A DNA stretch of 64,000 nt from a bacterium (GCA_028689495.1 JAQTWB010000006.1:1-64000), one strand, 5' to 3'; shown: positions 1 through 64,000, counted from the first letter of the stretch. Made by a program: numbers and translations. The notes: generated by a model not told the origin, from the letters alone.

Positions 1-2
1 AA

Positions 3-161
3 CTGTTACCCCCGGCCGCTCATCCTTATGCCGGGGTGTTGGTGGCGCTGGCCATTGGCGACCAGAAGGCGATTCCCCAGTCTTTATGGACGGTTTTCAA
101 TCGCACCGGCACGACGCATTTGATGAGCATCTGTTATCTATTAAAACATAAGCTCGTATAA
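3..161 (+). pseudogene. comEC: comEC/rec2 internal fragment, interrupted by the element
   Basis: Open from the window's left edge. It reads ...GVLVALAIGDQKAIPQ...NRTGTTHLMSI and then leaves the family consensus (S-G-L-H expected) for C-Y-L-L-K-H-K-L-V and a TAA. The first 43 residues match the start of the Competence domain of ComEC/Rec2, the inner-membrane channel that passes single-stranded DNA during natural transformation. The last nine residues are encoded by the element. The break lies in the Ser codon of M-S-I. The upstream half of the gene is outside the window and the downstream half must lie beyond the tandem array. As it stands the gene cannot make a working channel. The match is to remembered family consensus, not to a search. 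Confidence 0.85.
103..150. other. attL: host comEC / element junction
   Basis: From 126 rightward the sequence equals that from 34511; to the left it is unrelated (host comEC here, element end there). The probable crossover dinucleotide is AG at 126-127, the centre of the dyad visible in the intact attP at 34488-34535. The left half is the host B arm and the right half is the P' arm (agcatctgttatctattaaa). Confidence 0.8.
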
Positions 162-162
162 T
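134..162 (+). promoter_or_regulatory. Promoter of the serine recombinase, overlapping the att arm
   Basis: A perfect -10 hexamer TATAAT (157-162) lies 34 bases before the ATG of the recombinase. A weak -35 candidate TTATCT sits at the standard 17-bp spacing. The -35 and spacer lie in the P' arm of the att site (TATTAAAACATA). Recombinase bound at its own site could therefore block transcription; that autoregulation is an inference. Confidence 0.55.
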
Positions 163-195
163 CCCCTTGTCTTAGATGTTTCAAGGGTGGCAGCC

Positions 196-1983
196 ATGCC
201 GAAGGCTTTTTCCTACATTCGATTTTCTAGTGCCAAGCAGGAAGCAGGCGACTCTCTAGCCCGTCAAACAAGGCTTTCTGAGGAGTATGCATCCAAACAC
301 GGCCTAGATTTGGACACCGATCTAAACCTGCGTGACCTTGGTATTTCCGCCTTTGACAGGTCTAACCTGAAGAAAGGCGCTTTGGGCCACTTTCTCAGAC
401 TTGTTGAGGAAAAGCGGATACCCGTTGGTTCCTACCTGTTGGTTGAGAGTCTTGATCGATTATCTCGAGACAAGGTCATGGATGCTCTGTCGATATTTAC
501 CGACATCCTTCGAGCCGGAATTGTGATCGTCACGCTGTCCGATAACCAGGTCTATAGCTATGAAAAGACCAACGAGAATTGGGCAAGCCTGATCGTTTCG
601 ATCGTTATCATGAGCCGAGCCAACGAAGAATCGGCTATGAAAAGCCAACGTCTCCGATCTGCTTGGGATGCCAAGAGACGTAACCTTGCGAACAAACGCC
701 TGACAGCTCGTTGCCCGTATTGGCTCAAACCAGCCGAGGGCGATGTCGGCTTTGAATTCATCCCCGAACGAGTCGAAGTCGTTAAACGTATCTTTCAAAT
801 GTCTCGCGATGGCGTTGGCAGCGCTACTATCGTAAAGACCTTTAACCAGGAGGGGGTGCCCCTATTTTCCGAGAAAGTTAGTGGTTGGCAGAATTCCTAT
901 GTTGAGAAGATTCTGCAAAATCCTGCTGTGTATGGCGAACTGCACTTACAGTTACAGCGCGATGGTGAGGTAACACCTCTCGACATTGTCCCTGATTACT
1001 ATCCAGCGATCATGACGAAGGAGGAGTGGAGGATTGTCGCTGATGCTCGTGCTGCAAGACGTACTCGGGGAGGCGTCAGTAAAGGGGCGAACCTCAGTAA
1101 TTTGTTCTCAGGTCTGCTGAAATGTGGCTACTGCGGAGGTTCGATGCACATGGGCGGGTATGTTGAAACCCGTCGTGGAAAACACAAGAGGTCGAAATAC
1201 ATCGCCTGCAGCCCTGCTCGACGAGGTCTAGGGTGTAAATTTATCCAATGGGAATACACTGATTTCGAGCGGTTGGTTTTACGATTTTGTAAAACCGTCG
1301 ATTTTTCTCGGGTGCTCGGTGTCAATCAGGATGTACAGGCCGACATCAACAACGCTTTGGTTCGTGTTGAGTCTATCAAGCAGGAAATTCTCGATGTCTC
1401 TGCTAGAAACGAGTCGCTTCTTGATGCCCTCGAAAAGACCGGGCAAGGTACGGCTCCCCAGTTGATCCTTGATCGAATGAAGGCGAACGAAAGCAAACTC
1501 GCTTCCTTGGAGATTGATAAACGGCAAGCTGAAGATGATGTAATCCGACTAAGTAATTCGCAAGTCGATGCCTCTGTGCAGCAGAACTTGATTGTTGATT
1601 TGCTGAAACGCTTGGAAACACTCGAAGGAAATGATCTCCATCTGCTCCGAATTCGCTTGTCAGAGGCCATCAAGCGGGTCATTGCGAAAATCGATACATT
1701 TCCCGGAGGTCGTTGGTACTCTGAGGGTGAGGTTGAAGAATACCGGCGCGACCTAATTTCCGCCGAAGCCTACGACAACGATCAGATCGTTGATATGTGT
1801 GCCAAGCTGGACATCGAGCCAAACAAGAAGAACCGAATGCTCATGATCGTATTCAAGAATGGTGAGCACCGGACGGTGTTGTCATCCGGAAAAGTCCTCG
1901 ACCAGAAAACCGCTCCACCCTCCGAGTGGGATATATCCACTCTGTTCGAGAGCTTGGCCTTCAAGGTTTTCAAATACGAATAG
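196..1983 (+). CDS. Large serine recombinase (site-specific integrase)
   Basis: Integrase of about 595 aa that most likely catalyses attP x attB recombination at comEC. The N-terminal resolvase domain (about residues 1-150) starts Y-I-R-F-S-S, giving the Y-x-R-x-S motif with Ser11 as likely nucleophile, and has the helix segment ESLDRLSRD. A Recombinase domain follows (about 160-265). Next is a zinc ribbon (C-G-Y-C ... I-A-C ... G-C-K) near 305-350, then a long coiled coil (about 370-490) typical of large serine integrases. The ATG at 196 is preferred over the in-frame GTG at 187 because AAGGG lies at a workable distance upstream. It sits at the element edge beside att, as expected. No recombination directionality factor could be recognised. 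Confidence 0.93.
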   Translation: MPKAFSYIRFSSAKQEAGDSLARQTRLSEEYASKHGLDLDTDLNLRDLGISAFDRSNLKKGALGHFLRLVEEKRIPVGSYLLVESLDRLSRDKVMDALSIFTDILRAGIVIVTLSDNQVYSYEKTNENWASLIVSIVIMSRANEESAMKSQRLRSAWDAKRRNLANKRLTARCPYWLKPAEGDVGFEFIPERVEVVKRIFQMSRDGVGSATIVKTFNQEGVPLFSEKVSGWQNSYVEKILQNPAVYGELHLQLQRDGEVTPLDIVPDYYPAIMTKEEWRIVADARAARRTRGGVSKGANLSNLFSGLLKCGYCGGSMHMGGYVETRRGKHKRSKYIACSPARRGLGCKFIQWEYTDFERLVLRFCKTVDFSRVLGVNQDVQADINNALVRVESIKQEILDVSARNESLLDALEKTGQGTAPQLILDRMKANESKLASLEIDKRQAEDDVIRLSNSQVDASVQQNLIVDLLKRLETLEGNDLHLLRIRLSEAIKRVIAKIDTFPGGRWYSEGEVEEYRRDLISAEAYDNDQIVDMCAKLDIEPNKKNRMLMIVFKNGEHRTVLSSGKVLDQKTAPPSEWDISTLFESLAFKVFKYE

Positions 1984-2147
1984 GATATGCCTGAGTGTTT
2001 TCGGGGATCAGTAGGAAATAGCTCAGTGTGGGGTTGTAGTGGGGCGATGTTCGGCCTGCCAATCGCCTTGAAACCCGCATGAAATAAGGGCTCCAGGCTG
2101 GTAGTGTGGGCAGTGTGAGATGCTAGCTCGGGATCTTTTGATGTTTG

Positions 2148-2226
2148 CCGGCGTCGTGAAAAGTGGCAACCACCCCCATTATCGCCACTGTCTCTCCGGC
2201 AACGATTTCGGGCAACGGCATTCGGT
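2148..2226 (+). repeat. Degenerate direct repeat A flanking the toxin cassette
   Basis: These 79 bases align without gaps to 3547-3625 at about 80% identity by hand count. In the matching frame both encode K-V-A-x-x-P-I-I-A-T-V-x-P-A-T-x-x-G-N-G-I-R, but this copy has an in-frame TGA just before the shared stretch and a TAA shortly after, so it is not a working gene. The rest of 1984-2515 holds no gene I can support and becomes AT-rich toward the toxin gene. Confidence 0.7.
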
Positions 2227-2515
2227 TTCTTCGTTAATCGGTTTGAATATATATTTCGGCGCCGGAGAAAGGGGGGCTGGTGTGTGGTGGCATACATGAC
2301 AAATGCTTTATGGTTGTGTATAACGCGATATATTTGGTTCGTTGCCACAAGACAAAAAAAATAAAGGTAGATAGCTGGCATAGAAATTTTTTTGAATAAA
2401 ATAGCCGAATTATATCTGCGTAAATTTTATGCATATTGAATCTGTGATTGAATTCTAGGCTGGTTCATTATGGTGCAGCATGAGCCTATAACGTGTATTT
2501 AAATTAATTTTGTGG

Positions 2516-2920
2516 ATGAATAAATTTATGGCTTCCATTGAGATTGAAGAAAAACTGAAATGGTATGTAGGGATATTAAAAAGGAAGTACAAGAAAAATA
2601 ATTTGCCTGCAACAGCAATTGGCGCTGAATATTTGAAGGGTGAAAGAAATAAAAAGACCGATCGTAGTGGTCCTCCGCCAGATATAAATTCATTCGCTCC
2701 CCTTTTAAAGATAAAATTGGATAATTTAGGTGGGGTTGGTACTAAATTAAATAATAATACACTTGGATGCTGCTGCGAGGTGAGGGCGGCAAACAAGATT
2801 TTGGGTAAATTCCAAAAGATTCCGCCTGAACTTTTAGTGTTTACTCCTGCCGTTAGACCAAGAACAGGACAGGTGATAAAGAGGTGCCCAAACTGCATCG
2901 AGGTATTCGGAAATGAGTGA
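2516..2920 (+). CDS. Orphan deaminase-fold toxin domain
   Basis: A 134-aa protein with a cytidine-deaminase-superfamily zinc signature: C-C-E (Cys86, Glu88) followed by V-R-A-A, then R-P-R-T-G-Q and R-C-P-N-C (Cys124, Cys127). This resembles the [H/C]-x-E ... C-x-x-C layout of YwqJ-like and related deaminases found as C-terminal tips of polymorphic toxins. There is no signal peptide, PAAR, Rhs or pre-toxin region, so it looks like a detached toxin tip. It overlaps the next gene by 8 bp, the usual toxin-immunity arrangement. The start is uncertain: ATG 2516, ATG 2528 or TTG 2510, none with a clear ribosome binding site. The cassette is visibly AT-richer than the rest of the element, a sign of separate acquisition. 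The substrate (DNA, RNA or nucleotide) cannot be told from sequence. Confidence 0.65.
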   Translation: MNKFMASIEIEEKLKWYVGILKRKYKKNNLPATAIGAEYLKGERNKKTDRSGPPPDINSFAPLLKIKLDNLGGVGTKLNNNTLGCCCEVRAANKILGKFQKIPPELLVFTPAVRPRTGQVIKRCPNCIEVFGNE

Positions 2921-3500
2921 AAAAGAGATAATTGAATTTGAGGGGAGGTATGTTGATATCAATTGGTATTTTTTGGATTCGAATCGCCATATCGTATCTG
3001 TTGCTTCAGCAGGTGGGCGTTTGCCTATGTACCTTGGCGAATTATCATTAGTTAATGATTTTATTCATTCTAGACTCCTACTCGCGCCGCCTGCATTTAA
3101 AATTGCGAGAAATCCATTCTTATCGGAATTTATTGATTTAGATGCTGATAAAGTGGAAGAGTATTTTTCGACGTTCGATGAGCTCGCTATGCGAGGTGTT
3201 TGGGCATTTGACAAAGTAGATATATCTAATTGTGATGATCCTAGGTACATTCTTGTTTCGTATCCGCTAATGTGGCCTAAGTGTAAAATACGTCATGCTC
3301 GAAAATATTGGTATGTGATTAATAGGTGGATAATCAAAATGGTTGCCCCAAGATCGAGGCGATTTAAGTTGCCATTATTTGACTTGAAGATTATTAACCA
3401 TGGAGATGATGAAAACGTTCCAAGGGAAAGCTATATGCCTTTGGATATGGTTAATTTAGTTGATTCTAGTCTATTTCGTTCTTTAATTCCGCGGGAATAA
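2913..3500 (+). CDS. Probable immunity protein for the deaminase toxin
   Basis: A 195-aa soluble protein, rich in acidic and aromatic residues, with no membrane segment. I do not recognise its family. Its role is inferred from position: it starts 8 bp before the toxin stop codon (GAGG at good spacing before ATG), shares the toxin's low GC, and nothing else follows in the cassette. It could act by direct binding to the deaminase, as immunity proteins do. Confidence 0.55.
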   Translation: MSEKEIIEFEGRYVDINWYFLDSNRHIVSVASAGGRLPMYLGELSLVNDFIHSRLLLAPPAFKIARNPFLSEFIDLDADKVEEYFSTFDELAMRGVWAFDKVDISNCDDPRYILVSYPLMWPKCKIRHARKYWYVINRWIIKMVAPRSRRFKLPLFDLKIINHGDDENVPRESYMPLDMVNLVDSSLFRSLIPRE

Positions 3501-3540
3501 GCTCAGGGGGATTGTGAGAATCTAGGTAGGCACATTTGGA

Positions 3541-3909
3541 ATGATCCCGGGCATTCGAAAAGTGGCACCCATTCCCATTATCGCCACTGTCCCTCCTGCA
3601 ACAGTTACGGGCAACGGAATTCGGGTTCCGGCAACTGTTGATCTTTCAGGGTACCCAGAGTACGGAAATTGCCATATATCCCGCGTTGTCGATTTCATGA
3701 TGTTGCTGGATTATGGGGAGGCTGGGGAATCTGCTTGTGTCGAGTGGCCCGGTGTAGGACATGGGATGGGGTATGTGTACGGCACTGTTACACCATCATC
3801 AAGATTCGGTGTATCCGGTAGTGTTGTCATGATTCATAGTCAGTTTTCAGAATACTCAGGCAACAACTTCCAGAAGCTGCCTATCGCCTCTAGGGCGAAC
3901 AGAGGATAA
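3541..3909 (+). CDS. Hypothetical 122-aa ORF starting in the flanking repeat
   Basis: The first 28 residues are the Pro/Val/Ile-rich stretch shared with the broken repeat at 2148-2226; the rest (D-F-M-M-L-L-D-Y...) is unfamiliar. No good ribosome binding site precedes the ATG. It may be the surviving copy of a small gene whose 5' end was duplicated by insertion of the toxin cassette, or it may be non-coding with a chance reading frame. Confidence 0.25.
   Translation: MIPGIRKVAPIPIIATVPPATVTGNGIRVPATVDLSGYPEYGNCHISRVVDFMMLLDYGEAGESACVEWPGVGHGMGYVYGTVTPSSRFGVSGSVVMIHSQFSEYSGNNFQKLPIASRANRG
3547..3625 (+). repeat. Degenerate direct repeat B flanking the toxin cassette
   Basis: Partner of 2148-2226. 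The best-conserved block is aaaagtggca and cccattatcgccactgt. The two repeats bracket the AT-rich toxin-immunity cassette. Confidence 0.7.
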
Positions 3910-3942
3910 TCCACTCCAAGGCCAATTCTCGTGGAGTGCGTC

Positions 3943-4377
3943 ATGAGCGAATGCTGTTCTTCCTCCGGTTGTGAGGACGGCCATCCGAAAAAACATCGTT
4001 GCCCGGTCAACGGGCAAAAGTATTCCGAGGTGCCGGTTCGAGCTATCGAACATCACATCAAGGAAGCATGGGCTTGGCAGCCAACGGGGCATCGGTATTT
4101 TTTCTGCGATGATCCTGCTTGCGAGGTTGTTTATTTCGGCGATGACGGTTCGATGATTCTCAAGTCGCGGTTGAGGAAACAGATTGGACAGAAAGAAAAC
4201 TCAGATGATGGGCTGCTGTGTTACTGCTTTGGTGTCACCAAACGGGACTTTCAGAGCAATCCTGCCACGCGGGATTTCGTGGTTGCCCAAACCAAAGCCG
4301 GGCGATGCTCATGCGACACAAGCAATCCATCGGGGCGTTGCTGCCTGAAAGATTTTCCAAAGACCGCTTTCGGATGA
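3943..4377 (+). CDS. CopZ N-terminal-domain-like Zn/[2Fe-2S] protein
   Basis: A 144-aa cysteine-rich protein. The first part has C-C-S-S-S-G-C and C-P-V-N-G, then F-C-D-D-P-A-C-E-V-V-Y-F, a zinc-binding module. The second has L-C-Y-C-F-G-V-T ... C-S-C-D-T-x-N-P-S-G-R-C-C, a BFD-like [2Fe-2S] module. This layout matches the stand-alone relatives of the Archaeoglobus CopZ N-terminal domain that occur widely in proteobacteria, often near metal-resistance or mobile genes. Its role here is unknown; no metal transporter or mer gene is nearby. ATG 3943 is chosen over upstream GTG because GGAG lies six bases before it. Confidence 0.8.
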   Translation: MSECCSSSGCEDGHPKKHRCPVNGQKYSEVPVRAIEHHIKEAWAWQPTGHRYFFCDDPACEVVYFGDDGSMILKSRLRKQIGQKENSDDGLLCYCFGVTKRDFQSNPATRDFVVAQTKAGRCSCDTSNPSGRCCLKDFPKTAFG

Positions 4378-4502
4378 CAGCAACGGCTTGGCAGCCAACC
4401 AACAATATACGATTCGCTGGCCGTCAGGATGCGAGCTCGCACCCTCTGGGATTGAGTTTTCTGGTTGCTGGCTGTTTCGTGACGGATTTTTAGGCAAGGA
4501 AT

Positions 4503-4757
4503 TTACAGCAACCCGGCATAGAAGCCTGCCCAGTTTTCTCGTCCTGTTGCGAACCCCTTGGTTTCCGTGGCGACTTCGAGGTACGTCATAAACCCATACA
4601 GGTTCGCCCCGTGGTCGTAGTGGGTGAAAAAGAAGAGGACGCCGAAAAGGCGTCCTCGAAGTGATCCAGCGTTGTCAGATTTATTGACCGCATCAATGCT
4701 GGCAAACAGTCTTGGCTTTGTGCCGCTGACTGTCGCTTGGACAATGCCTACCGGCAA
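4503..4757 (-). CDS. Doubtful small ORF
   Basis: An 84-aa frame ending N-W-A-G-F-Y-A-G-L-L with reasonably protein-like composition. It begins with TTG without a ribosome binding site, and a strong hairpin with a T-tract lies inside it. It may be a decayed gene fragment. The rest of 4378-4834 has no supportable gene. Confidence 0.25.
   Translation of the reverse strand: MPVGIVQATVSGTKPRLFASIDAVNKSDNAGSLRGRLFGVLFFFTHYDHGANLYGFMTYLEVATETKGFATGRENWAGFYAGLL
4622..4657 (-). terminator. Rho-independent terminator-like hairpin, leftward
   Basis: Perfect 9-bp stem GAGGACGCC / GGCGTCCTC with a 5-nt loop. Read leftward it is followed by TTCTTTTT. No well-supported leftward gene ends just before it, so its user is unclear. 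Confidence 0.5.
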
Positions 4758-4834
4758 CGCTGATTGCCTTGCCGAGTTCCAGCCCCACTAGGTTGTCGGG
4801 ATAAATACCGTTGAACAATTTAACGGAGACAACC

Positions 4835-4996
4835 ATGAAACTTGCTGAACTATTCGACCTCTCGGGAATGGAAAAAAACGCTGAACGCTTGAAGAAGAAC
4901 GCCAAGCGTCAGGCTGATGCGGCGAAGGCCGCTCAGGCTCGCTTGAAGATGCTAAAGGCACAGCAGCAACTGCGTGCGACTTCCACAGGCTCGTGA
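4835..4996 (+). CDS. Small Lys/Ala-rich helical protein
   Basis: A 53-aa protein, M-K-L-A-E-L-F-D-L followed by an amphipathic Lys/Ala/Gln-rich helix (N-A-K-R-Q-A-D-A-A-K-A-A-Q-A-R). GGAG sits six bases before the ATG, which supports translation. Function is not recognised; it could be a DNA-associated or antitoxin-like small protein, but nothing in the sequence decides this. Confidence 0.45.
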   Translation: MKLAELFDLSGMEKNAERLKKNAKRQADAAKAAQARLKMLKAQQQLRATSTGS

Positions 4997-5059
4997 CCCG
5001 CTTGTTCTACCGAATGATCGCTATCACACTGGGCGATTGGCCTTCGCCCGATCAGGAAA

Positions 5060-5104
5060 AACTGGAATCCAGTTAGTAAAAAACGGCTCTCGGAGCACGA
5101 GAGC
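5060..5104 (+). other. Two adjacent hairpins in a non-coding gap
   Basis: AACTGG-AAT-CCAGTT and GCTCTCG-GAGCA-CGAGAGC lie 11 bases apart in the 4997-5403 gap. Neither has a clear T-tract. Apart from these and the terminator at 5306-5337 I see nothing in the gap. Confidence 0.4.
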
Positions 5105-5305
5105 TAATCCGTGCCTTCGGATGATGTTGCCTGGTTGGCGAATCCGATGGATGTTGTCCATAGTGGGGCATAGTCTTCGATGTCCATTCCCCGGGAGCAT
5201 TGATACATTTTAGTGACTCCGATATCTCACTACTTACTGGCTATGGCCTCCTCATTGAGGTGTTGAAAATGACCTATAACTCTTGAGGTTTTCATGAACA
5301 GCCAT

Positions 5306-5337
5306 AAAAAAAAAATGGCCCAGTCAGTGACTGGGCC
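5306..5337 (-). terminator. Terminator of the Sel1-repeat gene
   Basis: Stem GGCCCAGTC / GACTGGGCC with a 3-nt loop. Read leftward it is followed by A-T9. It lies about 65 bases past the stop codon of the leftward gene at 5404-7023. Confidence 0.75.
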
Positions 5338-5403
5338 GGGTACATCCTCAAGTTCCGTAAATTCTTGCCTGTAAAGCTCGGCAATGAGAGAAGTTGAGGA
5401 AAA

Positions 5404-7023
5404 TTAAAGGCAGCCGTATTTTTGTGCGGAATCGAGAATCTGCTGACGTTGATAACTGTCAACTAAGCGATCACCCGAGCTTAAAGCGTTCATTTGGTCA
5501 CGATAACCTTGACATACCGCACTAGATCCTTTGATAGCTCCTACATCCTGTTTCTTGTCGATTTGGGCAACAGAGCGCCCACTCATAGACATGCCATGTT
5601 CCTCAGATCGTCGATACCAATACTTTGCTTTTTCGAGCTGACCACTGTCTTCATAACTTTTACCCATTTGAAATTCGGCCGCAGAGTACCCTTGTTCAGC
5701 AGATTTTGTTATCCATGACATATGCTCGCCAATTGGAGTGTCATCAAGCCAAGTCATATACCATTGGGCTTGAGCATTGCCGGCCTGTGCTGCCTTTTTA
5801 ATATATGGAGAAGCAAGTGATTTATTTTTTGGTACTCCTTCTCCATTCAAGTACATAGACCCGAGTGTAACCATCGCTTCAATGTCTCCGGCTTTTGCCC
5901 GTTGCTCTAACAAAGCAATCTTGTCCTGCTTTTCTTGAACAGCGCTCATGTTAATATTTCCACCGGCTGCAGCAAATAATCCAGCTAATTTTATCGATCC
6001 AGAATTGGCTACAGCTTCTGATACAGGCATTCTTTGCTTAGTTCGGAAGACGGTAATCACTCGGTTGGGGTCAAGCCCTTTGTCAACCATTGCTTTAATA
6101 AAGGTATTTGTTAAATCTAGCTCCGGACACTGATTGATTAGTCTGGCAATGGGCCCATACGTACCTTCATTTACGTTGGCTCCGGTTTCAACTAGTTTTG
6201 CGGCCAATCTGAAATCTGCAAAAGTTTCATTACAGTCAATTGAACTCTCAAGAAGCGTTAAGGTGATATTCCGGTAGCGGTCGTTAAAGACAGTATTTGG
6301 GTTAAACCCGTAGTCGATTAACCTTAGCCAAGCATCCATCTCGATCCGAGATTTATTACGGCTTGCAGCCTCACTTAAATATGTTGCGAAGTTGGCGTTT
6401 GAAAAGTCGGCACCTTGCCCTTTTGCCCATTCAACTGCTAATACATTAAGTAAACCAACCCCGCTTAACCTTTGAAGCGCGCATGCTAAATGTTCCTGTT
6501 TATCCTGCTTGTTTGCGCACCAGGAATCGGCAGTTTTGATAAATTCATCCTCGCGTTGCTTGATAAAACTGCCATCAGTGGCGTTGCTGTTCGTTTTTCC
6601 ACTATTGGTTAATAAAAACTGAACAACAGCGAGTCGACTAACTTCTGATTTGTAATCGTTGGATTTTGCAAATTCTTCCGATAGCTTGTAGTACTTTTTT
6701 GCCAGCGCGTTGTCTGGACGTACCGAGATGCCATAACCGTAAATATCGCCGAGTAGATCAGCATTGTTGTTTACGTCGCCACTGCTGACTTTGGTTTTTA
6801 ATAGCTCAATCCGATCTGGGCTAATAAACATCCATTTGGCAGGTTCTGGGGCTGCTGTTGAATTACCTTGAATAGCACTCGCTACCGGTTGCGTTGAAGT
6901 TGCTGCACTTGCCTGCTTGTTGCCATACCGGTCTTGAAACGTATACCAAGAGACTACGCCAATTGTGGCGACTGCCACGACCCCTATTGCATATACTGTC
7001 TTCCCCTTAATTCCCACTTCCAT
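5404..7023 (-). CDS. Membrane-anchored Sel1-repeat protein
   Basis: A 539-aa protein. One N-terminal transmembrane segment (about residues 9-27, V-Y-A-I-G-V-V-A-V-A-T-I-G-V-V) is followed by a Ser/Thr/Ala/Pro linker. The large remainder probably faces the periplasm and is helical. Sel1-like repeats are clearest at about 375-470 (AKAGDIEAMVTLGSMYLNGE, then K-K-A-A-Q-A-G-N-A-Q-A-Q-W and K-S-A-E-Q-G-Y-S-A-A-E-F). The middle has ankyrin-like wording (L-V-E-T-G-A-N-V-N-E, Y-G-F-N-P-N). Sel1 proteins usually scaffold protein complexes. Its partner is unknown; it has its own terminator and seems to be transcribed alone. Confidence 0.7.
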   Translation of the reverse strand: MEVGIKGKTVYAIGVVAVATIGVVSWYTFQDRYGNKQASAATSTQPVASAIQGNSTAAPEPAKWMFISPDRIELLKTKVSSGDVNNNADLLGDIYGYGISVRPDNALAKKYYKLSEEFAKSNDYKSEVSRLAVVQFLLTNSGKTNSNATDGSFIKQREDEFIKTADSWCANKQDKQEHLACALQRLSGVGLLNVLAVEWAKGQGADFSNANFATYLSEAASRNKSRIEMDAWLRLIDYGFNPNTVFNDRYRNITLTLLESSIDCNETFADFRLAAKLVETGANVNEGTYGPIARLINQCPELDLTNTFIKAMVDKGLDPNRVITVFRTKQRMPVSEAVANSGSIKLAGLFAAAGGNINMSAVQEKQDKIALLEQRAKAGDIEAMVTLGSMYLNGEGVPKNKSLASPYIKKAAQAGNAQAQWYMTWLDDTPIGEHMSWITKSAEQGYSAAEFQMGKSYEDSGQLEKAKYWYRRSEEHGMSMSGRSVAQIDKKQDVGAIKGSSAVCQGYRDQMNALSSGDRLVDSYQRQQILDSAQKYGCL

Positions 7024-7261
7024 CCCCTTTCTTAGGTTCGATACCTCAGGCTAGTTTTTGCTTACAGACATAGAATCTGCATTTGTTGGCATGCGTAATT
7101 GCCGTCCTTCAACATACGGACGAATTAACTGTTTGATTGTTGGTGTGTGTGTGCTGCATCCGGCCACCTATATTTCTCGAAGCGATATATTATGCCATTG
7201 CATTAAAATCCTTGGTGCCTCGACTATCTAACCGACGATCAGAAATAGGCAAGCAAAAATG

Positions 7262-7277
7262 ACGGTACATGTACCGT
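7262..7277. promoter_or_regulatory. 16-bp perfect palindrome, probable Xre operator
   Basis: ACGGTACATGTACCGT is its own reverse complement and lies 34 bases before the start of the Xre gene, in the divergent intergenic region shared with the Sel1 gene. Binding by the neighbouring HTH dimer is inferred. The remaining bases of 7024-7311 show nothing else firm. Confidence 0.55.
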
Positions 7278-7311
7278 GGATTCCCGCGCATCATAACGTA
7301 ACCATGTCGGG

Positions 7312-7554
7312 GTGCCAAATCTCTCCAGCAACCGACAGGACCCAGTACTCACCGCTCTTGGAGCGGCGATGAGGTCTATTCGCCTGGAAAAATCGATTTC
7401 CCAGGAAAAGTTGGCGCTGTTGGCCGAAGTCGACCGTAGCTACGTTGGCCGAGTCGAACGGGGTGACAACAACGTGGCAATCTTGACGCTGTCACGCTTG
7501 GCAGGTGCTTTGGGCATTTCCCTTGCTGAGTTGATGCAGAGAGCAGGGCTGTAG
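7312..7554 (+). CDS. Xre-family transcriptional regulator
   Basis: An 80-aa single-domain HTH_3 protein. The helix-turn-helix reads S-Q-E-K-L-A-L-L-A-E-V-D-R-S-Y-V-G-R-V-E-R, followed by the conserved N-N-V-A-I-L-T-L-S-R-L-A-G-A-L-G-I-S. Length and style resemble controller (C) proteins of restriction systems and compact mobile-element repressors. The GTG start is the only one that gives the full domain. The palindrome just upstream suggests autoregulation. It converges on the two PD-(D/E)XK genes, so any link with them is only by proximity. Confidence 0.85.
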   Translation: MPNLSSNRQDPVLTALGAAMRSIRLEKSISQEKLALLAEVDRSYVGRVERGDNNVAILTLSRLAGALGISLAELMQRAGL

Positions 7555-7594
7555 CTGCTATCAGACAAATAACCAAAACCAAGCCTCGTGATCT

Positions 7595-8242
7595 TTACGA
7601 GGCTTCCCGCGCAGCGGGTATCTTTACTGCCAAATATCTAAAGTTACTGTAGCTTGGATTGTTGACCGTGGAGTAGTCATTCCATGTCAGCGTGTATTGC
7701 CCGGTAACCGACAAATCCCTCTCTCGGTTTTTCTTCGTTCCTGCTGAAGCCTGATCGGTCCACGCTAAATTGCCGCTAAGGCTTCGTCCCTCGGTTAGTC
7801 GGAATGCCTCGTCTACTGTTCCAGTGCTTTGGGGCGTTTTCCAGTAGGCGGTGTCGTTCGTCAGCAAGATAGCCCAGCCTTCACAATCGCGAATTGTTGA
7901 GGTGATTTCTTCAAGACGGCAGATGTCCTTGATGAAGTCGTATCTGCCAAGGTCTTGAGCGCTATGGCTCGAAAGGTGAAAGTCTTCGCCGTCCAGATTG
8001 AGTTTCAGGCTACGCGTTTTGTACTTTAACTCGACGGCAATAGATTCGCCGTGGTGTTCGATAAGAAAATCCAGATGCAAAGTCTTGGTATCTGTTCGCA
8101 GCGGTTTTTCCAGACGAATCGATGCCTTAGGCTGGCGGAGATGCAACTCCCAAGCAAACGCATGCTGAAAGTCAGCCTCTGAATGGAATACTCTTCGTTG
8201 AGAGGCAAGGGTGTTCATTACGCTTTGGATATCAAGGTTCAT
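7595..8242 (-). CDS. PD-(D/E)XK nuclease-like protein 1
   Basis: A 215-aa protein with the core L-H-L-D-F-L-I-E ... I-A-V-E-L-K-Y-K (Asp58, Glu71, Lys73), the D ... E-x-K active-site pattern of the PD-(D/E)XK fold. The C-terminal half is unfamiliar. It is the second gene of a leftward pair, four bases after the stop of 8247-8786, so the two are probably co-translated. A role in DNA cleavage or defence is possible; no methyltransferase sits with the pair. Confidence 0.6.
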   Translation of the reverse strand: MNLDIQSVMNTLASQRRVFHSEADFQHAFAWELHLRQPKASIRLEKPLRTDTKTLHLDFLIEHHGESIAVELKYKTRSLKLNLDGEDFHLSSHSAQDLGRYDFIKDICRLEEITSTIRDCEGWAILLTNDTAYWKTPQSTGTVDEAFRLTEGRSLSGNLAWTDQASAGTKKNRERDLSVTGQYTLTWNDYSTVNNPSYSNFRYLAVKIPAAREAS

Positions 8243-8246
8243 CTGG

Positions 8247-8786
8247 CTATCTCATTAAAATTTTTGCCGTGATGATGGAGGCATCGTTTTCATACCCTCT
8301 CGCGGCGAGTGCAGTGACCTTTTTCTTGATGTCATCAGGCGACCAGAATGGCCATCCATTCTTCTGCATGAAGTCCTGGATGATTCCTGCATGTCCCTGA
8401 TGCACGTTTCCAGCAGCAAGGCCTAATCGGATTTCAGTGTTGGCATTTGCCATTCCGCATGCAATAAGGTCCTGATGGAGCCGCGAAAACACTATCGAGC
8501 GATACCGAGCCGATGTGAAAAGCTTGTAGCGGCCTTCTGGCACATCGTGCGTCGCACTCAACTCGTTGAAATTCACCCCTGACGAGTCGAAAAATGACTT
8601 GGCTTCGAACGCTATCACCTCATTTTTTGCGAGATTTAAGGCGAGAAGGTCAATTTCCGGGCGTGGTATCGAGTGTTTTCCGATACTGCGCTTTTCTTCC
8701 TTGGTAACATTTACCTTGAATGAACGACGGACCCAATATCCGTCAGCTTCAAGCAGGGTTGCGACAATCCCTTCAAAATGATCCAT
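8247..8786 (-). CDS. PD-(D/E)XK nuclease-like protein 2
   Basis: A 179-aa protein: short N-terminal helix, then P-E-I-D-L-L-A-L ... V-I-A-F-E-A-K-S (Asp46, Glu61, Lys63), again a D ... E-x-K core of the restriction-endonuclease-like fold. It is first in the leftward pair. Sequence and length differ clearly from its partner, so the two are not a simple duplication. Function is not recognised beyond the fold. Confidence 0.6.
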   Translation of the reverse strand: MDHFEGIVATLLEADGYWVRRSFKVNVTKEEKRSIGKHSIPRPEIDLLALNLAKNEVIAFEAKSFFDSSGVNFNELSATHDVPEGRYKLFTSARYRSIVFSRLHQDLIACGMANANTEIRLGLAAGNVHQGHAGIIQDFMQKNGWPFWSPDDIKKKVTALAARGYENDASIITAKILMR

Positions 8787-8892
8787 GCGGCTTTACTTGA
8801 AACGAGAATGTTTCATTATGCCGCTGATATCTGATTGACTGCATTGGTTCGACGGGTAAAGATGGTGCTTTATCCCTGTAGAGGAGTGAGCT

Positions 8893-9210
8893 GTGCCTGG
8901 AGCTATAGTGGAGCTGAGCGGTGAATTTGCTGACAGGCTGAGAGAGGCAATTGATCTCTGCCGAGGACTTGGGTATTCGCCATTAAGGTTTGAACAGATG
9001 CTCAATAGCAGCCCGAGTGCTGTTTCGCTGGCGAAGAAACTCGTTGTCTCCAGCGATCTTCAAGACGGACTGAAGCGGATTGCGAAACTAGGTCGGCTGG
9101 AACTTTCGATGGAGTCGATTATGCTCGAAGAAAAGTTCAAGCCCTTGTTCCCCGATCCTGTCCTTCAGGCTGCCCGATGGCGTTTAGATGAAGTGCGTAT
9201 TGGACGGTAA
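8893..9210 (+). CDS. Hypothetical 105-aa protein
   Basis: Predicted mostly helical, with no membrane segment or recognised motif. The GTG start has AGGAG eight bases upstream, which supports expression. It points toward the leftward integrase region and stands alone. Confidence 0.55.
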   Translation: MPGAIVELSGEFADRLREAIDLCRGLGYSPLRFEQMLNSSPSAVSLAKKLVVSSDLQDGLKRIAKLGRLELSMESIMLEEKFKPLFPDPVLQAARWRLDEVRIGR

Positions 9211-9231
9211 GCGCAGCGACGCCGCCTGCTT

Positions 9232-9417
9232 TCAAACTGGCCTGACCCCATGCACCGAGCAGTTCTTCCCGTACTGGGCCTCGATCATCGCTCGTGCTTG
9301 GCCCATGTTGATGGCCTGGATGGTGGTCGTCAGGCCTGAAGTGAGGCTACTGCCAATAGTCGCTTTCCCTGGCTCATTTTGGCGATAGACGCTGAATCTG
9401 ACTTCGAACAGTGGCAT
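9232..9417 (-). CDS. Small conserved-style protein downstream of the integrase
   Basis: A 61-aa protein, M-P-L-F-E-V-R-F-S-V-Y-R ... A-Q-A-R-A-M-I-E-A-Q-Y-G-K-N-C. A strong AAGGAG precedes the ATG, and the gene starts 14 bases past the stop of the tyrosine integrase, so it shares that transcript. Small companions of this kind are common next to integrases of proteobacterial islands. An excisionase role is possible, but no HTH is visible. Confidence 0.6.
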   Translation of the reverse strand: MPLFEVRFSVYRQNEPGKATIGSSLTSGLTTTIQAINMGQARAMIEAQYGKNCSVHGVRPV

Positions 9418-9431
9418 GGTGATCTCCTTGG

Positions 9432-10502
9432 TTAGCCGTTTCGCTGGTTGAGTTGGTTGATTACGTCACGGGCCTTCGATGTCACCTGACGGGATTCAAG
9501 GTGGGCGTAACGCATGGTTGTCTTGATGTCGCTGTGGCCGAGGATTTCGCGCACTTCGTAAACGCTCATTCCATTCTGGACAAGGCGAGAGGCGTGGGTG
9601 TGACGCAGGGTATGCACTCGGCACCTCTGTAATCCAGCTCGTAAAATCGCTTTGCGGATTGACTGAGTGCAGTAACCACGGGCTTCGCCGTCTCGATTGC
9701 TGAATACAAACCGGTTGGTCTTTGACTTTTCTCGGCGGGACAGCACCTCAAATACCCGGTCGGTCATGTACAGAACCGTCTCGTTTTCGACCTTCGACCG
9801 CCAGAGGTGAATGGCTCGCTCCGCTAGGTCAATGCGTTGCCACTCGATGTTGGCAATTTCGCTGTACCGAGCCCCGGTATCCAGCAGCAAGATAACTAGG
9901 TCGTAGGCGTCCTGCATGACCCGCTTCAGTTCTTCGCTGCGCTCAGCCATCGGTTTCAGGCCGGCACCTTCCCGGTTAGGTGCTAATTCACGAAGCAGGC
10001 GGGTTTCCTCCTCGCTGCTCAGGTAGCGCAACGGCACCTTCGGGATTTTCACGGTAGGGAATTCGATGTCGCTGACTTGGTAGCCCAATTTCTTGCTGAA
10101 TTTCCATGTGCCACGAACCAACAGCAACCCGTACTTGATGATTTCCGCACCAACGCCTTCGTTGGTGCGTGCTTGCTTGAACCGCTCCAGGTCATGTGCC
10201 GTGATTTCGTCGATGTACTTCTTCATGGGGAGCAGGCGGAACAACACGGCTTCGTGGGCAAGCAAGTTGGCGTAGCTGGCAATTCCCTTTTTCGACACCT
10301 TGTATTGCTGGAATGCATCTGCCAGCGAAATCCGTGGCTTCCTGCCTCGGTATTGCTGTGCATGTAGCTGGGCCTTCCATTCGACCTCCATCTGCTCGGC
10401 GGTCTTCTTGCTGGTGGTCCTGGTTGAGCGGATGTAGGTCTGCCCGTTGAACTGGAATTGCATATACCAGTACTTGCTATTTCCTCGCTTAACGATGCTC
10501 AT
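9432..10502 (-). CDS. Tyrosine recombinase / phage-type integrase
   Basis: A 356-aa integrase. The N-terminal Arm/SAM-like region (R-G-N-S-K-Y-W-Y-M-Q-F) is followed by a catalytic domain with all expected residues: Arg212 (T-G-A-R-Y-S-E), Lys237, His297 and Arg300 (H-T-L-R-H-T-H-A), His323 (L-G-H-S) and nucleophile Tyr332 (M-R-Y-A-H-L). It should cut and rejoin DNA through a 3'-phosphotyrosine link. The element's own boundaries match the serine recombinase site, so this enzyme has another job: resolving multimers, moving a nested island, or a leftover from an older element. Confidence 0.9.
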   Translation of the reverse strand: MSIVKRGNSKYWYMQFQFNGQTYIRSTRTTSKKTAEQMEVEWKAQLHAQQYRGRKPRISLADAFQQYKVSKKGIASYANLLAHEAVLFRLLPMKKYIDEITAHDLERFKQARTNEGVGAEIIKYGLLLVRGTWKFSKKLGYQVSDIEFPTVKIPKVPLRYLSSEEETRLLRELAPNREGAGLKPMAERSEELKRVMQDAYDLVILLLDTGARYSEIANIEWQRIDLAERAIHLWRSKVENETVLYMTDRVFEVLSRREKSKTNRFVFSNRDGEARGYCTQSIRKAILRAGLQRCRVHTLRHTHASRLVQNGMSVYEVREILGHSDIKTTMRYAHLESRQVTSKARDVINQLNQRNG

Positions 10503-11274
10503 GACTTAGGTCCAATTCAGGTGATCTACATGGAGACCATCCATGACCTACCGGGTTGGGGCAACGCCAATTCCCGAGAAATGCATGTGAGGAAAGAAGC
10601 CATCGAGTGGGTGAATTCGGAGCAGCGAAGCGCTACGAAATTCACCACGAGATCAGTCGCCGAAGGCGAATGCATTGCATCGAATGAAAGGCAAAGTGCC
10701 GTGGTCATCCGAGAAAAAATGAACAAAATCCCGAAATGCTGTTTTGGCCGGGACGATTGGTGGAGACCATTCGAGGCTTGCGTGCTGCGCACGTGATTTG
10801 CGGTGTTCCTCAGCTTCGCTTCGTCACCACTCGCAAATCAGGTCTTTTCTTGCAACCGGGAGGCAGGGGCATTGCCCCGTTTGAGTTAGACCAACTCGCA
10901 CAACTCCTGTCGGGTTCGCTGCGCTGCCATTGCTGGCGGTGTGTTACGGATCGTGGATGAAAAGTTGAAGCGTGATTCCCAAGCTGACCCATCATCAACG
11001 CCATCCACTCGGCATCTCTGAAACTTTAACCGGCTTCACCCGGCAGGCTCGTTATTGCGGCTCCACGCAATCTGTTCCCATCACTGCCAGTCAGTTAGGG
11101 TATGGCTGGCTGAGGCGTCTGTCTGCTTGTGTTCGTGCTTGTCTCGACGCTGGACAAGGGTATTTATGCTTCGGAAGAGGTTGGGAAAATATTTCCTTCA
11201 AGTCATTTGTAATAGTTAAAAATCAAAATGGCCTAGTCCCTGAATATTTTTATTTACGTATTGCAATATACAAA
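10503..11274. other. Hairpin-rich non-coding region
   Basis: No convincing gene in about 770 bases. At least five inverted repeats occur: GTGAATTCG...CGAAATTCAC (10611-10645), TCGCC-GAA-GGCGA (10657-10669), GATTTGCG...CGCAAATC (10795-10839), GGGGC-ATT-GCCCC (10866-10878) and GAGTT-AGACC-AACTC (10883-10897). The 10-mer TGGAGACCAT occurs directly at 10531 and 10761. Candidates are the tyrosine integrase's attachment region, a replication or strand origin, or a structured RNA; the sequence alone does not choose. Confidence 0.4.
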
Positions 11275-11976
11275 TTAGCTGTAATGAAGTTCTGCGCATA
11301 TTGCAGATGCATCATCAATTAAACCTCTTTCAATGACCAGGTTTTGGATTGCCTTCACGAAATATTCAACACGATAGTTTTGAAGAGAAAGCGCTACGAT
11401 TTCCTGTTTGGTTAATTGTTTATATACGCCATCAGAGAGGAGTAATAGGCGGTCATTATCTTGTACGGAAAATTCACACTGAAACAAATCGAAATTCCCT
11501 TTTCCGTTCAGGGATGAAAGTAAAACATTTCTACGAGGGTATCGAAGTGCTCGTTCCCGGGATAGAACTCCCTCCTCAACTAATTTTGCTACCTCTGTTT
11601 GATCACGTGTCCGCGTCTGTATGCCTTTATTTCGAAGATGATAGATACGAGTGTCTCCAACATGACCTACCGAGGCTGTGTTCTCAGTAATCCAACATGC
11701 AGACAATGTCGTGCTCCATTGATCAGGGGCAAGGCCAGCAGCTGCTTTAATTTTTGAATCTAATTCCGCAAAGAGTTCTGGAATGTTTTGAGGTATCCCA
11801 AACTCTGTACAAGTTTTAATTACAAGACTTGCAGCATCACCACCATGTTGAGCTGAGCCTACTCCGTCTGCAATTGCCAATAAGTGGACATTTTCAGGAA
11901 GCGATGCGTAGGCTAGAAAATCGAAATTTTCCCCATCGCCTGATAGACTAAACGAAGAAGTTTCAATGTTAAGCAC
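11275..11976 (-). CDS. PP2C-family Ser/Thr protein phosphatase
   Basis: A 233-aa protein with the PPM/PP2C motif series in order: I-A-D-G-V-G-S-A ... G-G-D-A-A-S, S-T-T-L-S-A-C, G-H-V-G-D-T-R-I-Y, R-D-Q-T-E-V, L-L-L-S-D-G-V-Y and D-D-A-S-A-I. The aspartates of these motifs bind the two metal ions. It overlaps the kinase gene by 8 bp and lies downstream of it, so the pair is translationally coupled. It should reverse phosphorylation by the kinase. Proteobacterial kinase/phosphatase pairs also occur in type VI secretion and abortive-infection loci; no secretion genes are present here. Confidence 0.9.
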   Translation of the reverse strand: MLNIETSSFSLSGDGENFDFLAYASLPENVHLLAIADGVGSAQHGGDAASLVIKTCTEFGIPQNIPELFAELDSKIKAAAGLAPDQWSTTLSACWITENTASVGHVGDTRIYHLRNKGIQTRTRDQTEVAKLVEEGVLSRERALRYPRRNVLLSSLNGKGNFDLFQCEFSVQDNDRLLLLSDGVYKQLTKQEIVALSLQNYRVEYFVKAIQNLVIERGLIDDASAICAELHYS

Positions 11977-13330
11977 TAACGGGAATCCAAATTTTCTGCA
12001 GGACGGGATTTAGTGAAGAGCGGCTTATGCTTATTGACCATTCTAAATGCTCAATGTCTGGTAGTAACTTAAGATCACGTACTTCAATTTCAAGAAGAAT
12101 TCGTTCAGCTGTGGGTGTGTCAAGGGTTGGTCCAGCGAGATTTGCGAATCGTCTTTCAACAAACCAACGATTGTGAGATGTTCCTAACCCCAACATTGCA
12201 ATAAGGGAGGATGCTCTTACCCCTACATCTCCGAACTCAAACAGCCAAGTCAATTTGTCAGCGATTACATCGCAGTAATCGAAATTAAATTTTCCGCGAC
12301 CGATGTTGACGTAATCTATATAGTAACCAGAGAATGCTGTTAGCAAGTCCGGGGCATTGGTATGCAAAGCCTCTAAGTGATCTTTCGAAAAAGCTCGTAA
12401 CACTAGATCCAAGGTCGAGGAGTTTTCATCTAGGTCCTCTAACAATAAGAAAACGCTGTCCCATTCTTGATCATCTAGGTGTTTCCCTGAATGCAGCAAT
12501 TCGACGATCTGTTCTTCCTTTTCGGACCCGAATTTCAGCACCTCGCTTTGCATTGCTTCATAAAGCGCTGCACGCACTTCTGCAATACTGGAAAATCTTC
12601 TGGCTGGTAGAAGTTTCGTGCACTTTGAAGCTACTGTGCCCACAGCTCCAGCAAAGTTCGTCTCGGTATATGGAACCCGTGCGGCTGTTGGCCCAACAAA
12701 AATGTCATATAAAAGAACGCCGAAAGAGAACACATCTGATCTTGCTGTCGCGCGCTTGAAGTTTGATATTAGTTCTGGGGCTGCATATCTCTCGGTGCCA
12801 CCCTGTGTACCCGTGGCTGTAAGTGTTGTGCTGTCCCCTGTTGTCACCTTTATCAGGCCGAAATCTGAAAGAGCATAGCGATATGTCCCATCAGGATTTC
12901 TTAATCGAAGGATGTTTTGTGGTTTCAAATCACGGTGATAGATACCTTGGCTGTGTATCCATTCAAGACCGGCGAGAATATCGAATAGGGCTTGGTTCGG
13001 AGCGCCACCTAGCGTGTGGTCAGAAGCTAAATCTTTCGCAAGCGTACATTCAGCAAGCTCCATAACAAAAAATGGTGGAGTGCTTGTGAGATTGCTTTCA
13101 AAAATGCGGACAACGTTAGGATGGGCTAACTTAGCTTGATAAGTTGCTTCGCTATGGAAACGACGTTTTAGCTCTTCTTCGGAAATATAGCCGGATTTAA
13201 TTGCATTGAGCACTTCGGGGCTGGGGTCAAACTTTTTTACTGCAACATCTCCCCATGTGTCGGTGTGGAAATGGTCGACTTGCCCAAATGCGCCGCGTCC
13301 CTTGTTTTCGCGGAAGGTGTAGATTGTCAT
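11969..13330 (-). CDS. Hanks-type Ser/Thr protein kinase with helical C-terminal domain
   Basis: A 453-aa soluble kinase. Catalytic landmarks: glycine loop G-R-G-A-F-G-Q-V (11-18), lysine in V-A-V-K-K (Lys32), H-R-D-L-K-P-Q-N (132-139), D-F-G (156-158) and A-P-E (184-186). All key residues are present, so it should be active. Residues after about 275 are helical, Leu/Asp-rich and resemble no domain I can name; there is no transmembrane segment or PASTA repeat, unlike PknB-type sensors. It lies about 100 bp past hsdS on the same strand and could be read through from the hsd operon. A defence role with the RM system is an inference. Confidence 0.9.
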   Translation of the reverse strand: MTIYTFRENKGRGAFGQVDHFHTDTWGDVAVKKFDPSPEVLNAIKSGYISEEELKRRFHSEATYQAKLAHPNVVRIFESNLTSTPPFFVMELAECTLAKDLASDHTLGGAPNQALFDILAGLEWIHSQGIYHRDLKPQNILRLRNPDGTYRYALSDFGLIKVTTGDSTTLTATGTQGGTERYAAPELISNFKRATARSDVFSFGVLLYDIFVGPTAARVPYTETNFAGAVGTVASKCTKLLPARRFSSIAEVRAALYEAMQSEVLKFGSEKEEQIVELLHSGKHLDDQEWDSVFLLLEDLDENSSTLDLVLRAFSKDHLEALHTNAPDLLTAFSGYYIDYVNIGRGKFNFDYCDVIADKLTWLFEFGDVGVRASSLIAMLGLGTSHNRWFVERRFANLAGPTLDTPTAERILLEIEVRDLKLLPDIEHLEWSISISRSSLNPVLQKIWIPVSA

Positions 13331-13436
13331 AATGTCAATTGATATGAGCTGTAGGCCAGCATTATAGGTAGTTAATTGGTCAAATTCTGATCACCGAAAA
13401 AAGCAAGGTCAGTCAGGCTGGGACTAAGAGTTACTT

Positions 13437-14630
13437 TTATCGGACGCGTTGGACTACCGAAACCTGACCGTTCATCAATAATGGAAGGAGCCATTCACGG
13501 AGTTGAGATAGCTGCTGATTTTCCTGTGATGAGATATGCATTTTATTGAACAACGGAGCAATTCTTCGCTCAAAGTTTTGAATTAGAGACGTCGGAGGGA
13601 ATGCTCTAGGGATTCTTAATGCAGCTTCGCGATTCAACCCTGGAACTGCGCTATCGCTATTCATATTCTCGAGGCCTAGCGAAGACAACAGGTATTTCAA
13701 ATAGATAAAGCCTATCTCCGCTATGGGTTTGACGTAGTAAGTTGTGTCAATTGGGAAGAAATCGGTGTGTATGAAAGTGATTGCCCCAACCGTGCCTTTG
13801 CGACCAACAACGATACCTGGACCCTTCACAAGGAAATCTGAGTGATAACCCACTACTCCATTTGAGCCAATAACGGGATATCCACTCCCTGTCCTGTTTT
13901 CAGCCTTAAGCCCCTTACCGTACTCAAGAGAGATCAGGCTGCCAATAGTGCTATTGCACCAACCCTCCGGAATTTCACGTTTAAGAGTGGTGTTGAAGAT
14001 CATCTCGCCACCGGAGGACTTGTATGGGTTTCCGTTGATGTCAGGAAAATCATACTGTACGAACCAGTAGTCGTACAAAGCCTTGGCCATTGCTTCTAAC
14101 TCCGCGTTAATGCGGTTGTTGCAATCGATTTTGGCATCGATATTTTTCAGCAAGTCAGCGACTTTCTTTTGCTCCTCCATTCCAGGTATCCGTATCGCGA
14201 AATCGGGCATCTCATTCAGTGCAATTCGGTCCACCGTTGCGCCCGTGATGGTGTTAGCAACAATGGTTTGCTGAAATGTTGGAGATAGATAGGCGTAAAG
14301 GAGGTACTCGGGAATTACCTTATCTGAACGCGGGCGCAACAATCCCATACGACGACCCAAACATGCTCTGACACCATCTGGCATCAAAGCAGCTTCGCCC
14401 AATCTGGTTTCATAAGAGAACAGCAAATCACCCATTCGTGGAGTAACTCGCTTTGTCCATTTCTTAAAATCCACTTCACTGAGGTGAGCAGACTTCGATA
14501 GATCAAGTCTCCCGTTTTCCAGACTGGAAATGCTTAAGAAAAACGGCCCATCGTTTGTCTTGGTTGGTGTTGCGTGCGGACCATCAAAAATCTCGGCGAC
14601 GCTCCCAATCGTGGTCATGGAGTTAGCCAT
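13437..14630 (-). CDS. hsdS: Type I restriction-modification specificity subunit HsdS
   Basis: A 397-aa DNA-recognition subunit with two target recognition domains (about 1-170 and 205-375), each followed by a conserved helical spacer (E-E-Q-K-K-V-A-D-L-L-K-N-I-D-A-K-I near 150; a shorter helix near the C terminus). Each domain reads half of a bipartite target; the target cannot be predicted here. It overlaps hsdM by 8 bp, so translation is coupled. Confidence 0.92.
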   Translation of the reverse strand: MANSMTTIGSVAEIFDGPHATPTKTNDGPFFLSISSLENGRLDLSKSAHLSEVDFKKWTKRVTPRMGDLLFSYETRLGEAALMPDGVRACLGRRMGLLRPRSDKVIPEYLLYAYLSPTFQQTIVANTITGATVDRIALNEMPDFAIRIPGMEEQKKVADLLKNIDAKIDCNNRINAELEAMAKALYDYWFVQYDFPDINGNPYKSSGGEMIFNTTLKREIPEGWCNSTIGSLISLEYGKGLKAENRTGSGYPVIGSNGVVGYHSDFLVKGPGIVVGRKGTVGAITFIHTDFFPIDTTYYVKPIAEIGFIYLKYLLSSLGLENMNSDSAVPGLNREAALRIPRAFPPTSLIQNFERRIAPLFNKMHISSQENQQLSQLREWLLPLLMNGQVSVVQRVR

Positions 14631-16260
14631 TGAAAATCACCCCTGCCAGCTGCTTCTTGATCTCCTGTTCCAACCCCGCCGACTTCTTGAACAGCACCTC
14701 CAGCTTGTCAGTGAAACCTTGCAACTTCTCGGAAAACTGCTCAGGTGTCAGATCACAGTATTCAATCTTCACGTCAAAATAATGCCCTGCACTCAAGCTG
14801 TAATTTTTGGAAGCGATGTCGTTGTAGCTCACTGCAATGGAGAAGTTCTCTACCATCTGCTTGGCGTTGAAGGTGGCAATGATGCGGTCTTCTTCGGTTT
14901 CGGACAGCAGGGTTTTCTGGTTCTTGCCGTCCTTAACCTTGGTGCCAAGATTTGAGGCGTCGATCAGCATCACGTCGCCTTTGTTGGCCGCGTCGATGAA
15001 CAGGATGGAGACATTGGTGCCAGTGGTGGCGAAGATGTTGCTGGGCATGGAGACCACCCCCGCGAGCATCTTGTTATCTACCAGATGCTGACGGATACCC
15101 TTGTCGATGCCGCTTTGCGCCGTGATAAAGCCAGTAGGAACGACTACAGCTGCTTTACCACCGGGCTTGAGCGAGTAGATGATGTGCTGCAGGAAGAGCT
15201 GGTAGATGGCCATTTTGTCCACGGCCTGTTTCGGGATGTTCGGCACCCCTGCAAAAAAGCGTTCCTGATGCTCATTGGTATCCAGTTCATTCCTGAAATC
15301 GGAGAAATCCATCTTGAACGGTGGATTGCTGACGATGTAATCAAATTTTTTGAGCGCCTTGCCGTCCCGGTGGTAGGGGTGGAGCATGGTATTGCCCTGG
15401 ATGATGTTGGGGATGGAATGCACCAGGTTGTTCAGGATCAGATTCAGACGCAACAGACTGGATGATTTTTGCGAGATATCCTGCGAGTAGATCGAACAAC
15501 GCTGCTCACCGATGGCGTGGGCGATGTTCATTAACAGCGTGCCTGAGCCTGCTGAAGGGTCGTAACAACTCACGTTGCTGATTTTTCCCCGTACCGATTC
15601 AGGAACCAGAATGGCTGCCATGATCTTGGCCACGGCGTGTGGAGTGTAGTACTCGGCGTATTTGCCGCCGCTGTCTTTGTTGTAGTCCTTGATCAGGTAC
15701 TCAAACAGAGCGGCGTAAAAATCGTATTTCTCGCTAAATATCCGCTCAAAACTAAAGTCGCCTAGCTTGTTGATAACCGCTCGGCAAAAGGCATCGCGCT
15801 TGGACGGATCAGTGATGAACTCGCTGACGCGATCAAACAGCGTAACCTTGGCTCCTCCATCCGTTTTGACGGCGAAGATGTCGTTGTTGGTGATTGCAAT
15901 GTCACGCAGTGTGTCGTCAAACAGCTTGGCGAATTCGGGTGCGTTCTGACGGCCAAACAGTTGGGCGATGAAATGCTCAGGTTTTAACCGAGCAGTATCC
16001 GGCCCCATCTGCATTTGCAGCATTTCCAGCTCGTCTGCACTTAAGTCAGCAATGGCCGCTTCCCAGCTGTCAGCTTTGTCGAGTTCCGGTCGTATTTTCT
16101 TAGCTTCGAACGCGAATTTGTCGTTGAGAAACTTGTAGAGGAATACCTGTGTGATGATCTTGAACTCGTTGCCATCGTTTCCTAAACCATAGGCGGCGCA
16201 AATGGCCTTGAGGCTGTCAATAAGTTCGCGGGTGCGTTGCTCAAATTGCTGCGTTACCAA
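14623..16260 (-). CDS. hsdM: Type I restriction-modification DNA methyltransferase HsdM
   Basis: A 545-aa N6-adenine methyltransferase subunit. It has the HsdM N-terminal helical domain (F-E-Q-R-T-R-E-L-I-D-S-L), the SAM motif D-P-S-A-G-S-G-T and the catalytic N-P-P-F, with a C-terminal coiled-coil that contacts HsdS. I place the start at the TTG encoding M-V-T-Q-Q-F-E-Q because AGGAG lies seven bases upstream, inside the end of hsdR, and family members usually begin near here. An ATG 57 bases further upstream is the alternative. It forms M2S with HsdS and R2M2S with HsdR. Confidence 0.92.
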   Translation of the reverse strand: MVTQQFEQRTRELIDSLKAICAAYGLGNDGNEFKIITQVFLYKFLNDKFAFEAKKIRPELDKADSWEAAIADLSADELEMLQMQMGPDTARLKPEHFIAQLFGRQNAPEFAKLFDDTLRDIAITNNDIFAVKTDGGAKVTLFDRVSEFITDPSKRDAFCRAVINKLGDFSFERIFSEKYDFYAALFEYLIKDYNKDSGGKYAEYYTPHAVAKIMAAILVPESVRGKISNVSCYDPSAGSGTLLMNIAHAIGEQRCSIYSQDISQKSSSLLRLNLILNNLVHSIPNIIQGNTMLHPYHRDGKALKKFDYIVSNPPFKMDFSDFRNELDTNEHQERFFAGVPNIPKQAVDKMAIYQLFLQHIIYSLKPGGKAAVVVPTGFITAQSGIDKGIRQHLVDNKMLAGVVSMPSNIFATTGTNVSILFIDAANKGDVMLIDASNLGTKVKDGKNQKTLLSETEEDRIIATFNAKQMVENFSIAVSYNDIASKNYSLSAGHYFDVKIEYCDLTPEQFSEKLQGFTDKLEVLFKKSAGLEQEIKKQLAGVIFNG

Positions 16261-16270
16261 CTGCGTGCTC

Positions 16271-19200
16271 CTAAACTGCTGCCCTGAGGCCAGCACGGCC
16301 TCCGGCTGAAAATTCATTCATGTATTCGGCTACCACCAACTGATTGATCGTTCGGGTGGCATCGGGTGTTAGCTTGATGTGCTGGCGGGTGTAAAACTCA
16401 CCAATCACGATGGGTTGCATCATCCGCTCAAAGTAGGTCTCGTTGGCTAACAACTGGGTATTTTGCAACACTTGCTCGTCTGCCAGTGCTTTGACGCTTA
16501 CCAGGGCATCAAAAAGGTGGCGCTCGGTCTGAGTGACATTGCCACGTTCCTGCAGGCGCTTGTGAATACGGGTGTATTTCGCATCACCTCGATATTTGGC
16601 ACGTAGCAGATTGTTCTGGCGATTCAGCTCTTTGACCTTGTCATGGATAGCGTTTAGCGCTCCGATGTTGGCGGTCATCTCCTCTTGACCGACTTCGTTC
16701 AGTTTTTTCTTCTTGAATAGCCGCTCAAGCTCCTCGCGCAGGGTGACGAACTTGGGGTCTTGTTGATCGAAGTTTTCGGCCAGTGCTTCACGGGTCTGGC
16801 GCAGGGTGTTTTTCAGCTTGTCGGCCAGTACCAGCTCTTCTTCCCTGATCTTGACGAACTTGAACAGCACGTCTTCCAGCGCGACATTGAGCAGATTGCT
16901 GGTGTCGGTGGCGGATTCGATGCTCTCCTTCAAGTTGAGCAAATCGAGATGGTTGCAGGTTTCGCGGTAGAGCTGGTTGAGTTTGTGGAAGTCGAGCTGC
17001 TGCAATAGCGTGTAATCGCCTTGTAGGCGGATCAAGTTGTAGAGGTTACGGGCATCCGCCAAGGCTTTCTTGAGTGCCAGTACGGCGGTACGGTCCTGCA
17101 TCTGGCTAATCTGACGGGAGAACTCCTCAGCGTTTTCAATATTGAAGCTGAACAGAATGTCCTTGATAGCCTCAATTTCTTGAGTGATTTCGTCAGCCGA
17201 CTTGAATAGGTTCGAGTAGTGCTCGATTTCATCGCCCAGTTCGGATTGCAGTTCGTCGAAGTAGTCCTTGTTGGTTTTGTCGAATTCCTTACGGATATCC
17301 GCAAAATCCACCACGTAGCCGTAGCGGAAGTCCTTGTAGGTGCGATTCACGCGTGTGAGGGCTTGCAACAGATTGTGCGCCTTGATGATGCGACCGAGGT
17401 ACAGCTTCTTCAGACGTTTGGCATCAAATCCGGTGAGTAACATGTTGTAGACAAACAAGAGGTCGATCTTGCCTGCCTTAAAGTCTTCCACCCATTGCTT
17501 TCGCTCGTCTTTGCTGCCTACGTCGTGCAGGATCAAGGCGGCGCATTTGACTCGGTTTTCCTGCTGAATTTTGGCCGTGTAGCTCTCAGGCTCTGCGACG
17601 TTGTTCAACGGCTGATCCGGGTCTTGCGATGCGTTCGCTGGTGACGGTTGAGCTGCATAGACAGCGTTGAAAATCTCGAACATCTGCCGAGCCTGTTCGG
17701 CGCTATCGCAAATGACCATGCCACCAATACTTGCATCACCCAAGGCACTACGGCTTTTCTCGAAATCTCGCACGATGTAATCGAGCATGGGTTCGACAAA
17801 CTTCGGGTGTGAATAGATCAGTTTTCGATCAACATCACCCTGCTGAAGCTTTACGGCTGCGAGCGCTTCTTGCAGCGAGAGTTTGTAGTTGGTGGCGATC
17901 TCTTCGCGGATGAGGCGAAGAGTGTAGCCATCGGCAATTGAGGCGTTGTAGTAGTACTTGTGGATGTAATCGCCAAACAACGAACGTGAGTTGTAGTCGT
18001 CGCCCAGAAGTGGCGTACCTGTGAGCCCGATCTTGATTGCGTTACGGTCTGATTGGCTCAGGTTGGCCAGGAAGCTACCCTGCGGGTTGTAGCTACGGTG
18101 CACCTCGTCAAGGAAATAGACGCGCTGAATGCTGAAGTCGTAATCCTCTGCACGAACCACATCGGGGTCGTCCTGGAATTTCTGAATATTGACGACCGTA
18201 ATTTCAGGTTTGCCACTGTGATTATGCAGTACCTGCGTAGTCTTGATGTCTCGGGCAAAAGCGTCACGGCTATCGATGGTATGTACAACCAGACCACGGC
18301 CTGAAAATTCGCGCTGCGCTTGGATGAGCAGATCGAGACGATCAACGATGAAATAGAACTTGGGGATGGTCCCTTGCCGCTGGAAGTAATCAGTCAGGAA
18401 GCGGGTGTTGTAATACGCCAGTGCTGTTTTTCCGCTCCCTTGCGTGTGCCAGATGATGCCCTTCTTAACACCCGCGTTGAGTTCCTTCTCGATGGCTTTG
18501 GTAGCGAACAGCTGGGGATAGCGCATGACATGCTTCTGCAGGCCATCAGTTTCATTTACGTAGGCCAGTGCAAAGCGCAGCAGGAACGAAAGGCGATCAG
18601 GGCTGAACAGCGAAGTGCAAATGCGATTGGTCGGTGTATCCGGCGCTTTGTTACTCAGAAACTCGGGACTGTGTTTGATGACGTTAAGGTTGTTGTCACG
18701 TAGCACTTCGTTTTCGATGGCATCATCTTCCTCCAACAAGAGTCGGTTGAGATCCAGCGTCTCCACCTCACGATCTTCACGGAAATAGTTGAAGACTGGC
18801 GAGTCATACGACGGGCTAGCGTAAAACGCACCCTCGATAGGTTGTGGTGAGCCATCGTCATACTCCATGTTGTTGGAGAAGACCATCAGCTGTGTGATGT
18901 TGATGAACCGGCGAAAACGTGAATTTCGACTGCGTGTGATGATGCGGTTGCGCTCGGCCAATACACCCTCGCGGTTGTTTGGCTTCTTGACTTCGATGAA
19001 CGCGAGCGGCATTCCGTTAATCAGCAGTGTGATATCGGGCCGAAACTCATCATCACCATTCTTGCAGGTCAATTCGGTGACAACATGAAAGCTGTTGTTC
19101 GAAAAGTCTGTGAAGTCGATCAGCTTGGTTCCTGACCGTTCAGTGAGCTTTTCGTAAAAAGCCTTGCCGAGGTCCTCGTTGTCGAGCGATAGCTTTACGT

Positions 19201-19393
19201 CAATGAAAAGACGTTCGATGTCGGTGCTATCTATCGAAGGGTTGATCCGTGCAATGGCGCTGTGAAACAGCTCAGGGAAGATATTGGTTTCCTCATCCCA
19301 CTTGGCATCCTTGAGGGAGAGGTAACTGTAGCCAAGCCTGATCAAATGCAGAATGCAGGGAATCTTGACCCTTGAGTCTTCGCTGAAAACCAT
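16271..19393 (-). CDS. hsdR: Type I restriction endonuclease subunit HsdR
   Basis: A 1040-aa restriction and DNA-translocation subunit. The N-terminal PD-(D/E)XK nuclease has F-R-P-D ... I-E-V-K-K (Asp120, Glu134, Lys136). The SF2 helicase motor has Walker A H-T-Q-G-S-G-K-T (316-323), Walker B D-E-V-H (429-432) and motif III G-L-T-G-T-P. A long helical C-terminal domain (about 700-1040) would bind HsdM. All motifs look intact. It is first in a leftward hsdR-hsdM-hsdS operon, and its TAG stop overlaps the ribosome binding site of hsdM. Confidence 0.94.
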   Translation of the reverse strand: MVFSEDSRVKIPCILHLIRLGYSYLSLKDAKWDEETNIFPELFHSAIARINPSIDSTDIERLFIDVKLSLDNEDLGKAFYEKLTERSGTKLIDFTDFSNNSFHVVTELTCKNGDDEFRPDITLLINGMPLAFIEVKKPNNREGVLAERNRIITRSRNSRFRRFINITQLMVFSNNMEYDDGSPQPIEGAFYASPSYDSPVFNYFREDREVETLDLNRLLLEEDDAIENEVLRDNNLNVIKHSPEFLSNKAPDTPTNRICTSLFSPDRLSFLLRFALAYVNETDGLQKHVMRYPQLFATKAIEKELNAGVKKGIIWHTQGSGKTALAYYNTRFLTDYFQRQGTIPKFYFIVDRLDLLIQAQREFSGRGLVVHTIDSRDAFARDIKTTQVLHNHSGKPEITVVNIQKFQDDPDVVRAEDYDFSIQRVYFLDEVHRSYNPQGSFLANLSQSDRNAIKIGLTGTPLLGDDYNSRSLFGDYIHKYYYNASIADGYTLRLIREEIATNYKLSLQEALAAVKLQQGDVDRKLIYSHPKFVEPMLDYIVRDFEKSRSALGDASIGGMVICDSAEQARQMFEIFNAVYAAQPSPANASQDPDQPLNNVAEPESYTAKIQQENRVKCAALILHDVGSKDERKQWVEDFKAGKIDLLFVYNMLLTGFDAKRLKKLYLGRIIKAHNLLQALTRVNRTYKDFRYGYVVDFADIRKEFDKTNKDYFDELQSELGDEIEHYSNLFKSADEITQEIEAIKDILFSFNIENAEEFSRQISQMQDRTAVLALKKALADARNLYNLIRLQGDYTLLQQLDFHKLNQLYRETCNHLDLLNLKESIESATDTSNLLNVALEDVLFKFVKIREEELVLADKLKNTLRQTREALAENFDQQDPKFVTLREELERLFKKKKLNEVGQEEMTANIGALNAIHDKVKELNRQNNLLRAKYRGDAKYTRIHKRLQERGNVTQTERHLFDALVSVKALADEQVLQNTQLLANETYFERMMQPIVIGEFYTRQHIKLTPDATRTINQLVVAEYMNEFSAGGRAGLRAAV

Positions 19394-19507
19394 CTGCTGT
19401 ACTCCTCCCTGTTACTTTTTATGGGGCATGACCATGTCAAAGTGGTAATAATGCCATGCTTACAGAGGAGCAGTCCTGCTTGGGGCGTACAAGAGGTGAT
19501 CTACCGT

Positions 19508-20035
19508 ATGAAAATGACCGTCATTGCAGGGTTTTTGTTGTTTTCTCTCCCGGTTTTCGCCGATGTGACTGGCGTTGTTGTCGGCGTTGCAGACGGTGAT
19601 ACCGTCACGGTGCTCGACGCCGACAAGACCCAACACAAGGTGCGTGTTGCCGGAATCGATGCCCCTGAGAAAGCTCAACCTTTCGGACAGCGAGCCAAAG
19701 AGAGAATGAGCGGCTTGGTATTCGGGAAAGAGGTCCGCCTTGTAGGTGACAAGCAGGATCGTTACGGGCGAACTGTAGCAAAGGTGTGGGTGTCACCACC
19801 AGATTGTCAGCGTTGCCCCAAGACACTTGATGCCGGATTCGCTGTGCTGACATCCGGTCTTGCATGGCATTACAAGAAATACCAGAACGAGCAAAGCCTA
19901 GAGGACCGAGCGCGTTATTCGTTTGCCGAGAACGAGGCACGATCCAAACGTGCTGGCCTCTGGTCTGAGGCTGAACCTGTCCCACCGTGGGATTGGAGAA
20001 AGCTGAAACGGAATGGCAGGTCAGGGGATCTCTGA
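19508..20035 (+). CDS. Secreted thermonuclease-like (SNase) nuclease
   Basis: A 175-aa protein: signal peptide M-K-M-T-V-I-A-G-F-L-L-F-S-L-P-V-F-A, then a staphylococcal-nuclease domain with D-G-D-T-V, V-R-V-A-G-I-D-A-P-E (Arg, Asp and Glu of the active site) and D-R-Y-G-R-T-V-A (second catalytic Arg). A Cys pair (D-C-Q-R-C-P) interrupts the later part. It would cut DNA or RNA in the periplasm or outside. ATG 19508 is chosen because it starts the signal peptide and has GAGGTGAT upstream. Homologues are frequent on plasmids and integrative elements. Confidence 0.88.
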   Translation: MKMTVIAGFLLFSLPVFADVTGVVVGVADGDTVTVLDADKTQHKVRVAGIDAPEKAQPFGQRAKERMSGLVFGKEVRLVGDKQDRYGRTVAKVWVSPPDCQRCPKTLDAGFAVLTSGLAWHYKKYQNEQSLEDRARYSFAENEARSKRAGLWSEAEPVPPWDWRKLKRNGRSGDL

Positions 20036-20063
20036 ACTTTGTTGAGATGGCTGCAATAGGAAA

Positions 20064-20090
20064 GGGGCATCACTGATGCCCCCTTTTCTT
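20064..20090 (+). terminator. Terminator after the thermonuclease gene
   Basis: Perfect 8-bp stem GGGGCATC / GATGCCCC, 3-nt loop, followed by CTTTTCTT, about 30 bases past the stop codon. Confidence 0.85.
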
Positions 20091-20114
20091 GATAGATTTA
20101 TCTATCCATTATGG

Positions 20115-20291
20115 CTATTTCTGTAGCTTGGACGCTGCCGTTTTCTCGATCAGGTTGAGCTTGCTCGGGTGGTAATGGCTGTTGCGTTCCTCCTCGACAA
20201 AGACTTGGCAGCCAGTCTGCGAGAGGACAGTCCGAATCTCTCCATATTGAGTCCGGACTTTTTGTCCTGCCTGGAATTGCTTGTAATCCAC
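20115..20291 (-). CDS. Small basic protein, SH3/KOW-like wording
   Basis: A 58-aa protein reading G-Q-K-V-R-T-Q-Y-G-E-I-R-T-V-L-S-Q-T-G-C-Q-V-F-V. The beta-rich pattern is typical of small SH3-like proteins found in integrative elements. The GTG start is chosen because it begins the conserved-looking region just past the upstream gene, with AAGG upstream; a CTG or longer start is possible. It is third in a leftward run of small genes. Confidence 0.55.
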   Translation of the reverse strand: MDYKQFQAGQKVRTQYGEIRTVLSQTGCQVFVEEERNSHYHPSKLNLIEKTAASKLQK

Positions 20292-20301
20292 GCTCAGTAC
20301 C

Positions 20302-20589
20302 TTATTTCTTGGCAGCCTTCTTCGCCTTCCGACGGCAGTTGTACCAGTAGGTGACAGCGCCTTTCTCGGTGAGCGTTGCGCCCTGGACGAAGGCTGCAAT
20401 AACGACATCCTTTTCCTCGTCCTTCAACGCCTCGAAGATGACCATTGCTGCGTCGGCCTTGCTCTTGCCGTCCTTGATGACGGCCTTGCCCTTGGCGATG
20501 GCCTCCTTGATCGCGGCTTTTCCCAGGTCGATCTTTTTCGGCTGAGCAGCGGCGGCGGTGGCTTCGGGGGCGGTTGCGGTCTTATCCAT
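20302..20589 (-). CDS. Small Ala/Lys-rich protein
   Basis: A 95-aa protein. A Thr/Ala/Pro-rich N-terminal segment precedes D-L-G-K-A-A-I-K-E-A-I-A-K-G-K, an acidic helix (F-E-A-L-K-D-E-E-K-D-V-V) and a Lys/Arg/Ala-rich end (R-R-K-A-K-K-A-A-K-K), all suggesting nucleic-acid contact. GAGG precedes the ATG. It overlaps the upstream gene's end by 8 bp. The family is not recognised. Confidence 0.6.
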   Translation of the reverse strand: MDKTATAPEATAAAAQPKKIDLGKAAIKEAIAKGKAVIKDGKSKADAAMVIFEALKDEEKDVVIAAFVQGATLTEKGAVTYWYNCRRKAKKAAKK

Positions 20590-20776
20590 GATATTTCCTC
20601 CAGATTTGCTGAGTGAGTTTGTCGATGACGGATTGCGGGGCGGTCTCGAATCCGGCGATGTCATCCAGCAAGCCGAGCAGGGCTTCAGTGAAGTCGTCGA
20701 ACTCCATGCCTTCGCCGAAATCCTCGATGAGGATTTCTACAAGTTGTTGCTTCTGATCGGTTGTTAGCGTGTACAT
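20582..20776 (-). CDS. Small acidic protein
   Basis: A 64-aa protein, M-Y-T-L-T-T-D-Q-K-Q-Q-L-V-E-I-L-I-E-D-F-G-E-G-M-E-F. It is acidic and helical, first in a leftward three-gene run of small proteins. The start at M-Y-T-L is chosen because the upstream residues lack protein-like character. The acid/base contrast with the next gene could mean the two products interact. Confidence 0.6.
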   Translation of the reverse strand: MYTLTTDQKQQLVEILIEDFGEGMEFDDFTEALLGLLDDIAGFETAPQSVIDKLTQQIWRKYHG

Positions 20777-20880
20777 CGTTGGTGCCTTTCTCTTGACCAC
20801 AGGGGCACCATCCAACCGATCCAAAGGTCGGGCAACGGCTTAGCTGGAAAATATTTCGGTGCTTGGAACGAACCCATCCA

Positions 20881-20919
20881 TCAGACGCTGAGGGTTGTTA
20901 TCAACCATCGTCTGAGGAG
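20881..20919 (+). promoter_or_regulatory. Leader hairpin abutting a ribosome binding site
   Basis: TCAGACG (20881-20887) pairs with CGTCTGA (20909-20915), and inside it GGTTG-TTAT-CAACC forms a second stem. The AGGAG of the following gene shares its first base with the outer stem, so folding could mask translation. That effect is inferred. Confidence 0.4.
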
Positions 20920-20927
20920 AAAAAGCC

Positions 20928-21194
20928 ATGCTGTTTTCATTGGGTCAAGTCGTCGTTACACGGAACTGCCTTAACTATGCGCAGGAGCACGGGATCAATC
21001 TGACCGAACTCGTTGAGCGCCATGCCAACGGCGATGACGGCGATCTCTGCAAGGCTGACCAAGCGTTGAACGATTTGGCTATCCAGTCTGAGGGGCGTGT
21101 TTTTTCAAGCTATACGATCAACGCCGTGAAGTTCTACGTCATCACCGAATGGGACAGGAGCTACACGACCGTGATGCTGGCTGAAGACTACTGA
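20928..21194 (+). CDS. Plasmid/ICE-type conserved hypothetical protein
   Basis: An 88-aa protein ending A-V-K-F-Y-V-I-T-E-W-D-R-S-Y-T-T-V-M-L-A-E-D-Y, with an internal G-D-D-G-D-L-C-K-A-D. This matches a small protein family I know as widespread on proteobacterial plasmids and genomic islands, where the end reads like V-I-T-E-A-D-R-S-x-T-T-V-L-L-P. Its function is unknown. It has its own ribosome binding site (AGGAG) and terminator, so it is a single-gene unit. Confidence 0.75.
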   Translation: MLFSLGQVVVTRNCLNYAQEHGINLTELVERHANGDDGDLCKADQALNDLAIQSEGRVFSSYTINAVKFYVITEWDRSYTTVMLAEDY

Positions 21195-21232
21195 GCTTCA
21201 AGCTGGGGGCTTTTCGATTAGCACGCATGGGA

Positions 21233-21257
21233 AGCCCACATCGAGTGGGCTCTGTTT
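21233..21257 (+). terminator. Terminator of the 88-aa protein gene
   Basis: AGCCCAC / GTGGGCT stem with a 5-nt loop, followed by CTGTTTT; it ends exactly where the convergent gene's stop begins. Confidence 0.65.
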
Positions 21258-21884
21258 TCATCTGTACTTCGGAAACCTGCCTTCTTCGAGATTCTTCATC
21301 AACTTGTTTGCCCACTGCAAATAGCGGCTAACAGTCGAACTCAAGATTGCTTTTTTATCTACAAGCTCGTCATGGGTATCGGTCTTTGTAGTGGCCTGGC
21401 TTGGATTCATCTTCAGTTTCTCGGCGATCTGCCACAGCCGCAGACTTGTAGTTTCTCTCAAGTCATAAATCTTCAACATCAATTCCAGGGTATCGAGTGT
21501 TGTCTTCCCTGAGATTTCACACCATTCAAAATCAGAGTACGTCTTGTGCTTTGGTCTGCCTACTTTTCCTGGATGGTGTTTCGTAAGCAGCTTCCTGAAC
21601 TGTTTGACGAGTTGATCCTTCGGGACATTCATGTCGATGAATACACACAGGTCTAGATCGTAAATTTCTGGTGGTGTGTACCAATGTCGGTATTCCTCTT
21701 CATTTTTGATGATCTGGAAACCGATTAATTTGTCCGCAAGGTCTTCCAAATATTCCTTGTTTTCGGCCATCCACTGATCGAACGGGACGTTTGTGCTGGT
21801 GAACAGGTGCGACAAATCCCCTGATTCACTGGCTTTCACCGTTCGTTTGGCCCACTCATACAGCAGTTGGTGCTTGTCCATCAT
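21258..21884 (-). CDS. Hypothetical 208-aa protein, possible DNA-binding regulator
   Basis: No family recognised. Visible features are a helical N-terminal half, a basic V-G-R-P-K-H-K patch near the middle, and L-R-L-W-Q-I-A-E-K-L-K-M-N-P-S-Q-A in the second half, which fits a helix-turn-helix. The inverted repeat TTGCAACACA/TGTGTTGCAA starts 12 bases before its ATG, so it may bind there and control itself and the divergent replication operon. The start is M-M-D-K or the next Met. Confidence 0.55.
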   Translation of the reverse strand: MMDKHQLLYEWAKRTVKASESGDLSHLFTSTNVPFDQWMAENKEYLEDLADKLIGFQIIKNEEEYRHWYTPPEIYDLDLCVFIDMNVPKDQLVKQFRKLLTKHHPGKVGRPKHKTYSDFEWCEISGKTTLDTLELMLKIYDLRETTSLRLWQIAEKLKMNPSQATTKTDTHDELVDKKAILSSTVSRYLQWANKLMKNLEEGRFPKYR

Positions 21885-21896
21885 TTTTCCAGGGCG

Positions 21897-21931
21897 TTGC
21901 AACACAGTAATTGGTTCTTATTGTGTTGCAA
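21897..21931. promoter_or_regulatory. Inverted repeat TTGCAACACA...TGTGTTGCAA
   Basis: Ten-base perfect arms (13 with one mismatch) separated by 15 bases. A further half-site GCAACACAG lies at 22022-22030. Located between the 208-aa gene and the replication operon: an operator, or iteron-like sites of an origin. Confidence 0.6.
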
Positions 21932-22204
21932 ATATGCGTATGTCGTCAATCTCAATAAAGTCACATCCAAGCTGTTGTTGGATGTAGTCGCCGAGTCAAT
22001 CAAAAGTCAAGCCCTCGGATAGCAACACAGTGAGTTAGGAACGGTTGGCCCAGAGATAGGTATCCCAATACCGAATCGACGATCAATGGACATGACGAAT
22101 AAGAATCCATTCGCCAATCAAAGGACCTCCAACCCGTTCGCCGTGTAATTCGGTCGTGCCCTCACTGTTGAAAATGCGCCTAGTTCACATTTAGTTAATC
22201 AATG
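21932..22204. other. Control region before the replication operon
   Basis: Non-coding, about 270 bases. It contains the hairpin ACATCCAA-GCTGTTG-TTGGATGT (21963-21985) and an extra GCAACACAG half-site. The promoter for the rightward operon should be here, and an origin is possible. No CDS was found. Confidence 0.4.
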
Positions 22205-22232
22205 AAAAAGGACCCCTTGCGGTCCTTTTTTT
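22205..22232 (+). terminator. Leader terminator in front of the replication operon
   Basis: AAAAAGGACC / GGTCCTTTTT, a perfect 10-bp stem with a CCTTGC loop and seven Ts (it works on both strands). It ends about a dozen bases before the ATG of the DUF5131 gene, so any transcript from further upstream must pass it. This suggests attenuation, antitermination, or the end of a short leader RNA. Confidence 0.7.
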
Positions 22233-22244
22233 ATGGAGATTTTT

Positions 22245-23033
22245 ATGGCTAAACATAACCCAGGTGATCTGCTTACCTCTGACTGGAATCCTGTCGTTGG
22301 TTGCCAACGTTACTCCGCTGGTTGCCGCGACTGCTGGTGGCTCGACGGAATCATGCCTTGGCAAATTCGCCTCGGAAACCTGCCCGAGACAGTAACTGAA
22401 GGTGGGCCGACCGAACTTGACGCTCGATTTGATCCCGCGAAATTGCGTCCCAAGAAAGGCATTGTCGGCGTGGTTCAGCACGGCGATCTGTTCTGGGACA
22501 AGTTCTCTGACGCAACCATCCACCGTGTCCTCGACGTGGTCGATCAAGTTGCTCGGGAGCGTGAAGAGAAGAACTTCTGCCGCGCAAAACTCGGCAAACC
22601 AACCGACAACACCAAATACATCCTCTGGACGAAGCGAGGCGAACGTATGGCGAGCTTTCTGGATGTTCGCTATCCGCAGGGTGTTCCACCTTACATCGCG
22701 TGTGGCGTCTCGGTCGAAAACCAAGCGCTGGCCGATGAGCGCCTTCCTCACTTGCTTCGAGTTCAAGGTCATCGCTTCGTGATGATCGAGCCAATGCTCG
22801 GGCCGATTGACCTCACTGGCTATGAAGACGTGGATTGGGTGGTGCTTGGCTCGGAAACAGGTACGGAGCGTGCCCGCCCACTCAATCTCGATTGGGCTCG
22901 CCAAGTACGAGATTTCGCTGTGGCGAACAGCCTGCCGTTTTTCATCAAGCAGGTTGGACCAAGCCACAAAGCGCCAGTCCGCTGCCTCGATGGGCGGACC
23001 TGGGACGAGTTCCCAGTGGGATTCAACAAATAA
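22245..23033 (+). CDS. DUF5131 / phage Gp37-Gp68-like protein
   Basis: A 262-aa protein. The N terminus has D-W-N-P-V-V-G-C-Q-R-Y-S-A-G-C-R-D-C (Cys20, Cys27, Cys30), the hallmark of the Gp37/Gp68 (DUF5131) family, whose clustered cysteines recall radical-SAM-like metal centres. Later conserved-looking blocks are Y-I-L-W-T-K-R, A-C-G-V-S-V-E-N-Q and G-S-E-T-G. The biochemical role of the family is not established to my knowledge. ATG 22245 has GGAG upstream; the ATG at 22233 lies against the terminator. It is the first gene of the rightward operon. Confidence 0.8.
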   Translation: MAKHNPGDLLTSDWNPVVGCQRYSAGCRDCWWLDGIMPWQIRLGNLPETVTEGGPTELDARFDPAKLRPKKGIVGVVQHGDLFWDKFSDATIHRVLDVVDQVAREREEKNFCRAKLGKPTDNTKYILWTKRGERMASFLDVRYPQGVPPYIACGVSVENQALADERLPHLLRVQGHRFVMIEPMLGPIDLTGYEDVDWVVLGSETGTERARPLNLDWARQVRDFAVANSLPFFIKQVGPSHKAPVRCLDGRTWDEFPVGFNK

Positions 23034-23127
23034 AAAGTATCCGAGGCTCGACGAGGAGGAATGGTCCTCCTCATTCGCGCCGGATGTGTAGCAAAGCCTT
23101 TAAGTCACTTTTCATAAGGAGAAAATC

Positions 23128-23832
23128 ATGAAGACTTATATCCAAGACCAAGTTGTGTCGTTCTGCAAAACCCGCGAAGCCTTCGGTGGCCTTTCCAATA
23201 TGGCCGCTGGCTATTTGATCACGCTGTACGGAATTCGCTGCAAAACCAGTGAGCATCTTTATCAGGCCTTGAAATTTCCGAATCATCCGGAAATTCAAGC
23301 AGAAATCCTGGCAAAACCGAGCCCGATAGCGGCCAAGATGGTTGCAAAACGCTGCCGCCATCTTATTCGCCCAGATTGGGAAGAGATCAAGCTCCCGGTG
23401 ATGGCGTACTGCTTGCGTGCGAAGTTGCAGTGCAATTTTCAGCGATTCGGTAGCCTGCTGCTATCCACTGGCGATGCCGACATTGTTGAAATCTCGTCGA
23501 AGAACGACACCTTCTGGGGATGTATTCCTCAAGATGATTTGCTTGTGGGCCATAACCACCTCGGTATTCAACTGACCAATCTTTGTGATGAGTTGGTCAA
23601 CGACGAGGATGGCATTCATATCAGTCTTCGTGATGAGTTGGTTAATGACGAGGATGGCATTCATATAGCGATGCTTGCTCCTCCTGACGGGGTTGAGCTT
23701 CGATTGATGGGGCGTGTCCTTGGACCCCTCGAGTTCTATATCCCGGGCGTCAAGGAAATTGAGGATCCGCTCGCTGTAATCCGTGCCCGTCGCGTCAAAA
23801 AACAACTTAACTCAACCAATGGAGGTTTCTAA
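23128..23832 (+). CDS. NADAR-family protein (YbiA-like N-glycosidase)
   Basis: A 234-aa protein. F-C-K-T-R-E-A-F-G-G-L-S-N-M, then S-E-H-L-Y-Q-A-L-K-F, and further on F-W-G are typical NADAR blocks. NADAR enzymes cleave N-glycosidic bonds; YbiA-type members act on riboflavin intermediates, and others are reported to remove ADP-ribose from guanine bases. In a replication operon the second role, protection against DNA ADP-ribosylation, is the more attractive but unproven. The C-terminal third contains an in-frame tandem duplication (D-E-L-V-N-D-E-D-G-I-H-I twice) and an extension of about 60 residues outside the domain. Confidence 0.82.
   Translation: MKTYIQDQVVSFCKTREAFGGLSNMAAGYLITLYGIRCKTSEHLYQALKFPNHPEIQAEILAKPSPIAAKMVAKRCRHLIRPDWEEIKLPVMAYCLRAKLQCNFQRFGSLLLSTGDADIVEISSKNDTFWGCIPQDDLLVGHNHLGIQLTNLCDELVNDEDGIHISLRDELVNDEDGIHIAMLAPPDGVELRLMGRVLGPLEFYIPGVKEIEDPLAVIRARRVKKQLNSTNGGF
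23581..23670 (+). repeat. 45-bp tandem duplication inside the NADAR gene
   Basis: Two 45-bp units (23581-23625, 23626-23670), in frame, differing at a few mostly third-position bases, encode D-E-L-V-N-D-E-D-G-I-H-I twice. It lengthens a loop after the NADAR core. Confidence 0.85.
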
Positions 23833-23833
23833 C

Positions 23834-24067
23834 ATGGCAAAACTCACAATTCTTCCGAGCGGTGACGCTCTCGATATGCGCACGGTATCTGCAATCACAC
23901 TCTTTCCGGGTAAGGGGGTTTCGTGTTTTGACGACCAGCGTCGTTTTCTCACATTGATTCGTGTGGAGGACGCAGACAAGGCCAAACAGGTGCGCCAAAT
24001 TCTGATTCAACTCACCCAGCCTGGGATGGGGGCGCTTCAGCCCGATTGGAGTTTCCTCGAACAGTAA
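23834..24067 (+). CDS. Hypothetical 77-aa protein of the replication operon
   Basis: M-A-K-L-T-I-L-P-S-G-D-A-L-D-M-R-T-V ... F-D-D-Q-R-R-F-L-T-L-I-R-V. GGAGG precedes the ATG. The beta-strand-rich pattern is unfamiliar. It lies between the NADAR and polymerase genes on the same strand; an accessory role in replication is only suggested by position. Confidence 0.65.
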   Translation: MAKLTILPSGDALDMRTVSAITLFPGKGVSCFDDQRRFLTLIRVEDADKAKQVRQILIQLTQPGMGALQPDWSFLEQ

Positions 24068-24141
24068 TCCGTTCTTATGAACGCAGACCTGTGAGGGGTA
24101 GTGGGAAACCGCTACCCCTCACTGTATTTGGAGAAATAAAA

Positions 24142-26802
24142 ATGGAAAACATGATTGAAATTTCCGCCCCGGAAACCTGGTGTAGGTCGTCGAAAGGGGA
24201 ATATGTACCGGACTGTTACACCAACTGTCCAGAGCCTGAAATCGAAATGGATTTCGATGCCGACCTGAAGCGCTGGGAGCAGCAAACAGGCCATTACATT
24301 GCTGATTTCAGCGCTGCAGATCAGGACAAGCCTCGGAAAGGGCAGGGGCCGACGGTTTATATCGGCTTCGACTCGGAATTCGTTCCAGGCGACGAAGAGA
24401 GCAATAACGTGATCTTGAGCCTTCAGTTTTATTTGATAGGCGAGCGCGGTGTGATGGAGCGGGTTGTTTATCCGCGTGGGCCAGAGAAAAGCCAGCGTCC
24501 GCACTTCCGCAAAATTATTTTTGACTTGATCCACGAGGCAATGGATCGCGGGGTAGCCCTCGAATGGCCGAACCATGTCGTGTTGGTGGGCTTTTTCCTG
24601 CGCATCGACTTGCAGGCGTTTGGCGACCTCGTTTCGTTCAAGAAGGAACTGGAAAACGTTGGTGGCCGCGTGGCCTCGGTAAAAACCTCACTCATCTTGA
24701 CGCCTGAGGAAGATGACCTTGAATGCTTGCTGAATAACAAAACCTACATGGCGACGGATCGTGACGGGGTGTTCCGCATCCTGAAGGTTCGCTTTGTCGA
24801 TGCTGGCGGCCATGTGGCGATGGGTACTTCGCTAGCTCAAATCGGTGACTTGCTTGGCCTGCCGAAGCTTGACCTGCCGGAAGGCTATCTCAAGGAACGG
24901 ATGGATTTGCTGCTGGAGGGCGATAAGCAGGCCTTCGAGAGATACGGCCTCAGGGACTCGGAAATTGCTGTCCGGTTTTATCTTCGCCTGCTCAGCTTTG
25001 CAAAAGAGCACACCGGAAAGGCGTCGCTACCTGCGACCGCCAGCAGCCTTGCCGTCCGCATCTTCACCTCGAAGCTCGAAGAGAGCCAAGTCGATTTCAA
25101 TGCGGCATTTGGTGTGACGCAATGCGCCAGCACCTACTGGAACTCAGCAAGGGAGCAGGTAGTAAGCAAAAAAGAAAAGGCGCTTACGCCGATGCGAAAG
25201 GCCAACGAGTCGTTTGTTGCTGATTGCTACAGCGGCGGTCGTAACGAGTGCTACGCCTTTGGCCCGACGACCATCGGTATCTACAACGATTTCGATCTGG
25301 CAGGCGCATACACGACTGGGATGGTCGATCTGCGCCATATCGACTATGACAACTTCTGGTATTCGAAGGACACAACCGATTTTGTCGGGCATGTACTCGG
25401 GTTTGCCTATGTGCGCTTTGCTTTCCCGGATGGCACTCGCTTTCCGTCGATGCCGGTGCGGAATTCCCAAGGCGGACTGGTTTATCCGCTGACAGGATTT
25501 TCGTACTGCACAGCCCCAGAGATCGAGGTAGCGCTGAACCTCGGTTGTCAGATCGACATCTTGCATGGCGTGATTTTCCCGTGGTGTGAAGGCGATGGCC
25601 GGCTGTTCGAGCCTTTCGTGATGCATATCCGTTCGCTGCGGAAGTCATTCGAGAAAGGCAGCCTCGATGAGTTGTACGCCAAGCTCCTCGGGAACAGCTT
25701 GTACGGGAAGACAGCGCAAGGCCTGAAGGCAAAGACGGTCTTCGACTCTCAGGGGATGAAGAGTGTTGAACTACCTCATTCCATTTTGACGAATGCCGCC
25801 ATCGCAGCACACACGACGGGCTTCGTTCGCGCTGTTCTCAGCGAGCAAATTGCTGGAATCCCTCCGCATCGAAATGTGATCAGCGCCACGACGGATGGCT
25901 TCATCACGGATGCCGACGAGTCCGAGTTGGTGTTGGATGGGCCGATGGCAAAACGCTTTCAGGCCCTCTGCGAACGGGTTTCTCCCGGTAGCAAGATGCT
26001 GGAACGCAAGCATCGTGTGCGGCAGCTGATCGCGATGAAAACTCGTGGTCAGGTCACGGCCATTCCGTTCGAGAGCGAGCCATTCATTCTCGCAAAAGCG
26101 GGGGTGTCACCGCAGGTCGAACATGCGCTGCACAACGAATTCATGGTCGATTTGTTCATGAGTCGTAGCCCCGGCGACATGACGGTCACTCGCCCATTCA
26201 CGCCGTTTCGGGAGCAGTGGGTCAAAGACGCTGACGTGGTTCGCCTGACTCGGGAATCGAGGCTGAACCTTGAGTTCGACTTCAAGCGCCGCTTGGTTGA
26301 GCCGCAGCAGGTTGCTGTCGCTGATGGCGAGCACCTCTCGATGAGCAGTGTGCCTTGGTATGACCTCGCGGAATGCGAGCGTGCAAGGGCCATTTTCGAC
26401 GGCTGGCGTGACAAGCACTGCCTGAAGACCTTTGGGGATTTACATGACTGGGAGGACCACTACCAGTTTGCCTTGGTACGGGACCGCATCGGCAAAGGTA
26501 ATGGCCGCAGTTTCGGGATACGTCCAACAAGCGGCGGTATCACGGATGTGTTCCGCCGCATGTTCTTGCGTGCCTACACGCAAGGCCTCTGCGGATTGAC
26601 CAAAACGATGACCTATCCCGAGTTGGCTGACTGGCTCACCGAGCGTGGCTATCCGACCAAGGTCAATGACGTGAAAAACGCTGTACGGGCTGAGTTCATT
26701 GAGCACGCAGTGCCATCGACGCCACGTATAGAAGAACTGAAAACGGTGCTTGTGGAAGGGTTCCCGAGCATCGAGATCGAAAAATTTATTTCAACCAACT
26801 AA
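24142..26802 (+). CDS. Family B DNA polymerase (protein-primed/piPolB-like group)
   Basis: An 886-aa polymerase. The exonuclease domain has ExoI F-D-S-E-F (Asp77, Glu79), a divergent ExoII (G-F-F-L-R-I-D, Asp156, usual Asn missing) and ExoIII Y-G-L-R-D (Tyr268, Asp272). The polymerase domain has motif A D-F-D-L-A-G-A-Y (383-390, in place of DxxSLYP), motif B K-L-L-G-N-S-L-Y-G (514-522), motif C A-T-T-D-G (Asp585; Thr in place of the first Asp of DTD) and K-T-R-G (633-636) where KxY is expected. The ~130 residues between A and B leave room for a TPR2-like insertion. K-T-R-G and T-T-D recall primer-independent PolBs, from memory. The start has GGAG upstream. With the SF3 helicase just downstream it probably replicates the element. 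Confidence 0.85.
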   Translation: MENMIEISAPETWCRSSKGEYVPDCYTNCPEPEIEMDFDADLKRWEQQTGHYIADFSAADQDKPRKGQGPTVYIGFDSEFVPGDEESNNVILSLQFYLIGERGVMERVVYPRGPEKSQRPHFRKIIFDLIHEAMDRGVALEWPNHVVLVGFFLRIDLQAFGDLVSFKKELENVGGRVASVKTSLILTPEEDDLECLLNNKTYMATDRDGVFRILKVRFVDAGGHVAMGTSLAQIGDLLGLPKLDLPEGYLKERMDLLLEGDKQAFERYGLRDSEIAVRFYLRLLSFAKEHTGKASLPATASSLAVRIFTSKLEESQVDFNAAFGVTQCASTYWNSAREQVVSKKEKALTPMRKANESFVADCYSGGRNECYAFGPTTIGIYNDFDLAGAYTTGMVDLRHIDYDNFWYSKDTTDFVGHVLGFAYVRFAFPDGTRFPSMPVRNSQGGLVYPLTGFSYCTAPEIEVALNLGCQIDILHGVIFPWCEGDGRLFEPFVMHIRSLRKSFEKGSLDELYAKLLGNSLYGKTAQGLKAKTVFDSQGMKSVELPHSILTNAAIAAHTTGFVRAVLSEQIAGIPPHRNVISATTDGFITDADESELVLDGPMAKRFQALCERVSPGSKMLERKHRVRQLIAMKTRGQVTAIPFESEPFILAKAGVSPQVEHALHNEFMVDLFMSRSPGDMTVTRPFTPFREQWVKDADVVRLTRESRLNLEFDFKRRLVEPQQVAVADGEHLSMSSVPWYDLAECERARAIFDGWRDKHCLKTFGDLHDWEDHYQFALVRDRIGKGNGRSFGIRPTSGGITDVFRRMFLRAYTQGLCGLTKTMTYPELADWLTERGYPTKVNDVKNAVRAEFIEHAVPSTPRIEELKTVLVEGFPSIEIEKFISTN

Positions 26803-26813
26803 AGGAGTAAATC

Positions 26814-28202
26814 ATGGAACAAAATCAAAACACCACCACCTCGGTGGCTAACTGGCCTATCGCTGAAGCAGCTACGGATGACGTTAAGGAATTCATCAAG
26901 CAGTTTTATCCGCAGGGTCTCGTATATCTGCACAACTCGTTTCTTGCCTACGCAGATGGATACTGGAGGGCTCAAGATGATCGCTCCGATGTTCAGCGCT
27001 CCATCGCGAAATTTTTTGGTAGTAACGCTACGGCTGCCAAGGTTCGCGAGTTGTTCGTCATGTTGAAGTTGTCCTGTGTGGTCAAGGACAGCATTTTCAA
27101 GCCGAACCACAACTTCATTTGTTTCAAGAACGGTGCGCTCGATATGACGACCTATAGCCTTGTGCCGCACGATCCGACGATGTGCCTGCGCTCTGGCCGG
27201 AACGTGGATTGGGATGAGAGCGCCAAGGCACCGACGTTCGAGAAGTTTTTGGCTGACGTGTTTCGTGACGACCATGATCGCGACCAGAAAATCCAATTCG
27301 TGCGTGAGTGGATGGGGCTTTGCCTGATCCCTGATACCAGCTTCGAGAAATTTGTGGTTTGCGTTGGGGATGGTGGCAACGGGAAGTCCGTCCTGCTAAA
27401 GCTTATGTCCGAGTTAGTCGGTCATGAAAACGTCTATAGCGCACCTGTTCAACGCCTCGGAAATCGCCGCGCCTTGGCTGAGCTTGATGGAAAGTTGCTG
27501 CTACTGAGTTCTGAGATTAACGAGAATACTGTGATGGATGACGGCATTCTCAAGCAGATTGTCAGCGGTGACATGGTGGAGGCGGAGCGCAAGTACGAGC
27601 ATCCTTTTTCCTTCACGCCTTCTGCACGCATCATGCTGGCGACTAACCATTTGCCGAAATTGCGCGATGTCACCCACGCTTTTTTCCGTCGCTTGGTGAT
27701 GATCCGTTTCAACCGCAATTTCACTGCCGACGAGATGGATATGCATCTCCCGGCAAAATTGTCTTCCGAGCTGTCTGGAATCTTTGCGGTGGCTGTTCGT
27801 GGTTTGCGCTCGCTGCGTGAGCGTCAGCGTTTTGATGTTCCCGCATCGTCTCTTGCAGCCGCTGAGCAATACCGTGAGGATTCGGATTACATCAAGATGT
27901 TTGCCGACGAGGCGGTCGAGCGATGCAATGAAAAGGGCATGCGCCCCGCTGCTTTGTACAAGCTGTATTCGAGCTGGGCGAGTGCTTATGGCATCCTGAT
28001 CGAAAACAACATTGTCCTCGGTAAGCGCTTGCGTCAGCTTGGTTTCGAGAAGACTCGCTCGAATGGCAAGGACTACTGGCGTGTAAAGGTGACCCCTGCC
28101 GGTGAGGAAATTTCCACTAAGCGTTCTGTACGCCCCGTTGATCTGCCTGCCGTGAAACCTGATGAGAGAGCGGCAAACGATGCAATCCCTCTTGCTGCTT
28201 AA
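26814..28202 (+). CDS. D5-type SF3 helicase (primase-helicase C-terminal part)
   Basis: A 462-aa protein. D5_N-like region (about 20-170), then an SF3 AAA+ helicase with Walker A G-D-G-G-N-G-K-S (185-192), Walker B L-L-L-S-S-E (Glu234), sensor A-T-N-H (Asn278) and Arg finger F-F-R-R (292-293), then a winged-helix-like tail. The N-terminal primase domain of phage P4 alpha-type proteins is absent: the protein starts where D5_N starts. It is 11 bases past the polymerase stop with its own GGAG. It should unwind the element for the PolB. No primase is seen elsewhere in the element. Confidence 0.9.
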   Translation: MEQNQNTTTSVANWPIAEAATDDVKEFIKQFYPQGLVYLHNSFLAYADGYWRAQDDRSDVQRSIAKFFGSNATAAKVRELFVMLKLSCVVKDSIFKPNHNFICFKNGALDMTTYSLVPHDPTMCLRSGRNVDWDESAKAPTFEKFLADVFRDDHDRDQKIQFVREWMGLCLIPDTSFEKFVVCVGDGGNGKSVLLKLMSELVGHENVYSAPVQRLGNRRALAELDGKLLLLSSEINENTVMDDGILKQIVSGDMVEAERKYEHPFSFTPSARIMLATNHLPKLRDVTHAFFRRLVMIRFNRNFTADEMDMHLPAKLSSELSGIFAVAVRGLRSLRERQRFDVPASSLAAAEQYREDSDYIKMFADEAVERCNEKGMRPAALYKLYSSWASAYGILIENNIVLGKRLRQLGFEKTRSNGKDYWRVKVTPAGEEISTKRSVRPVDLPAVKPDERAANDAIPLAA

Positions 28203-28235
28203 CTCCAGTTATCAAAATTTGTAGAGGAATAAATC

Positions 28236-28688
28236 ATGAGCAACAATTTAAAAGTACACAATTTTGGTGCTGTTATTCGGGTTGTACATGGGGGCAAGTT
28301 TGGGGGCATGGCTTGCGTTGGCGGGAAAGCCGTTAAGTATCTGGATGCTGACATGGTCATGCGGTGTAGCCAAGCCCAAAACCCCGGGAAGCCGATTACG
28401 AAAGACGGTTTGATTCAGGCTTATGCACTCCAGCTTATTATCAAATTCATGGAGCGCTACCAGCCTGAGGCTGACCTTGAAAAACTATCAGGTTGGTCGC
28501 GGGGAGATGCCTATGCTGTTTCTAAACTGCGTGGCACTCCATTCTGGATGATGGTGGCAGACACTGACAGTGACAAAATTGAAATTAATACGCTCACGAA
28601 GGCACAGTACATCGATTATTGCCGAAAGTTTGATCGTGAGATGCACAAGGAAAAGCCCTTTGAGGGAGTGCTGACACTTGCTGCATAG
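28236..28688 (+). CDS. Hypothetical 150-aa protein, last gene of the replication operon
   Basis: M-S-N-N-L-K-V-H-N-F-G-A-V-I-R-V-V-H-G-G-K-F-G, then a central helical part and a conserved-looking W-S-R-G-D-A-Y-A-V-S-K-L-R. It has its own ribosome binding site (GAGG) and lies directly before a strong terminator. I do not recognise it. A single-strand-binding or replication accessory protein would fit the position, but nothing in the motifs shows it. Confidence 0.65.
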   Translation: MSNNLKVHNFGAVIRVVHGGKFGGMACVGGKAVKYLDADMVMRCSQAQNPGKPITKDGLIQAYALQLIIKFMERYQPEADLEKLSGWSRGDAYAVSKLRGTPFWMMVADTDSDKIEINTLTKAQYIDYCRKFDREMHKEKPFEGVLTLAA

Positions 28689-28697
28689 TCGCTTGAT

Positions 28698-28732
28698 AAA
28701 AAGCCCGCCCCCGAAATCAGGCGGGCTTTTTT
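28698..28732. terminator. Bidirectional terminator between the replication operon and umuC
   Basis: GCCCGCC / GGCGGGC stem flanked by A5 and T6. It serves the rightward replication operon and the leftward umuDC operon, which converge here. Confidence 0.9.
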
Positions 28733-28752
28733 ACTTTCAAACGCTTATTTCC

Positions 28753-30042
28753 TTACTCTCGAGCCAATACTACGGGCAAGCCTTCCCAGTCTGTTGTGTA
28801 GCCGGGAGAGAGGTTGCCTCTACGCATCTGCCATGCTTTTACAACGCCTTCGGCGGCGAGGCGCACCGTCCCTCGACCATACTTCCCGTTGATCCCATCA
28901 AGCACGCCCATGAGCGCCTGGGAGCGAGCATCGCCTGCGTCCCCTGAAGCAAAGAGCGAGAACTGTTGATTGGCCGCTGGTGCGATATTCATAAGCGTAA
29001 TTCCTGCCTTGTGATAGCCGTAACCCGGCTGGTAAATGCGCCGCAGAACTTTCAATGCCCACTTGGTCAGCACGCGGGTATCGGAGGAGGCTTCTGGCAA
29101 TGGCACTGTGAATGAACGCTGATACTGCGGTACTTCAGGCTTGAAAATGTTCGTCCGAATGTAGACCTGCACGGCTCCAGCCAGTGATTCCTGAGCCCGC
29201 AGTTTTTCTGCCGCTTTGCCGACGTAGTTGGCTACTGCTTCCTCCAGATCAGCCAAGTCGTAGATCAGTTGGCCAAACGAGCGACTGGACATGATTTGCT
29301 GTTTTTCAGGCACAACCTCTTGCAGGTCAAGGCACGACACACCGCGTAGCTCGCGAACCGTTCGCTCAAGCACCACGGAGAACTGGGAGCGAATTGTCTC
29401 GGCATCTGAATCGCGCAGTTGTTGCACGGTGTGGATGCCCATTGCTTCAAGCCTTGCCGAGATTTTGCGACCGACCCCCCAGACTTCGCCCACGCCAATG
29501 CTGGCGAACAGTTTGGTTAGCTCGTGTTCGTCCATCGTGGTGAAGTCGCAAACACCATCAGCGCCCGCCAAGCTTTTCTTGGCGGCGTGATTCGCGAGCT
29601 TAGCGAGCGTCTTCGTGGTGCCAACGCCAACGCATACCGCCAGCCCCAGCCAGTCTGCCACGCGCTGTCGAATTTCAGCACCGTAGGCTTGATAACCGAC
29701 TCGCTCGAATCCTGAAAAATCCAGAAAGCTCTCGTCGATGCTATAGACCTCTATGCTGGGGGAAAAATCGCTCAGTACTTGCACCACGCGATTGCTCAGG
29801 TCTGCGTATAGCGCGTAATTGGAACTGAAGGCGACAATCCCGTAGCGTTTTGCTTCCTCCCGCAGCTTGAACCACGGCACCCCCATGGGGATGCCAAGCT
29901 TTTTTACCTCGGCTGATCGGGCTACGACACAGCCGTCGTTGTTTGAAAGGACAACAACAGGCCGGTCTTTCAGTTTGGGGTCAAAAAGCTTCTCGCACGA
30001 GGCGTAGAAATTGTTGCAGTCGACTAGCGCGAATACAGGCAC
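28753..30042 (-). CDS. umuC: UmuC-type Y-family DNA polymerase V catalytic subunit
   Basis: A 429-aa translesion polymerase. The N-terminal catalytic part has F-A-L-V-D-C-N-N-F-Y-A-S-C-E (first metal-binding Asp) and Y-S-I-D-E-S-F-L-D (Asp-Glu pair); a helix-hairpin-helix region follows (G-V-G-R-K-I-S-A-R-L), then the little finger domain. Length fits the family (about 420). The GTG at 30042 is chosen because it begins directly at V-P-V-F-A-L-V-D and lies one base after the umuD stop; the longer frame upstream is not family-like. It copies past lesions together with UmuD'. Plasmid relatives are mucB/rumB/impB. Confidence 0.93.
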   Translation of the reverse strand: MPVFALVDCNNFYASCEKLFDPKLKDRPVVVLSNNDGCVVARSAEVKKLGIPMGVPWFKLREEAKRYGIVAFSSNYALYADLSNRVVQVLSDFSPSIEVYSIDESFLDFSGFERVGYQAYGAEIRQRVADWLGLAVCVGVGTTKTLAKLANHAAKKSLAGADGVCDFTTMDEHELTKLFASIGVGEVWGVGRKISARLEAMGIHTVQQLRDSDAETIRSQFSVVLERTVRELRGVSCLDLQEVVPEKQQIMSSRSFGQLIYDLADLEEAVANYVGKAAEKLRAQESLAGAVQVYIRTNIFKPEVPQYQRSFTVPLPEASSDTRVLTKWALKVLRRIYQPGYGYHKAGITLMNIAPAANQQFSLFASGDAGDARSQALMGVLDGINGKYGRGTVRLAAEGVVKAWQMRRGNLSPGYTTDWEGLPVVLARE

Positions 30043-30043
30043 G

Positions 30044-30505
30044 TCATGCCCCGAACCGCTTAAATTTGCCAACAACGACACCCCATACGACGAGTTCCTG
30101 CTCCTCGCCGATGTCCAGTGCAGGATATTTCGGGTTTTCTGCGACAAGGGCGACACGGCCTGAACGTCGATACAAGCGCTTCACCAGTCGCTGACCATCC
30201 ACGAAGGCGATCACAATATGGCCGTGCTTAGGTCGAACACTTTTATCGACAACAAGGATGTCGCCATCGAATATTTCGGCGCCTTCCATTGAATCTCCTT
30301 GAACGGAGAAAAAGAAAGTTGAGACGGGATTGCGAACGAGGTATTCGTTGATATCCAGCCGCTTGTCTTCGTAGTCTGCCGCCGGACTGGGAAAGCCTGC
30401 CGAAACCCGTACTTCGTCGAAGGGTAGGGCAAGCCTTGGTGCTCCCGGTAAAGGGATGAAGACCCCCGGAGCTAACGCAACTTCAGGCATGGGCTGCAAG
30501 GTCAT
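30044..30505 (-). CDS. umuD: UmuD-type LexA-family self-cleaving protein
   Basis: A 153-aa protein. Cleavage site S-A-G-F with Ala36-Gly37, then an S24 peptidase domain with G-D-S-M (Ser72 nucleophile) and R-L-V-K-R (Lys109 general base). RecA filaments trigger self-cleavage to UmuD', which joins UmuC. It overlaps the start of the zinc-ribbon gene's end by 23 bp and ends one base before umuC. Confidence 0.93.
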   Translation of the reverse strand: MTLQPMPEVALAPGVFIPLPGAPRLALPFDEVRVSAGFPSPAADYEDKRLDINEYLVRNPVSTFFFSVQGDSMEGAEIFDGDILVVDKSVRPKHGHIVIAFVDGQRLVKRLYRRSGRVALVAENPKYPALDIGEEQELVVWGVVVGKFKRFGA

Positions 30506-30674
30506 CCGCGTAGTGCTCTTCGATTGAATGGCCTTCTGGACCCTCCTGTTGCTCAGAAACCAGCACGGCTGAGCATTCGGGACACACGAGGTTCAATTGC
30601 CCGTTGATGGTGACTTGCTCAAGCTCTGCGCTTGATAACGGGGTATGGCAGTGTGGGCATACGATTCTTATCAT
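30483..30674 (-). CDS. Small zinc-ribbon protein, first gene of the umuDC operon
   Basis: A 63-aa protein with C-P-H-C and C-P-E-C knuckles separated by about 22 residues, then an acidic tail. GGAG precedes the ATG. It is directly downstream of the LexA box and overlaps umuD, so it is SOS-controlled and co-translated. Its role is unknown; a regulatory or DNA-contact partner of UmuDC is possible. Confidence 0.7.
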   Translation of the reverse strand: MIRIVCPHCHTPLSSAELEQVTINGQLNLVCPECSAVLVSEQQEGPEGHSIEEHYADDLAAHA

Positions 30675-30691
30675 CTTGCTCTCCTTTTATA

Positions 30692-30707
30692 CTGTAAGTT
30701 TATACAG
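30692..30707. promoter_or_regulatory. LexA box controlling umuDC
   Basis: CTGTAAGTTTATACAG fits the CTGT-N8-ACAG consensus exactly. Read leftward it contains TATAAA, a likely -10, about 20-30 bases before the zinc-ribbon gene. It may also affect the divergent SRAP gene about 110 bases away. Confidence 0.85.
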
Positions 30708-30819
30708 TTGTTCGTGGAGTGCAATACTGTATGCCGATGACAACTATCTCGTATTGAAGGGCTGAGCCCATTTGTCGGGGTGAGAACCACCATGCGTTTT
30801 TGTTTGATAACCTTTGGGC

Positions 30820-31467
30820 ATGTGCTCTCACTATGACCCTCAAACAGACCCGGCTCGACTCCACGCCAATTTTGGCGTTGGTGACTTGCCACTGGGACTC
30901 AAACCCAGCCTTTGGCCTGGCTACCACGGGCCATTTGTTCGGAAACATGAATTCGCAGATGTTGGCGATGATGCAGTGCCATTCCGGGAATTACTCGTGG
31001 GGTCATTTGGCTTGATTCCCCATTGGTCAAAGGACGCCACCATTGCCAGACGTACTTACAACGCGCGTTCTGAAACAGTTCACGAGAAGCCGAGCTACCG
31101 TGATGCTTGGAGGCTCGGGCGTCATTGCATCATCCCGGCTGAAGCAATCTACGAACCTGATTGGCGGACAGGAAAAGCGGTGCCAACACGCATCTCCCGT
31201 GCCGATGGAAAACCTATGGGCATTGCCGGGCTCTGGGCAGCCTGGAAGAACCCCTCGGGCGAGCTGACCCATAGCTACACGATGCTGACGATCAATGCAG
31301 ATGACCATCCGTTCATGCGCCGGTATCACAAGCCTGATGATGAAAAGCGGATGATAGTCATCCTCGACGAGGATGCTTACGATGCCTGGCTTCAAGCATC
31401 GGCAACGGGAAGTCGTGATTTCCTCAGGCAGTTCCCCCCAGACAACCTCGTTGCTGAGGGGCCGTAG
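30820..31467 (+). CDS. SRAP domain protein (YedK/HMCES-like)
   Basis: A 215-aa protein. M-C-S-H gives Cys2, the residue that forms the DNA-protein crosslink at abasic sites after Met removal. Other catalytic positions are present: N-A-R-S-E-T (Asn81), I-P-A-E-A (Glu108) and D-D-H-P-F-M (His163). The ATG at 30820 is required to place the Cys second; the upstream TTG would not. It shields abasic sites in single-stranded DNA, which fits its place divergent from an SOS polymerase operon. Confidence 0.92.
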   Translation: MCSHYDPQTDPARLHANFGVGDLPLGLKPSLWPGYHGPFVRKHEFADVGDDAVPFRELLVGSFGLIPHWSKDATIARRTYNARSETVHEKPSYRDAWRLGRHCIIPAEAIYEPDWRTGKAVPTRISRADGKPMGIAGLWAAWKNPSGELTHSYTMLTINADDHPFMRRYHKPDDEKRMIVILDEDAYDAWLQASATGSRDFLRQFPPDNLVAEGP

Positions 31468-31557
31468 AAATCATTGCTGATATAGCAGGTGGAAATAAAA
31501 TGCGGAGCTGTGGAAAGTTTTCTGAAGCAGACCTAAGGTACGTGAAGCAGACGCTTC

Positions 31558-32178
31558 CTAAAGCGTAATCGCATACCAATCGACTCTTCCAATCGCACAC
31601 GCATTACCAATAGCTCGCCCGGTCGTCAGGCTTCCATCATCCATCCCGCCATCAACCTCCACGACTAAATCGCAGGGAAGGTTGAAAAATACAATAGCAT
31701 TCTGGGAGTTTGGGGCATTTACGAAGCCAGCTACAAGCCCAACTGCTGTGGCTCTTGAAACTACCTGAACCGGCCCGAAGCTTGTCGTTATGCGGCGCTG
31801 AGCTTCACTACTGTTGATCTTGCCTATAAATCCAGCTTGAAAAAGTTGCAAAGGCAGTTCTGCCACTTCCGAGCCCGCCTGGGCAGCGCCGGTGGCATCG
31901 ATAGTGCCATCAATAATGCCATCCCCATTTGTTCCGACAGTTGTACCTGACGCAATGCCCTGTATTTCGTTTGCCGAATAAGGCCAGTCGCCTGGAAGGT
32001 ACTTATAGCGTTGTTTGAAGGATATGGTTGCCGTACGAATATCGCTAACAATCGCCATTACATTCTTGGCGTTAGCACCGCCAATCAGTGATTGCCCTCG
32101 AATTACGGCCACTATGAGAAGGGCAATAATGGTGACTACTATCGCCAACTCGGCGAGAGTAAATCCGCGTTGTTTCAT
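31558..32178 (-). CDS. Type IV prepilin-like protein
   Basis: A 206-aa protein with a class III leader: M-K-Q-R-G then F-T-L-A-E-L, with Glu at +5, and a hydrophobic helix A-I-V-V-T-I-I-A-L-L-I-V-A-V-I. It would be cut by the host prepilin peptidase after Gly5 and inserted in the inner membrane. The globular part is Gly/Ala/Thr-rich with two Cys near the C terminus (L-P-C-D and N-A-C-A). The N-terminal helix with K-Y-L-P-G-D-W-P is common in prepilins of mobile elements and minor pilins. Its ATG overlaps the stop of the upstream gene (ATGA). Confidence 0.88.
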   Translation of the reverse strand: MKQRGFTLAELAIVVTIIALLIVAVIRGQSLIGGANAKNVMAIVSDIRTATISFKQRYKYLPGDWPYSANEIQGIASGTTVGTNGDGIIDGTIDATGAAQAGSEVAELPLQLFQAGFIGKINSSEAQRRITTSFGPVQVVSRATAVGLVAGFVNAPNSQNAIVFFNLPCDLVVEVDGGMDDGSLTTGRAIGNACAIGRVDWYAITL

Positions 32179-32369
32179 TGTTTATCGCGTTGGATCGCGT
32201 GGGCAAATAGCGTAATACACCAAGTTGCCACCAGTGCACTTGCTGCTGCTAATCCAACCACGACGAACGGACTGTGCTGTGAAATCAAACTCGGGGCAAC
32301 AACGATCCAAATGAGCAGCAAGAAAACAGCTGGTGATAGATATATCGTGTGTCTGATTCGGGTCTTCAT
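32175..32369 (-). CDS. Small membrane protein of the prepilin operon
   Basis: A 64-aa protein with two predicted transmembrane helices (Y-L-S-P-A-V-F-L-L-L-I-W-I-V-V and F-V-V-V-G-L-A-A-A-S-A-L-V-A). It overlaps the next prepilin gene by 4 bp and starts within 10 bp of the stop of the first prepilin gene. M-K-T-R-I-R is taken as start; the longer frame runs into the upstream gene. Possibly an assembly or anchoring partner. Confidence 0.65.
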   Translation of the reverse strand: MKTRIRHTIYLSPAVFLLLIWIVVAPSLISQHSPFVVVGLAAASALVATWCITLFAHAIQRDKQ

Positions 32370-32376
32370 TGATTCC

Positions 32377-33360
32377 TCACAAGCAAGTGGCGTTGGCAAG
32401 CCCAACTGGAATTGCTATTGCCGAACATGCTGGCCCTGGTAGGACACATTGAGGTACTCCAGAAGAGCACGCCGGGGTCCCTGATGCAGTACAACTAACC
32501 ACCGTCCCATTGCAAAACCCACCACCAGCAGGAGCGCAACTAAAAGTACCTCCACCTGTACACGTAGGAGCTGTCAGGCAATAGGCGTAGCAAGATTTCA
32601 ACGACCCCTCATTCAGCAATGGTTGCAGCAGGTCTTGTGGAGTCAAATAAGTTAAAAGGTCATCATACGGCCCGTTGAATGCTCCAGCTGATTCGTTGAC
32701 TGGGCGCGAGATGAAAGCAGTCGTGGTGTCTGTACCATTCGTCGCCTCGCCCGCCCCCGCGTCGGAGGTAGGTAGCCTAGCACCTACCTTTGTTGTCTTT
32801 GCTCCGAAACCATTTTTGCCATGAGAAAGTAGAACGATTACGGCTCTTGGGTTTGTAGTGACCAGAGCCGTACCGGCTGCGTCCAGTTCTTGAATGGTGA
32901 GGGCGGCCGTTGGTGTTCGAAGCTCGTTGATGTCAAATGGGATTCCGGCTGTTCTAGAGGTCCAATTTTTTGAGCCGCCAGTTCCATTTGCAACCCGATA
33001 CGTGAAATAGTTCCCCCACCCATCGACAACGCTATCGCGTGGGATACCAAGCGTGATCCAGGGAACAACACCATAGCCATCAGCAGCGGTAGCGTGACAG
33101 GGAGAAACTTCAACACCCGATGCAACTGCTGCAGAGCCTGAGTTATCTGGGCATGGCAATCTGCCGTTGGTGCGAAGAAATCCAACTAAAGCTGTCTTTA
33201 TCAGTTCTTGTTTAGCTTTTGTTTCGCTATAGAAGGCGTTCTCAAGGGTGGTCGTAACCATCTTGAGGCCCATTGTCATAACAATACCGATCAAAACCAG
33301 CACCACTGCTAATTCGACTAGGCTGAACCCTTGAAGCTTCTTGGCGGGCACGATTTTCAT
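32377..33360 (-). CDS. Prepilin-like protein with a cysteine-rich C-terminal tail
   Basis: A 327-aa protein. Leader K-K-L-Q-G cut before F-S-L-V-E-L (Glu at +5), then hydrophobic helix A-V-V-L-V-L-I-G-I-V-M-T-M. The middle contains R-L-P-C-P-D and G-V-V-P-W-I-T-L-G, wording I associate with pseudopilin-like proteins. The last ~70 residues hold ten Cys in a Gly/Thr/Pro-rich setting, probably disulfide-linked and exposed. It is longer than common pilins (about 150-200), consistent with a tip or adhesin-type minor pilin. No ATPase, secretin, platform or prepilin peptidase gene is present, so it must use host machinery. Confidence 0.85.
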   Translation of the reverse strand: MKIVPAKKLQGFSLVELAVVLVLIGIVMTMGLKMVTTTLENAFYSETKAKQELIKTALVGFLRTNGRLPCPDNSGSAAVASGVEVSPCHATAADGYGVVPWITLGIPRDSVVDGWGNYFTYRVANGTGGSKNWTSRTAGIPFDINELRTPTAALTIQELDAAGTALVTTNPRAVIVLLSHGKNGFGAKTTKVGARLPTSDAGAGEATNGTDTTTAFISRPVNESAGAFNGPYDDLLTYLTPQDLLQPLLNEGSLKSCYAYCLTAPTCTGGGTFSCAPAGGGFCNGTVVSCTASGTPACSSGVPQCVLPGPACSAIAIPVGLANATCL

Positions 33361-33498
33361 TGGTTGTCAGGAAGATTTGTTATCTTTAAATTTTCATGCA
33401 TCATAGCTGATACTGAATTTTGCTGCCTTAGGCGGAGCTAGATCATCCGAGCTTGCACTCAACCGATCAGGTGTTTGTTCAATGCTAAAAGCTGTGAA

Positions 33499-34200
33499 TC
33501 ATGGCAGTGCGGATGCTGGGTGCAGTTGGAACGAAACCTCGTATTCAAATAGGCTTACGTTTGGGACGACGCACGCGGCATAGCGCAAAGTGTCGCTGAC
33601 CTGTTTTGCTACGATGATCCCATGGGTCGCCTTACCGGCACCTATCGTCTGACTTACCCAGCCCATGTAGCGCGTCAGCTGACCCATTACGTGGTCGGGC
33701 GTGCGCCCGCGCTTTAGTTCAAACACATGGAATTCACCGTTGTCATCGATAGCCAGGAGGTCGATCGGGCCCACGGAAGTCCGATACTCAACGCCATCCC
33801 TACCGGTTGGGTCCACATAAACGCGCAACCGACGACCATTGACCGGAATGGCACTGAGGTTGGAGCAAAGGAAGTCTCTTAGCTGGTACTCAAGTTCAAA
33901 GCTCGGTGCTTGGTCTTCTGACTCGTCTCCGTTGTCGGGTTCCTCGAGTATGTCGTTCAGGACCGTACCCGCTTGAACTATCGTATCCGGTGGAAGCAAC
34001 CGAAATTCGGTATCCGTTTCCTGAATGGTCCAACCACGCCGCTTGAGTGCGCCACGCAACTGTTGTGATGTGCTTCCCGTAGGATTCATGTCCTCTGGTA
34101 GATGTCCAGGATGCTGACGCAGCCATTCCTTCATCGCATGCATTTCTAGGCTGCCATCACCTTTCGGTAGCAGTACCAGATGGGTTTTGCGTGTGCTCAT
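33499..34200 (-). CDS. NucS/DUF91-like PD-(D/E)XK nuclease
   Basis: A 233-aa protein. The N-terminal ~95 residues are a helical region of unclear type. The C-terminal part has L-E-Y-Q-L-R-D-F-L (Glu104), V-G-P-I-D-L-L-A-I (Asp147) and F-H-V-F-E-L-K-R-G-R (Glu161, Lys163), followed by Q-L-T-R-Y-M-G-W-V, the wording of DUF91/EndoMS-NucS relatives. NucS proteins cut mismatched or branched DNA; many short relatives in mobile elements are unstudied. It is the last gene before attP. Confidence 0.75.
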   Translation of the reverse strand: MSTRKTHLVLLPKGDGSLEMHAMKEWLRQHPGHLPEDMNPTGSTSQQLRGALKRRGWTIQETDTEFRLLPPDTIVQAGTVLNDILEEPDNGDESEDQAPSFELEYQLRDFLCSNLSAIPVNGRRLRVYVDPTGRDGVEYRTSVGPIDLLAIDDNGEFHVFELKRGRTPDHVMGQLTRYMGWVSQTIGAGKATHGIIVAKQVSDTLRYAACVVPNVSLFEYEVSFQLHPASALP

Positions 34201-34487
34201 AGAAAAAAAATATCTCCCGAGATCAGAATATGTCTGCCTGTTTTTTAGGCCACTAATTTTGAACTACATCGCTGGATGCCATGCTGTGTGAATGTTTTTT
34301 GAGTTGATTCACGCAACAATTAGTAAGAGTAGCACTCCTGTACCTCTGTTTTTCTTCATGCGGCTGAGCGGAATTTGGCAGACGAGATCCGCCATGGAGG
34401 GCTGGCCGCTGCGGAGCGCTGAAATTACTGCTGATAATAAATCACGTTTTAATAGATATTTAATCTCGATTATGTGTCTATTAAAAC
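34201..34487. other. Non-coding end of the element
   Basis: No gene seen. The final ~60 bases are AT-rich. GTTTTAATAGATA at 34446-34458 is the exact inverse of TATCTATTAAAAC at 34520-34532 in the att arm, and GTCTATTAAAAC (34476-34487) is a near-identical direct copy of that arm: likely accessory sites for the recombinase or its directionality factor. Confidence 0.5.
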
Positions 34488-34535
34488 TATGTTTTAGTGC
34501 ATACATAATCAGCATCTGTTATCTATTAAAACATA
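34488..34535. other. attP: intact attachment site at the tandem junction
   Basis: The 48 bases form an imperfect dyad: 24-base arms match at 15 positions, with nine identical outer bases (TATGTTTTA / TAAAACATA). The exact centre is the asymmetric dinucleotide AG (34511-34512). Size, symmetry and an asymmetric central dinucleotide are typical of large serine integrase attP sites. Position 34511 is where copy 2 begins, confirming AG as the likely crossover. Confidence 0.75.
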
Positions 34536-34547
34536 AGCTCGTATAAT
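34519..34547 (+). promoter_or_regulatory. Serine recombinase promoter, copy 2
   Basis: TATAAT at 34542-34547, same layout as copy 1, but here upstream sequence is the complete attP rather than attL. Confidence 0.55.
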
Positions 34548-34580
34548 CCCCTTGTCTTAGATGTTTCAAGGGTGGCAGCC

Positions 34581-36368
34581 ATGCCGAAGGCTTTTTCCTA
34601 CATTCGATTTTCTAGTGCCAAGCAGGAAGCAGGCGACTCTCTAGCCCGTCAAACAAGGCTTTCTGAGGAGTATGCATCCAAACACGGCCTAGATTTGGAC
34701 ACCGATCTAAACCTGCGTGACCTTGGTATTTCCGCCTTTGACAGGTCTAACCTGAAGAAAGGCGCTTTGGGCCACTTTCTCAGACTTGTTGAGGAAAAGC
34801 GGATACCCGTTGGTTCCTACCTGTTGGTTGAGAGTCTTGATCGATTATCTCGAGACAAGGTCATGGATGCTCTGTCGATATTTACCGACATCCTTCGAGC
34901 CGGAATTGTGATCGTCACGCTGTCCGATAACCAGGTCTATAGCTATGAAAAGACCAACGAGAATTGGGCAAGCCTGATCGTTTCGATCGTTATCATGAGC
35001 CGAGCCAACGAAGAATCGGCTATGAAAAGCCAACGTCTCCGATCTGCTTGGGATGCCAAGAGACGTAACCTTGCGAACAAACGCCTGACAGCTCGTTGCC
35101 CGTATTGGCTCAAACCAGCCGAGGGCGATGTCGGCTTTGAATTCATCCCCGAACGAGTCGAAGTCGTTAAACGTATCTTTCAAATGTCTCGCGATGGCGT
35201 TGGCAGCGCTACTATCGTAAAGACCTTTAACCAGGAGGGGGTGCCCCTATTTTCCGAGAAAGTTAGTGGTTGGCAGAATTCCTATGTTGAGAAGATTCTG
35301 CAAAATCCTGCTGTGTATGGCGAACTGCACTTACAGTTACAGCGCGATGGTGAGGTAACACCTCTCGACATTGTCCCTGATTACTATCCAGCGATCATGA
35401 CGAAGGAGGAGTGGAGGATTGTCGCTGATGCTCGTGCTGCAAGACGTACTCGGGGAGGCGTCAGTAAAGGGGCGAACCTCAGTAATTTGTTCTCAGGTCT
35501 GCTGAAATGTGGCTACTGCGGAGGTTCGATGCACATGGGCGGGTATGTTGAAACCCGTCGTGGAAAACACAAGAGGTCGAAATACATCGCCTGCAGCCCT
35601 GCTCGACGAGGTCTAGGGTGTAAATTTATCCAATGGGAATACACTGATTTCGAGCGGTTGGTTTTACGATTTTGTAAAACCGTCGATTTTTCTCGGGTGC
35701 TCGGTGTCAATCAGGATGTACAGGCCGACATCAACAACGCTTTGGTTCGTGTTGAGTCTATCAAGCAGGAAATTCTCGATGTCTCTGCTAGAAACGAGTC
35801 GCTTCTTGATGCCCTCGAAAAGACCGGGCAAGGTACGGCTCCCCAGTTGATCCTTGATCGAATGAAGGCGAACGAAAGCAAACTCGCTTCCTTGGAGATT
35901 GATAAACGGCAAGCTGAAGATGATGTAATCCGACTAAGTAATTCGCAAGTCGATGCCTCTGTGCAGCAGAACTTGATTGTTGATTTGCTGAAACGCTTGG
36001 AAACACTCGAAGGAAATGATCTCCATCTGCTCCGAATTCGCTTGTCAGAGGCCATCAAGCGGGTCATTGCGAAAATCGATACATTTCCCGGAGGTCGTTG
36101 GTACTCTGAGGGTGAGGTTGAAGAATACCGGCGCGACCTAATTTCCGCCGAAGCCTACGACAACGATCAGATCGTTGATATGTGTGCCAAGCTGGACATC
36201 GAGCCAAACAAGAAGAACCGAATGCTCATGATCGTATTCAAGAATGGTGAGCACCGGACGGTGTTGTCATCCGGAAAAGTCCTCGACCAGAAAACCGCTC
36301 CACCCTCCGAGTGGGATATATCCACTCTGTTCGAGAGCTTGGCCTTCAAGGTTTTCAAATACGAATAG
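34581..36368 (+). CDS. Large serine recombinase, copy 2
   Basis: Same length and sequence as the enzyme at 196-1983 (Ser11 nucleophile, zinc ribbon, coiled coil). This is the copy positioned beside an intact attP. Confidence 0.93.
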   Translation: MPKAFSYIRFSSAKQEAGDSLARQTRLSEEYASKHGLDLDTDLNLRDLGISAFDRSNLKKGALGHFLRLVEEKRIPVGSYLLVESLDRLSRDKVMDALSIFTDILRAGIVIVTLSDNQVYSYEKTNENWASLIVSIVIMSRANEESAMKSQRLRSAWDAKRRNLANKRLTARCPYWLKPAEGDVGFEFIPERVEVVKRIFQMSRDGVGSATIVKTFNQEGVPLFSEKVSGWQNSYVEKILQNPAVYGELHLQLQRDGEVTPLDIVPDYYPAIMTKEEWRIVADARAARRTRGGVSKGANLSNLFSGLLKCGYCGGSMHMGGYVETRRGKHKRSKYIACSPARRGLGCKFIQWEYTDFERLVLRFCKTVDFSRVLGVNQDVQADINNALVRVESIKQEILDVSARNESLLDALEKTGQGTAPQLILDRMKANESKLASLEIDKRQAEDDVIRLSNSQVDASVQQNLIVDLLKRLETLEGNDLHLLRIRLSEAIKRVIAKIDTFPGGRWYSEGEVEEYRRDLISAEAYDNDQIVDMCAKLDIEPNKKNRMLMIVFKNGEHRTVLSSGKVLDQKTAPPSEWDISTLFESLAFKVFKYE

Positions 36369-36532
36369 GATATGCCTGAGTGTTTTCGGGGATCAGTAGG
36401 AAATAGCTCAGTGTGGGGTTGTAGTGGGGCGATGTTCGGCCTGCCAATCGCCTTGAAACCCGCATGAAATAAGGGCTCCAGGCTGGTAGTGTGGGCAGTG
36501 TGAGATGCTAGCTCGGGATCTTTTGATGTTTG

Positions 36533-36611
36533 CCGGCGTCGTGAAAAGTGGCAACCACCCCCATTATCGCCACTGTCTCTCCGGCAACGATTTCGGGCAA
36601 CGGCATTCGGT
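36533..36611 (+). repeat. Degenerate direct repeat A, copy 2
   Basis: Counterpart of 2148-2226; pairs with 37932-38010 around the second toxin cassette. Confidence 0.7.
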
Positions 36612-36900
36612 TTCTTCGTTAATCGGTTTGAATATATATTTCGGCGCCGGAGAAAGGGGGGCTGGTGTGTGGTGGCATACATGACAAATGCTTTATGGTT
36701 GTGTATAACGCGATATATTTGGTTCGTTGCCACAAGACAAAAAAAATAAAGGTAGATAGCTGGCATAGAAATTTTTTTGAATAAAATAGCCGAATTATAT
36801 CTGCGTAAATTTTATGCATATTGAATCTGTGATTGAATTCTAGGCTGGTTCATTATGGTGCAGCATGAGCCTATAACGTGTATTTAAATTAATTTTGTGG

Positions 36901-37305
36901 ATGAATAAATTTATGGCTTCCATTGAGATTGAAGAAAAACTGAAATGGTATGTAGGGATATTAAAAAGGAAGTACAAGAAAAATAATTTGCCTGCAACAG
37001 CAATTGGCGCTGAATATTTGAAGGGTGAAAGAAATAAAAAGACCGATCGTAGTGGTCCTCCGCCAGATATAAATTCATTCGCTCCCCTTTTAAAGATAAA
37101 ATTGGATAATTTAGGTGGGGTTGGTACTAAATTAAATAATAATACACTTGGATGCTGCTGCGAGGTGAGGGCGGCAAACAAGATTTTGGGTAAATTCCAA
37201 AAGATTCCGCCTGAACTTTTAGTGTTTACTCCTGCCGTTAGACCAAGAACAGGACAGGTGATAAAGAGGTGCCCAAACTGCATCGAGGTATTCGGAAATG
37301 AGTGA
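36901..37305 (+). CDS. Orphan deaminase-fold toxin domain, copy 2
   Basis: Identical to 2516-2920, including the C-C-E and C-P-N-C zinc ligands. Confidence 0.65.
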   Translation: MNKFMASIEIEEKLKWYVGILKRKYKKNNLPATAIGAEYLKGERNKKTDRSGPPPDINSFAPLLKIKLDNLGGVGTKLNNNTLGCCCEVRAANKILGKFQKIPPELLVFTPAVRPRTGQVIKRCPNCIEVFGNE

Positions 37306-37885
37306 AAAAGAGATAATTGAATTTGAGGGGAGGTATGTTGATATCAATTGGTATTTTTTGGATTCGAATCGCCATATCGTATCTGTTGCTTCAGCAGGTG
37401 GGCGTTTGCCTATGTACCTTGGCGAATTATCATTAGTTAATGATTTTATTCATTCTAGACTCCTACTCGCGCCGCCTGCATTTAAAATTGCGAGAAATCC
37501 ATTCTTATCGGAATTTATTGATTTAGATGCTGATAAAGTGGAAGAGTATTTTTCGACGTTCGATGAGCTCGCTATGCGAGGTGTTTGGGCATTTGACAAA
37601 GTAGATATATCTAATTGTGATGATCCTAGGTACATTCTTGTTTCGTATCCGCTAATGTGGCCTAAGTGTAAAATACGTCATGCTCGAAAATATTGGTATG
37701 TGATTAATAGGTGGATAATCAAAATGGTTGCCCCAAGATCGAGGCGATTTAAGTTGCCATTATTTGACTTGAAGATTATTAACCATGGAGATGATGAAAA
37801 CGTTCCAAGGGAAAGCTATATGCCTTTGGATATGGTTAATTTAGTTGATTCTAGTCTATTTCGTTCTTTAATTCCGCGGGAATAA
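37298..37885 (+). CDS. Probable immunity protein, copy 2
   Basis: Identical to 2913-3500; same 8-bp overlap with the toxin gene. Confidence 0.55.
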   Translation: MSEKEIIEFEGRYVDINWYFLDSNRHIVSVASAGGRLPMYLGELSLVNDFIHSRLLLAPPAFKIARNPFLSEFIDLDADKVEEYFSTFDELAMRGVWAFDKVDISNCDDPRYILVSYPLMWPKCKIRHARKYWYVINRWIIKMVAPRSRRFKLPLFDLKIINHGDDENVPRESYMPLDMVNLVDSSLFRSLIPRE

Positions 37886-37925
37886 GCTCAGGGGGATTGT
37901 GAGAATCTAGGTAGGCACATTTGGA

Positions 37926-38294
37926 ATGATCCCGGGCATTCGAAAAGTGGCACCCATTCCCATTATCGCCACTGTCCCTCCTGCAACAGTTACGGGCAAC
38001 GGAATTCGGGTTCCGGCAACTGTTGATCTTTCAGGGTACCCAGAGTACGGAAATTGCCATATATCCCGCGTTGTCGATTTCATGATGTTGCTGGATTATG
38101 GGGAGGCTGGGGAATCTGCTTGTGTCGAGTGGCCCGGTGTAGGACATGGGATGGGGTATGTGTACGGCACTGTTACACCATCATCAAGATTCGGTGTATC
38201 CGGTAGTGTTGTCATGATTCATAGTCAGTTTTCAGAATACTCAGGCAACAACTTCCAGAAGCTGCCTATCGCCTCTAGGGCGAACAGAGGATAA
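37926..38294 (+). CDS. Hypothetical 122-aa ORF, copy 2
   Basis: Identical to 3541-3909; coding status doubtful for the same reasons. Confidence 0.25.
   Translation: MIPGIRKVAPIPIIATVPPATVTGNGIRVPATVDLSGYPEYGNCHISRVVDFMMLLDYGEAGESACVEWPGVGHGMGYVYGTVTPSSRFGVSGSVVMIHSQFSEYSGNNFQKLPIASRANRG
37932..38010 (+). repeat. Degenerate direct repeat B, copy 2
   Basis: Counterpart of 3547-3625. Confidence 0.7.
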
Positions 38295-38327
38295 TCCACT
38301 CCAAGGCCAATTCTCGTGGAGTGCGTC

Positions 38328-38762
38328 ATGAGCGAATGCTGTTCTTCCTCCGGTTGTGAGGACGGCCATCCGAAAAAACATCGTTGCCCGGTCAACGGGC
38401 AAAAGTATTCCGAGGTGCCGGTTCGAGCTATCGAACATCACATCAAGGAAGCATGGGCTTGGCAGCCAACGGGGCATCGGTATTTTTTCTGCGATGATCC
38501 TGCTTGCGAGGTTGTTTATTTCGGCGATGACGGTTCGATGATTCTCAAGTCGCGGTTGAGGAAACAGATTGGACAGAAAGAAAACTCAGATGATGGGCTG
38601 CTGTGTTACTGCTTTGGTGTCACCAAACGGGACTTTCAGAGCAATCCTGCCACGCGGGATTTCGTGGTTGCCCAAACCAAAGCCGGGCGATGCTCATGCG
38701 ACACAAGCAATCCATCGGGGCGTTGCTGCCTGAAAGATTTTCCAAAGACCGCTTTCGGATGA
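38328..38762 (+). CDS. CopZ N-terminal-domain-like Zn/[2Fe-2S] protein, copy 2
   Basis: Identical to 3943-4377, all cysteines kept. Confidence 0.8.
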   Translation: MSECCSSSGCEDGHPKKHRCPVNGQKYSEVPVRAIEHHIKEAWAWQPTGHRYFFCDDPACEVVYFGDDGSMILKSRLRKQIGQKENSDDGLLCYCFGVTKRDFQSNPATRDFVVAQTKAGRCSCDTSNPSGRCCLKDFPKTAFG

Positions 38763-38887
38763 CAGCAACGGCTTGGCAGCCAACCAACAATATACGATTC
38801 GCTGGCCGTCAGGATGCGAGCTCGCACCCTCTGGGATTGAGTTTTCTGGTTGCTGGCTGTTTCGTGACGGATTTTTAGGCAAGGAAT

Positions 38888-39142
38888 TTACAGCAACCCG
38901 GCATAGAAGCCTGCCCAGTTTTCTCGTCCTGTTGCGAACCCCTTGGTTTCCGTGGCGACTTCGAGGTACGTCATAAACCCATACAGGTTCGCCCCGTGGT
39001 CGTAGTGGGTGAAAAAGAAGAGGACGCCGAAAAGGCGTCCTCGAAGTGATCCAGCGTTGTCAGATTTATTGACCGCATCAATGCTGGCAAACAGTCTTGG
39101 CTTTGTGCCGCTGACTGTCGCTTGGACAATGCCTACCGGCAA
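38888..39142 (-). CDS. Doubtful small ORF, copy 2
   Basis: Identical to 4503-4757. Confidence 0.25.
   Translation of the reverse strand: MPVGIVQATVSGTKPRLFASIDAVNKSDNAGSLRGRLFGVLFFFTHYDHGANLYGFMTYLEVATETKGFATGRENWAGFYAGLL
39007..39042 (-). terminator. Terminator-like hairpin, copy 2
   Basis: Counterpart of 4622-4657. Confidence 0.5.
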
Positions 39143-39219
39143 CGCTGATTGCCTTGCCGAGTTCCAGCCCCACTAGGTTGTCGGGATAAATACCGTTGAA
39201 CAATTTAACGGAGACAACC

Positions 39220-39381
39220 ATGAAACTTGCTGAACTATTCGACCTCTCGGGAATGGAAAAAAACGCTGAACGCTTGAAGAAGAACGCCAAGCGTCAGGCT
39301 GATGCGGCGAAGGCCGCTCAGGCTCGCTTGAAGATGCTAAAGGCACAGCAGCAACTGCGTGCGACTTCCACAGGCTCGTGA
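39220..39381 (+). CDS. Small Lys/Ala-rich helical protein, copy 2
   Basis: Identical to 4835-4996. Confidence 0.45.
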   Translation: MKLAELFDLSGMEKNAERLKKNAKRQADAAKAAQARLKMLKAQQQLRATSTGS

Positions 39382-39444
39382 CCCGCTTGTTCTACCGAAT
39401 GATCGCTATCACACTGGGCGATTGGCCTTCGCCCGATCAGGAAA

Positions 39445-39489
39445 AACTGGAATCCAGTTAGTAAAAAACGGCTCTCGGAGCACGAGAGC
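39445..39489 (+). other. Two adjacent hairpins, copy 2
   Basis: Counterpart of 5060-5104. Confidence 0.4.
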
Positions 39490-39690
39490 TAATCCGTGCC
39501 TTCGGATGATGTTGCCTGGTTGGCGAATCCGATGGATGTTGTCCATAGTGGGGCATAGTCTTCGATGTCCATTCCCCGGGAGCATTGATACATTTTAGTG
39601 ACTCCGATATCTCACTACTTACTGGCTATGGCCTCCTCATTGAGGTGTTGAAAATGACCTATAACTCTTGAGGTTTTCATGAACAGCCAT

Positions 39691-39722
39691 AAAAAAAAAA
39701 TGGCCCAGTCAGTGACTGGGCC
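39691..39722 (-). terminator. Terminator of the Sel1-repeat gene, copy 2
   Basis: Counterpart of 5306-5337. Confidence 0.75.
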
Positions 39723-39788
39723 GGGTACATCCTCAAGTTCCGTAAATTCTTGCCTGTAAAGCTCGGCAATGAGAGAAGTTGAGGAAAA

Positions 39789-41408
39789 TTAAAGGCAGCC
39801 GTATTTTTGTGCGGAATCGAGAATCTGCTGACGTTGATAACTGTCAACTAAGCGATCACCCGAGCTTAAAGCGTTCATTTGGTCACGATAACCTTGACAT
39901 ACCGCACTAGATCCTTTGATAGCTCCTACATCCTGTTTCTTGTCGATTTGGGCAACAGAGCGCCCACTCATAGACATGCCATGTTCCTCAGATCGTCGAT
40001 ACCAATACTTTGCTTTTTCGAGCTGACCACTGTCTTCATAACTTTTACCCATTTGAAATTCGGCCGCAGAGTACCCTTGTTCAGCAGATTTTGTTATCCA
40101 TGACATATGCTCGCCAATTGGAGTGTCATCAAGCCAAGTCATATACCATTGGGCTTGAGCATTGCCGGCCTGTGCTGCCTTTTTAATATATGGAGAAGCA
40201 AGTGATTTATTTTTTGGTACTCCTTCTCCATTCAAGTACATAGACCCGAGTGTAACCATCGCTTCAATGTCTCCGGCTTTTGCCCGTTGCTCTAACAAAG
40301 CAATCTTGTCCTGCTTTTCTTGAACAGCGCTCATGTTAATATTTCCACCGGCTGCAGCAAATAATCCAGCTAATTTTATCGATCCAGAATTGGCTACAGC
40401 TTCTGATACAGGCATTCTTTGCTTAGTTCGGAAGACGGTAATCACTCGGTTGGGGTCAAGCCCTTTGTCAACCATTGCTTTAATAAAGGTATTTGTTAAA
40501 TCTAGCTCCGGACACTGATTGATTAGTCTGGCAATGGGCCCATACGTACCTTCATTTACGTTGGCTCCGGTTTCAACTAGTTTTGCGGCCAATCTGAAAT
40601 CTGCAAAAGTTTCATTACAGTCAATTGAACTCTCAAGAAGCGTTAAGGTGATATTCCGGTAGCGGTCGTTAAAGACAGTATTTGGGTTAAACCCGTAGTC
40701 GATTAACCTTAGCCAAGCATCCATCTCGATCCGAGATTTATTACGGCTTGCAGCCTCACTTAAATATGTTGCGAAGTTGGCGTTTGAAAAGTCGGCACCT
40801 TGCCCTTTTGCCCATTCAACTGCTAATACATTAAGTAAACCAACCCCGCTTAACCTTTGAAGCGCGCATGCTAAATGTTCCTGTTTATCCTGCTTGTTTG
40901 CGCACCAGGAATCGGCAGTTTTGATAAATTCATCCTCGCGTTGCTTGATAAAACTGCCATCAGTGGCGTTGCTGTTCGTTTTTCCACTATTGGTTAATAA
41001 AAACTGAACAACAGCGAGTCGACTAACTTCTGATTTGTAATCGTTGGATTTTGCAAATTCTTCCGATAGCTTGTAGTACTTTTTTGCCAGCGCGTTGTCT
41101 GGACGTACCGAGATGCCATAACCGTAAATATCGCCGAGTAGATCAGCATTGTTGTTTACGTCGCCACTGCTGACTTTGGTTTTTAATAGCTCAATCCGAT
41201 CTGGGCTAATAAACATCCATTTGGCAGGTTCTGGGGCTGCTGTTGAATTACCTTGAATAGCACTCGCTACCGGTTGCGTTGAAGTTGCTGCACTTGCCTG
41301 CTTGTTGCCATACCGGTCTTGAAACGTATACCAAGAGACTACGCCAATTGTGGCGACTGCCACGACCCCTATTGCATATACTGTCTTCCCCTTAATTCCC
41401 ACTTCCAT
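39789..41408 (-). CDS. Membrane-anchored Sel1-repeat protein, copy 2
   Basis: Identical to 5404-7023: one N-terminal membrane segment and C-terminal Sel1 repeats. Confidence 0.7.
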   Translation of the reverse strand: MEVGIKGKTVYAIGVVAVATIGVVSWYTFQDRYGNKQASAATSTQPVASAIQGNSTAAPEPAKWMFISPDRIELLKTKVSSGDVNNNADLLGDIYGYGISVRPDNALAKKYYKLSEEFAKSNDYKSEVSRLAVVQFLLTNSGKTNSNATDGSFIKQREDEFIKTADSWCANKQDKQEHLACALQRLSGVGLLNVLAVEWAKGQGADFSNANFATYLSEAASRNKSRIEMDAWLRLIDYGFNPNTVFNDRYRNITLTLLESSIDCNETFADFRLAAKLVETGANVNEGTYGPIARLINQCPELDLTNTFIKAMVDKGLDPNRVITVFRTKQRMPVSEAVANSGSIKLAGLFAAAGGNINMSAVQEKQDKIALLEQRAKAGDIEAMVTLGSMYLNGEGVPKNKSLASPYIKKAAQAGNAQAQWYMTWLDDTPIGEHMSWITKSAEQGYSAAEFQMGKSYEDSGQLEKAKYWYRRSEEHGMSMSGRSVAQIDKKQDVGAIKGSSAVCQGYRDQMNALSSGDRLVDSYQRQQILDSAQKYGCL

Positions 41409-41646
41409 CCCCTTTCTTAGGTTCGATACCTCAGGCTAGTTTTTGCTTACAGACATAGAATCTGCATTTGTTGGCATGCGTAATTGCCGTCCTTCAACAT
41501 ACGGACGAATTAACTGTTTGATTGTTGGTGTGTGTGTGCTGCATCCGGCCACCTATATTTCTCGAAGCGATATATTATGCCATTGCATTAAAATCCTTGG
41601 TGCCTCGACTATCTAACCGACGATCAGAAATAGGCAAGCAAAAATG

Positions 41647-41662
41647 ACGGTACATGTACCGT
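41647..41662. promoter_or_regulatory. 16-bp palindrome, probable Xre operator, copy 2
   Basis: Counterpart of 7262-7277. Confidence 0.55.
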
Positions 41663-41696
41663 GGATTCCCGCGCATCATAACGTAACCATGTCGGG

Positions 41697-41939
41697 GTGC
41701 CAAATCTCTCCAGCAACCGACAGGACCCAGTACTCACCGCTCTTGGAGCGGCGATGAGGTCTATTCGCCTGGAAAAATCGATTTCCCAGGAAAAGTTGGC
41801 GCTGTTGGCCGAAGTCGACCGTAGCTACGTTGGCCGAGTCGAACGGGGTGACAACAACGTGGCAATCTTGACGCTGTCACGCTTGGCAGGTGCTTTGGGC
41901 ATTTCCCTTGCTGAGTTGATGCAGAGAGCAGGGCTGTAG
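41697..41939 (+). CDS. Xre-family transcriptional regulator, copy 2
   Basis: Identical to 7312-7554. Two doses of this regulator and its operator exist in the array. Confidence 0.85.
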   Translation: MPNLSSNRQDPVLTALGAAMRSIRLEKSISQEKLALLAEVDRSYVGRVERGDNNVAILTLSRLAGALGISLAELMQRAGL

Positions 41940-41979
41940 CTGCTATCAGACAAATAACCAAAACCAAGCCTCGTGATCT

Positions 41980-42627
41980 TTACGAGGCTTCCCGCGCAGC
42001 GGGTATCTTTACTGCCAAATATCTAAAGTTACTGTAGCTTGGATTGTTGACCGTGGAGTAGTCATTCCATGTCAGCGTGTATTGCCCGGTAACCGACAAA
42101 TCCCTCTCTCGGTTTTTCTTCGTTCCTGCTGAAGCCTGATCGGTCCACGCTAAATTGCCGCTAAGGCTTCGTCCCTCGGTTAGTCGGAATGCCTCGTCTA
42201 CTGTTCCAGTGCTTTGGGGCGTTTTCCAGTAGGCGGTGTCGTTCGTCAGCAAGATAGCCCAGCCTTCACAATCGCGAATTGTTGAGGTGATTTCTTCAAG
42301 ACGGCAGATGTCCTTGATGAAGTCGTATCTGCCAAGGTCTTGAGCGCTATGGCTCGAAAGGTGAAAGTCTTCGCCGTCCAGATTGAGTTTCAGGCTACGC
42401 GTTTTGTACTTTAACTCGACGGCAATAGATTCGCCGTGGTGTTCGATAAGAAAATCCAGATGCAAAGTCTTGGTATCTGTTCGCAGCGGTTTTTCCAGAC
42501 GAATCGATGCCTTAGGCTGGCGGAGATGCAACTCCCAAGCAAACGCATGCTGAAAGTCAGCCTCTGAATGGAATACTCTTCGTTGAGAGGCAAGGGTGTT
42601 CATTACGCTTTGGATATCAAGGTTCAT
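41980..42627 (-). CDS. PD-(D/E)XK nuclease-like protein 1, copy 2
   Basis: Identical to 7595-8242. Confidence 0.6.
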   Translation of the reverse strand: MNLDIQSVMNTLASQRRVFHSEADFQHAFAWELHLRQPKASIRLEKPLRTDTKTLHLDFLIEHHGESIAVELKYKTRSLKLNLDGEDFHLSSHSAQDLGRYDFIKDICRLEEITSTIRDCEGWAILLTNDTAYWKTPQSTGTVDEAFRLTEGRSLSGNLAWTDQASAGTKKNRERDLSVTGQYTLTWNDYSTVNNPSYSNFRYLAVKIPAAREAS

Positions 42628-42631
42628 CTGG

Positions 42632-43171
42632 CTATCTCATTAAAATTTTTGCCGTGATGATGGAGGCATCGTTTTCATACCCTCTCGCGGCGAGTGCAGT
42701 GACCTTTTTCTTGATGTCATCAGGCGACCAGAATGGCCATCCATTCTTCTGCATGAAGTCCTGGATGATTCCTGCATGTCCCTGATGCACGTTTCCAGCA
42801 GCAAGGCCTAATCGGATTTCAGTGTTGGCATTTGCCATTCCGCATGCAATAAGGTCCTGATGGAGCCGCGAAAACACTATCGAGCGATACCGAGCCGATG
42901 TGAAAAGCTTGTAGCGGCCTTCTGGCACATCGTGCGTCGCACTCAACTCGTTGAAATTCACCCCTGACGAGTCGAAAAATGACTTGGCTTCGAACGCTAT
43001 CACCTCATTTTTTGCGAGATTTAAGGCGAGAAGGTCAATTTCCGGGCGTGGTATCGAGTGTTTTCCGATACTGCGCTTTTCTTCCTTGGTAACATTTACC
43101 TTGAATGAACGACGGACCCAATATCCGTCAGCTTCAAGCAGGGTTGCGACAATCCCTTCAAAATGATCCAT
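42632..43171 (-). CDS. PD-(D/E)XK nuclease-like protein 2, copy 2
   Basis: Identical to 8247-8786. Confidence 0.6.
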   Translation of the reverse strand: MDHFEGIVATLLEADGYWVRRSFKVNVTKEEKRSIGKHSIPRPEIDLLALNLAKNEVIAFEAKSFFDSSGVNFNELSATHDVPEGRYKLFTSARYRSIVFSRLHQDLIACGMANANTEIRLGLAAGNVHQGHAGIIQDFMQKNGWPFWSPDDIKKKVTALAARGYENDASIITAKILMR

Positions 43172-43277
43172 GCGGCTTTACTTGAAACGAGAATGTTTCA
43201 TTATGCCGCTGATATCTGATTGACTGCATTGGTTCGACGGGTAAAGATGGTGCTTTATCCCTGTAGAGGAGTGAGCT

Positions 43278-43595
43278 GTGCCTGGAGCTATAGTGGAGCT
43301 GAGCGGTGAATTTGCTGACAGGCTGAGAGAGGCAATTGATCTCTGCCGAGGACTTGGGTATTCGCCATTAAGGTTTGAACAGATGCTCAATAGCAGCCCG
43401 AGTGCTGTTTCGCTGGCGAAGAAACTCGTTGTCTCCAGCGATCTTCAAGACGGACTGAAGCGGATTGCGAAACTAGGTCGGCTGGAACTTTCGATGGAGT
43501 CGATTATGCTCGAAGAAAAGTTCAAGCCCTTGTTCCCCGATCCTGTCCTTCAGGCTGCCCGATGGCGTTTAGATGAAGTGCGTATTGGACGGTAA
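43278..43595 (+). CDS. Hypothetical 105-aa protein, copy 2
   Basis: Identical to 8893-9210. Confidence 0.55.
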   Translation: MPGAIVELSGEFADRLREAIDLCRGLGYSPLRFEQMLNSSPSAVSLAKKLVVSSDLQDGLKRIAKLGRLELSMESIMLEEKFKPLFPDPVLQAARWRLDEVRIGR

Positions 43596-43616
43596 GCGCA
43601 GCGACGCCGCCTGCTT

Positions 43617-43802
43617 TCAAACTGGCCTGACCCCATGCACCGAGCAGTTCTTCCCGTACTGGGCCTCGATCATCGCTCGTGCTTGGCCCATGTTGATGGC
43701 CTGGATGGTGGTCGTCAGGCCTGAAGTGAGGCTACTGCCAATAGTCGCTTTCCCTGGCTCATTTTGGCGATAGACGCTGAATCTGACTTCGAACAGTGGC
43801 AT
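43617..43802 (-). CDS. Small protein downstream of the integrase, copy 2
   Basis: Identical to 9232-9417. Confidence 0.6.
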   Translation of the reverse strand: MPLFEVRFSVYRQNEPGKATIGSSLTSGLTTTIQAINMGQARAMIEAQYGKNCSVHGVRPV

Positions 43803-43816
43803 GGTGATCTCCTTGG

Positions 43817-44887
43817 TTAGCCGTTTCGCTGGTTGAGTTGGTTGATTACGTCACGGGCCTTCGATGTCACCTGACGGGATTCAAGGTGGGCGTAACGCAT
43901 GGTTGTCTTGATGTCGCTGTGGCCGAGGATTTCGCGCACTTCGTAAACGCTCATTCCATTCTGGACAAGGCGAGAGGCGTGGGTGTGACGCAGGGTATGC
44001 ACTCGGCACCTCTGTAATCCAGCTCGTAAAATCGCTTTGCGGATTGACTGAGTGCAGTAACCACGGGCTTCGCCGTCTCGATTGCTGAATACAAACCGGT
44101 TGGTCTTTGACTTTTCTCGGCGGGACAGCACCTCAAATACCCGGTCGGTCATGTACAGAACCGTCTCGTTTTCGACCTTCGACCGCCAGAGGTGAATGGC
44201 TCGCTCCGCTAGGTCAATGCGTTGCCACTCGATGTTGGCAATTTCGCTGTACCGAGCCCCGGTATCCAGCAGCAAGATAACTAGGTCGTAGGCGTCCTGC
44301 ATGACCCGCTTCAGTTCTTCGCTGCGCTCAGCCATCGGTTTCAGGCCGGCACCTTCCCGGTTAGGTGCTAATTCACGAAGCAGGCGGGTTTCCTCCTCGC
44401 TGCTCAGGTAGCGCAACGGCACCTTCGGGATTTTCACGGTAGGGAATTCGATGTCGCTGACTTGGTAGCCCAATTTCTTGCTGAATTTCCATGTGCCACG
44501 AACCAACAGCAACCCGTACTTGATGATTTCCGCACCAACGCCTTCGTTGGTGCGTGCTTGCTTGAACCGCTCCAGGTCATGTGCCGTGATTTCGTCGATG
44601 TACTTCTTCATGGGGAGCAGGCGGAACAACACGGCTTCGTGGGCAAGCAAGTTGGCGTAGCTGGCAATTCCCTTTTTCGACACCTTGTATTGCTGGAATG
44701 CATCTGCCAGCGAAATCCGTGGCTTCCTGCCTCGGTATTGCTGTGCATGTAGCTGGGCCTTCCATTCGACCTCCATCTGCTCGGCGGTCTTCTTGCTGGT
44801 GGTCCTGGTTGAGCGGATGTAGGTCTGCCCGTTGAACTGGAATTGCATATACCAGTACTTGCTATTTCCTCGCTTAACGATGCTCAT
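43817..44887 (-). CDS. Tyrosine recombinase / phage-type integrase, copy 2
   Basis: Identical to 9432-10502, full R-K-H-R-H-Y catalytic set. Confidence 0.9.
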   Translation of the reverse strand: MSIVKRGNSKYWYMQFQFNGQTYIRSTRTTSKKTAEQMEVEWKAQLHAQQYRGRKPRISLADAFQQYKVSKKGIASYANLLAHEAVLFRLLPMKKYIDEITAHDLERFKQARTNEGVGAEIIKYGLLLVRGTWKFSKKLGYQVSDIEFPTVKIPKVPLRYLSSEEETRLLRELAPNREGAGLKPMAERSEELKRVMQDAYDLVILLLDTGARYSEIANIEWQRIDLAERAIHLWRSKVENETVLYMTDRVFEVLSRREKSKTNRFVFSNRDGEARGYCTQSIRKAILRAGLQRCRVHTLRHTHASRLVQNGMSVYEVREILGHSDIKTTMRYAHLESRQVTSKARDVINQLNQRNG

Positions 44888-45659
44888 GACTTAGGTCCAA
44901 TTCAGGTGATCTACATGGAGACCATCCATGACCTACCGGGTTGGGGCAACGCCAATTCCCGAGAAATGCATGTGAGGAAAGAAGCCATCGAGTGGGTGAA
45001 TTCGGAGCAGCGAAGCGCTACGAAATTCACCACGAGATCAGTCGCCGAAGGCGAATGCATTGCATCGAATGAAAGGCAAAGTGCCGTGGTCATCCGAGAA
45101 AAAATGAACAAAATCCCGAAATGCTGTTTTGGCCGGGACGATTGGTGGAGACCATTCGAGGCTTGCGTGCTGCGCACGTGATTTGCGGTGTTCCTCAGCT
45201 TCGCTTCGTCACCACTCGCAAATCAGGTCTTTTCTTGCAACCGGGAGGCAGGGGCATTGCCCCGTTTGAGTTAGACCAACTCGCACAACTCCTGTCGGGT
45301 TCGCTGCGCTGCCATTGCTGGCGGTGTGTTACGGATCGTGGATGAAAAGTTGAAGCGTGATTCCCAAGCTGACCCATCATCAACGCCATCCACTCGGCAT
45401 CTCTGAAACTTTAACCGGCTTCACCCGGCAGGCTCGTTATTGCGGCTCCACGCAATCTGTTCCCATCACTGCCAGTCAGTTAGGGTATGGCTGGCTGAGG
45501 CGTCTGTCTGCTTGTGTTCGTGCTTGTCTCGACGCTGGACAAGGGTATTTATGCTTCGGAAGAGGTTGGGAAAATATTTCCTTCAAGTCATTTGTAATAG
45601 TTAAAAATCAAAATGGCCTAGTCCCTGAATATTTTTATTTACGTATTGCAATATACAAA
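44888..45659. other. Hairpin-rich non-coding region, copy 2
   Basis: Counterpart of 10503-11274. Confidence 0.4.
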
Positions 45660-46361
45660 TTAGCTGTAATGAAGTTCTGCGCATATTGCAGATGCATCAT
45701 CAATTAAACCTCTTTCAATGACCAGGTTTTGGATTGCCTTCACGAAATATTCAACACGATAGTTTTGAAGAGAAAGCGCTACGATTTCCTGTTTGGTTAA
45801 TTGTTTATATACGCCATCAGAGAGGAGTAATAGGCGGTCATTATCTTGTACGGAAAATTCACACTGAAACAAATCGAAATTCCCTTTTCCGTTCAGGGAT
45901 GAAAGTAAAACATTTCTACGAGGGTATCGAAGTGCTCGTTCCCGGGATAGAACTCCCTCCTCAACTAATTTTGCTACCTCTGTTTGATCACGTGTCCGCG
46001 TCTGTATGCCTTTATTTCGAAGATGATAGATACGAGTGTCTCCAACATGACCTACCGAGGCTGTGTTCTCAGTAATCCAACATGCAGACAATGTCGTGCT
46101 CCATTGATCAGGGGCAAGGCCAGCAGCTGCTTTAATTTTTGAATCTAATTCCGCAAAGAGTTCTGGAATGTTTTGAGGTATCCCAAACTCTGTACAAGTT
46201 TTAATTACAAGACTTGCAGCATCACCACCATGTTGAGCTGAGCCTACTCCGTCTGCAATTGCCAATAAGTGGACATTTTCAGGAAGCGATGCGTAGGCTA
46301 GAAAATCGAAATTTTCCCCATCGCCTGATAGACTAAACGAAGAAGTTTCAATGTTAAGCAC
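45660..46361 (-). CDS. PP2C-family Ser/Thr phosphatase, copy 2
   Basis: Identical to 11275-11976. Confidence 0.9.
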   Translation of the reverse strand: MLNIETSSFSLSGDGENFDFLAYASLPENVHLLAIADGVGSAQHGGDAASLVIKTCTEFGIPQNIPELFAELDSKIKAAAGLAPDQWSTTLSACWITENTASVGHVGDTRIYHLRNKGIQTRTRDQTEVAKLVEEGVLSRERALRYPRRNVLLSSLNGKGNFDLFQCEFSVQDNDRLLLLSDGVYKQLTKQEIVALSLQNYRVEYFVKAIQNLVIERGLIDDASAICAELHYS

Positions 46362-47715
46362 TAACGGGAATCCAAATTTTCTGCAGGACGGGATTTAGTG
46401 AAGAGCGGCTTATGCTTATTGACCATTCTAAATGCTCAATGTCTGGTAGTAACTTAAGATCACGTACTTCAATTTCAAGAAGAATTCGTTCAGCTGTGGG
46501 TGTGTCAAGGGTTGGTCCAGCGAGATTTGCGAATCGTCTTTCAACAAACCAACGATTGTGAGATGTTCCTAACCCCAACATTGCAATAAGGGAGGATGCT
46601 CTTACCCCTACATCTCCGAACTCAAACAGCCAAGTCAATTTGTCAGCGATTACATCGCAGTAATCGAAATTAAATTTTCCGCGACCGATGTTGACGTAAT
46701 CTATATAGTAACCAGAGAATGCTGTTAGCAAGTCCGGGGCATTGGTATGCAAAGCCTCTAAGTGATCTTTCGAAAAAGCTCGTAACACTAGATCCAAGGT
46801 CGAGGAGTTTTCATCTAGGTCCTCTAACAATAAGAAAACGCTGTCCCATTCTTGATCATCTAGGTGTTTCCCTGAATGCAGCAATTCGACGATCTGTTCT
46901 TCCTTTTCGGACCCGAATTTCAGCACCTCGCTTTGCATTGCTTCATAAAGCGCTGCACGCACTTCTGCAATACTGGAAAATCTTCTGGCTGGTAGAAGTT
47001 TCGTGCACTTTGAAGCTACTGTGCCCACAGCTCCAGCAAAGTTCGTCTCGGTATATGGAACCCGTGCGGCTGTTGGCCCAACAAAAATGTCATATAAAAG
47101 AACGCCGAAAGAGAACACATCTGATCTTGCTGTCGCGCGCTTGAAGTTTGATATTAGTTCTGGGGCTGCATATCTCTCGGTGCCACCCTGTGTACCCGTG
47201 GCTGTAAGTGTTGTGCTGTCCCCTGTTGTCACCTTTATCAGGCCGAAATCTGAAAGAGCATAGCGATATGTCCCATCAGGATTTCTTAATCGAAGGATGT
47301 TTTGTGGTTTCAAATCACGGTGATAGATACCTTGGCTGTGTATCCATTCAAGACCGGCGAGAATATCGAATAGGGCTTGGTTCGGAGCGCCACCTAGCGT
47401 GTGGTCAGAAGCTAAATCTTTCGCAAGCGTACATTCAGCAAGCTCCATAACAAAAAATGGTGGAGTGCTTGTGAGATTGCTTTCAAAAATGCGGACAACG
47501 TTAGGATGGGCTAACTTAGCTTGATAAGTTGCTTCGCTATGGAAACGACGTTTTAGCTCTTCTTCGGAAATATAGCCGGATTTAATTGCATTGAGCACTT
47601 CGGGGCTGGGGTCAAACTTTTTTACTGCAACATCTCCCCATGTGTCGGTGTGGAAATGGTCGACTTGCCCAAATGCGCCGCGTCCCTTGTTTTCGCGGAA
47701 GGTGTAGATTGTCAT
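46354..47715 (-). CDS. Hanks-type Ser/Thr kinase, copy 2
   Basis: Identical to 11969-13330. Confidence 0.9.
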   Translation of the reverse strand: MTIYTFRENKGRGAFGQVDHFHTDTWGDVAVKKFDPSPEVLNAIKSGYISEEELKRRFHSEATYQAKLAHPNVVRIFESNLTSTPPFFVMELAECTLAKDLASDHTLGGAPNQALFDILAGLEWIHSQGIYHRDLKPQNILRLRNPDGTYRYALSDFGLIKVTTGDSTTLTATGTQGGTERYAAPELISNFKRATARSDVFSFGVLLYDIFVGPTAARVPYTETNFAGAVGTVASKCTKLLPARRFSSIAEVRAALYEAMQSEVLKFGSEKEEQIVELLHSGKHLDDQEWDSVFLLLEDLDENSSTLDLVLRAFSKDHLEALHTNAPDLLTAFSGYYIDYVNIGRGKFNFDYCDVIADKLTWLFEFGDVGVRASSLIAMLGLGTSHNRWFVERRFANLAGPTLDTPTAERILLEIEVRDLKLLPDIEHLEWSISISRSSLNPVLQKIWIPVSA

Positions 47716-47821
47716 AATGTCAATTGATATGAGCTGTAGGCCAGCATTATAGGTAGTTAATTGGTCAAATTCTGATCACCGAAAAAAGCAAGGTCAGTCA
47801 GGCTGGGACTAAGAGTTACTT

Positions 47822-49015
47822 TTATCGGACGCGTTGGACTACCGAAACCTGACCGTTCATCAATAATGGAAGGAGCCATTCACGGAGTTGAGATAGCTGC
47901 TGATTTTCCTGTGATGAGATATGCATTTTATTGAACAACGGAGCAATTCTTCGCTCAAAGTTTTGAATTAGAGACGTCGGAGGGAATGCTCTAGGGATTC
48001 TTAATGCAGCTTCGCGATTCAACCCTGGAACTGCGCTATCGCTATTCATATTCTCGAGGCCTAGCGAAGACAACAGGTATTTCAAATAGATAAAGCCTAT
48101 CTCCGCTATGGGTTTGACGTAGTAAGTTGTGTCAATTGGGAAGAAATCGGTGTGTATGAAAGTGATTGCCCCAACCGTGCCTTTGCGACCAACAACGATA
48201 CCTGGACCCTTCACAAGGAAATCTGAGTGATAACCCACTACTCCATTTGAGCCAATAACGGGATATCCACTCCCTGTCCTGTTTTCAGCCTTAAGCCCCT
48301 TACCGTACTCAAGAGAGATCAGGCTGCCAATAGTGCTATTGCACCAACCCTCCGGAATTTCACGTTTAAGAGTGGTGTTGAAGATCATCTCGCCACCGGA
48401 GGACTTGTATGGGTTTCCGTTGATGTCAGGAAAATCATACTGTACGAACCAGTAGTCGTACAAAGCCTTGGCCATTGCTTCTAACTCCGCGTTAATGCGG
48501 TTGTTGCAATCGATTTTGGCATCGATATTTTTCAGCAAGTCAGCGACTTTCTTTTGCTCCTCCATTCCAGGTATCCGTATCGCGAAATCGGGCATCTCAT
48601 TCAGTGCAATTCGGTCCACCGTTGCGCCCGTGATGGTGTTAGCAACAATGGTTTGCTGAAATGTTGGAGATAGATAGGCGTAAAGGAGGTACTCGGGAAT
48701 TACCTTATCTGAACGCGGGCGCAACAATCCCATACGACGACCCAAACATGCTCTGACACCATCTGGCATCAAAGCAGCTTCGCCCAATCTGGTTTCATAA
48801 GAGAACAGCAAATCACCCATTCGTGGAGTAACTCGCTTTGTCCATTTCTTAAAATCCACTTCACTGAGGTGAGCAGACTTCGATAGATCAAGTCTCCCGT
48901 TTTCCAGACTGGAAATGCTTAAGAAAAACGGCCCATCGTTTGTCTTGGTTGGTGTTGCGTGCGGACCATCAAAAATCTCGGCGACGCTCCCAATCGTGGT
49001 CATGGAGTTAGCCAT
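47822..49015 (-). CDS. hsdS: Type I RM specificity subunit HsdS, copy 2
   Basis: Identical to 13437-14630, so both copies should recognise the same DNA target. Confidence 0.92.
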   Translation of the reverse strand: MANSMTTIGSVAEIFDGPHATPTKTNDGPFFLSISSLENGRLDLSKSAHLSEVDFKKWTKRVTPRMGDLLFSYETRLGEAALMPDGVRACLGRRMGLLRPRSDKVIPEYLLYAYLSPTFQQTIVANTITGATVDRIALNEMPDFAIRIPGMEEQKKVADLLKNIDAKIDCNNRINAELEAMAKALYDYWFVQYDFPDINGNPYKSSGGEMIFNTTLKREIPEGWCNSTIGSLISLEYGKGLKAENRTGSGYPVIGSNGVVGYHSDFLVKGPGIVVGRKGTVGAITFIHTDFFPIDTTYYVKPIAEIGFIYLKYLLSSLGLENMNSDSAVPGLNREAALRIPRAFPPTSLIQNFERRIAPLFNKMHISSQENQQLSQLREWLLPLLMNGQVSVVQRVR

Positions 49016-50645
49016 TGAAAATCACCCCTGCCAGCTGCTTCTTGATCTCCTGTTCCAACCCCGCCGACTTCTTGAACAGCACCTCCAGCTTGTCAGTGAA
49101 ACCTTGCAACTTCTCGGAAAACTGCTCAGGTGTCAGATCACAGTATTCAATCTTCACGTCAAAATAATGCCCTGCACTCAAGCTGTAATTTTTGGAAGCG
49201 ATGTCGTTGTAGCTCACTGCAATGGAGAAGTTCTCTACCATCTGCTTGGCGTTGAAGGTGGCAATGATGCGGTCTTCTTCGGTTTCGGACAGCAGGGTTT
49301 TCTGGTTCTTGCCGTCCTTAACCTTGGTGCCAAGATTTGAGGCGTCGATCAGCATCACGTCGCCTTTGTTGGCCGCGTCGATGAACAGGATGGAGACATT
49401 GGTGCCAGTGGTGGCGAAGATGTTGCTGGGCATGGAGACCACCCCCGCGAGCATCTTGTTATCTACCAGATGCTGACGGATACCCTTGTCGATGCCGCTT
49501 TGCGCCGTGATAAAGCCAGTAGGAACGACTACAGCTGCTTTACCACCGGGCTTGAGCGAGTAGATGATGTGCTGCAGGAAGAGCTGGTAGATGGCCATTT
49601 TGTCCACGGCCTGTTTCGGGATGTTCGGCACCCCTGCAAAAAAGCGTTCCTGATGCTCATTGGTATCCAGTTCATTCCTGAAATCGGAGAAATCCATCTT
49701 GAACGGTGGATTGCTGACGATGTAATCAAATTTTTTGAGCGCCTTGCCGTCCCGGTGGTAGGGGTGGAGCATGGTATTGCCCTGGATGATGTTGGGGATG
49801 GAATGCACCAGGTTGTTCAGGATCAGATTCAGACGCAACAGACTGGATGATTTTTGCGAGATATCCTGCGAGTAGATCGAACAACGCTGCTCACCGATGG
49901 CGTGGGCGATGTTCATTAACAGCGTGCCTGAGCCTGCTGAAGGGTCGTAACAACTCACGTTGCTGATTTTTCCCCGTACCGATTCAGGAACCAGAATGGC
50001 TGCCATGATCTTGGCCACGGCGTGTGGAGTGTAGTACTCGGCGTATTTGCCGCCGCTGTCTTTGTTGTAGTCCTTGATCAGGTACTCAAACAGAGCGGCG
50101 TAAAAATCGTATTTCTCGCTAAATATCCGCTCAAAACTAAAGTCGCCTAGCTTGTTGATAACCGCTCGGCAAAAGGCATCGCGCTTGGACGGATCAGTGA
50201 TGAACTCGCTGACGCGATCAAACAGCGTAACCTTGGCTCCTCCATCCGTTTTGACGGCGAAGATGTCGTTGTTGGTGATTGCAATGTCACGCAGTGTGTC
50301 GTCAAACAGCTTGGCGAATTCGGGTGCGTTCTGACGGCCAAACAGTTGGGCGATGAAATGCTCAGGTTTTAACCGAGCAGTATCCGGCCCCATCTGCATT
50401 TGCAGCATTTCCAGCTCGTCTGCACTTAAGTCAGCAATGGCCGCTTCCCAGCTGTCAGCTTTGTCGAGTTCCGGTCGTATTTTCTTAGCTTCGAACGCGA
50501 ATTTGTCGTTGAGAAACTTGTAGAGGAATACCTGTGTGATGATCTTGAACTCGTTGCCATCGTTTCCTAAACCATAGGCGGCGCAAATGGCCTTGAGGCT
50601 GTCAATAAGTTCGCGGGTGCGTTGCTCAAATTGCTGCGTTACCAA
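49008..50645 (-). CDS. hsdM: Type I RM methyltransferase HsdM, copy 2
   Basis: Identical to 14623-16260; same TTG start choice. Confidence 0.92.
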   Translation of the reverse strand: MVTQQFEQRTRELIDSLKAICAAYGLGNDGNEFKIITQVFLYKFLNDKFAFEAKKIRPELDKADSWEAAIADLSADELEMLQMQMGPDTARLKPEHFIAQLFGRQNAPEFAKLFDDTLRDIAITNNDIFAVKTDGGAKVTLFDRVSEFITDPSKRDAFCRAVINKLGDFSFERIFSEKYDFYAALFEYLIKDYNKDSGGKYAEYYTPHAVAKIMAAILVPESVRGKISNVSCYDPSAGSGTLLMNIAHAIGEQRCSIYSQDISQKSSSLLRLNLILNNLVHSIPNIIQGNTMLHPYHRDGKALKKFDYIVSNPPFKMDFSDFRNELDTNEHQERFFAGVPNIPKQAVDKMAIYQLFLQHIIYSLKPGGKAAVVVPTGFITAQSGIDKGIRQHLVDNKMLAGVVSMPSNIFATTGTNVSILFIDAANKGDVMLIDASNLGTKVKDGKNQKTLLSETEEDRIIATFNAKQMVENFSIAVSYNDIASKNYSLSAGHYFDVKIEYCDLTPEQFSEKLQGFTDKLEVLFKKSAGLEQEIKKQLAGVIFNG

Positions 50646-50655
50646 CTGCGTGCTC

Positions 50656-53600
50656 CTAAACTGCTGCCCTGAGGCCAGCACGGCCTCCGGCTGAAAATTC
50701 ATTCATGTATTCGGCTACCACCAACTGATTGATCGTTCGGGTGGCATCGGGTGTTAGCTTGATGTGCTGGCGGGTGTAAAACTCACCAATCACGATGGGT
50801 TGCATCATCCGCTCAAAGTAGGTCTCGTTGGCTAACAACTGGGTATTTTGCAACACTTGCTCGTCTGCCAGTGCTTTGACGCTTACCAGGGCATCAAAAA
50901 GGTGGCGCTCGGTCTGAGTGACATTGCCACGTTCCTGCAGGCGCTTGTGAATACGGGTGTATTTCGCATCACCTCGATATTTGGCACGTAGCAGATTGTT
51001 CTGGCGATTCAGCTCTTTGACCTTGTCATGGATAGCGTTTAGCGCTCCGATGTTGGCGGTCATCTCCTCTTGACCGACTTCGTTCAGTTTTTTCTTCTTG
51101 AATAGCCGCTCAAGCTCCTCGCGCAGGGTGACGAACTTGGGGTCTTGTTGATCGAAGTTTTCGGCCAGTGCTTCACGGGTCTGGCGCAGGGTGTTTTTCA
51201 GCTTGTCGGCCAGTACCAGCTCTTCTTCCCTGATCTTGACGAACTTGAACAGCACGTCTTCCAGCGCGACATTGAGCAGATTGCTGGTGTCGGTGGCGGA
51301 TTCGATGCTCTCCTTCAAGTTGAGCAAATCGAGATGGTTGCAGGTTTCGCGGTAGAGCTGGTTGAGTTTGTGGAAGTCGAGCTGCTGCAATAGCGTGTAA
51401 TCGCCTTGTAGGCGGATCAAGTTGTAGAGGTTACGGGCATCCGCCAAGGCTTTCTTGAGTGCCAGTACGGCGGTACGGTCCTGCATCTGGCTAATCTGAC
51501 GGGAGAACTCCTCAGCGTTTTCAATATTGAAGCTGAACAGAATGTCCTTGATAGCCTCAATTTCTTGAGTGATTTCGTCAGCCGACTTGAATAGGTTCGA
51601 GTAGTGCTCGATTTCATCGCCCAGTTCGGATTGCAGTTCGTCGAAGTAGTCCTTGTTGGTTTTGTCGAATTCCTTACGGATATCCGCAAAATCCACCACG
51701 TAGCCGTAGCGGAAGTCCTTGTAGGTGCGATTCACGCGTGTGAGGGCTTGCAACAGATTGTGCGCCTTGATGATGCGACCGAGGTACAGCTTCTTCAGAC
51801 GTTTGGCATCAAATCCGGTGAGTAACATGTTGTAGACAAACAAGAGGTCGATCTTGCCTGCCTTAAAGTCTTCCACCCATTGCTTTCGCTCGTCTTTGCT
51901 GCCTACGTCGTGCAGGATCAAGGCGGCGCATTTGACTCGGTTTTCCTGCTGAATTTTGGCCGTGTAGCTCTCAGGCTCTGCGACGTTGTTCAACGGCTGA
52001 TCCGGGTCTTGCGATGCGTTCGCTGGTGACGGTTGAGCTGCATAGACAGCGTTGAAAATCTCGAACATCTGCCGAGCCTGTTCGGCGCTATCGCAAATGA
52101 CCATGCCACCAATACTTGCATCACCCAAGGCACTACGGCTTTTCTCGAAATCTCGCACGATGTAATCGAGCATGGGTTCGACAAACTTCGGGTGTGAATA
52201 GATCAGTTTTCGATCAACATCACCCTGCTGAAGCTTTACGGCTGCGAGCGCTTCTTGCAGCGAGAGTTTGTAGTTGGTGGCGATCTCTTCGCGGATGAGG
52301 CGAAGAGTGTAGCCATCGGCAATTGAGGCGTTGTAGTAGTACTTGTGGATGTAATCGCCAAACAACGAACGTGAGTTGTAGTCGTCGCCCAGAAGTGGCG
52401 TACCTGTGAGCCCGATCTTGATTGCGTTACGGTCTGATTGGCTCAGGTTGGCCAGGAAGCTACCCTGCGGGTTGTAGCTACGGTGCACCTCGTCAAGGAA
52501 ATAGACGCGCTGAATGCTGAAGTCGTAATCCTCTGCACGAACCACATCGGGGTCGTCCTGGAATTTCTGAATATTGACGACCGTAATTTCAGGTTTGCCA
52601 CTGTGATTATGCAGTACCTGCGTAGTCTTGATGTCTCGGGCAAAAGCGTCACGGCTATCGATGGTATGTACAACCAGACCACGGCCTGAAAATTCGCGCT
52701 GCGCTTGGATGAGCAGATCGAGACGATCAACGATGAAATAGAACTTGGGGATGGTCCCTTGCCGCTGGAAGTAATCAGTCAGGAAGCGGGTGTTGTAATA
52801 CGCCAGTGCTGTTTTTCCGCTCCCTTGCGTGTGCCAGATGATGCCCTTCTTAACACCCGCGTTGAGTTCCTTCTCGATGGCTTTGGTAGCGAACAGCTGG
52901 GGATAGCGCATGACATGCTTCTGCAGGCCATCAGTTTCATTTACGTAGGCCAGTGCAAAGCGCAGCAGGAACGAAAGGCGATCAGGGCTGAACAGCGAAG
53001 TGCAAATGCGATTGGTCGGTGTATCCGGCGCTTTGTTACTCAGAAACTCGGGACTGTGTTTGATGACGTTAAGGTTGTTGTCACGTAGCACTTCGTTTTC
53101 GATGGCATCATCTTCCTCCAACAAGAGTCGGTTGAGATCCAGCGTCTCCACCTCACGATCTTCACGGAAATAGTTGAAGACTGGCGAGTCATACGACGGG
53201 CTAGCGTAAAACGCACCCTCGATAGGTTGTGGTGAGCCATCGTCATACTCCATGTTGTTGGAGAAGACCATCAGCTGTGTGATGTTGATGAACCGGCGAA
53301 AACGTGAATTTCGACTGCGTGTGATGATGCGGTTGCGCTCGGCCAATACACCCTCGCGGTTGTTTGGCTTCTTGACTTCGATGAACGCGAGCGGCATTCC
53401 GTTAATCAGCAGTGTGATATCGGGCCGAAACTCATCATCACCATTCTTGCAGGTCAATTCGGTGACAACATGAAAGCTGTTGTTCGAAAAGTCTGTGAAG
53501 TCGATCAGCTTGGTTCCTGACCGTTCAGTGAGCTTTTCGTAAAAAGCCTTGCCGAGGTCCTCGTTGTCGAGCGATAGCTTTACGTCAATGAAAAGACGTT

Positions 53601-53778
53601 CGATGTCGGTGCTATCTATCGAAGGGTTGATCCGTGCAATGGCGCTGTGAAACAGCTCAGGGAAGATATTGGTTTCCTCATCCCACTTGGCATCCTTGAG
53701 GGAGAGGTAACTGTAGCCAAGCCTGATCAAATGCAGAATGCAGGGAATCTTGACCCTTGAGTCTTCGCTGAAAACCAT
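50656..53778 (-). CDS. hsdR: Type I RM endonuclease HsdR, copy 2
   Basis: Identical to 16271-19393. Confidence 0.94.
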   Translation of the reverse strand: MVFSEDSRVKIPCILHLIRLGYSYLSLKDAKWDEETNIFPELFHSAIARINPSIDSTDIERLFIDVKLSLDNEDLGKAFYEKLTERSGTKLIDFTDFSNNSFHVVTELTCKNGDDEFRPDITLLINGMPLAFIEVKKPNNREGVLAERNRIITRSRNSRFRRFINITQLMVFSNNMEYDDGSPQPIEGAFYASPSYDSPVFNYFREDREVETLDLNRLLLEEDDAIENEVLRDNNLNVIKHSPEFLSNKAPDTPTNRICTSLFSPDRLSFLLRFALAYVNETDGLQKHVMRYPQLFATKAIEKELNAGVKKGIIWHTQGSGKTALAYYNTRFLTDYFQRQGTIPKFYFIVDRLDLLIQAQREFSGRGLVVHTIDSRDAFARDIKTTQVLHNHSGKPEITVVNIQKFQDDPDVVRAEDYDFSIQRVYFLDEVHRSYNPQGSFLANLSQSDRNAIKIGLTGTPLLGDDYNSRSLFGDYIHKYYYNASIADGYTLRLIREEIATNYKLSLQEALAAVKLQQGDVDRKLIYSHPKFVEPMLDYIVRDFEKSRSALGDASIGGMVICDSAEQARQMFEIFNAVYAAQPSPANASQDPDQPLNNVAEPESYTAKIQQENRVKCAALILHDVGSKDERKQWVEDFKAGKIDLLFVYNMLLTGFDAKRLKKLYLGRIIKAHNLLQALTRVNRTYKDFRYGYVVDFADIRKEFDKTNKDYFDELQSELGDEIEHYSNLFKSADEITQEIEAIKDILFSFNIENAEEFSRQISQMQDRTAVLALKKALADARNLYNLIRLQGDYTLLQQLDFHKLNQLYRETCNHLDLLNLKESIESATDTSNLLNVALEDVLFKFVKIREEELVLADKLKNTLRQTREALAENFDQQDPKFVTLREELERLFKKKKLNEVGQEEMTANIGALNAIHDKVKELNRQNNLLRAKYRGDAKYTRIHKRLQERGNVTQTERHLFDALVSVKALADEQVLQNTQLLANETYFERMMQPIVIGEFYTRQHIKLTPDATRTINQLVVAEYMNEFSAGGRAGLRAAV

Positions 53779-53892
53779 CTGCTGTACTCCTCCCTGTTAC
53801 TTTTTATGGGGCATGACCATGTCAAAGTGGTAATAATGCCATGCTTACAGAGGAGCAGTCCTGCTTGGGGCGTACAAGAGGTGATCTACCGT

Positions 53893-54420
53893 ATGAAAAT
53901 GACCGTCATTGCAGGGTTTTTGTTGTTTTCTCTCCCGGTTTTCGCCGATGTGACTGGCGTTGTTGTCGGCGTTGCAGACGGTGATACCGTCACGGTGCTC
54001 GACGCCGACAAGACCCAACACAAGGTGCGTGTTGCCGGAATCGATGCCCCTGAGAAAGCTCAACCTTTCGGACAGCGAGCCAAAGAGAGAATGAGCGGCT
54101 TGGTATTCGGGAAAGAGGTCCGCCTTGTAGGTGACAAGCAGGATCGTTACGGGCGAACTGTAGCAAAGGTGTGGGTGTCACCACCAGATTGTCAGCGTTG
54201 CCCCAAGACACTTGATGCCGGATTCGCTGTGCTGACATCCGGTCTTGCATGGCATTACAAGAAATACCAGAACGAGCAAAGCCTAGAGGACCGAGCGCGT
54301 TATTCGTTTGCCGAGAACGAGGCACGATCCAAACGTGCTGGCCTCTGGTCTGAGGCTGAACCTGTCCCACCGTGGGATTGGAGAAAGCTGAAACGGAATG
54401 GCAGGTCAGGGGATCTCTGA
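53893..54420 (+). CDS. Secreted thermonuclease-like nuclease, copy 2
   Basis: Identical to 19508-20035, with signal peptide. Confidence 0.88.
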   Translation: MKMTVIAGFLLFSLPVFADVTGVVVGVADGDTVTVLDADKTQHKVRVAGIDAPEKAQPFGQRAKERMSGLVFGKEVRLVGDKQDRYGRTVAKVWVSPPDCQRCPKTLDAGFAVLTSGLAWHYKKYQNEQSLEDRARYSFAENEARSKRAGLWSEAEPVPPWDWRKLKRNGRSGDL

Positions 54421-54448
54421 ACTTTGTTGAGATGGCTGCAATAGGAAA

Positions 54449-54475
54449 GGGGCATCACTGATGCCCCCTTTTCTT
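54449..54475 (+). terminator. Terminator after the thermonuclease gene, copy 2
   Basis: Counterpart of 20064-20090. Confidence 0.85.
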
Positions 54476-54499
54476 GATAGATTTATCTATCCATTATGG

Positions 54500-54676
54500 C
54501 TATTTCTGTAGCTTGGACGCTGCCGTTTTCTCGATCAGGTTGAGCTTGCTCGGGTGGTAATGGCTGTTGCGTTCCTCCTCGACAAAGACTTGGCAGCCAG
54601 TCTGCGAGAGGACAGTCCGAATCTCTCCATATTGAGTCCGGACTTTTTGTCCTGCCTGGAATTGCTTGTAATCCAC
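54500..54676 (-). CDS. Small basic SH3/KOW-like protein, copy 2
   Basis: Identical to 20115-20291. Confidence 0.55.
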   Translation of the reverse strand: MDYKQFQAGQKVRTQYGEIRTVLSQTGCQVFVEEERNSHYHPSKLNLIEKTAASKLQK

Positions 54677-54686
54677 GCTCAGTACC

Positions 54687-54974
54687 TTATTTCTTGGCAG
54701 CCTTCTTCGCCTTCCGACGGCAGTTGTACCAGTAGGTGACAGCGCCTTTCTCGGTGAGCGTTGCGCCCTGGACGAAGGCTGCAATAACGACATCCTTTTC
54801 CTCGTCCTTCAACGCCTCGAAGATGACCATTGCTGCGTCGGCCTTGCTCTTGCCGTCCTTGATGACGGCCTTGCCCTTGGCGATGGCCTCCTTGATCGCG
54901 GCTTTTCCCAGGTCGATCTTTTTCGGCTGAGCAGCGGCGGCGGTGGCTTCGGGGGCGGTTGCGGTCTTATCCAT
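54687..54974 (-). CDS. Small Ala/Lys-rich protein, copy 2
   Basis: Identical to 20302-20589. Confidence 0.6.
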   Translation of the reverse strand: MDKTATAPEATAAAAQPKKIDLGKAAIKEAIAKGKAVIKDGKSKADAAMVIFEALKDEEKDVVIAAFVQGATLTEKGAVTYWYNCRRKAKKAAKK

Positions 54975-55161
54975 GATATTTCCTCCAGATTTGCTGAGTG
55001 AGTTTGTCGATGACGGATTGCGGGGCGGTCTCGAATCCGGCGATGTCATCCAGCAAGCCGAGCAGGGCTTCAGTGAAGTCGTCGAACTCCATGCCTTCGC
55101 CGAAATCCTCGATGAGGATTTCTACAAGTTGTTGCTTCTGATCGGTTGTTAGCGTGTACAT
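54967..55161 (-). CDS. Small acidic protein, copy 2
   Basis: Identical to 20582-20776. Confidence 0.6.
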   Translation of the reverse strand: MYTLTTDQKQQLVEILIEDFGEGMEFDDFTEALLGLLDDIAGFETAPQSVIDKLTQQIWRKYHG

Positions 55162-55265
55162 CGTTGGTGCCTTTCTCTTGACCACAGGGGCACCATCCAA
55201 CCGATCCAAAGGTCGGGCAACGGCTTAGCTGGAAAATATTTCGGTGCTTGGAACGAACCCATCCA

Positions 55266-55304
55266 TCAGACGCTGAGGGTTGTTATCAACCATCGTCTGA
55301 GGAG
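55266..55304 (+). promoter_or_regulatory. Leader hairpin at a ribosome binding site, copy 2
   Basis: Counterpart of 20881-20919. Confidence 0.4.
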
Positions 55305-55312
55305 AAAAAGCC

Positions 55313-55579
55313 ATGCTGTTTTCATTGGGTCAAGTCGTCGTTACACGGAACTGCCTTAACTATGCGCAGGAGCACGGGATCAATCTGACCGAACTCGTTG
55401 AGCGCCATGCCAACGGCGATGACGGCGATCTCTGCAAGGCTGACCAAGCGTTGAACGATTTGGCTATCCAGTCTGAGGGGCGTGTTTTTTCAAGCTATAC
55501 GATCAACGCCGTGAAGTTCTACGTCATCACCGAATGGGACAGGAGCTACACGACCGTGATGCTGGCTGAAGACTACTGA
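55313..55579 (+). CDS. Plasmid/ICE-type conserved hypothetical protein, copy 2
   Basis: Identical to 20928-21194. Confidence 0.75.
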   Translation: MLFSLGQVVVTRNCLNYAQEHGINLTELVERHANGDDGDLCKADQALNDLAIQSEGRVFSSYTINAVKFYVITEWDRSYTTVMLAEDY

Positions 55580-55617
55580 GCTTCAAGCTGGGGGCTTTTC
55601 GATTAGCACGCATGGGA

Positions 55618-55642
55618 AGCCCACATCGAGTGGGCTCTGTTT
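55618..55642 (+). terminator. Terminator of the 88-aa protein gene, copy 2
   Basis: Counterpart of 21233-21257. Confidence 0.65.
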
Positions 55643-56269
55643 TCATCTGTACTTCGGAAACCTGCCTTCTTCGAGATTCTTCATCAACTTGTTTGCCCAC
55701 TGCAAATAGCGGCTAACAGTCGAACTCAAGATTGCTTTTTTATCTACAAGCTCGTCATGGGTATCGGTCTTTGTAGTGGCCTGGCTTGGATTCATCTTCA
55801 GTTTCTCGGCGATCTGCCACAGCCGCAGACTTGTAGTTTCTCTCAAGTCATAAATCTTCAACATCAATTCCAGGGTATCGAGTGTTGTCTTCCCTGAGAT
55901 TTCACACCATTCAAAATCAGAGTACGTCTTGTGCTTTGGTCTGCCTACTTTTCCTGGATGGTGTTTCGTAAGCAGCTTCCTGAACTGTTTGACGAGTTGA
56001 TCCTTCGGGACATTCATGTCGATGAATACACACAGGTCTAGATCGTAAATTTCTGGTGGTGTGTACCAATGTCGGTATTCCTCTTCATTTTTGATGATCT
56101 GGAAACCGATTAATTTGTCCGCAAGGTCTTCCAAATATTCCTTGTTTTCGGCCATCCACTGATCGAACGGGACGTTTGTGCTGGTGAACAGGTGCGACAA
56201 ATCCCCTGATTCACTGGCTTTCACCGTTCGTTTGGCCCACTCATACAGCAGTTGGTGCTTGTCCATCAT
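55643..56269 (-). CDS. Hypothetical 208-aa possible regulator, copy 2
   Basis: Identical to 21258-21884. Confidence 0.55.
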   Translation of the reverse strand: MMDKHQLLYEWAKRTVKASESGDLSHLFTSTNVPFDQWMAENKEYLEDLADKLIGFQIIKNEEEYRHWYTPPEIYDLDLCVFIDMNVPKDQLVKQFRKLLTKHHPGKVGRPKHKTYSDFEWCEISGKTTLDTLELMLKIYDLRETTSLRLWQIAEKLKMNPSQATTKTDTHDELVDKKAILSSTVSRYLQWANKLMKNLEEGRFPKYR

Positions 56270-56281
56270 TTTTCCAGGGCG

Positions 56282-56316
56282 TTGCAACACAGTAATTGGT
56301 TCTTATTGTGTTGCAA
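56282..56316. promoter_or_regulatory. Inverted repeat TTGCAACACA...TGTGTTGCAA, copy 2
   Basis: Counterpart of 21897-21931. Confidence 0.6.
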
Positions 56317-56589
56317 ATATGCGTATGTCGTCAATCTCAATAAAGTCACATCCAAGCTGTTGTTGGATGTAGTCGCCGAGTCAATCAAAAGTCAAGCCCT
56401 CGGATAGCAACACAGTGAGTTAGGAACGGTTGGCCCAGAGATAGGTATCCCAATACCGAATCGACGATCAATGGACATGACGAATAAGAATCCATTCGCC
56501 AATCAAAGGACCTCCAACCCGTTCGCCGTGTAATTCGGTCGTGCCCTCACTGTTGAAAATGCGCCTAGTTCACATTTAGTTAATCAATG
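56317..56589. other. Control region before the replication operon, copy 2
   Basis: Counterpart of 21932-22204. If it is an origin, the array has two. Confidence 0.4.
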
Positions 56590-56617
56590 AAAAAGGACCC
56601 CTTGCGGTCCTTTTTTT
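56590..56617 (+). terminator. Leader terminator before the replication operon, copy 2
   Basis: Counterpart of 22205-22232. Confidence 0.7.
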
Positions 56618-56629
56618 ATGGAGATTTTT

Positions 56630-57418
56630 ATGGCTAAACATAACCCAGGTGATCTGCTTACCTCTGACTGGAATCCTGTCGTTGGTTGCCAACGTTACTC
56701 CGCTGGTTGCCGCGACTGCTGGTGGCTCGACGGAATCATGCCTTGGCAAATTCGCCTCGGAAACCTGCCCGAGACAGTAACTGAAGGTGGGCCGACCGAA
56801 CTTGACGCTCGATTTGATCCCGCGAAATTGCGTCCCAAGAAAGGCATTGTCGGCGTGGTTCAGCACGGCGATCTGTTCTGGGACAAGTTCTCTGACGCAA
56901 CCATCCACCGTGTCCTCGACGTGGTCGATCAAGTTGCTCGGGAGCGTGAAGAGAAGAACTTCTGCCGCGCAAAACTCGGCAAACCAACCGACAACACCAA
57001 ATACATCCTCTGGACGAAGCGAGGCGAACGTATGGCGAGCTTTCTGGATGTTCGCTATCCGCAGGGTGTTCCACCTTACATCGCGTGTGGCGTCTCGGTC
57101 GAAAACCAAGCGCTGGCCGATGAGCGCCTTCCTCACTTGCTTCGAGTTCAAGGTCATCGCTTCGTGATGATCGAGCCAATGCTCGGGCCGATTGACCTCA
57201 CTGGCTATGAAGACGTGGATTGGGTGGTGCTTGGCTCGGAAACAGGTACGGAGCGTGCCCGCCCACTCAATCTCGATTGGGCTCGCCAAGTACGAGATTT
57301 CGCTGTGGCGAACAGCCTGCCGTTTTTCATCAAGCAGGTTGGACCAAGCCACAAAGCGCCAGTCCGCTGCCTCGATGGGCGGACCTGGGACGAGTTCCCA
57401 GTGGGATTCAACAAATAA
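56630..57418 (+). CDS. DUF5131 / Gp37-Gp68-like protein, copy 2
   Basis: Identical to 22245-23033. Confidence 0.8.
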   Translation: MAKHNPGDLLTSDWNPVVGCQRYSAGCRDCWWLDGIMPWQIRLGNLPETVTEGGPTELDARFDPAKLRPKKGIVGVVQHGDLFWDKFSDATIHRVLDVVDQVAREREEKNFCRAKLGKPTDNTKYILWTKRGERMASFLDVRYPQGVPPYIACGVSVENQALADERLPHLLRVQGHRFVMIEPMLGPIDLTGYEDVDWVVLGSETGTERARPLNLDWARQVRDFAVANSLPFFIKQVGPSHKAPVRCLDGRTWDEFPVGFNK

Positions 57419-57512
57419 AAAGTATCCGAGGCTCGACGAGGAGGAATGGTCCTCCTCATTCGCGCCGGATGTGTAGCAAAGCCTTTAAGTCACTTTTCAT
57501 AAGGAGAAAATC

Positions 57513-58217
57513 ATGAAGACTTATATCCAAGACCAAGTTGTGTCGTTCTGCAAAACCCGCGAAGCCTTCGGTGGCCTTTCCAATATGGCCGCTGGCTATT
57601 TGATCACGCTGTACGGAATTCGCTGCAAAACCAGTGAGCATCTTTATCAGGCCTTGAAATTTCCGAATCATCCGGAAATTCAAGCAGAAATCCTGGCAAA
57701 ACCGAGCCCGATAGCGGCCAAGATGGTTGCAAAACGCTGCCGCCATCTTATTCGCCCAGATTGGGAAGAGATCAAGCTCCCGGTGATGGCGTACTGCTTG
57801 CGTGCGAAGTTGCAGTGCAATTTTCAGCGATTCGGTAGCCTGCTGCTATCCACTGGCGATGCCGACATTGTTGAAATCTCGTCGAAGAACGACACCTTCT
57901 GGGGATGTATTCCTCAAGATGATTTGCTTGTGGGCCATAACCACCTCGGTATTCAACTGACCAATCTTTGTGATGAGTTGGTCAACGACGAGGATGGCAT
58001 TCATATCAGTCTTCGTGATGAGTTGGTTAATGACGAGGATGGCATTCATATAGCGATGCTTGCTCCTCCTGACGGGGTTGAGCTTCGATTGATGGGGCGT
58101 GTCCTTGGACCCCTCGAGTTCTATATCCCGGGCGTCAAGGAAATTGAGGATCCGCTCGCTGTAATCCGTGCCCGTCGCGTCAAAAAACAACTTAACTCAA
58201 CCAATGGAGGTTTCTAA
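57513..58217 (+). CDS. NADAR-family protein, copy 2
   Basis: Identical to 23128-23832, including the internal duplication. Confidence 0.82.
   Translation: MKTYIQDQVVSFCKTREAFGGLSNMAAGYLITLYGIRCKTSEHLYQALKFPNHPEIQAEILAKPSPIAAKMVAKRCRHLIRPDWEEIKLPVMAYCLRAKLQCNFQRFGSLLLSTGDADIVEISSKNDTFWGCIPQDDLLVGHNHLGIQLTNLCDELVNDEDGIHISLRDELVNDEDGIHIAMLAPPDGVELRLMGRVLGPLEFYIPGVKEIEDPLAVIRARRVKKQLNSTNGGF
57966..58055 (+). repeat. 45-bp tandem duplication in the NADAR gene, copy 2
   Basis: Counterpart of 23581-23670, with the same unit differences, so the small duplication predates the large one. Confidence 0.85.
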
Positions 58218-58218
58218 C

Positions 58219-58452
58219 ATGGCAAAACTCACAATTCTTCCGAGCGGTGACGCTCTCGATATGCGCACGGTATCTGCAATCACACTCTTTCCGGGTAAGG
58301 GGGTTTCGTGTTTTGACGACCAGCGTCGTTTTCTCACATTGATTCGTGTGGAGGACGCAGACAAGGCCAAACAGGTGCGCCAAATTCTGATTCAACTCAC
58401 CCAGCCTGGGATGGGGGCGCTTCAGCCCGATTGGAGTTTCCTCGAACAGTAA
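58219..58452 (+). CDS. Hypothetical 77-aa protein of the replication operon, copy 2
   Basis: Identical to 23834-24067. Confidence 0.65.
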   Translation: MAKLTILPSGDALDMRTVSAITLFPGKGVSCFDDQRRFLTLIRVEDADKAKQVRQILIQLTQPGMGALQPDWSFLEQ

Positions 58453-58526
58453 TCCGTTCTTATGAACGCAGACCTGTGAGGGGTAGTGGGAAACCGCTAC
58501 CCCTCACTGTATTTGGAGAAATAAAA

Positions 58527-61187
58527 ATGGAAAACATGATTGAAATTTCCGCCCCGGAAACCTGGTGTAGGTCGTCGAAAGGGGAATATGTACCGGACTG
58601 TTACACCAACTGTCCAGAGCCTGAAATCGAAATGGATTTCGATGCCGACCTGAAGCGCTGGGAGCAGCAAACAGGCCATTACATTGCTGATTTCAGCGCT
58701 GCAGATCAGGACAAGCCTCGGAAAGGGCAGGGGCCGACGGTTTATATCGGCTTCGACTCGGAATTCGTTCCAGGCGACGAAGAGAGCAATAACGTGATCT
58801 TGAGCCTTCAGTTTTATTTGATAGGCGAGCGCGGTGTGATGGAGCGGGTTGTTTATCCGCGTGGGCCAGAGAAAAGCCAGCGTCCGCACTTCCGCAAAAT
58901 TATTTTTGACTTGATCCACGAGGCAATGGATCGCGGGGTAGCCCTCGAATGGCCGAACCATGTCGTGTTGGTGGGCTTTTTCCTGCGCATCGACTTGCAG
59001 GCGTTTGGCGACCTCGTTTCGTTCAAGAAGGAACTGGAAAACGTTGGTGGCCGCGTGGCCTCGGTAAAAACCTCACTCATCTTGACGCCTGAGGAAGATG
59101 ACCTTGAATGCTTGCTGAATAACAAAACCTACATGGCGACGGATCGTGACGGGGTGTTCCGCATCCTGAAGGTTCGCTTTGTCGATGCTGGCGGCCATGT
59201 GGCGATGGGTACTTCGCTAGCTCAAATCGGTGACTTGCTTGGCCTGCCGAAGCTTGACCTGCCGGAAGGCTATCTCAAGGAACGGATGGATTTGCTGCTG
59301 GAGGGCGATAAGCAGGCCTTCGAGAGATACGGCCTCAGGGACTCGGAAATTGCTGTCCGGTTTTATCTTCGCCTGCTCAGCTTTGCAAAAGAGCACACCG
59401 GAAAGGCGTCGCTACCTGCGACCGCCAGCAGCCTTGCCGTCCGCATCTTCACCTCGAAGCTCGAAGAGAGCCAAGTCGATTTCAATGCGGCATTTGGTGT
59501 GACGCAATGCGCCAGCACCTACTGGAACTCAGCAAGGGAGCAGGTAGTAAGCAAAAAAGAAAAGGCGCTTACGCCGATGCGAAAGGCCAACGAGTCGTTT
59601 GTTGCTGATTGCTACAGCGGCGGTCGTAACGAGTGCTACGCCTTTGGCCCGACGACCATCGGTATCTACAACGATTTCGATCTGGCAGGCGCATACACGA
59701 CTGGGATGGTCGATCTGCGCCATATCGACTATGACAACTTCTGGTATTCGAAGGACACAACCGATTTTGTCGGGCATGTACTCGGGTTTGCCTATGTGCG
59801 CTTTGCTTTCCCGGATGGCACTCGCTTTCCGTCGATGCCGGTGCGGAATTCCCAAGGCGGACTGGTTTATCCGCTGACAGGATTTTCGTACTGCACAGCC
59901 CCAGAGATCGAGGTAGCGCTGAACCTCGGTTGTCAGATCGACATCTTGCATGGCGTGATTTTCCCGTGGTGTGAAGGCGATGGCCGGCTGTTCGAGCCTT
60001 TCGTGATGCATATCCGTTCGCTGCGGAAGTCATTCGAGAAAGGCAGCCTCGATGAGTTGTACGCCAAGCTCCTCGGGAACAGCTTGTACGGGAAGACAGC
60101 GCAAGGCCTGAAGGCAAAGACGGTCTTCGACTCTCAGGGGATGAAGAGTGTTGAACTACCTCATTCCATTTTGACGAATGCCGCCATCGCAGCACACACG
60201 ACGGGCTTCGTTCGCGCTGTTCTCAGCGAGCAAATTGCTGGAATCCCTCCGCATCGAAATGTGATCAGCGCCACGACGGATGGCTTCATCACGGATGCCG
60301 ACGAGTCCGAGTTGGTGTTGGATGGGCCGATGGCAAAACGCTTTCAGGCCCTCTGCGAACGGGTTTCTCCCGGTAGCAAGATGCTGGAACGCAAGCATCG
60401 TGTGCGGCAGCTGATCGCGATGAAAACTCGTGGTCAGGTCACGGCCATTCCGTTCGAGAGCGAGCCATTCATTCTCGCAAAAGCGGGGGTGTCACCGCAG
60501 GTCGAACATGCGCTGCACAACGAATTCATGGTCGATTTGTTCATGAGTCGTAGCCCCGGCGACATGACGGTCACTCGCCCATTCACGCCGTTTCGGGAGC
60601 AGTGGGTCAAAGACGCTGACGTGGTTCGCCTGACTCGGGAATCGAGGCTGAACCTTGAGTTCGACTTCAAGCGCCGCTTGGTTGAGCCGCAGCAGGTTGC
60701 TGTCGCTGATGGCGAGCACCTCTCGATGAGCAGTGTGCCTTGGTATGACCTCGCGGAATGCGAGCGTGCAAGGGCCATTTTCGACGGCTGGCGTGACAAG
60801 CACTGCCTGAAGACCTTTGGGGATTTACATGACTGGGAGGACCACTACCAGTTTGCCTTGGTACGGGACCGCATCGGCAAAGGTAATGGCCGCAGTTTCG
60901 GGATACGTCCAACAAGCGGCGGTATCACGGATGTGTTCCGCCGCATGTTCTTGCGTGCCTACACGCAAGGCCTCTGCGGATTGACCAAAACGATGACCTA
61001 TCCCGAGTTGGCTGACTGGCTCACCGAGCGTGGCTATCCGACCAAGGTCAATGACGTGAAAAACGCTGTACGGGCTGAGTTCATTGAGCACGCAGTGCCA
61101 TCGACGCCACGTATAGAAGAACTGAAAACGGTGCTTGTGGAAGGGTTCCCGAGCATCGAGATCGAAAAATTTATTTCAACCAACTAA
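58527..61187 (+). CDS. Family B DNA polymerase, copy 2
   Basis: Identical to 24142-26802, all exonuclease and polymerase motifs kept. Confidence 0.85.
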   Translation: MENMIEISAPETWCRSSKGEYVPDCYTNCPEPEIEMDFDADLKRWEQQTGHYIADFSAADQDKPRKGQGPTVYIGFDSEFVPGDEESNNVILSLQFYLIGERGVMERVVYPRGPEKSQRPHFRKIIFDLIHEAMDRGVALEWPNHVVLVGFFLRIDLQAFGDLVSFKKELENVGGRVASVKTSLILTPEEDDLECLLNNKTYMATDRDGVFRILKVRFVDAGGHVAMGTSLAQIGDLLGLPKLDLPEGYLKERMDLLLEGDKQAFERYGLRDSEIAVRFYLRLLSFAKEHTGKASLPATASSLAVRIFTSKLEESQVDFNAAFGVTQCASTYWNSAREQVVSKKEKALTPMRKANESFVADCYSGGRNECYAFGPTTIGIYNDFDLAGAYTTGMVDLRHIDYDNFWYSKDTTDFVGHVLGFAYVRFAFPDGTRFPSMPVRNSQGGLVYPLTGFSYCTAPEIEVALNLGCQIDILHGVIFPWCEGDGRLFEPFVMHIRSLRKSFEKGSLDELYAKLLGNSLYGKTAQGLKAKTVFDSQGMKSVELPHSILTNAAIAAHTTGFVRAVLSEQIAGIPPHRNVISATTDGFITDADESELVLDGPMAKRFQALCERVSPGSKMLERKHRVRQLIAMKTRGQVTAIPFESEPFILAKAGVSPQVEHALHNEFMVDLFMSRSPGDMTVTRPFTPFREQWVKDADVVRLTRESRLNLEFDFKRRLVEPQQVAVADGEHLSMSSVPWYDLAECERARAIFDGWRDKHCLKTFGDLHDWEDHYQFALVRDRIGKGNGRSFGIRPTSGGITDVFRRMFLRAYTQGLCGLTKTMTYPELADWLTERGYPTKVNDVKNAVRAEFIEHAVPSTPRIEELKTVLVEGFPSIEIEKFISTN

Positions 61188-61198
61188 AGGAGTAAATC

Positions 61199-62587
61199 AT
61201 GGAACAAAATCAAAACACCACCACCTCGGTGGCTAACTGGCCTATCGCTGAAGCAGCTACGGATGACGTTAAGGAATTCATCAAGCAGTTTTATCCGCAG
61301 GGTCTCGTATATCTGCACAACTCGTTTCTTGCCTACGCAGATGGATACTGGAGGGCTCAAGATGATCGCTCCGATGTTCAGCGCTCCATCGCGAAATTTT
61401 TTGGTAGTAACGCTACGGCTGCCAAGGTTCGCGAGTTGTTCGTCATGTTGAAGTTGTCCTGTGTGGTCAAGGACAGCATTTTCAAGCCGAACCACAACTT
61501 CATTTGTTTCAAGAACGGTGCGCTCGATATGACGACCTATAGCCTTGTGCCGCACGATCCGACGATGTGCCTGCGCTCTGGCCGGAACGTGGATTGGGAT
61601 GAGAGCGCCAAGGCACCGACGTTCGAGAAGTTTTTGGCTGACGTGTTTCGTGACGACCATGATCGCGACCAGAAAATCCAATTCGTGCGTGAGTGGATGG
61701 GGCTTTGCCTGATCCCTGATACCAGCTTCGAGAAATTTGTGGTTTGCGTTGGGGATGGTGGCAACGGGAAGTCCGTCCTGCTAAAGCTTATGTCCGAGTT
61801 AGTCGGTCATGAAAACGTCTATAGCGCACCTGTTCAACGCCTCGGAAATCGCCGCGCCTTGGCTGAGCTTGATGGAAAGTTGCTGCTACTGAGTTCTGAG
61901 ATTAACGAGAATACTGTGATGGATGACGGCATTCTCAAGCAGATTGTCAGCGGTGACATGGTGGAGGCGGAGCGCAAGTACGAGCATCCTTTTTCCTTCA
62001 CGCCTTCTGCACGCATCATGCTGGCGACTAACCATTTGCCGAAATTGCGCGATGTCACCCACGCTTTTTTCCGTCGCTTGGTGATGATCCGTTTCAACCG
62101 CAATTTCACTGCCGACGAGATGGATATGCATCTCCCGGCAAAATTGTCTTCCGAGCTGTCTGGAATCTTTGCGGTGGCTGTTCGTGGTTTGCGCTCGCTG
62201 CGTGAGCGTCAGCGTTTTGATGTTCCCGCATCGTCTCTTGCAGCCGCTGAGCAATACCGTGAGGATTCGGATTACATCAAGATGTTTGCCGACGAGGCGG
62301 TCGAGCGATGCAATGAAAAGGGCATGCGCCCCGCTGCTTTGTACAAGCTGTATTCGAGCTGGGCGAGTGCTTATGGCATCCTGATCGAAAACAACATTGT
62401 CCTCGGTAAGCGCTTGCGTCAGCTTGGTTTCGAGAAGACTCGCTCGAATGGCAAGGACTACTGGCGTGTAAAGGTGACCCCTGCCGGTGAGGAAATTTCC
62501 ACTAAGCGTTCTGTACGCCCCGTTGATCTGCCTGCCGTGAAACCTGATGAGAGAGCGGCAAACGATGCAATCCCTCTTGCTGCTTAA
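61199..62587 (+). CDS. D5-type SF3 helicase, copy 2
   Basis: Identical to 26814-28202. Confidence 0.9.
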   Translation: MEQNQNTTTSVANWPIAEAATDDVKEFIKQFYPQGLVYLHNSFLAYADGYWRAQDDRSDVQRSIAKFFGSNATAAKVRELFVMLKLSCVVKDSIFKPNHNFICFKNGALDMTTYSLVPHDPTMCLRSGRNVDWDESAKAPTFEKFLADVFRDDHDRDQKIQFVREWMGLCLIPDTSFEKFVVCVGDGGNGKSVLLKLMSELVGHENVYSAPVQRLGNRRALAELDGKLLLLSSEINENTVMDDGILKQIVSGDMVEAERKYEHPFSFTPSARIMLATNHLPKLRDVTHAFFRRLVMIRFNRNFTADEMDMHLPAKLSSELSGIFAVAVRGLRSLRERQRFDVPASSLAAAEQYREDSDYIKMFADEAVERCNEKGMRPAALYKLYSSWASAYGILIENNIVLGKRLRQLGFEKTRSNGKDYWRVKVTPAGEEISTKRSVRPVDLPAVKPDERAANDAIPLAA

Positions 62588-62620
62588 CTCCAGTTATCAA
62601 AATTTGTAGAGGAATAAATC

Positions 62621-63073
62621 ATGAGCAACAATTTAAAAGTACACAATTTTGGTGCTGTTATTCGGGTTGTACATGGGGGCAAGTTTGGGGGCATGGCTTG
62701 CGTTGGCGGGAAAGCCGTTAAGTATCTGGATGCTGACATGGTCATGCGGTGTAGCCAAGCCCAAAACCCCGGGAAGCCGATTACGAAAGACGGTTTGATT
62801 CAGGCTTATGCACTCCAGCTTATTATCAAATTCATGGAGCGCTACCAGCCTGAGGCTGACCTTGAAAAACTATCAGGTTGGTCGCGGGGAGATGCCTATG
62901 CTGTTTCTAAACTGCGTGGCACTCCATTCTGGATGATGGTGGCAGACACTGACAGTGACAAAATTGAAATTAATACGCTCACGAAGGCACAGTACATCGA
63001 TTATTGCCGAAAGTTTGATCGTGAGATGCACAAGGAAAAGCCCTTTGAGGGAGTGCTGACACTTGCTGCATAG
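62621..63073 (+). CDS. Hypothetical 150-aa protein, copy 2
   Basis: Identical to 28236-28688. Confidence 0.65.
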   Translation: MSNNLKVHNFGAVIRVVHGGKFGGMACVGGKAVKYLDADMVMRCSQAQNPGKPITKDGLIQAYALQLIIKFMERYQPEADLEKLSGWSRGDAYAVSKLRGTPFWMMVADTDSDKIEINTLTKAQYIDYCRKFDREMHKEKPFEGVLTLAA

Positions 63074-63082
63074 TCGCTTGAT

Positions 63083-63117
63083 AAAAAGCCCGCCCCCGAA
63101 ATCAGGCGGGCTTTTTT
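63083..63117. terminator. Bidirectional terminator, copy 2
   Basis: Counterpart of 28698-28732. Confidence 0.9.
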
Positions 63118-63137
63118 ACTTTCAAACGCTTATTTCC

Positions 63138-64000
63138 TTACTCTCGAGCCAATACTACGGGCAAGCCTTCCCAGTCTGTTGTGTAGCCGGGAGAGAGGTT
63201 GCCTCTACGCATCTGCCATGCTTTTACAACGCCTTCGGCGGCGAGGCGCACCGTCCCTCGACCATACTTCCCGTTGATCCCATCAAGCACGCCCATGAGC
63301 GCCTGGGAGCGAGCATCGCCTGCGTCCCCTGAAGCAAAGAGCGAGAACTGTTGATTGGCCGCTGGTGCGATATTCATAAGCGTAATTCCTGCCTTGTGAT
63401 AGCCGTAACCCGGCTGGTAAATGCGCCGCAGAACTTTCAATGCCCACTTGGTCAGCACGCGGGTATCGGAGGAGGCTTCTGGCAATGGCACTGTGAATGA
63501 ACGCTGATACTGCGGTACTTCAGGCTTGAAAATGTTCGTCCGAATGTAGACCTGCACGGCTCCAGCCAGTGATTCCTGAGCCCGCAGTTTTTCTGCCGCT
63601 TTGCCGACGTAGTTGGCTACTGCTTCCTCCAGATCAGCCAAGTCGTAGATCAGTTGGCCAAACGAGCGACTGGACATGATTTGCTGTTTTTCAGGCACAA
63701 CCTCTTGCAGGTCAAGGCACGACACACCGCGTAGCTCGCGAACCGTTCGCTCAAGCACCACGGAGAACTGGGAGCGAATTGTCTCGGCATCTGAATCGCG
63801 CAGTTGTTGCACGGTGTGGATGCCCATTGCTTCAAGCCTTGCCGAGATTTTGCGACCGACCCCCCAGACTTCGCCCACGCCAATGCTGGCGAACAGTTTG
63901 GTTAGCTCGTGTTCGTCCATCGTGGTGAAGTCGCAAACACCATCAGCGCCCGCCAAGCTTTTCTTGGCGGCGTGATTCGCGAGCTTAGCGAGCGTCTTCG
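63138..64000 (-). CDS. umuC: UmuC-type polymerase, copy 2 (cut by window end)
   Basis: Matches the C-terminal two thirds of the gene at 28753-30042. The frame stays open to the window edge; the missing N-terminal part is expected just outside. Confidence 0.93.
   Translation of the reverse strand, partial: KTLAKLANHAAKKSLAGADGVCDFTTMDEHELTKLFASIGVGEVWGVGRKISARLEAMGIHTVQQLRDSDAETIRSQFSVVLERTVRELRGVSCLDLQEVVPEKQQIMSSRSFGQLIYDLADLEEAVANYVGKAAEKLRAQESLAGAVQVYIRTNIFKPEVPQYQRSFTVPLPEASSDTRVLTKWALKVLRRIYQPGYGYHKAGITLMNIAPAANQQFSLFASGDAGDARSQALMGVLDGINGKYGRGTVRLAAEGVVKAWQMRRGNLSPGYTTDWEGLPVVLARE

Follow-up and report, generated by a model that had tools for sequence, protein, structure and literature searches.

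A family B DNA polymerase (PolB) of the primer-independent type (piPolB) and a stand-alone D5_N-SF3 helicase, encoded together in one operon, probably act as the core replication machinery of a pipolin-type integrative element, in which the helicase would unwind the DNA and the polymerase would both start and extend the strands. The operon lies in a 64,000-nucleotide stretch of a bacterial contig (GCA_028689495.1, JAQTWB010000006.1:1-64000; hereafter the window, whose coordinates are used throughout), and its anatomy, phylogeny, conservation, insertion site and absence of a recognisable primase were established from sequence comparisons. A preliminary description of this DNA had proposed an exonuclease-bearing PolB and a primase-less helicase in a single operon at 24142-28202, both of which were borne out: the two genes share the plus strand, are separated by 11 nt, match Pfam and NCBIfam families and retain intact motifs. 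The features of the operon and of its second copy are as follows.

24142..26802, plus strand, PolB (primer-independent-type family B DNA polymerase, piPolB), 886 aa; Pfam, motif alignment, tree, dN/dS
25888-25899, PolB motif C, TTDG (T583-T584-D585-G586); motif alignment
26038-26049, PolB KTRG (K633-T634-R635-G636); motif alignment
26814..28202, plus strand, D5_N-SF3 helicase without a primase domain, 462 aa; Pfam, motifs, TIGR01613, dN/dS
27366-27389, SF3 Walker A, GDGGNGKS, intact
27639-27656, SF3 motif C, ATNHLP, intact
58527..61187, plus strand, PolB, second copy, 100% identity
61199..62587, plus strand, SF3 helicase, second copy, at an exact 34,385-bp periodicity

The polB gene runs from an ATG at 24142 to a stop codon ending at 26802, and its product matched DNA_pol_B_2 of Pfam (E=6e-14). 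Motif alignment demonstrated that all exonuclease motifs are intact (Exo I, GFDSE with D77 and E79; Exo II, D156; Exo III, Y268/D272), and identified motif A (D383-F-D385) and motif B (K514...NSLYGK). The T-T-D at motif C and the K-T-R-G from which kinship with pipolin polymerases had originally been proposed were both present. K-T-R(-G) replaces K-x-Y in the window PolB, a substitution that we take, from the present alignment, to be a mark of piPolBs. The first aspartate of motif C is missing from the window enzyme (TTD for DTD), as it is from piPolBs (PMC7544198); the PolB of the mavirus virophage also lacks this residue (PMC11071308), so T-T-D alone is not diagnostic, and the piPolB placement therefore rests on the tree. 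An AlphaFold model of PolB (TPR2-type insertion, overall fold) built with five sequences had a mean pLDDT of 30, and PDB sequence searches with PolB or a PolB profile returned no usable match. Relative to three relatives, dN/dS was 0.13-0.15 for PolB and 0.10-0.11 for the helicase, values that indicate purifying selection and hence selected proteins rather than chance open reading frames (ORFs).

The phylogeny of the polymerase was inferred by maximum likelihood from an alignment of 30 rows and 760 columns, comprising Rhodocyclaceae relatives, six piPolB-type plasmid polymerases and one phage contig, together with four protein-primed and two nucleic-acid-primed PolBs, the biochemically studied E. 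coli piPolB being left out. The window PolB fell inside a 24-row clade (support 100/99) that contains the polymerases of S. epidermidis pSE-12228-03 and L. fermentum pLME300, whilst the protein-primed enzymes (97/88) and the RNA/DNA-primed T4/Pol II enzymes (rPolB; 99/97) formed clades apart from it. Plasmids of S. epidermidis and L. fermentum have been named as pipolins (PMC9710591). A reservation is that the window PolB shares only about 25% sequence identity with the plasmid piPolBs. Every member of the piPolB clade has TDG at motif C where other PolBs have DTDS, and nearly all have T-R at the position at which protein-primed enzymes carry a K-x-Y-type motif. The proposed kinship thus stands on the tree, though not on motif C by itself; the window enzyme groups with piPolBs, outside any group known to need a separate primer, and is by sequence a piPolB, for which de novo synthesis is predicted.

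That the polymerase is instead protein-primed, with a terminal protein that goes unrecognised, is exceedingly improbable. The window PolB does share distant similarity with protein-primed enzymes, such as that of the archaeal virus LCBv1 (25%), but forcing the PolBs of the comEC elements described below to group with protein-primed PolBs gave a tree 54 log units worse, which was rejected by the AU test (p-AU 2.75e-5), and the element is integrated at a circular-type att site. None of the hallmarks of a protein-primed replicon was found, neither membership of the protein-primed clade, DTD at motif C, a terminal-protein family in the ORFs scanned, nor terminal inverted repeats, of which the element has none besides its att arms. 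A virophage-like reading was likewise dropped on the tree and AU test.

The helicase matched D5_N, DUF5906 and a VapE-like domain in Pfam, and TIGR01613 ('phage/plasmid primase, P4 family') in NCBIfam, the matched part of which is the helicase; the naming of primase-less helicases as primases has been pointed out previously (PMC10061031). Its arginine finger (FFRR) is intact, as are Walker A and motif C. The helicase half of the P4/D5 primase-helicases of phages and plasmids (D5_N and SF3; TIGR01613) is homologous to the window protein, but four of the five homologues compared are 770-836 aa in length, whereas the window protein comprises 462 aa and lacks the primase domain. Neither an AEP nor any other primase domain is fused to it: Pfam and NCBIfam gave only D5_N- and SF3-type matches, and no primase region was apparent from motifs.

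A primase or terminal protein was also sought elsewhere in the element. Nearly all ORFs of at least approximately 60 aa in the unit, as delimited by a greedy caller, were scanned with Pfam, and the element core additionally with PHROGs and NCBIfam. The Pfam scans revealed neither an AEP, DnaG or zinc-finger/TOPRIM primase nor a terminal protein among these ORFs, and the core gave no match to any primase or terminal-protein family, in agreement with the original observation that no candidate for either was visible. An unassigned ORF, for example that of 207 aa at 21258-21881, may still hide a primase too divergent to be recognised by sequence. A 63-aa ORF at 30483-30674, adjoining a UmuD-like gene, resembles a zinc ribbon. 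No origin-like iterons or repeats were seen in the element, which counts against the operon as a replication core.

These results bear on a further possibility, namely that PolB needs primers in vivo, with SF3 opening the circle and the host DnaG priming, such that the element would be a conventional replicon driven by its helicase and supplied with a polymerase of its own. D5 helicases that stand alone, with no primase, do occur elsewhere, as in an Alicyclobacillus plasmid, yet the window PolB has piPolB-type motifs and groups with piPolBs, and we regard this explanation as rather unlikely.

The association of the two genes is restricted in distribution. A profile built from SF3 and its phage and plasmid homologues had matches in four comEC elements only, with none in the stretches fetched around twelve other Rhodocyclaceae piPolB loci, in six piPolB plasmids or in ten IMG/VR loci; the latter were retrieved by alignment-based scans and are mostly distant, whilst IMG/VR searches with PolB or SF3 singly gave no relative. 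Since SF3 is missing from the twelve loci and six plasmids, piPolB does not generally need it. The suggestion that the pair marks a distinct type of replicon accordingly held in part: a variant carrying polB-SF3 recurs in the four comEC elements, but not in these other loci and plasmids.

From base 126 onward the window repeats perfectly, in direct orientation, with a period of 34,385 bp, within a contig that ends at 69,022. A protein search of the source assembly gave PolB twice, at 100% identity, and the polB-SF3 pair is duplicated since the contig contains this unit in direct tandem; the identical second copy and the larger tandem unit had both been overlooked in the preliminary description. 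The unit and its boundaries comprise the following.

1..125, plus strand, 5' part of comEC, split by the element; PF03772 match at 48-131
126..34510, one complete element unit, 34,385 bp
126..127, attL crossover dinucleotide AG, from comparison of attL, junction and attR
196..1983, plus strand, large serine recombinase (Resolvase, Recombinase, Zn_ribbon_recom), adjoining comEC
34511..34512, attP-type junction between the tandem copies, AG core
34581-36368, plus strand, large serine recombinase, second copy

The last 125 bases of the contig are the other half of comEC, and relatives read ...RTGTTHLMSI before the insertion. Comparison of attL (ATGAG|CATCTG), the junction (ATCAG|CATCTG) and attR (ATCAG|TATTTCC) placed the crossover at the dinucleotide AG. 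Large serine recombinases usually employ a two-base core. The inverted arms TCTATTAAAAC and GTTTTAATAGA lie near the attP-type junction. The recombinase, which shows weak similarity to CcrA/CcrB, was also found in the relatives G016 and G017 at 69% DNA identity. The sequence supports insertion of the element into comEC by this recombinase, from which it would be excisable as a circle.

The unique comEC flank measures 125 nt per side and, with the two core bases, extends exactly 127 nt to the far side of the crossover. Ends of this length would be expected of a de Bruijn graph with k=127 if empty-site, occupied-end and copy-to-copy reads were all present; bases 1-125 have no other occurrence in the bin. 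The tandem junction and the 127-nt contig ends suggest that occupied, empty and circular or tandem forms coexisted. We think it unlikely that the tandem simply reflects an assembler traversing a loop twice, with the element a static single-copy insertion. The two copies are base-identical and the ends are those of a k=127 graph, as such a traversal would leave; however, a loop needs copy-to-copy junction reads, which a single static insertion could not supply, and a contig broken at the crossover further implies reads of the empty site.

The remaining genes of the element that were compared among relatives are listed below.

9432..10502, minus strand, tyrosine recombinase, Xer-like; with piPolB also in loci L058 and L081
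20302..20664, minus strand, small core ORF without a family; in all four elements and L058
20928..21194, plus strand, small conserved ORF; adjoins other Rhodocyclaceae piPolBs too
22245..23033, plus strand, DUF5131 (Gp37-like) protein, Pfam E=3e-40; in all four elements
23128..23832, plus strand, NADAR domain protein; missing from the G017 element
23834..24067, plus strand, 77-aa ORF directly upstream of polB; in all four elements, no Pfam family
28236..28688, plus strand, 150-aa ORF downstream of SF3; only in the window's element, no family

The last of these was scored as restricted on the basis of a gap in the alignment to relatives. A core of tyrosine recombinase, two small ORFs, DUF5131, 77-aa ORF, PolB and SF3 is kept in 4/4 elements. 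The inner tyrosine recombinase is closely matched in L058 and L081 (E about 1e-111), and other piPolB loci, in Rhodocyclaceae and IMG/VR, often carry tyrosine recombinases. No direct repeats (att) were found for it, such that a pipolin nested inside a serine-recombinase element was unsupported and was set aside; nor was there a tRNA, whilst pipolins commonly, though not universally, have a tyrosine recombinase whose att repeats often lie at a tRNA.

The cargo includes a UmuDC-like pair, SRAP, a type I restriction-modification (R-M) system and a kinase/PP2C pair, and the restriction, kinase, repair and pilin-like genes differ among the four elements. This wealth of repair and defence genes is what might be expected were PolB-SF3 an accessory damage-tolerance or defence module rather than a replicase, with the element persisting by integration alone; the role of piPolB has been called unclear, and one in host damage tolerance has also been proposed (PMC9710591). 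Nonetheless, no PADLOC model matched PolB or SF3, the pair is fixed while the flanking cargo turns over, and the assembly contains a tandem/circle junction, which together make such a role quite unlikely as an alternative to replication.

Close PolB copies, 83-89% identical, are present in Rhodocyclaceae UBA2250, Azonexaceae W9 and the isolate Dechloromonas hankyongensis XY25, and the polB-SF3 operon is common to the window element and these three Rhodocyclales relatives. In W9 and XY25 the element is seen whole; both copies occupy the identical comEC codon (...THLMSI|SGLHVT) and share the serine recombinase. For UBA2250 only the right end is available, since its contig starts inside the element; this end also runs into comEC, with a slightly different junction sequence. 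PolB relatives occurred in 15/399 genomes sampled from the family of D. hankyongensis, where an uninterrupted comEC site (<=2 mismatches) was found in 127/399 genomes and in 0/2 carriers of that sample. There was no PolB relative in 368 others sampled across the class of D. hankyongensis, besides D. hankyongensis itself, nor in the sample of the bin's class and phylum (the same 46 genomes), besides the bin. Given this distribution, a comEC flank 73-77% identical to Rhodocyclales comEC and a bin contamination of 5%, the contig probably belongs to the Rhodocyclales and was misplaced in a bin that is not its true host.

The piPolB gene is the only universal pipolin gene (PMC9710591) and is carried here, hence the window element qualifies as a pipolin if the term is loosely taken to cover any element with a piPolB, but it lacks the usual tyrosine-recombinase ends. 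It resembles the pipolins of E. coli (integrative elements) and of S. epidermidis and L. fermentum (plasmids) in its polymerase, which belongs to the same supported clade and shares the TTDG motif C and the K-T-R motif, and in its tyrosine recombinase and defence cargo. It differs in having an SF3 helicase in operon with polB, and ends that lie in comEC and are set by a large serine recombinase, as opposed to tyrosine-recombinase att repeats at a tRNA. SCC-type elements pair a PolA-SSB primase with a D5_N helicase and a large serine recombinase (PMC10061031). The window element has in common with SCCmec cassettes (CcPol-MP or PolA-SSB primases; PMC10061031) the large serine recombinase, a helicase of the D5_N/COG3378 type and an unusual polymerase, predicted in the window's case to be self-priming, that replaces a primase. 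Its polymerase is nevertheless of family B rather than family A, no SSB or MP partner was recognised, the insertion site is comEC and not rlmH, and the host group is Gram-negative. HelPrimPolB and GP55 of phage 1706 (PMC7544198, PMC12205980) similarly unite PolB and helicase within a single replication unit, but as one polypeptide that includes PrimPol/AEP, whereas the window encodes two genes and no primase. No description of a piPolB with an SF3 helicase was found in a literature search that reached few subscription papers. The element is thus a pipolin variant with SCCmec-like logic, and in the simplest history a Rhodocyclaceae pipolin lineage gained the SF3 helicase and the comEC-specific serine recombinase, in either order.

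With the operon taken as a replication core, the serine recombinase would join attL and attR to yield a circle. Helicases of this SF3 type are commonly ring hexamers that load at an origin, and the stand-alone D5-type helicase would load onto and unwind the excised or tandem form. The piPolB, judging by its family membership, would start strands itself without a primase or terminal protein and then extend them with proofreading. Replication, followed by reintegration into a comEC already holding a copy, would produce a tandem such as that in the contig, according to an SCCmec logic in which piPolB would replace the PolA-SSB primase. We infer de novo priming, helicase-polymerase cooperation and replication of the excised form, which would together suggest that the element travels with a minimal replication apparatus of its own.

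Since DNA being taken up enters the cell through ComEC, insertion of the element should end natural transformation. The comEC insertion is in line with those of mobile genetic elements in further competence genes, comM among them (PMC11472951). It is a tentative proposal, and one that may well not hold, that these elements make up a distinct replicon class, in which a self-priming PolB and a stand-alone SF3 helicase would serve as a two-protein replisome for a serine-recombinase-excised circle, an independent family B counterpart of the SCCmec module that would switch off natural transformation by splitting comEC.

A survey of E. coli pipolins gave no sign of excised forms (PMC7385651). A piPolB with an operon-mate helicase and a circle/tandem junction makes the idea that piPolB replicates the excised element directly testable, in part in the sequenced isolate Dechloromonas hankyongensis XY25. 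The parallel with the SCC-type cassettes suggests that self-priming polymerases were recruited independently by serine-recombinase elements, from family A in one case and family B in the other, each alongside a helicase of the same type.

The window from 126 to 64000 is a perfect direct tandem with a unit of 34,385 bp, and features of one element copy are repeated in the other wherever both fall inside the window. The related elements and the comEC flanks indicate Rhodocyclales, unlike the group to which the bin is assigned (represented by only 46 genomes), hence the whole contig, G000:C195, is probably misplaced in its bin.

The cargo of the element included the following.

11275-19393: PP2C-like phosphatase, Ser/Thr kinase and type I restriction-modification system
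28753-31467: UmuC/UmuD-like and SRAP genes
31558-33360: two proteins with N-terminal methylation motifs, type IV pilin-like
33499-34200 (right end): nuclease that resembles the C-terminal part of NucS and hits the PADLOC candidate family PDC-S02

The kinase was classified by PADLOC as PD-T4-6 type and the restriction-modification system is complete. The UmuC/UmuD-like and SRAP genes are shared with the comEC element of Azonexaceae W9 (G016) at 87% DNA identity. Pilin-like cargo is unusual, given that the same element disrupts comEC.

A 48-nt repeat (79%) was present at 3748-3795, in a small ORF close to the left end, and at 24176-24223, at the start of polB; in the relatives, further copies were found upstream. 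Separately, the NADAR gene contains an in-frame internal tandem duplication of 45 bp (23577-23666).

Relatives of the polymerase also occurred on IMG/VR contigs. A piPolB-type polymerase with the TTDG motif lies at 1-2652 of L024/L080 (IMGVR_UViG_3300006674_000090), a 34-kb tailed-phage contig, where it is adjoined by terminase- and portal-like genes, a gene neighbourhood suggesting that a phage may use piPolB. At 6649-10553 of L081 (IMGVR_UViG_3300048586_000622), a piPolB relative is adjoined by a tyrosine recombinase closely resembling the inner one of the window (9432-10502, reverse strand); though catalogued as viral, this locus looks like a pipolin.
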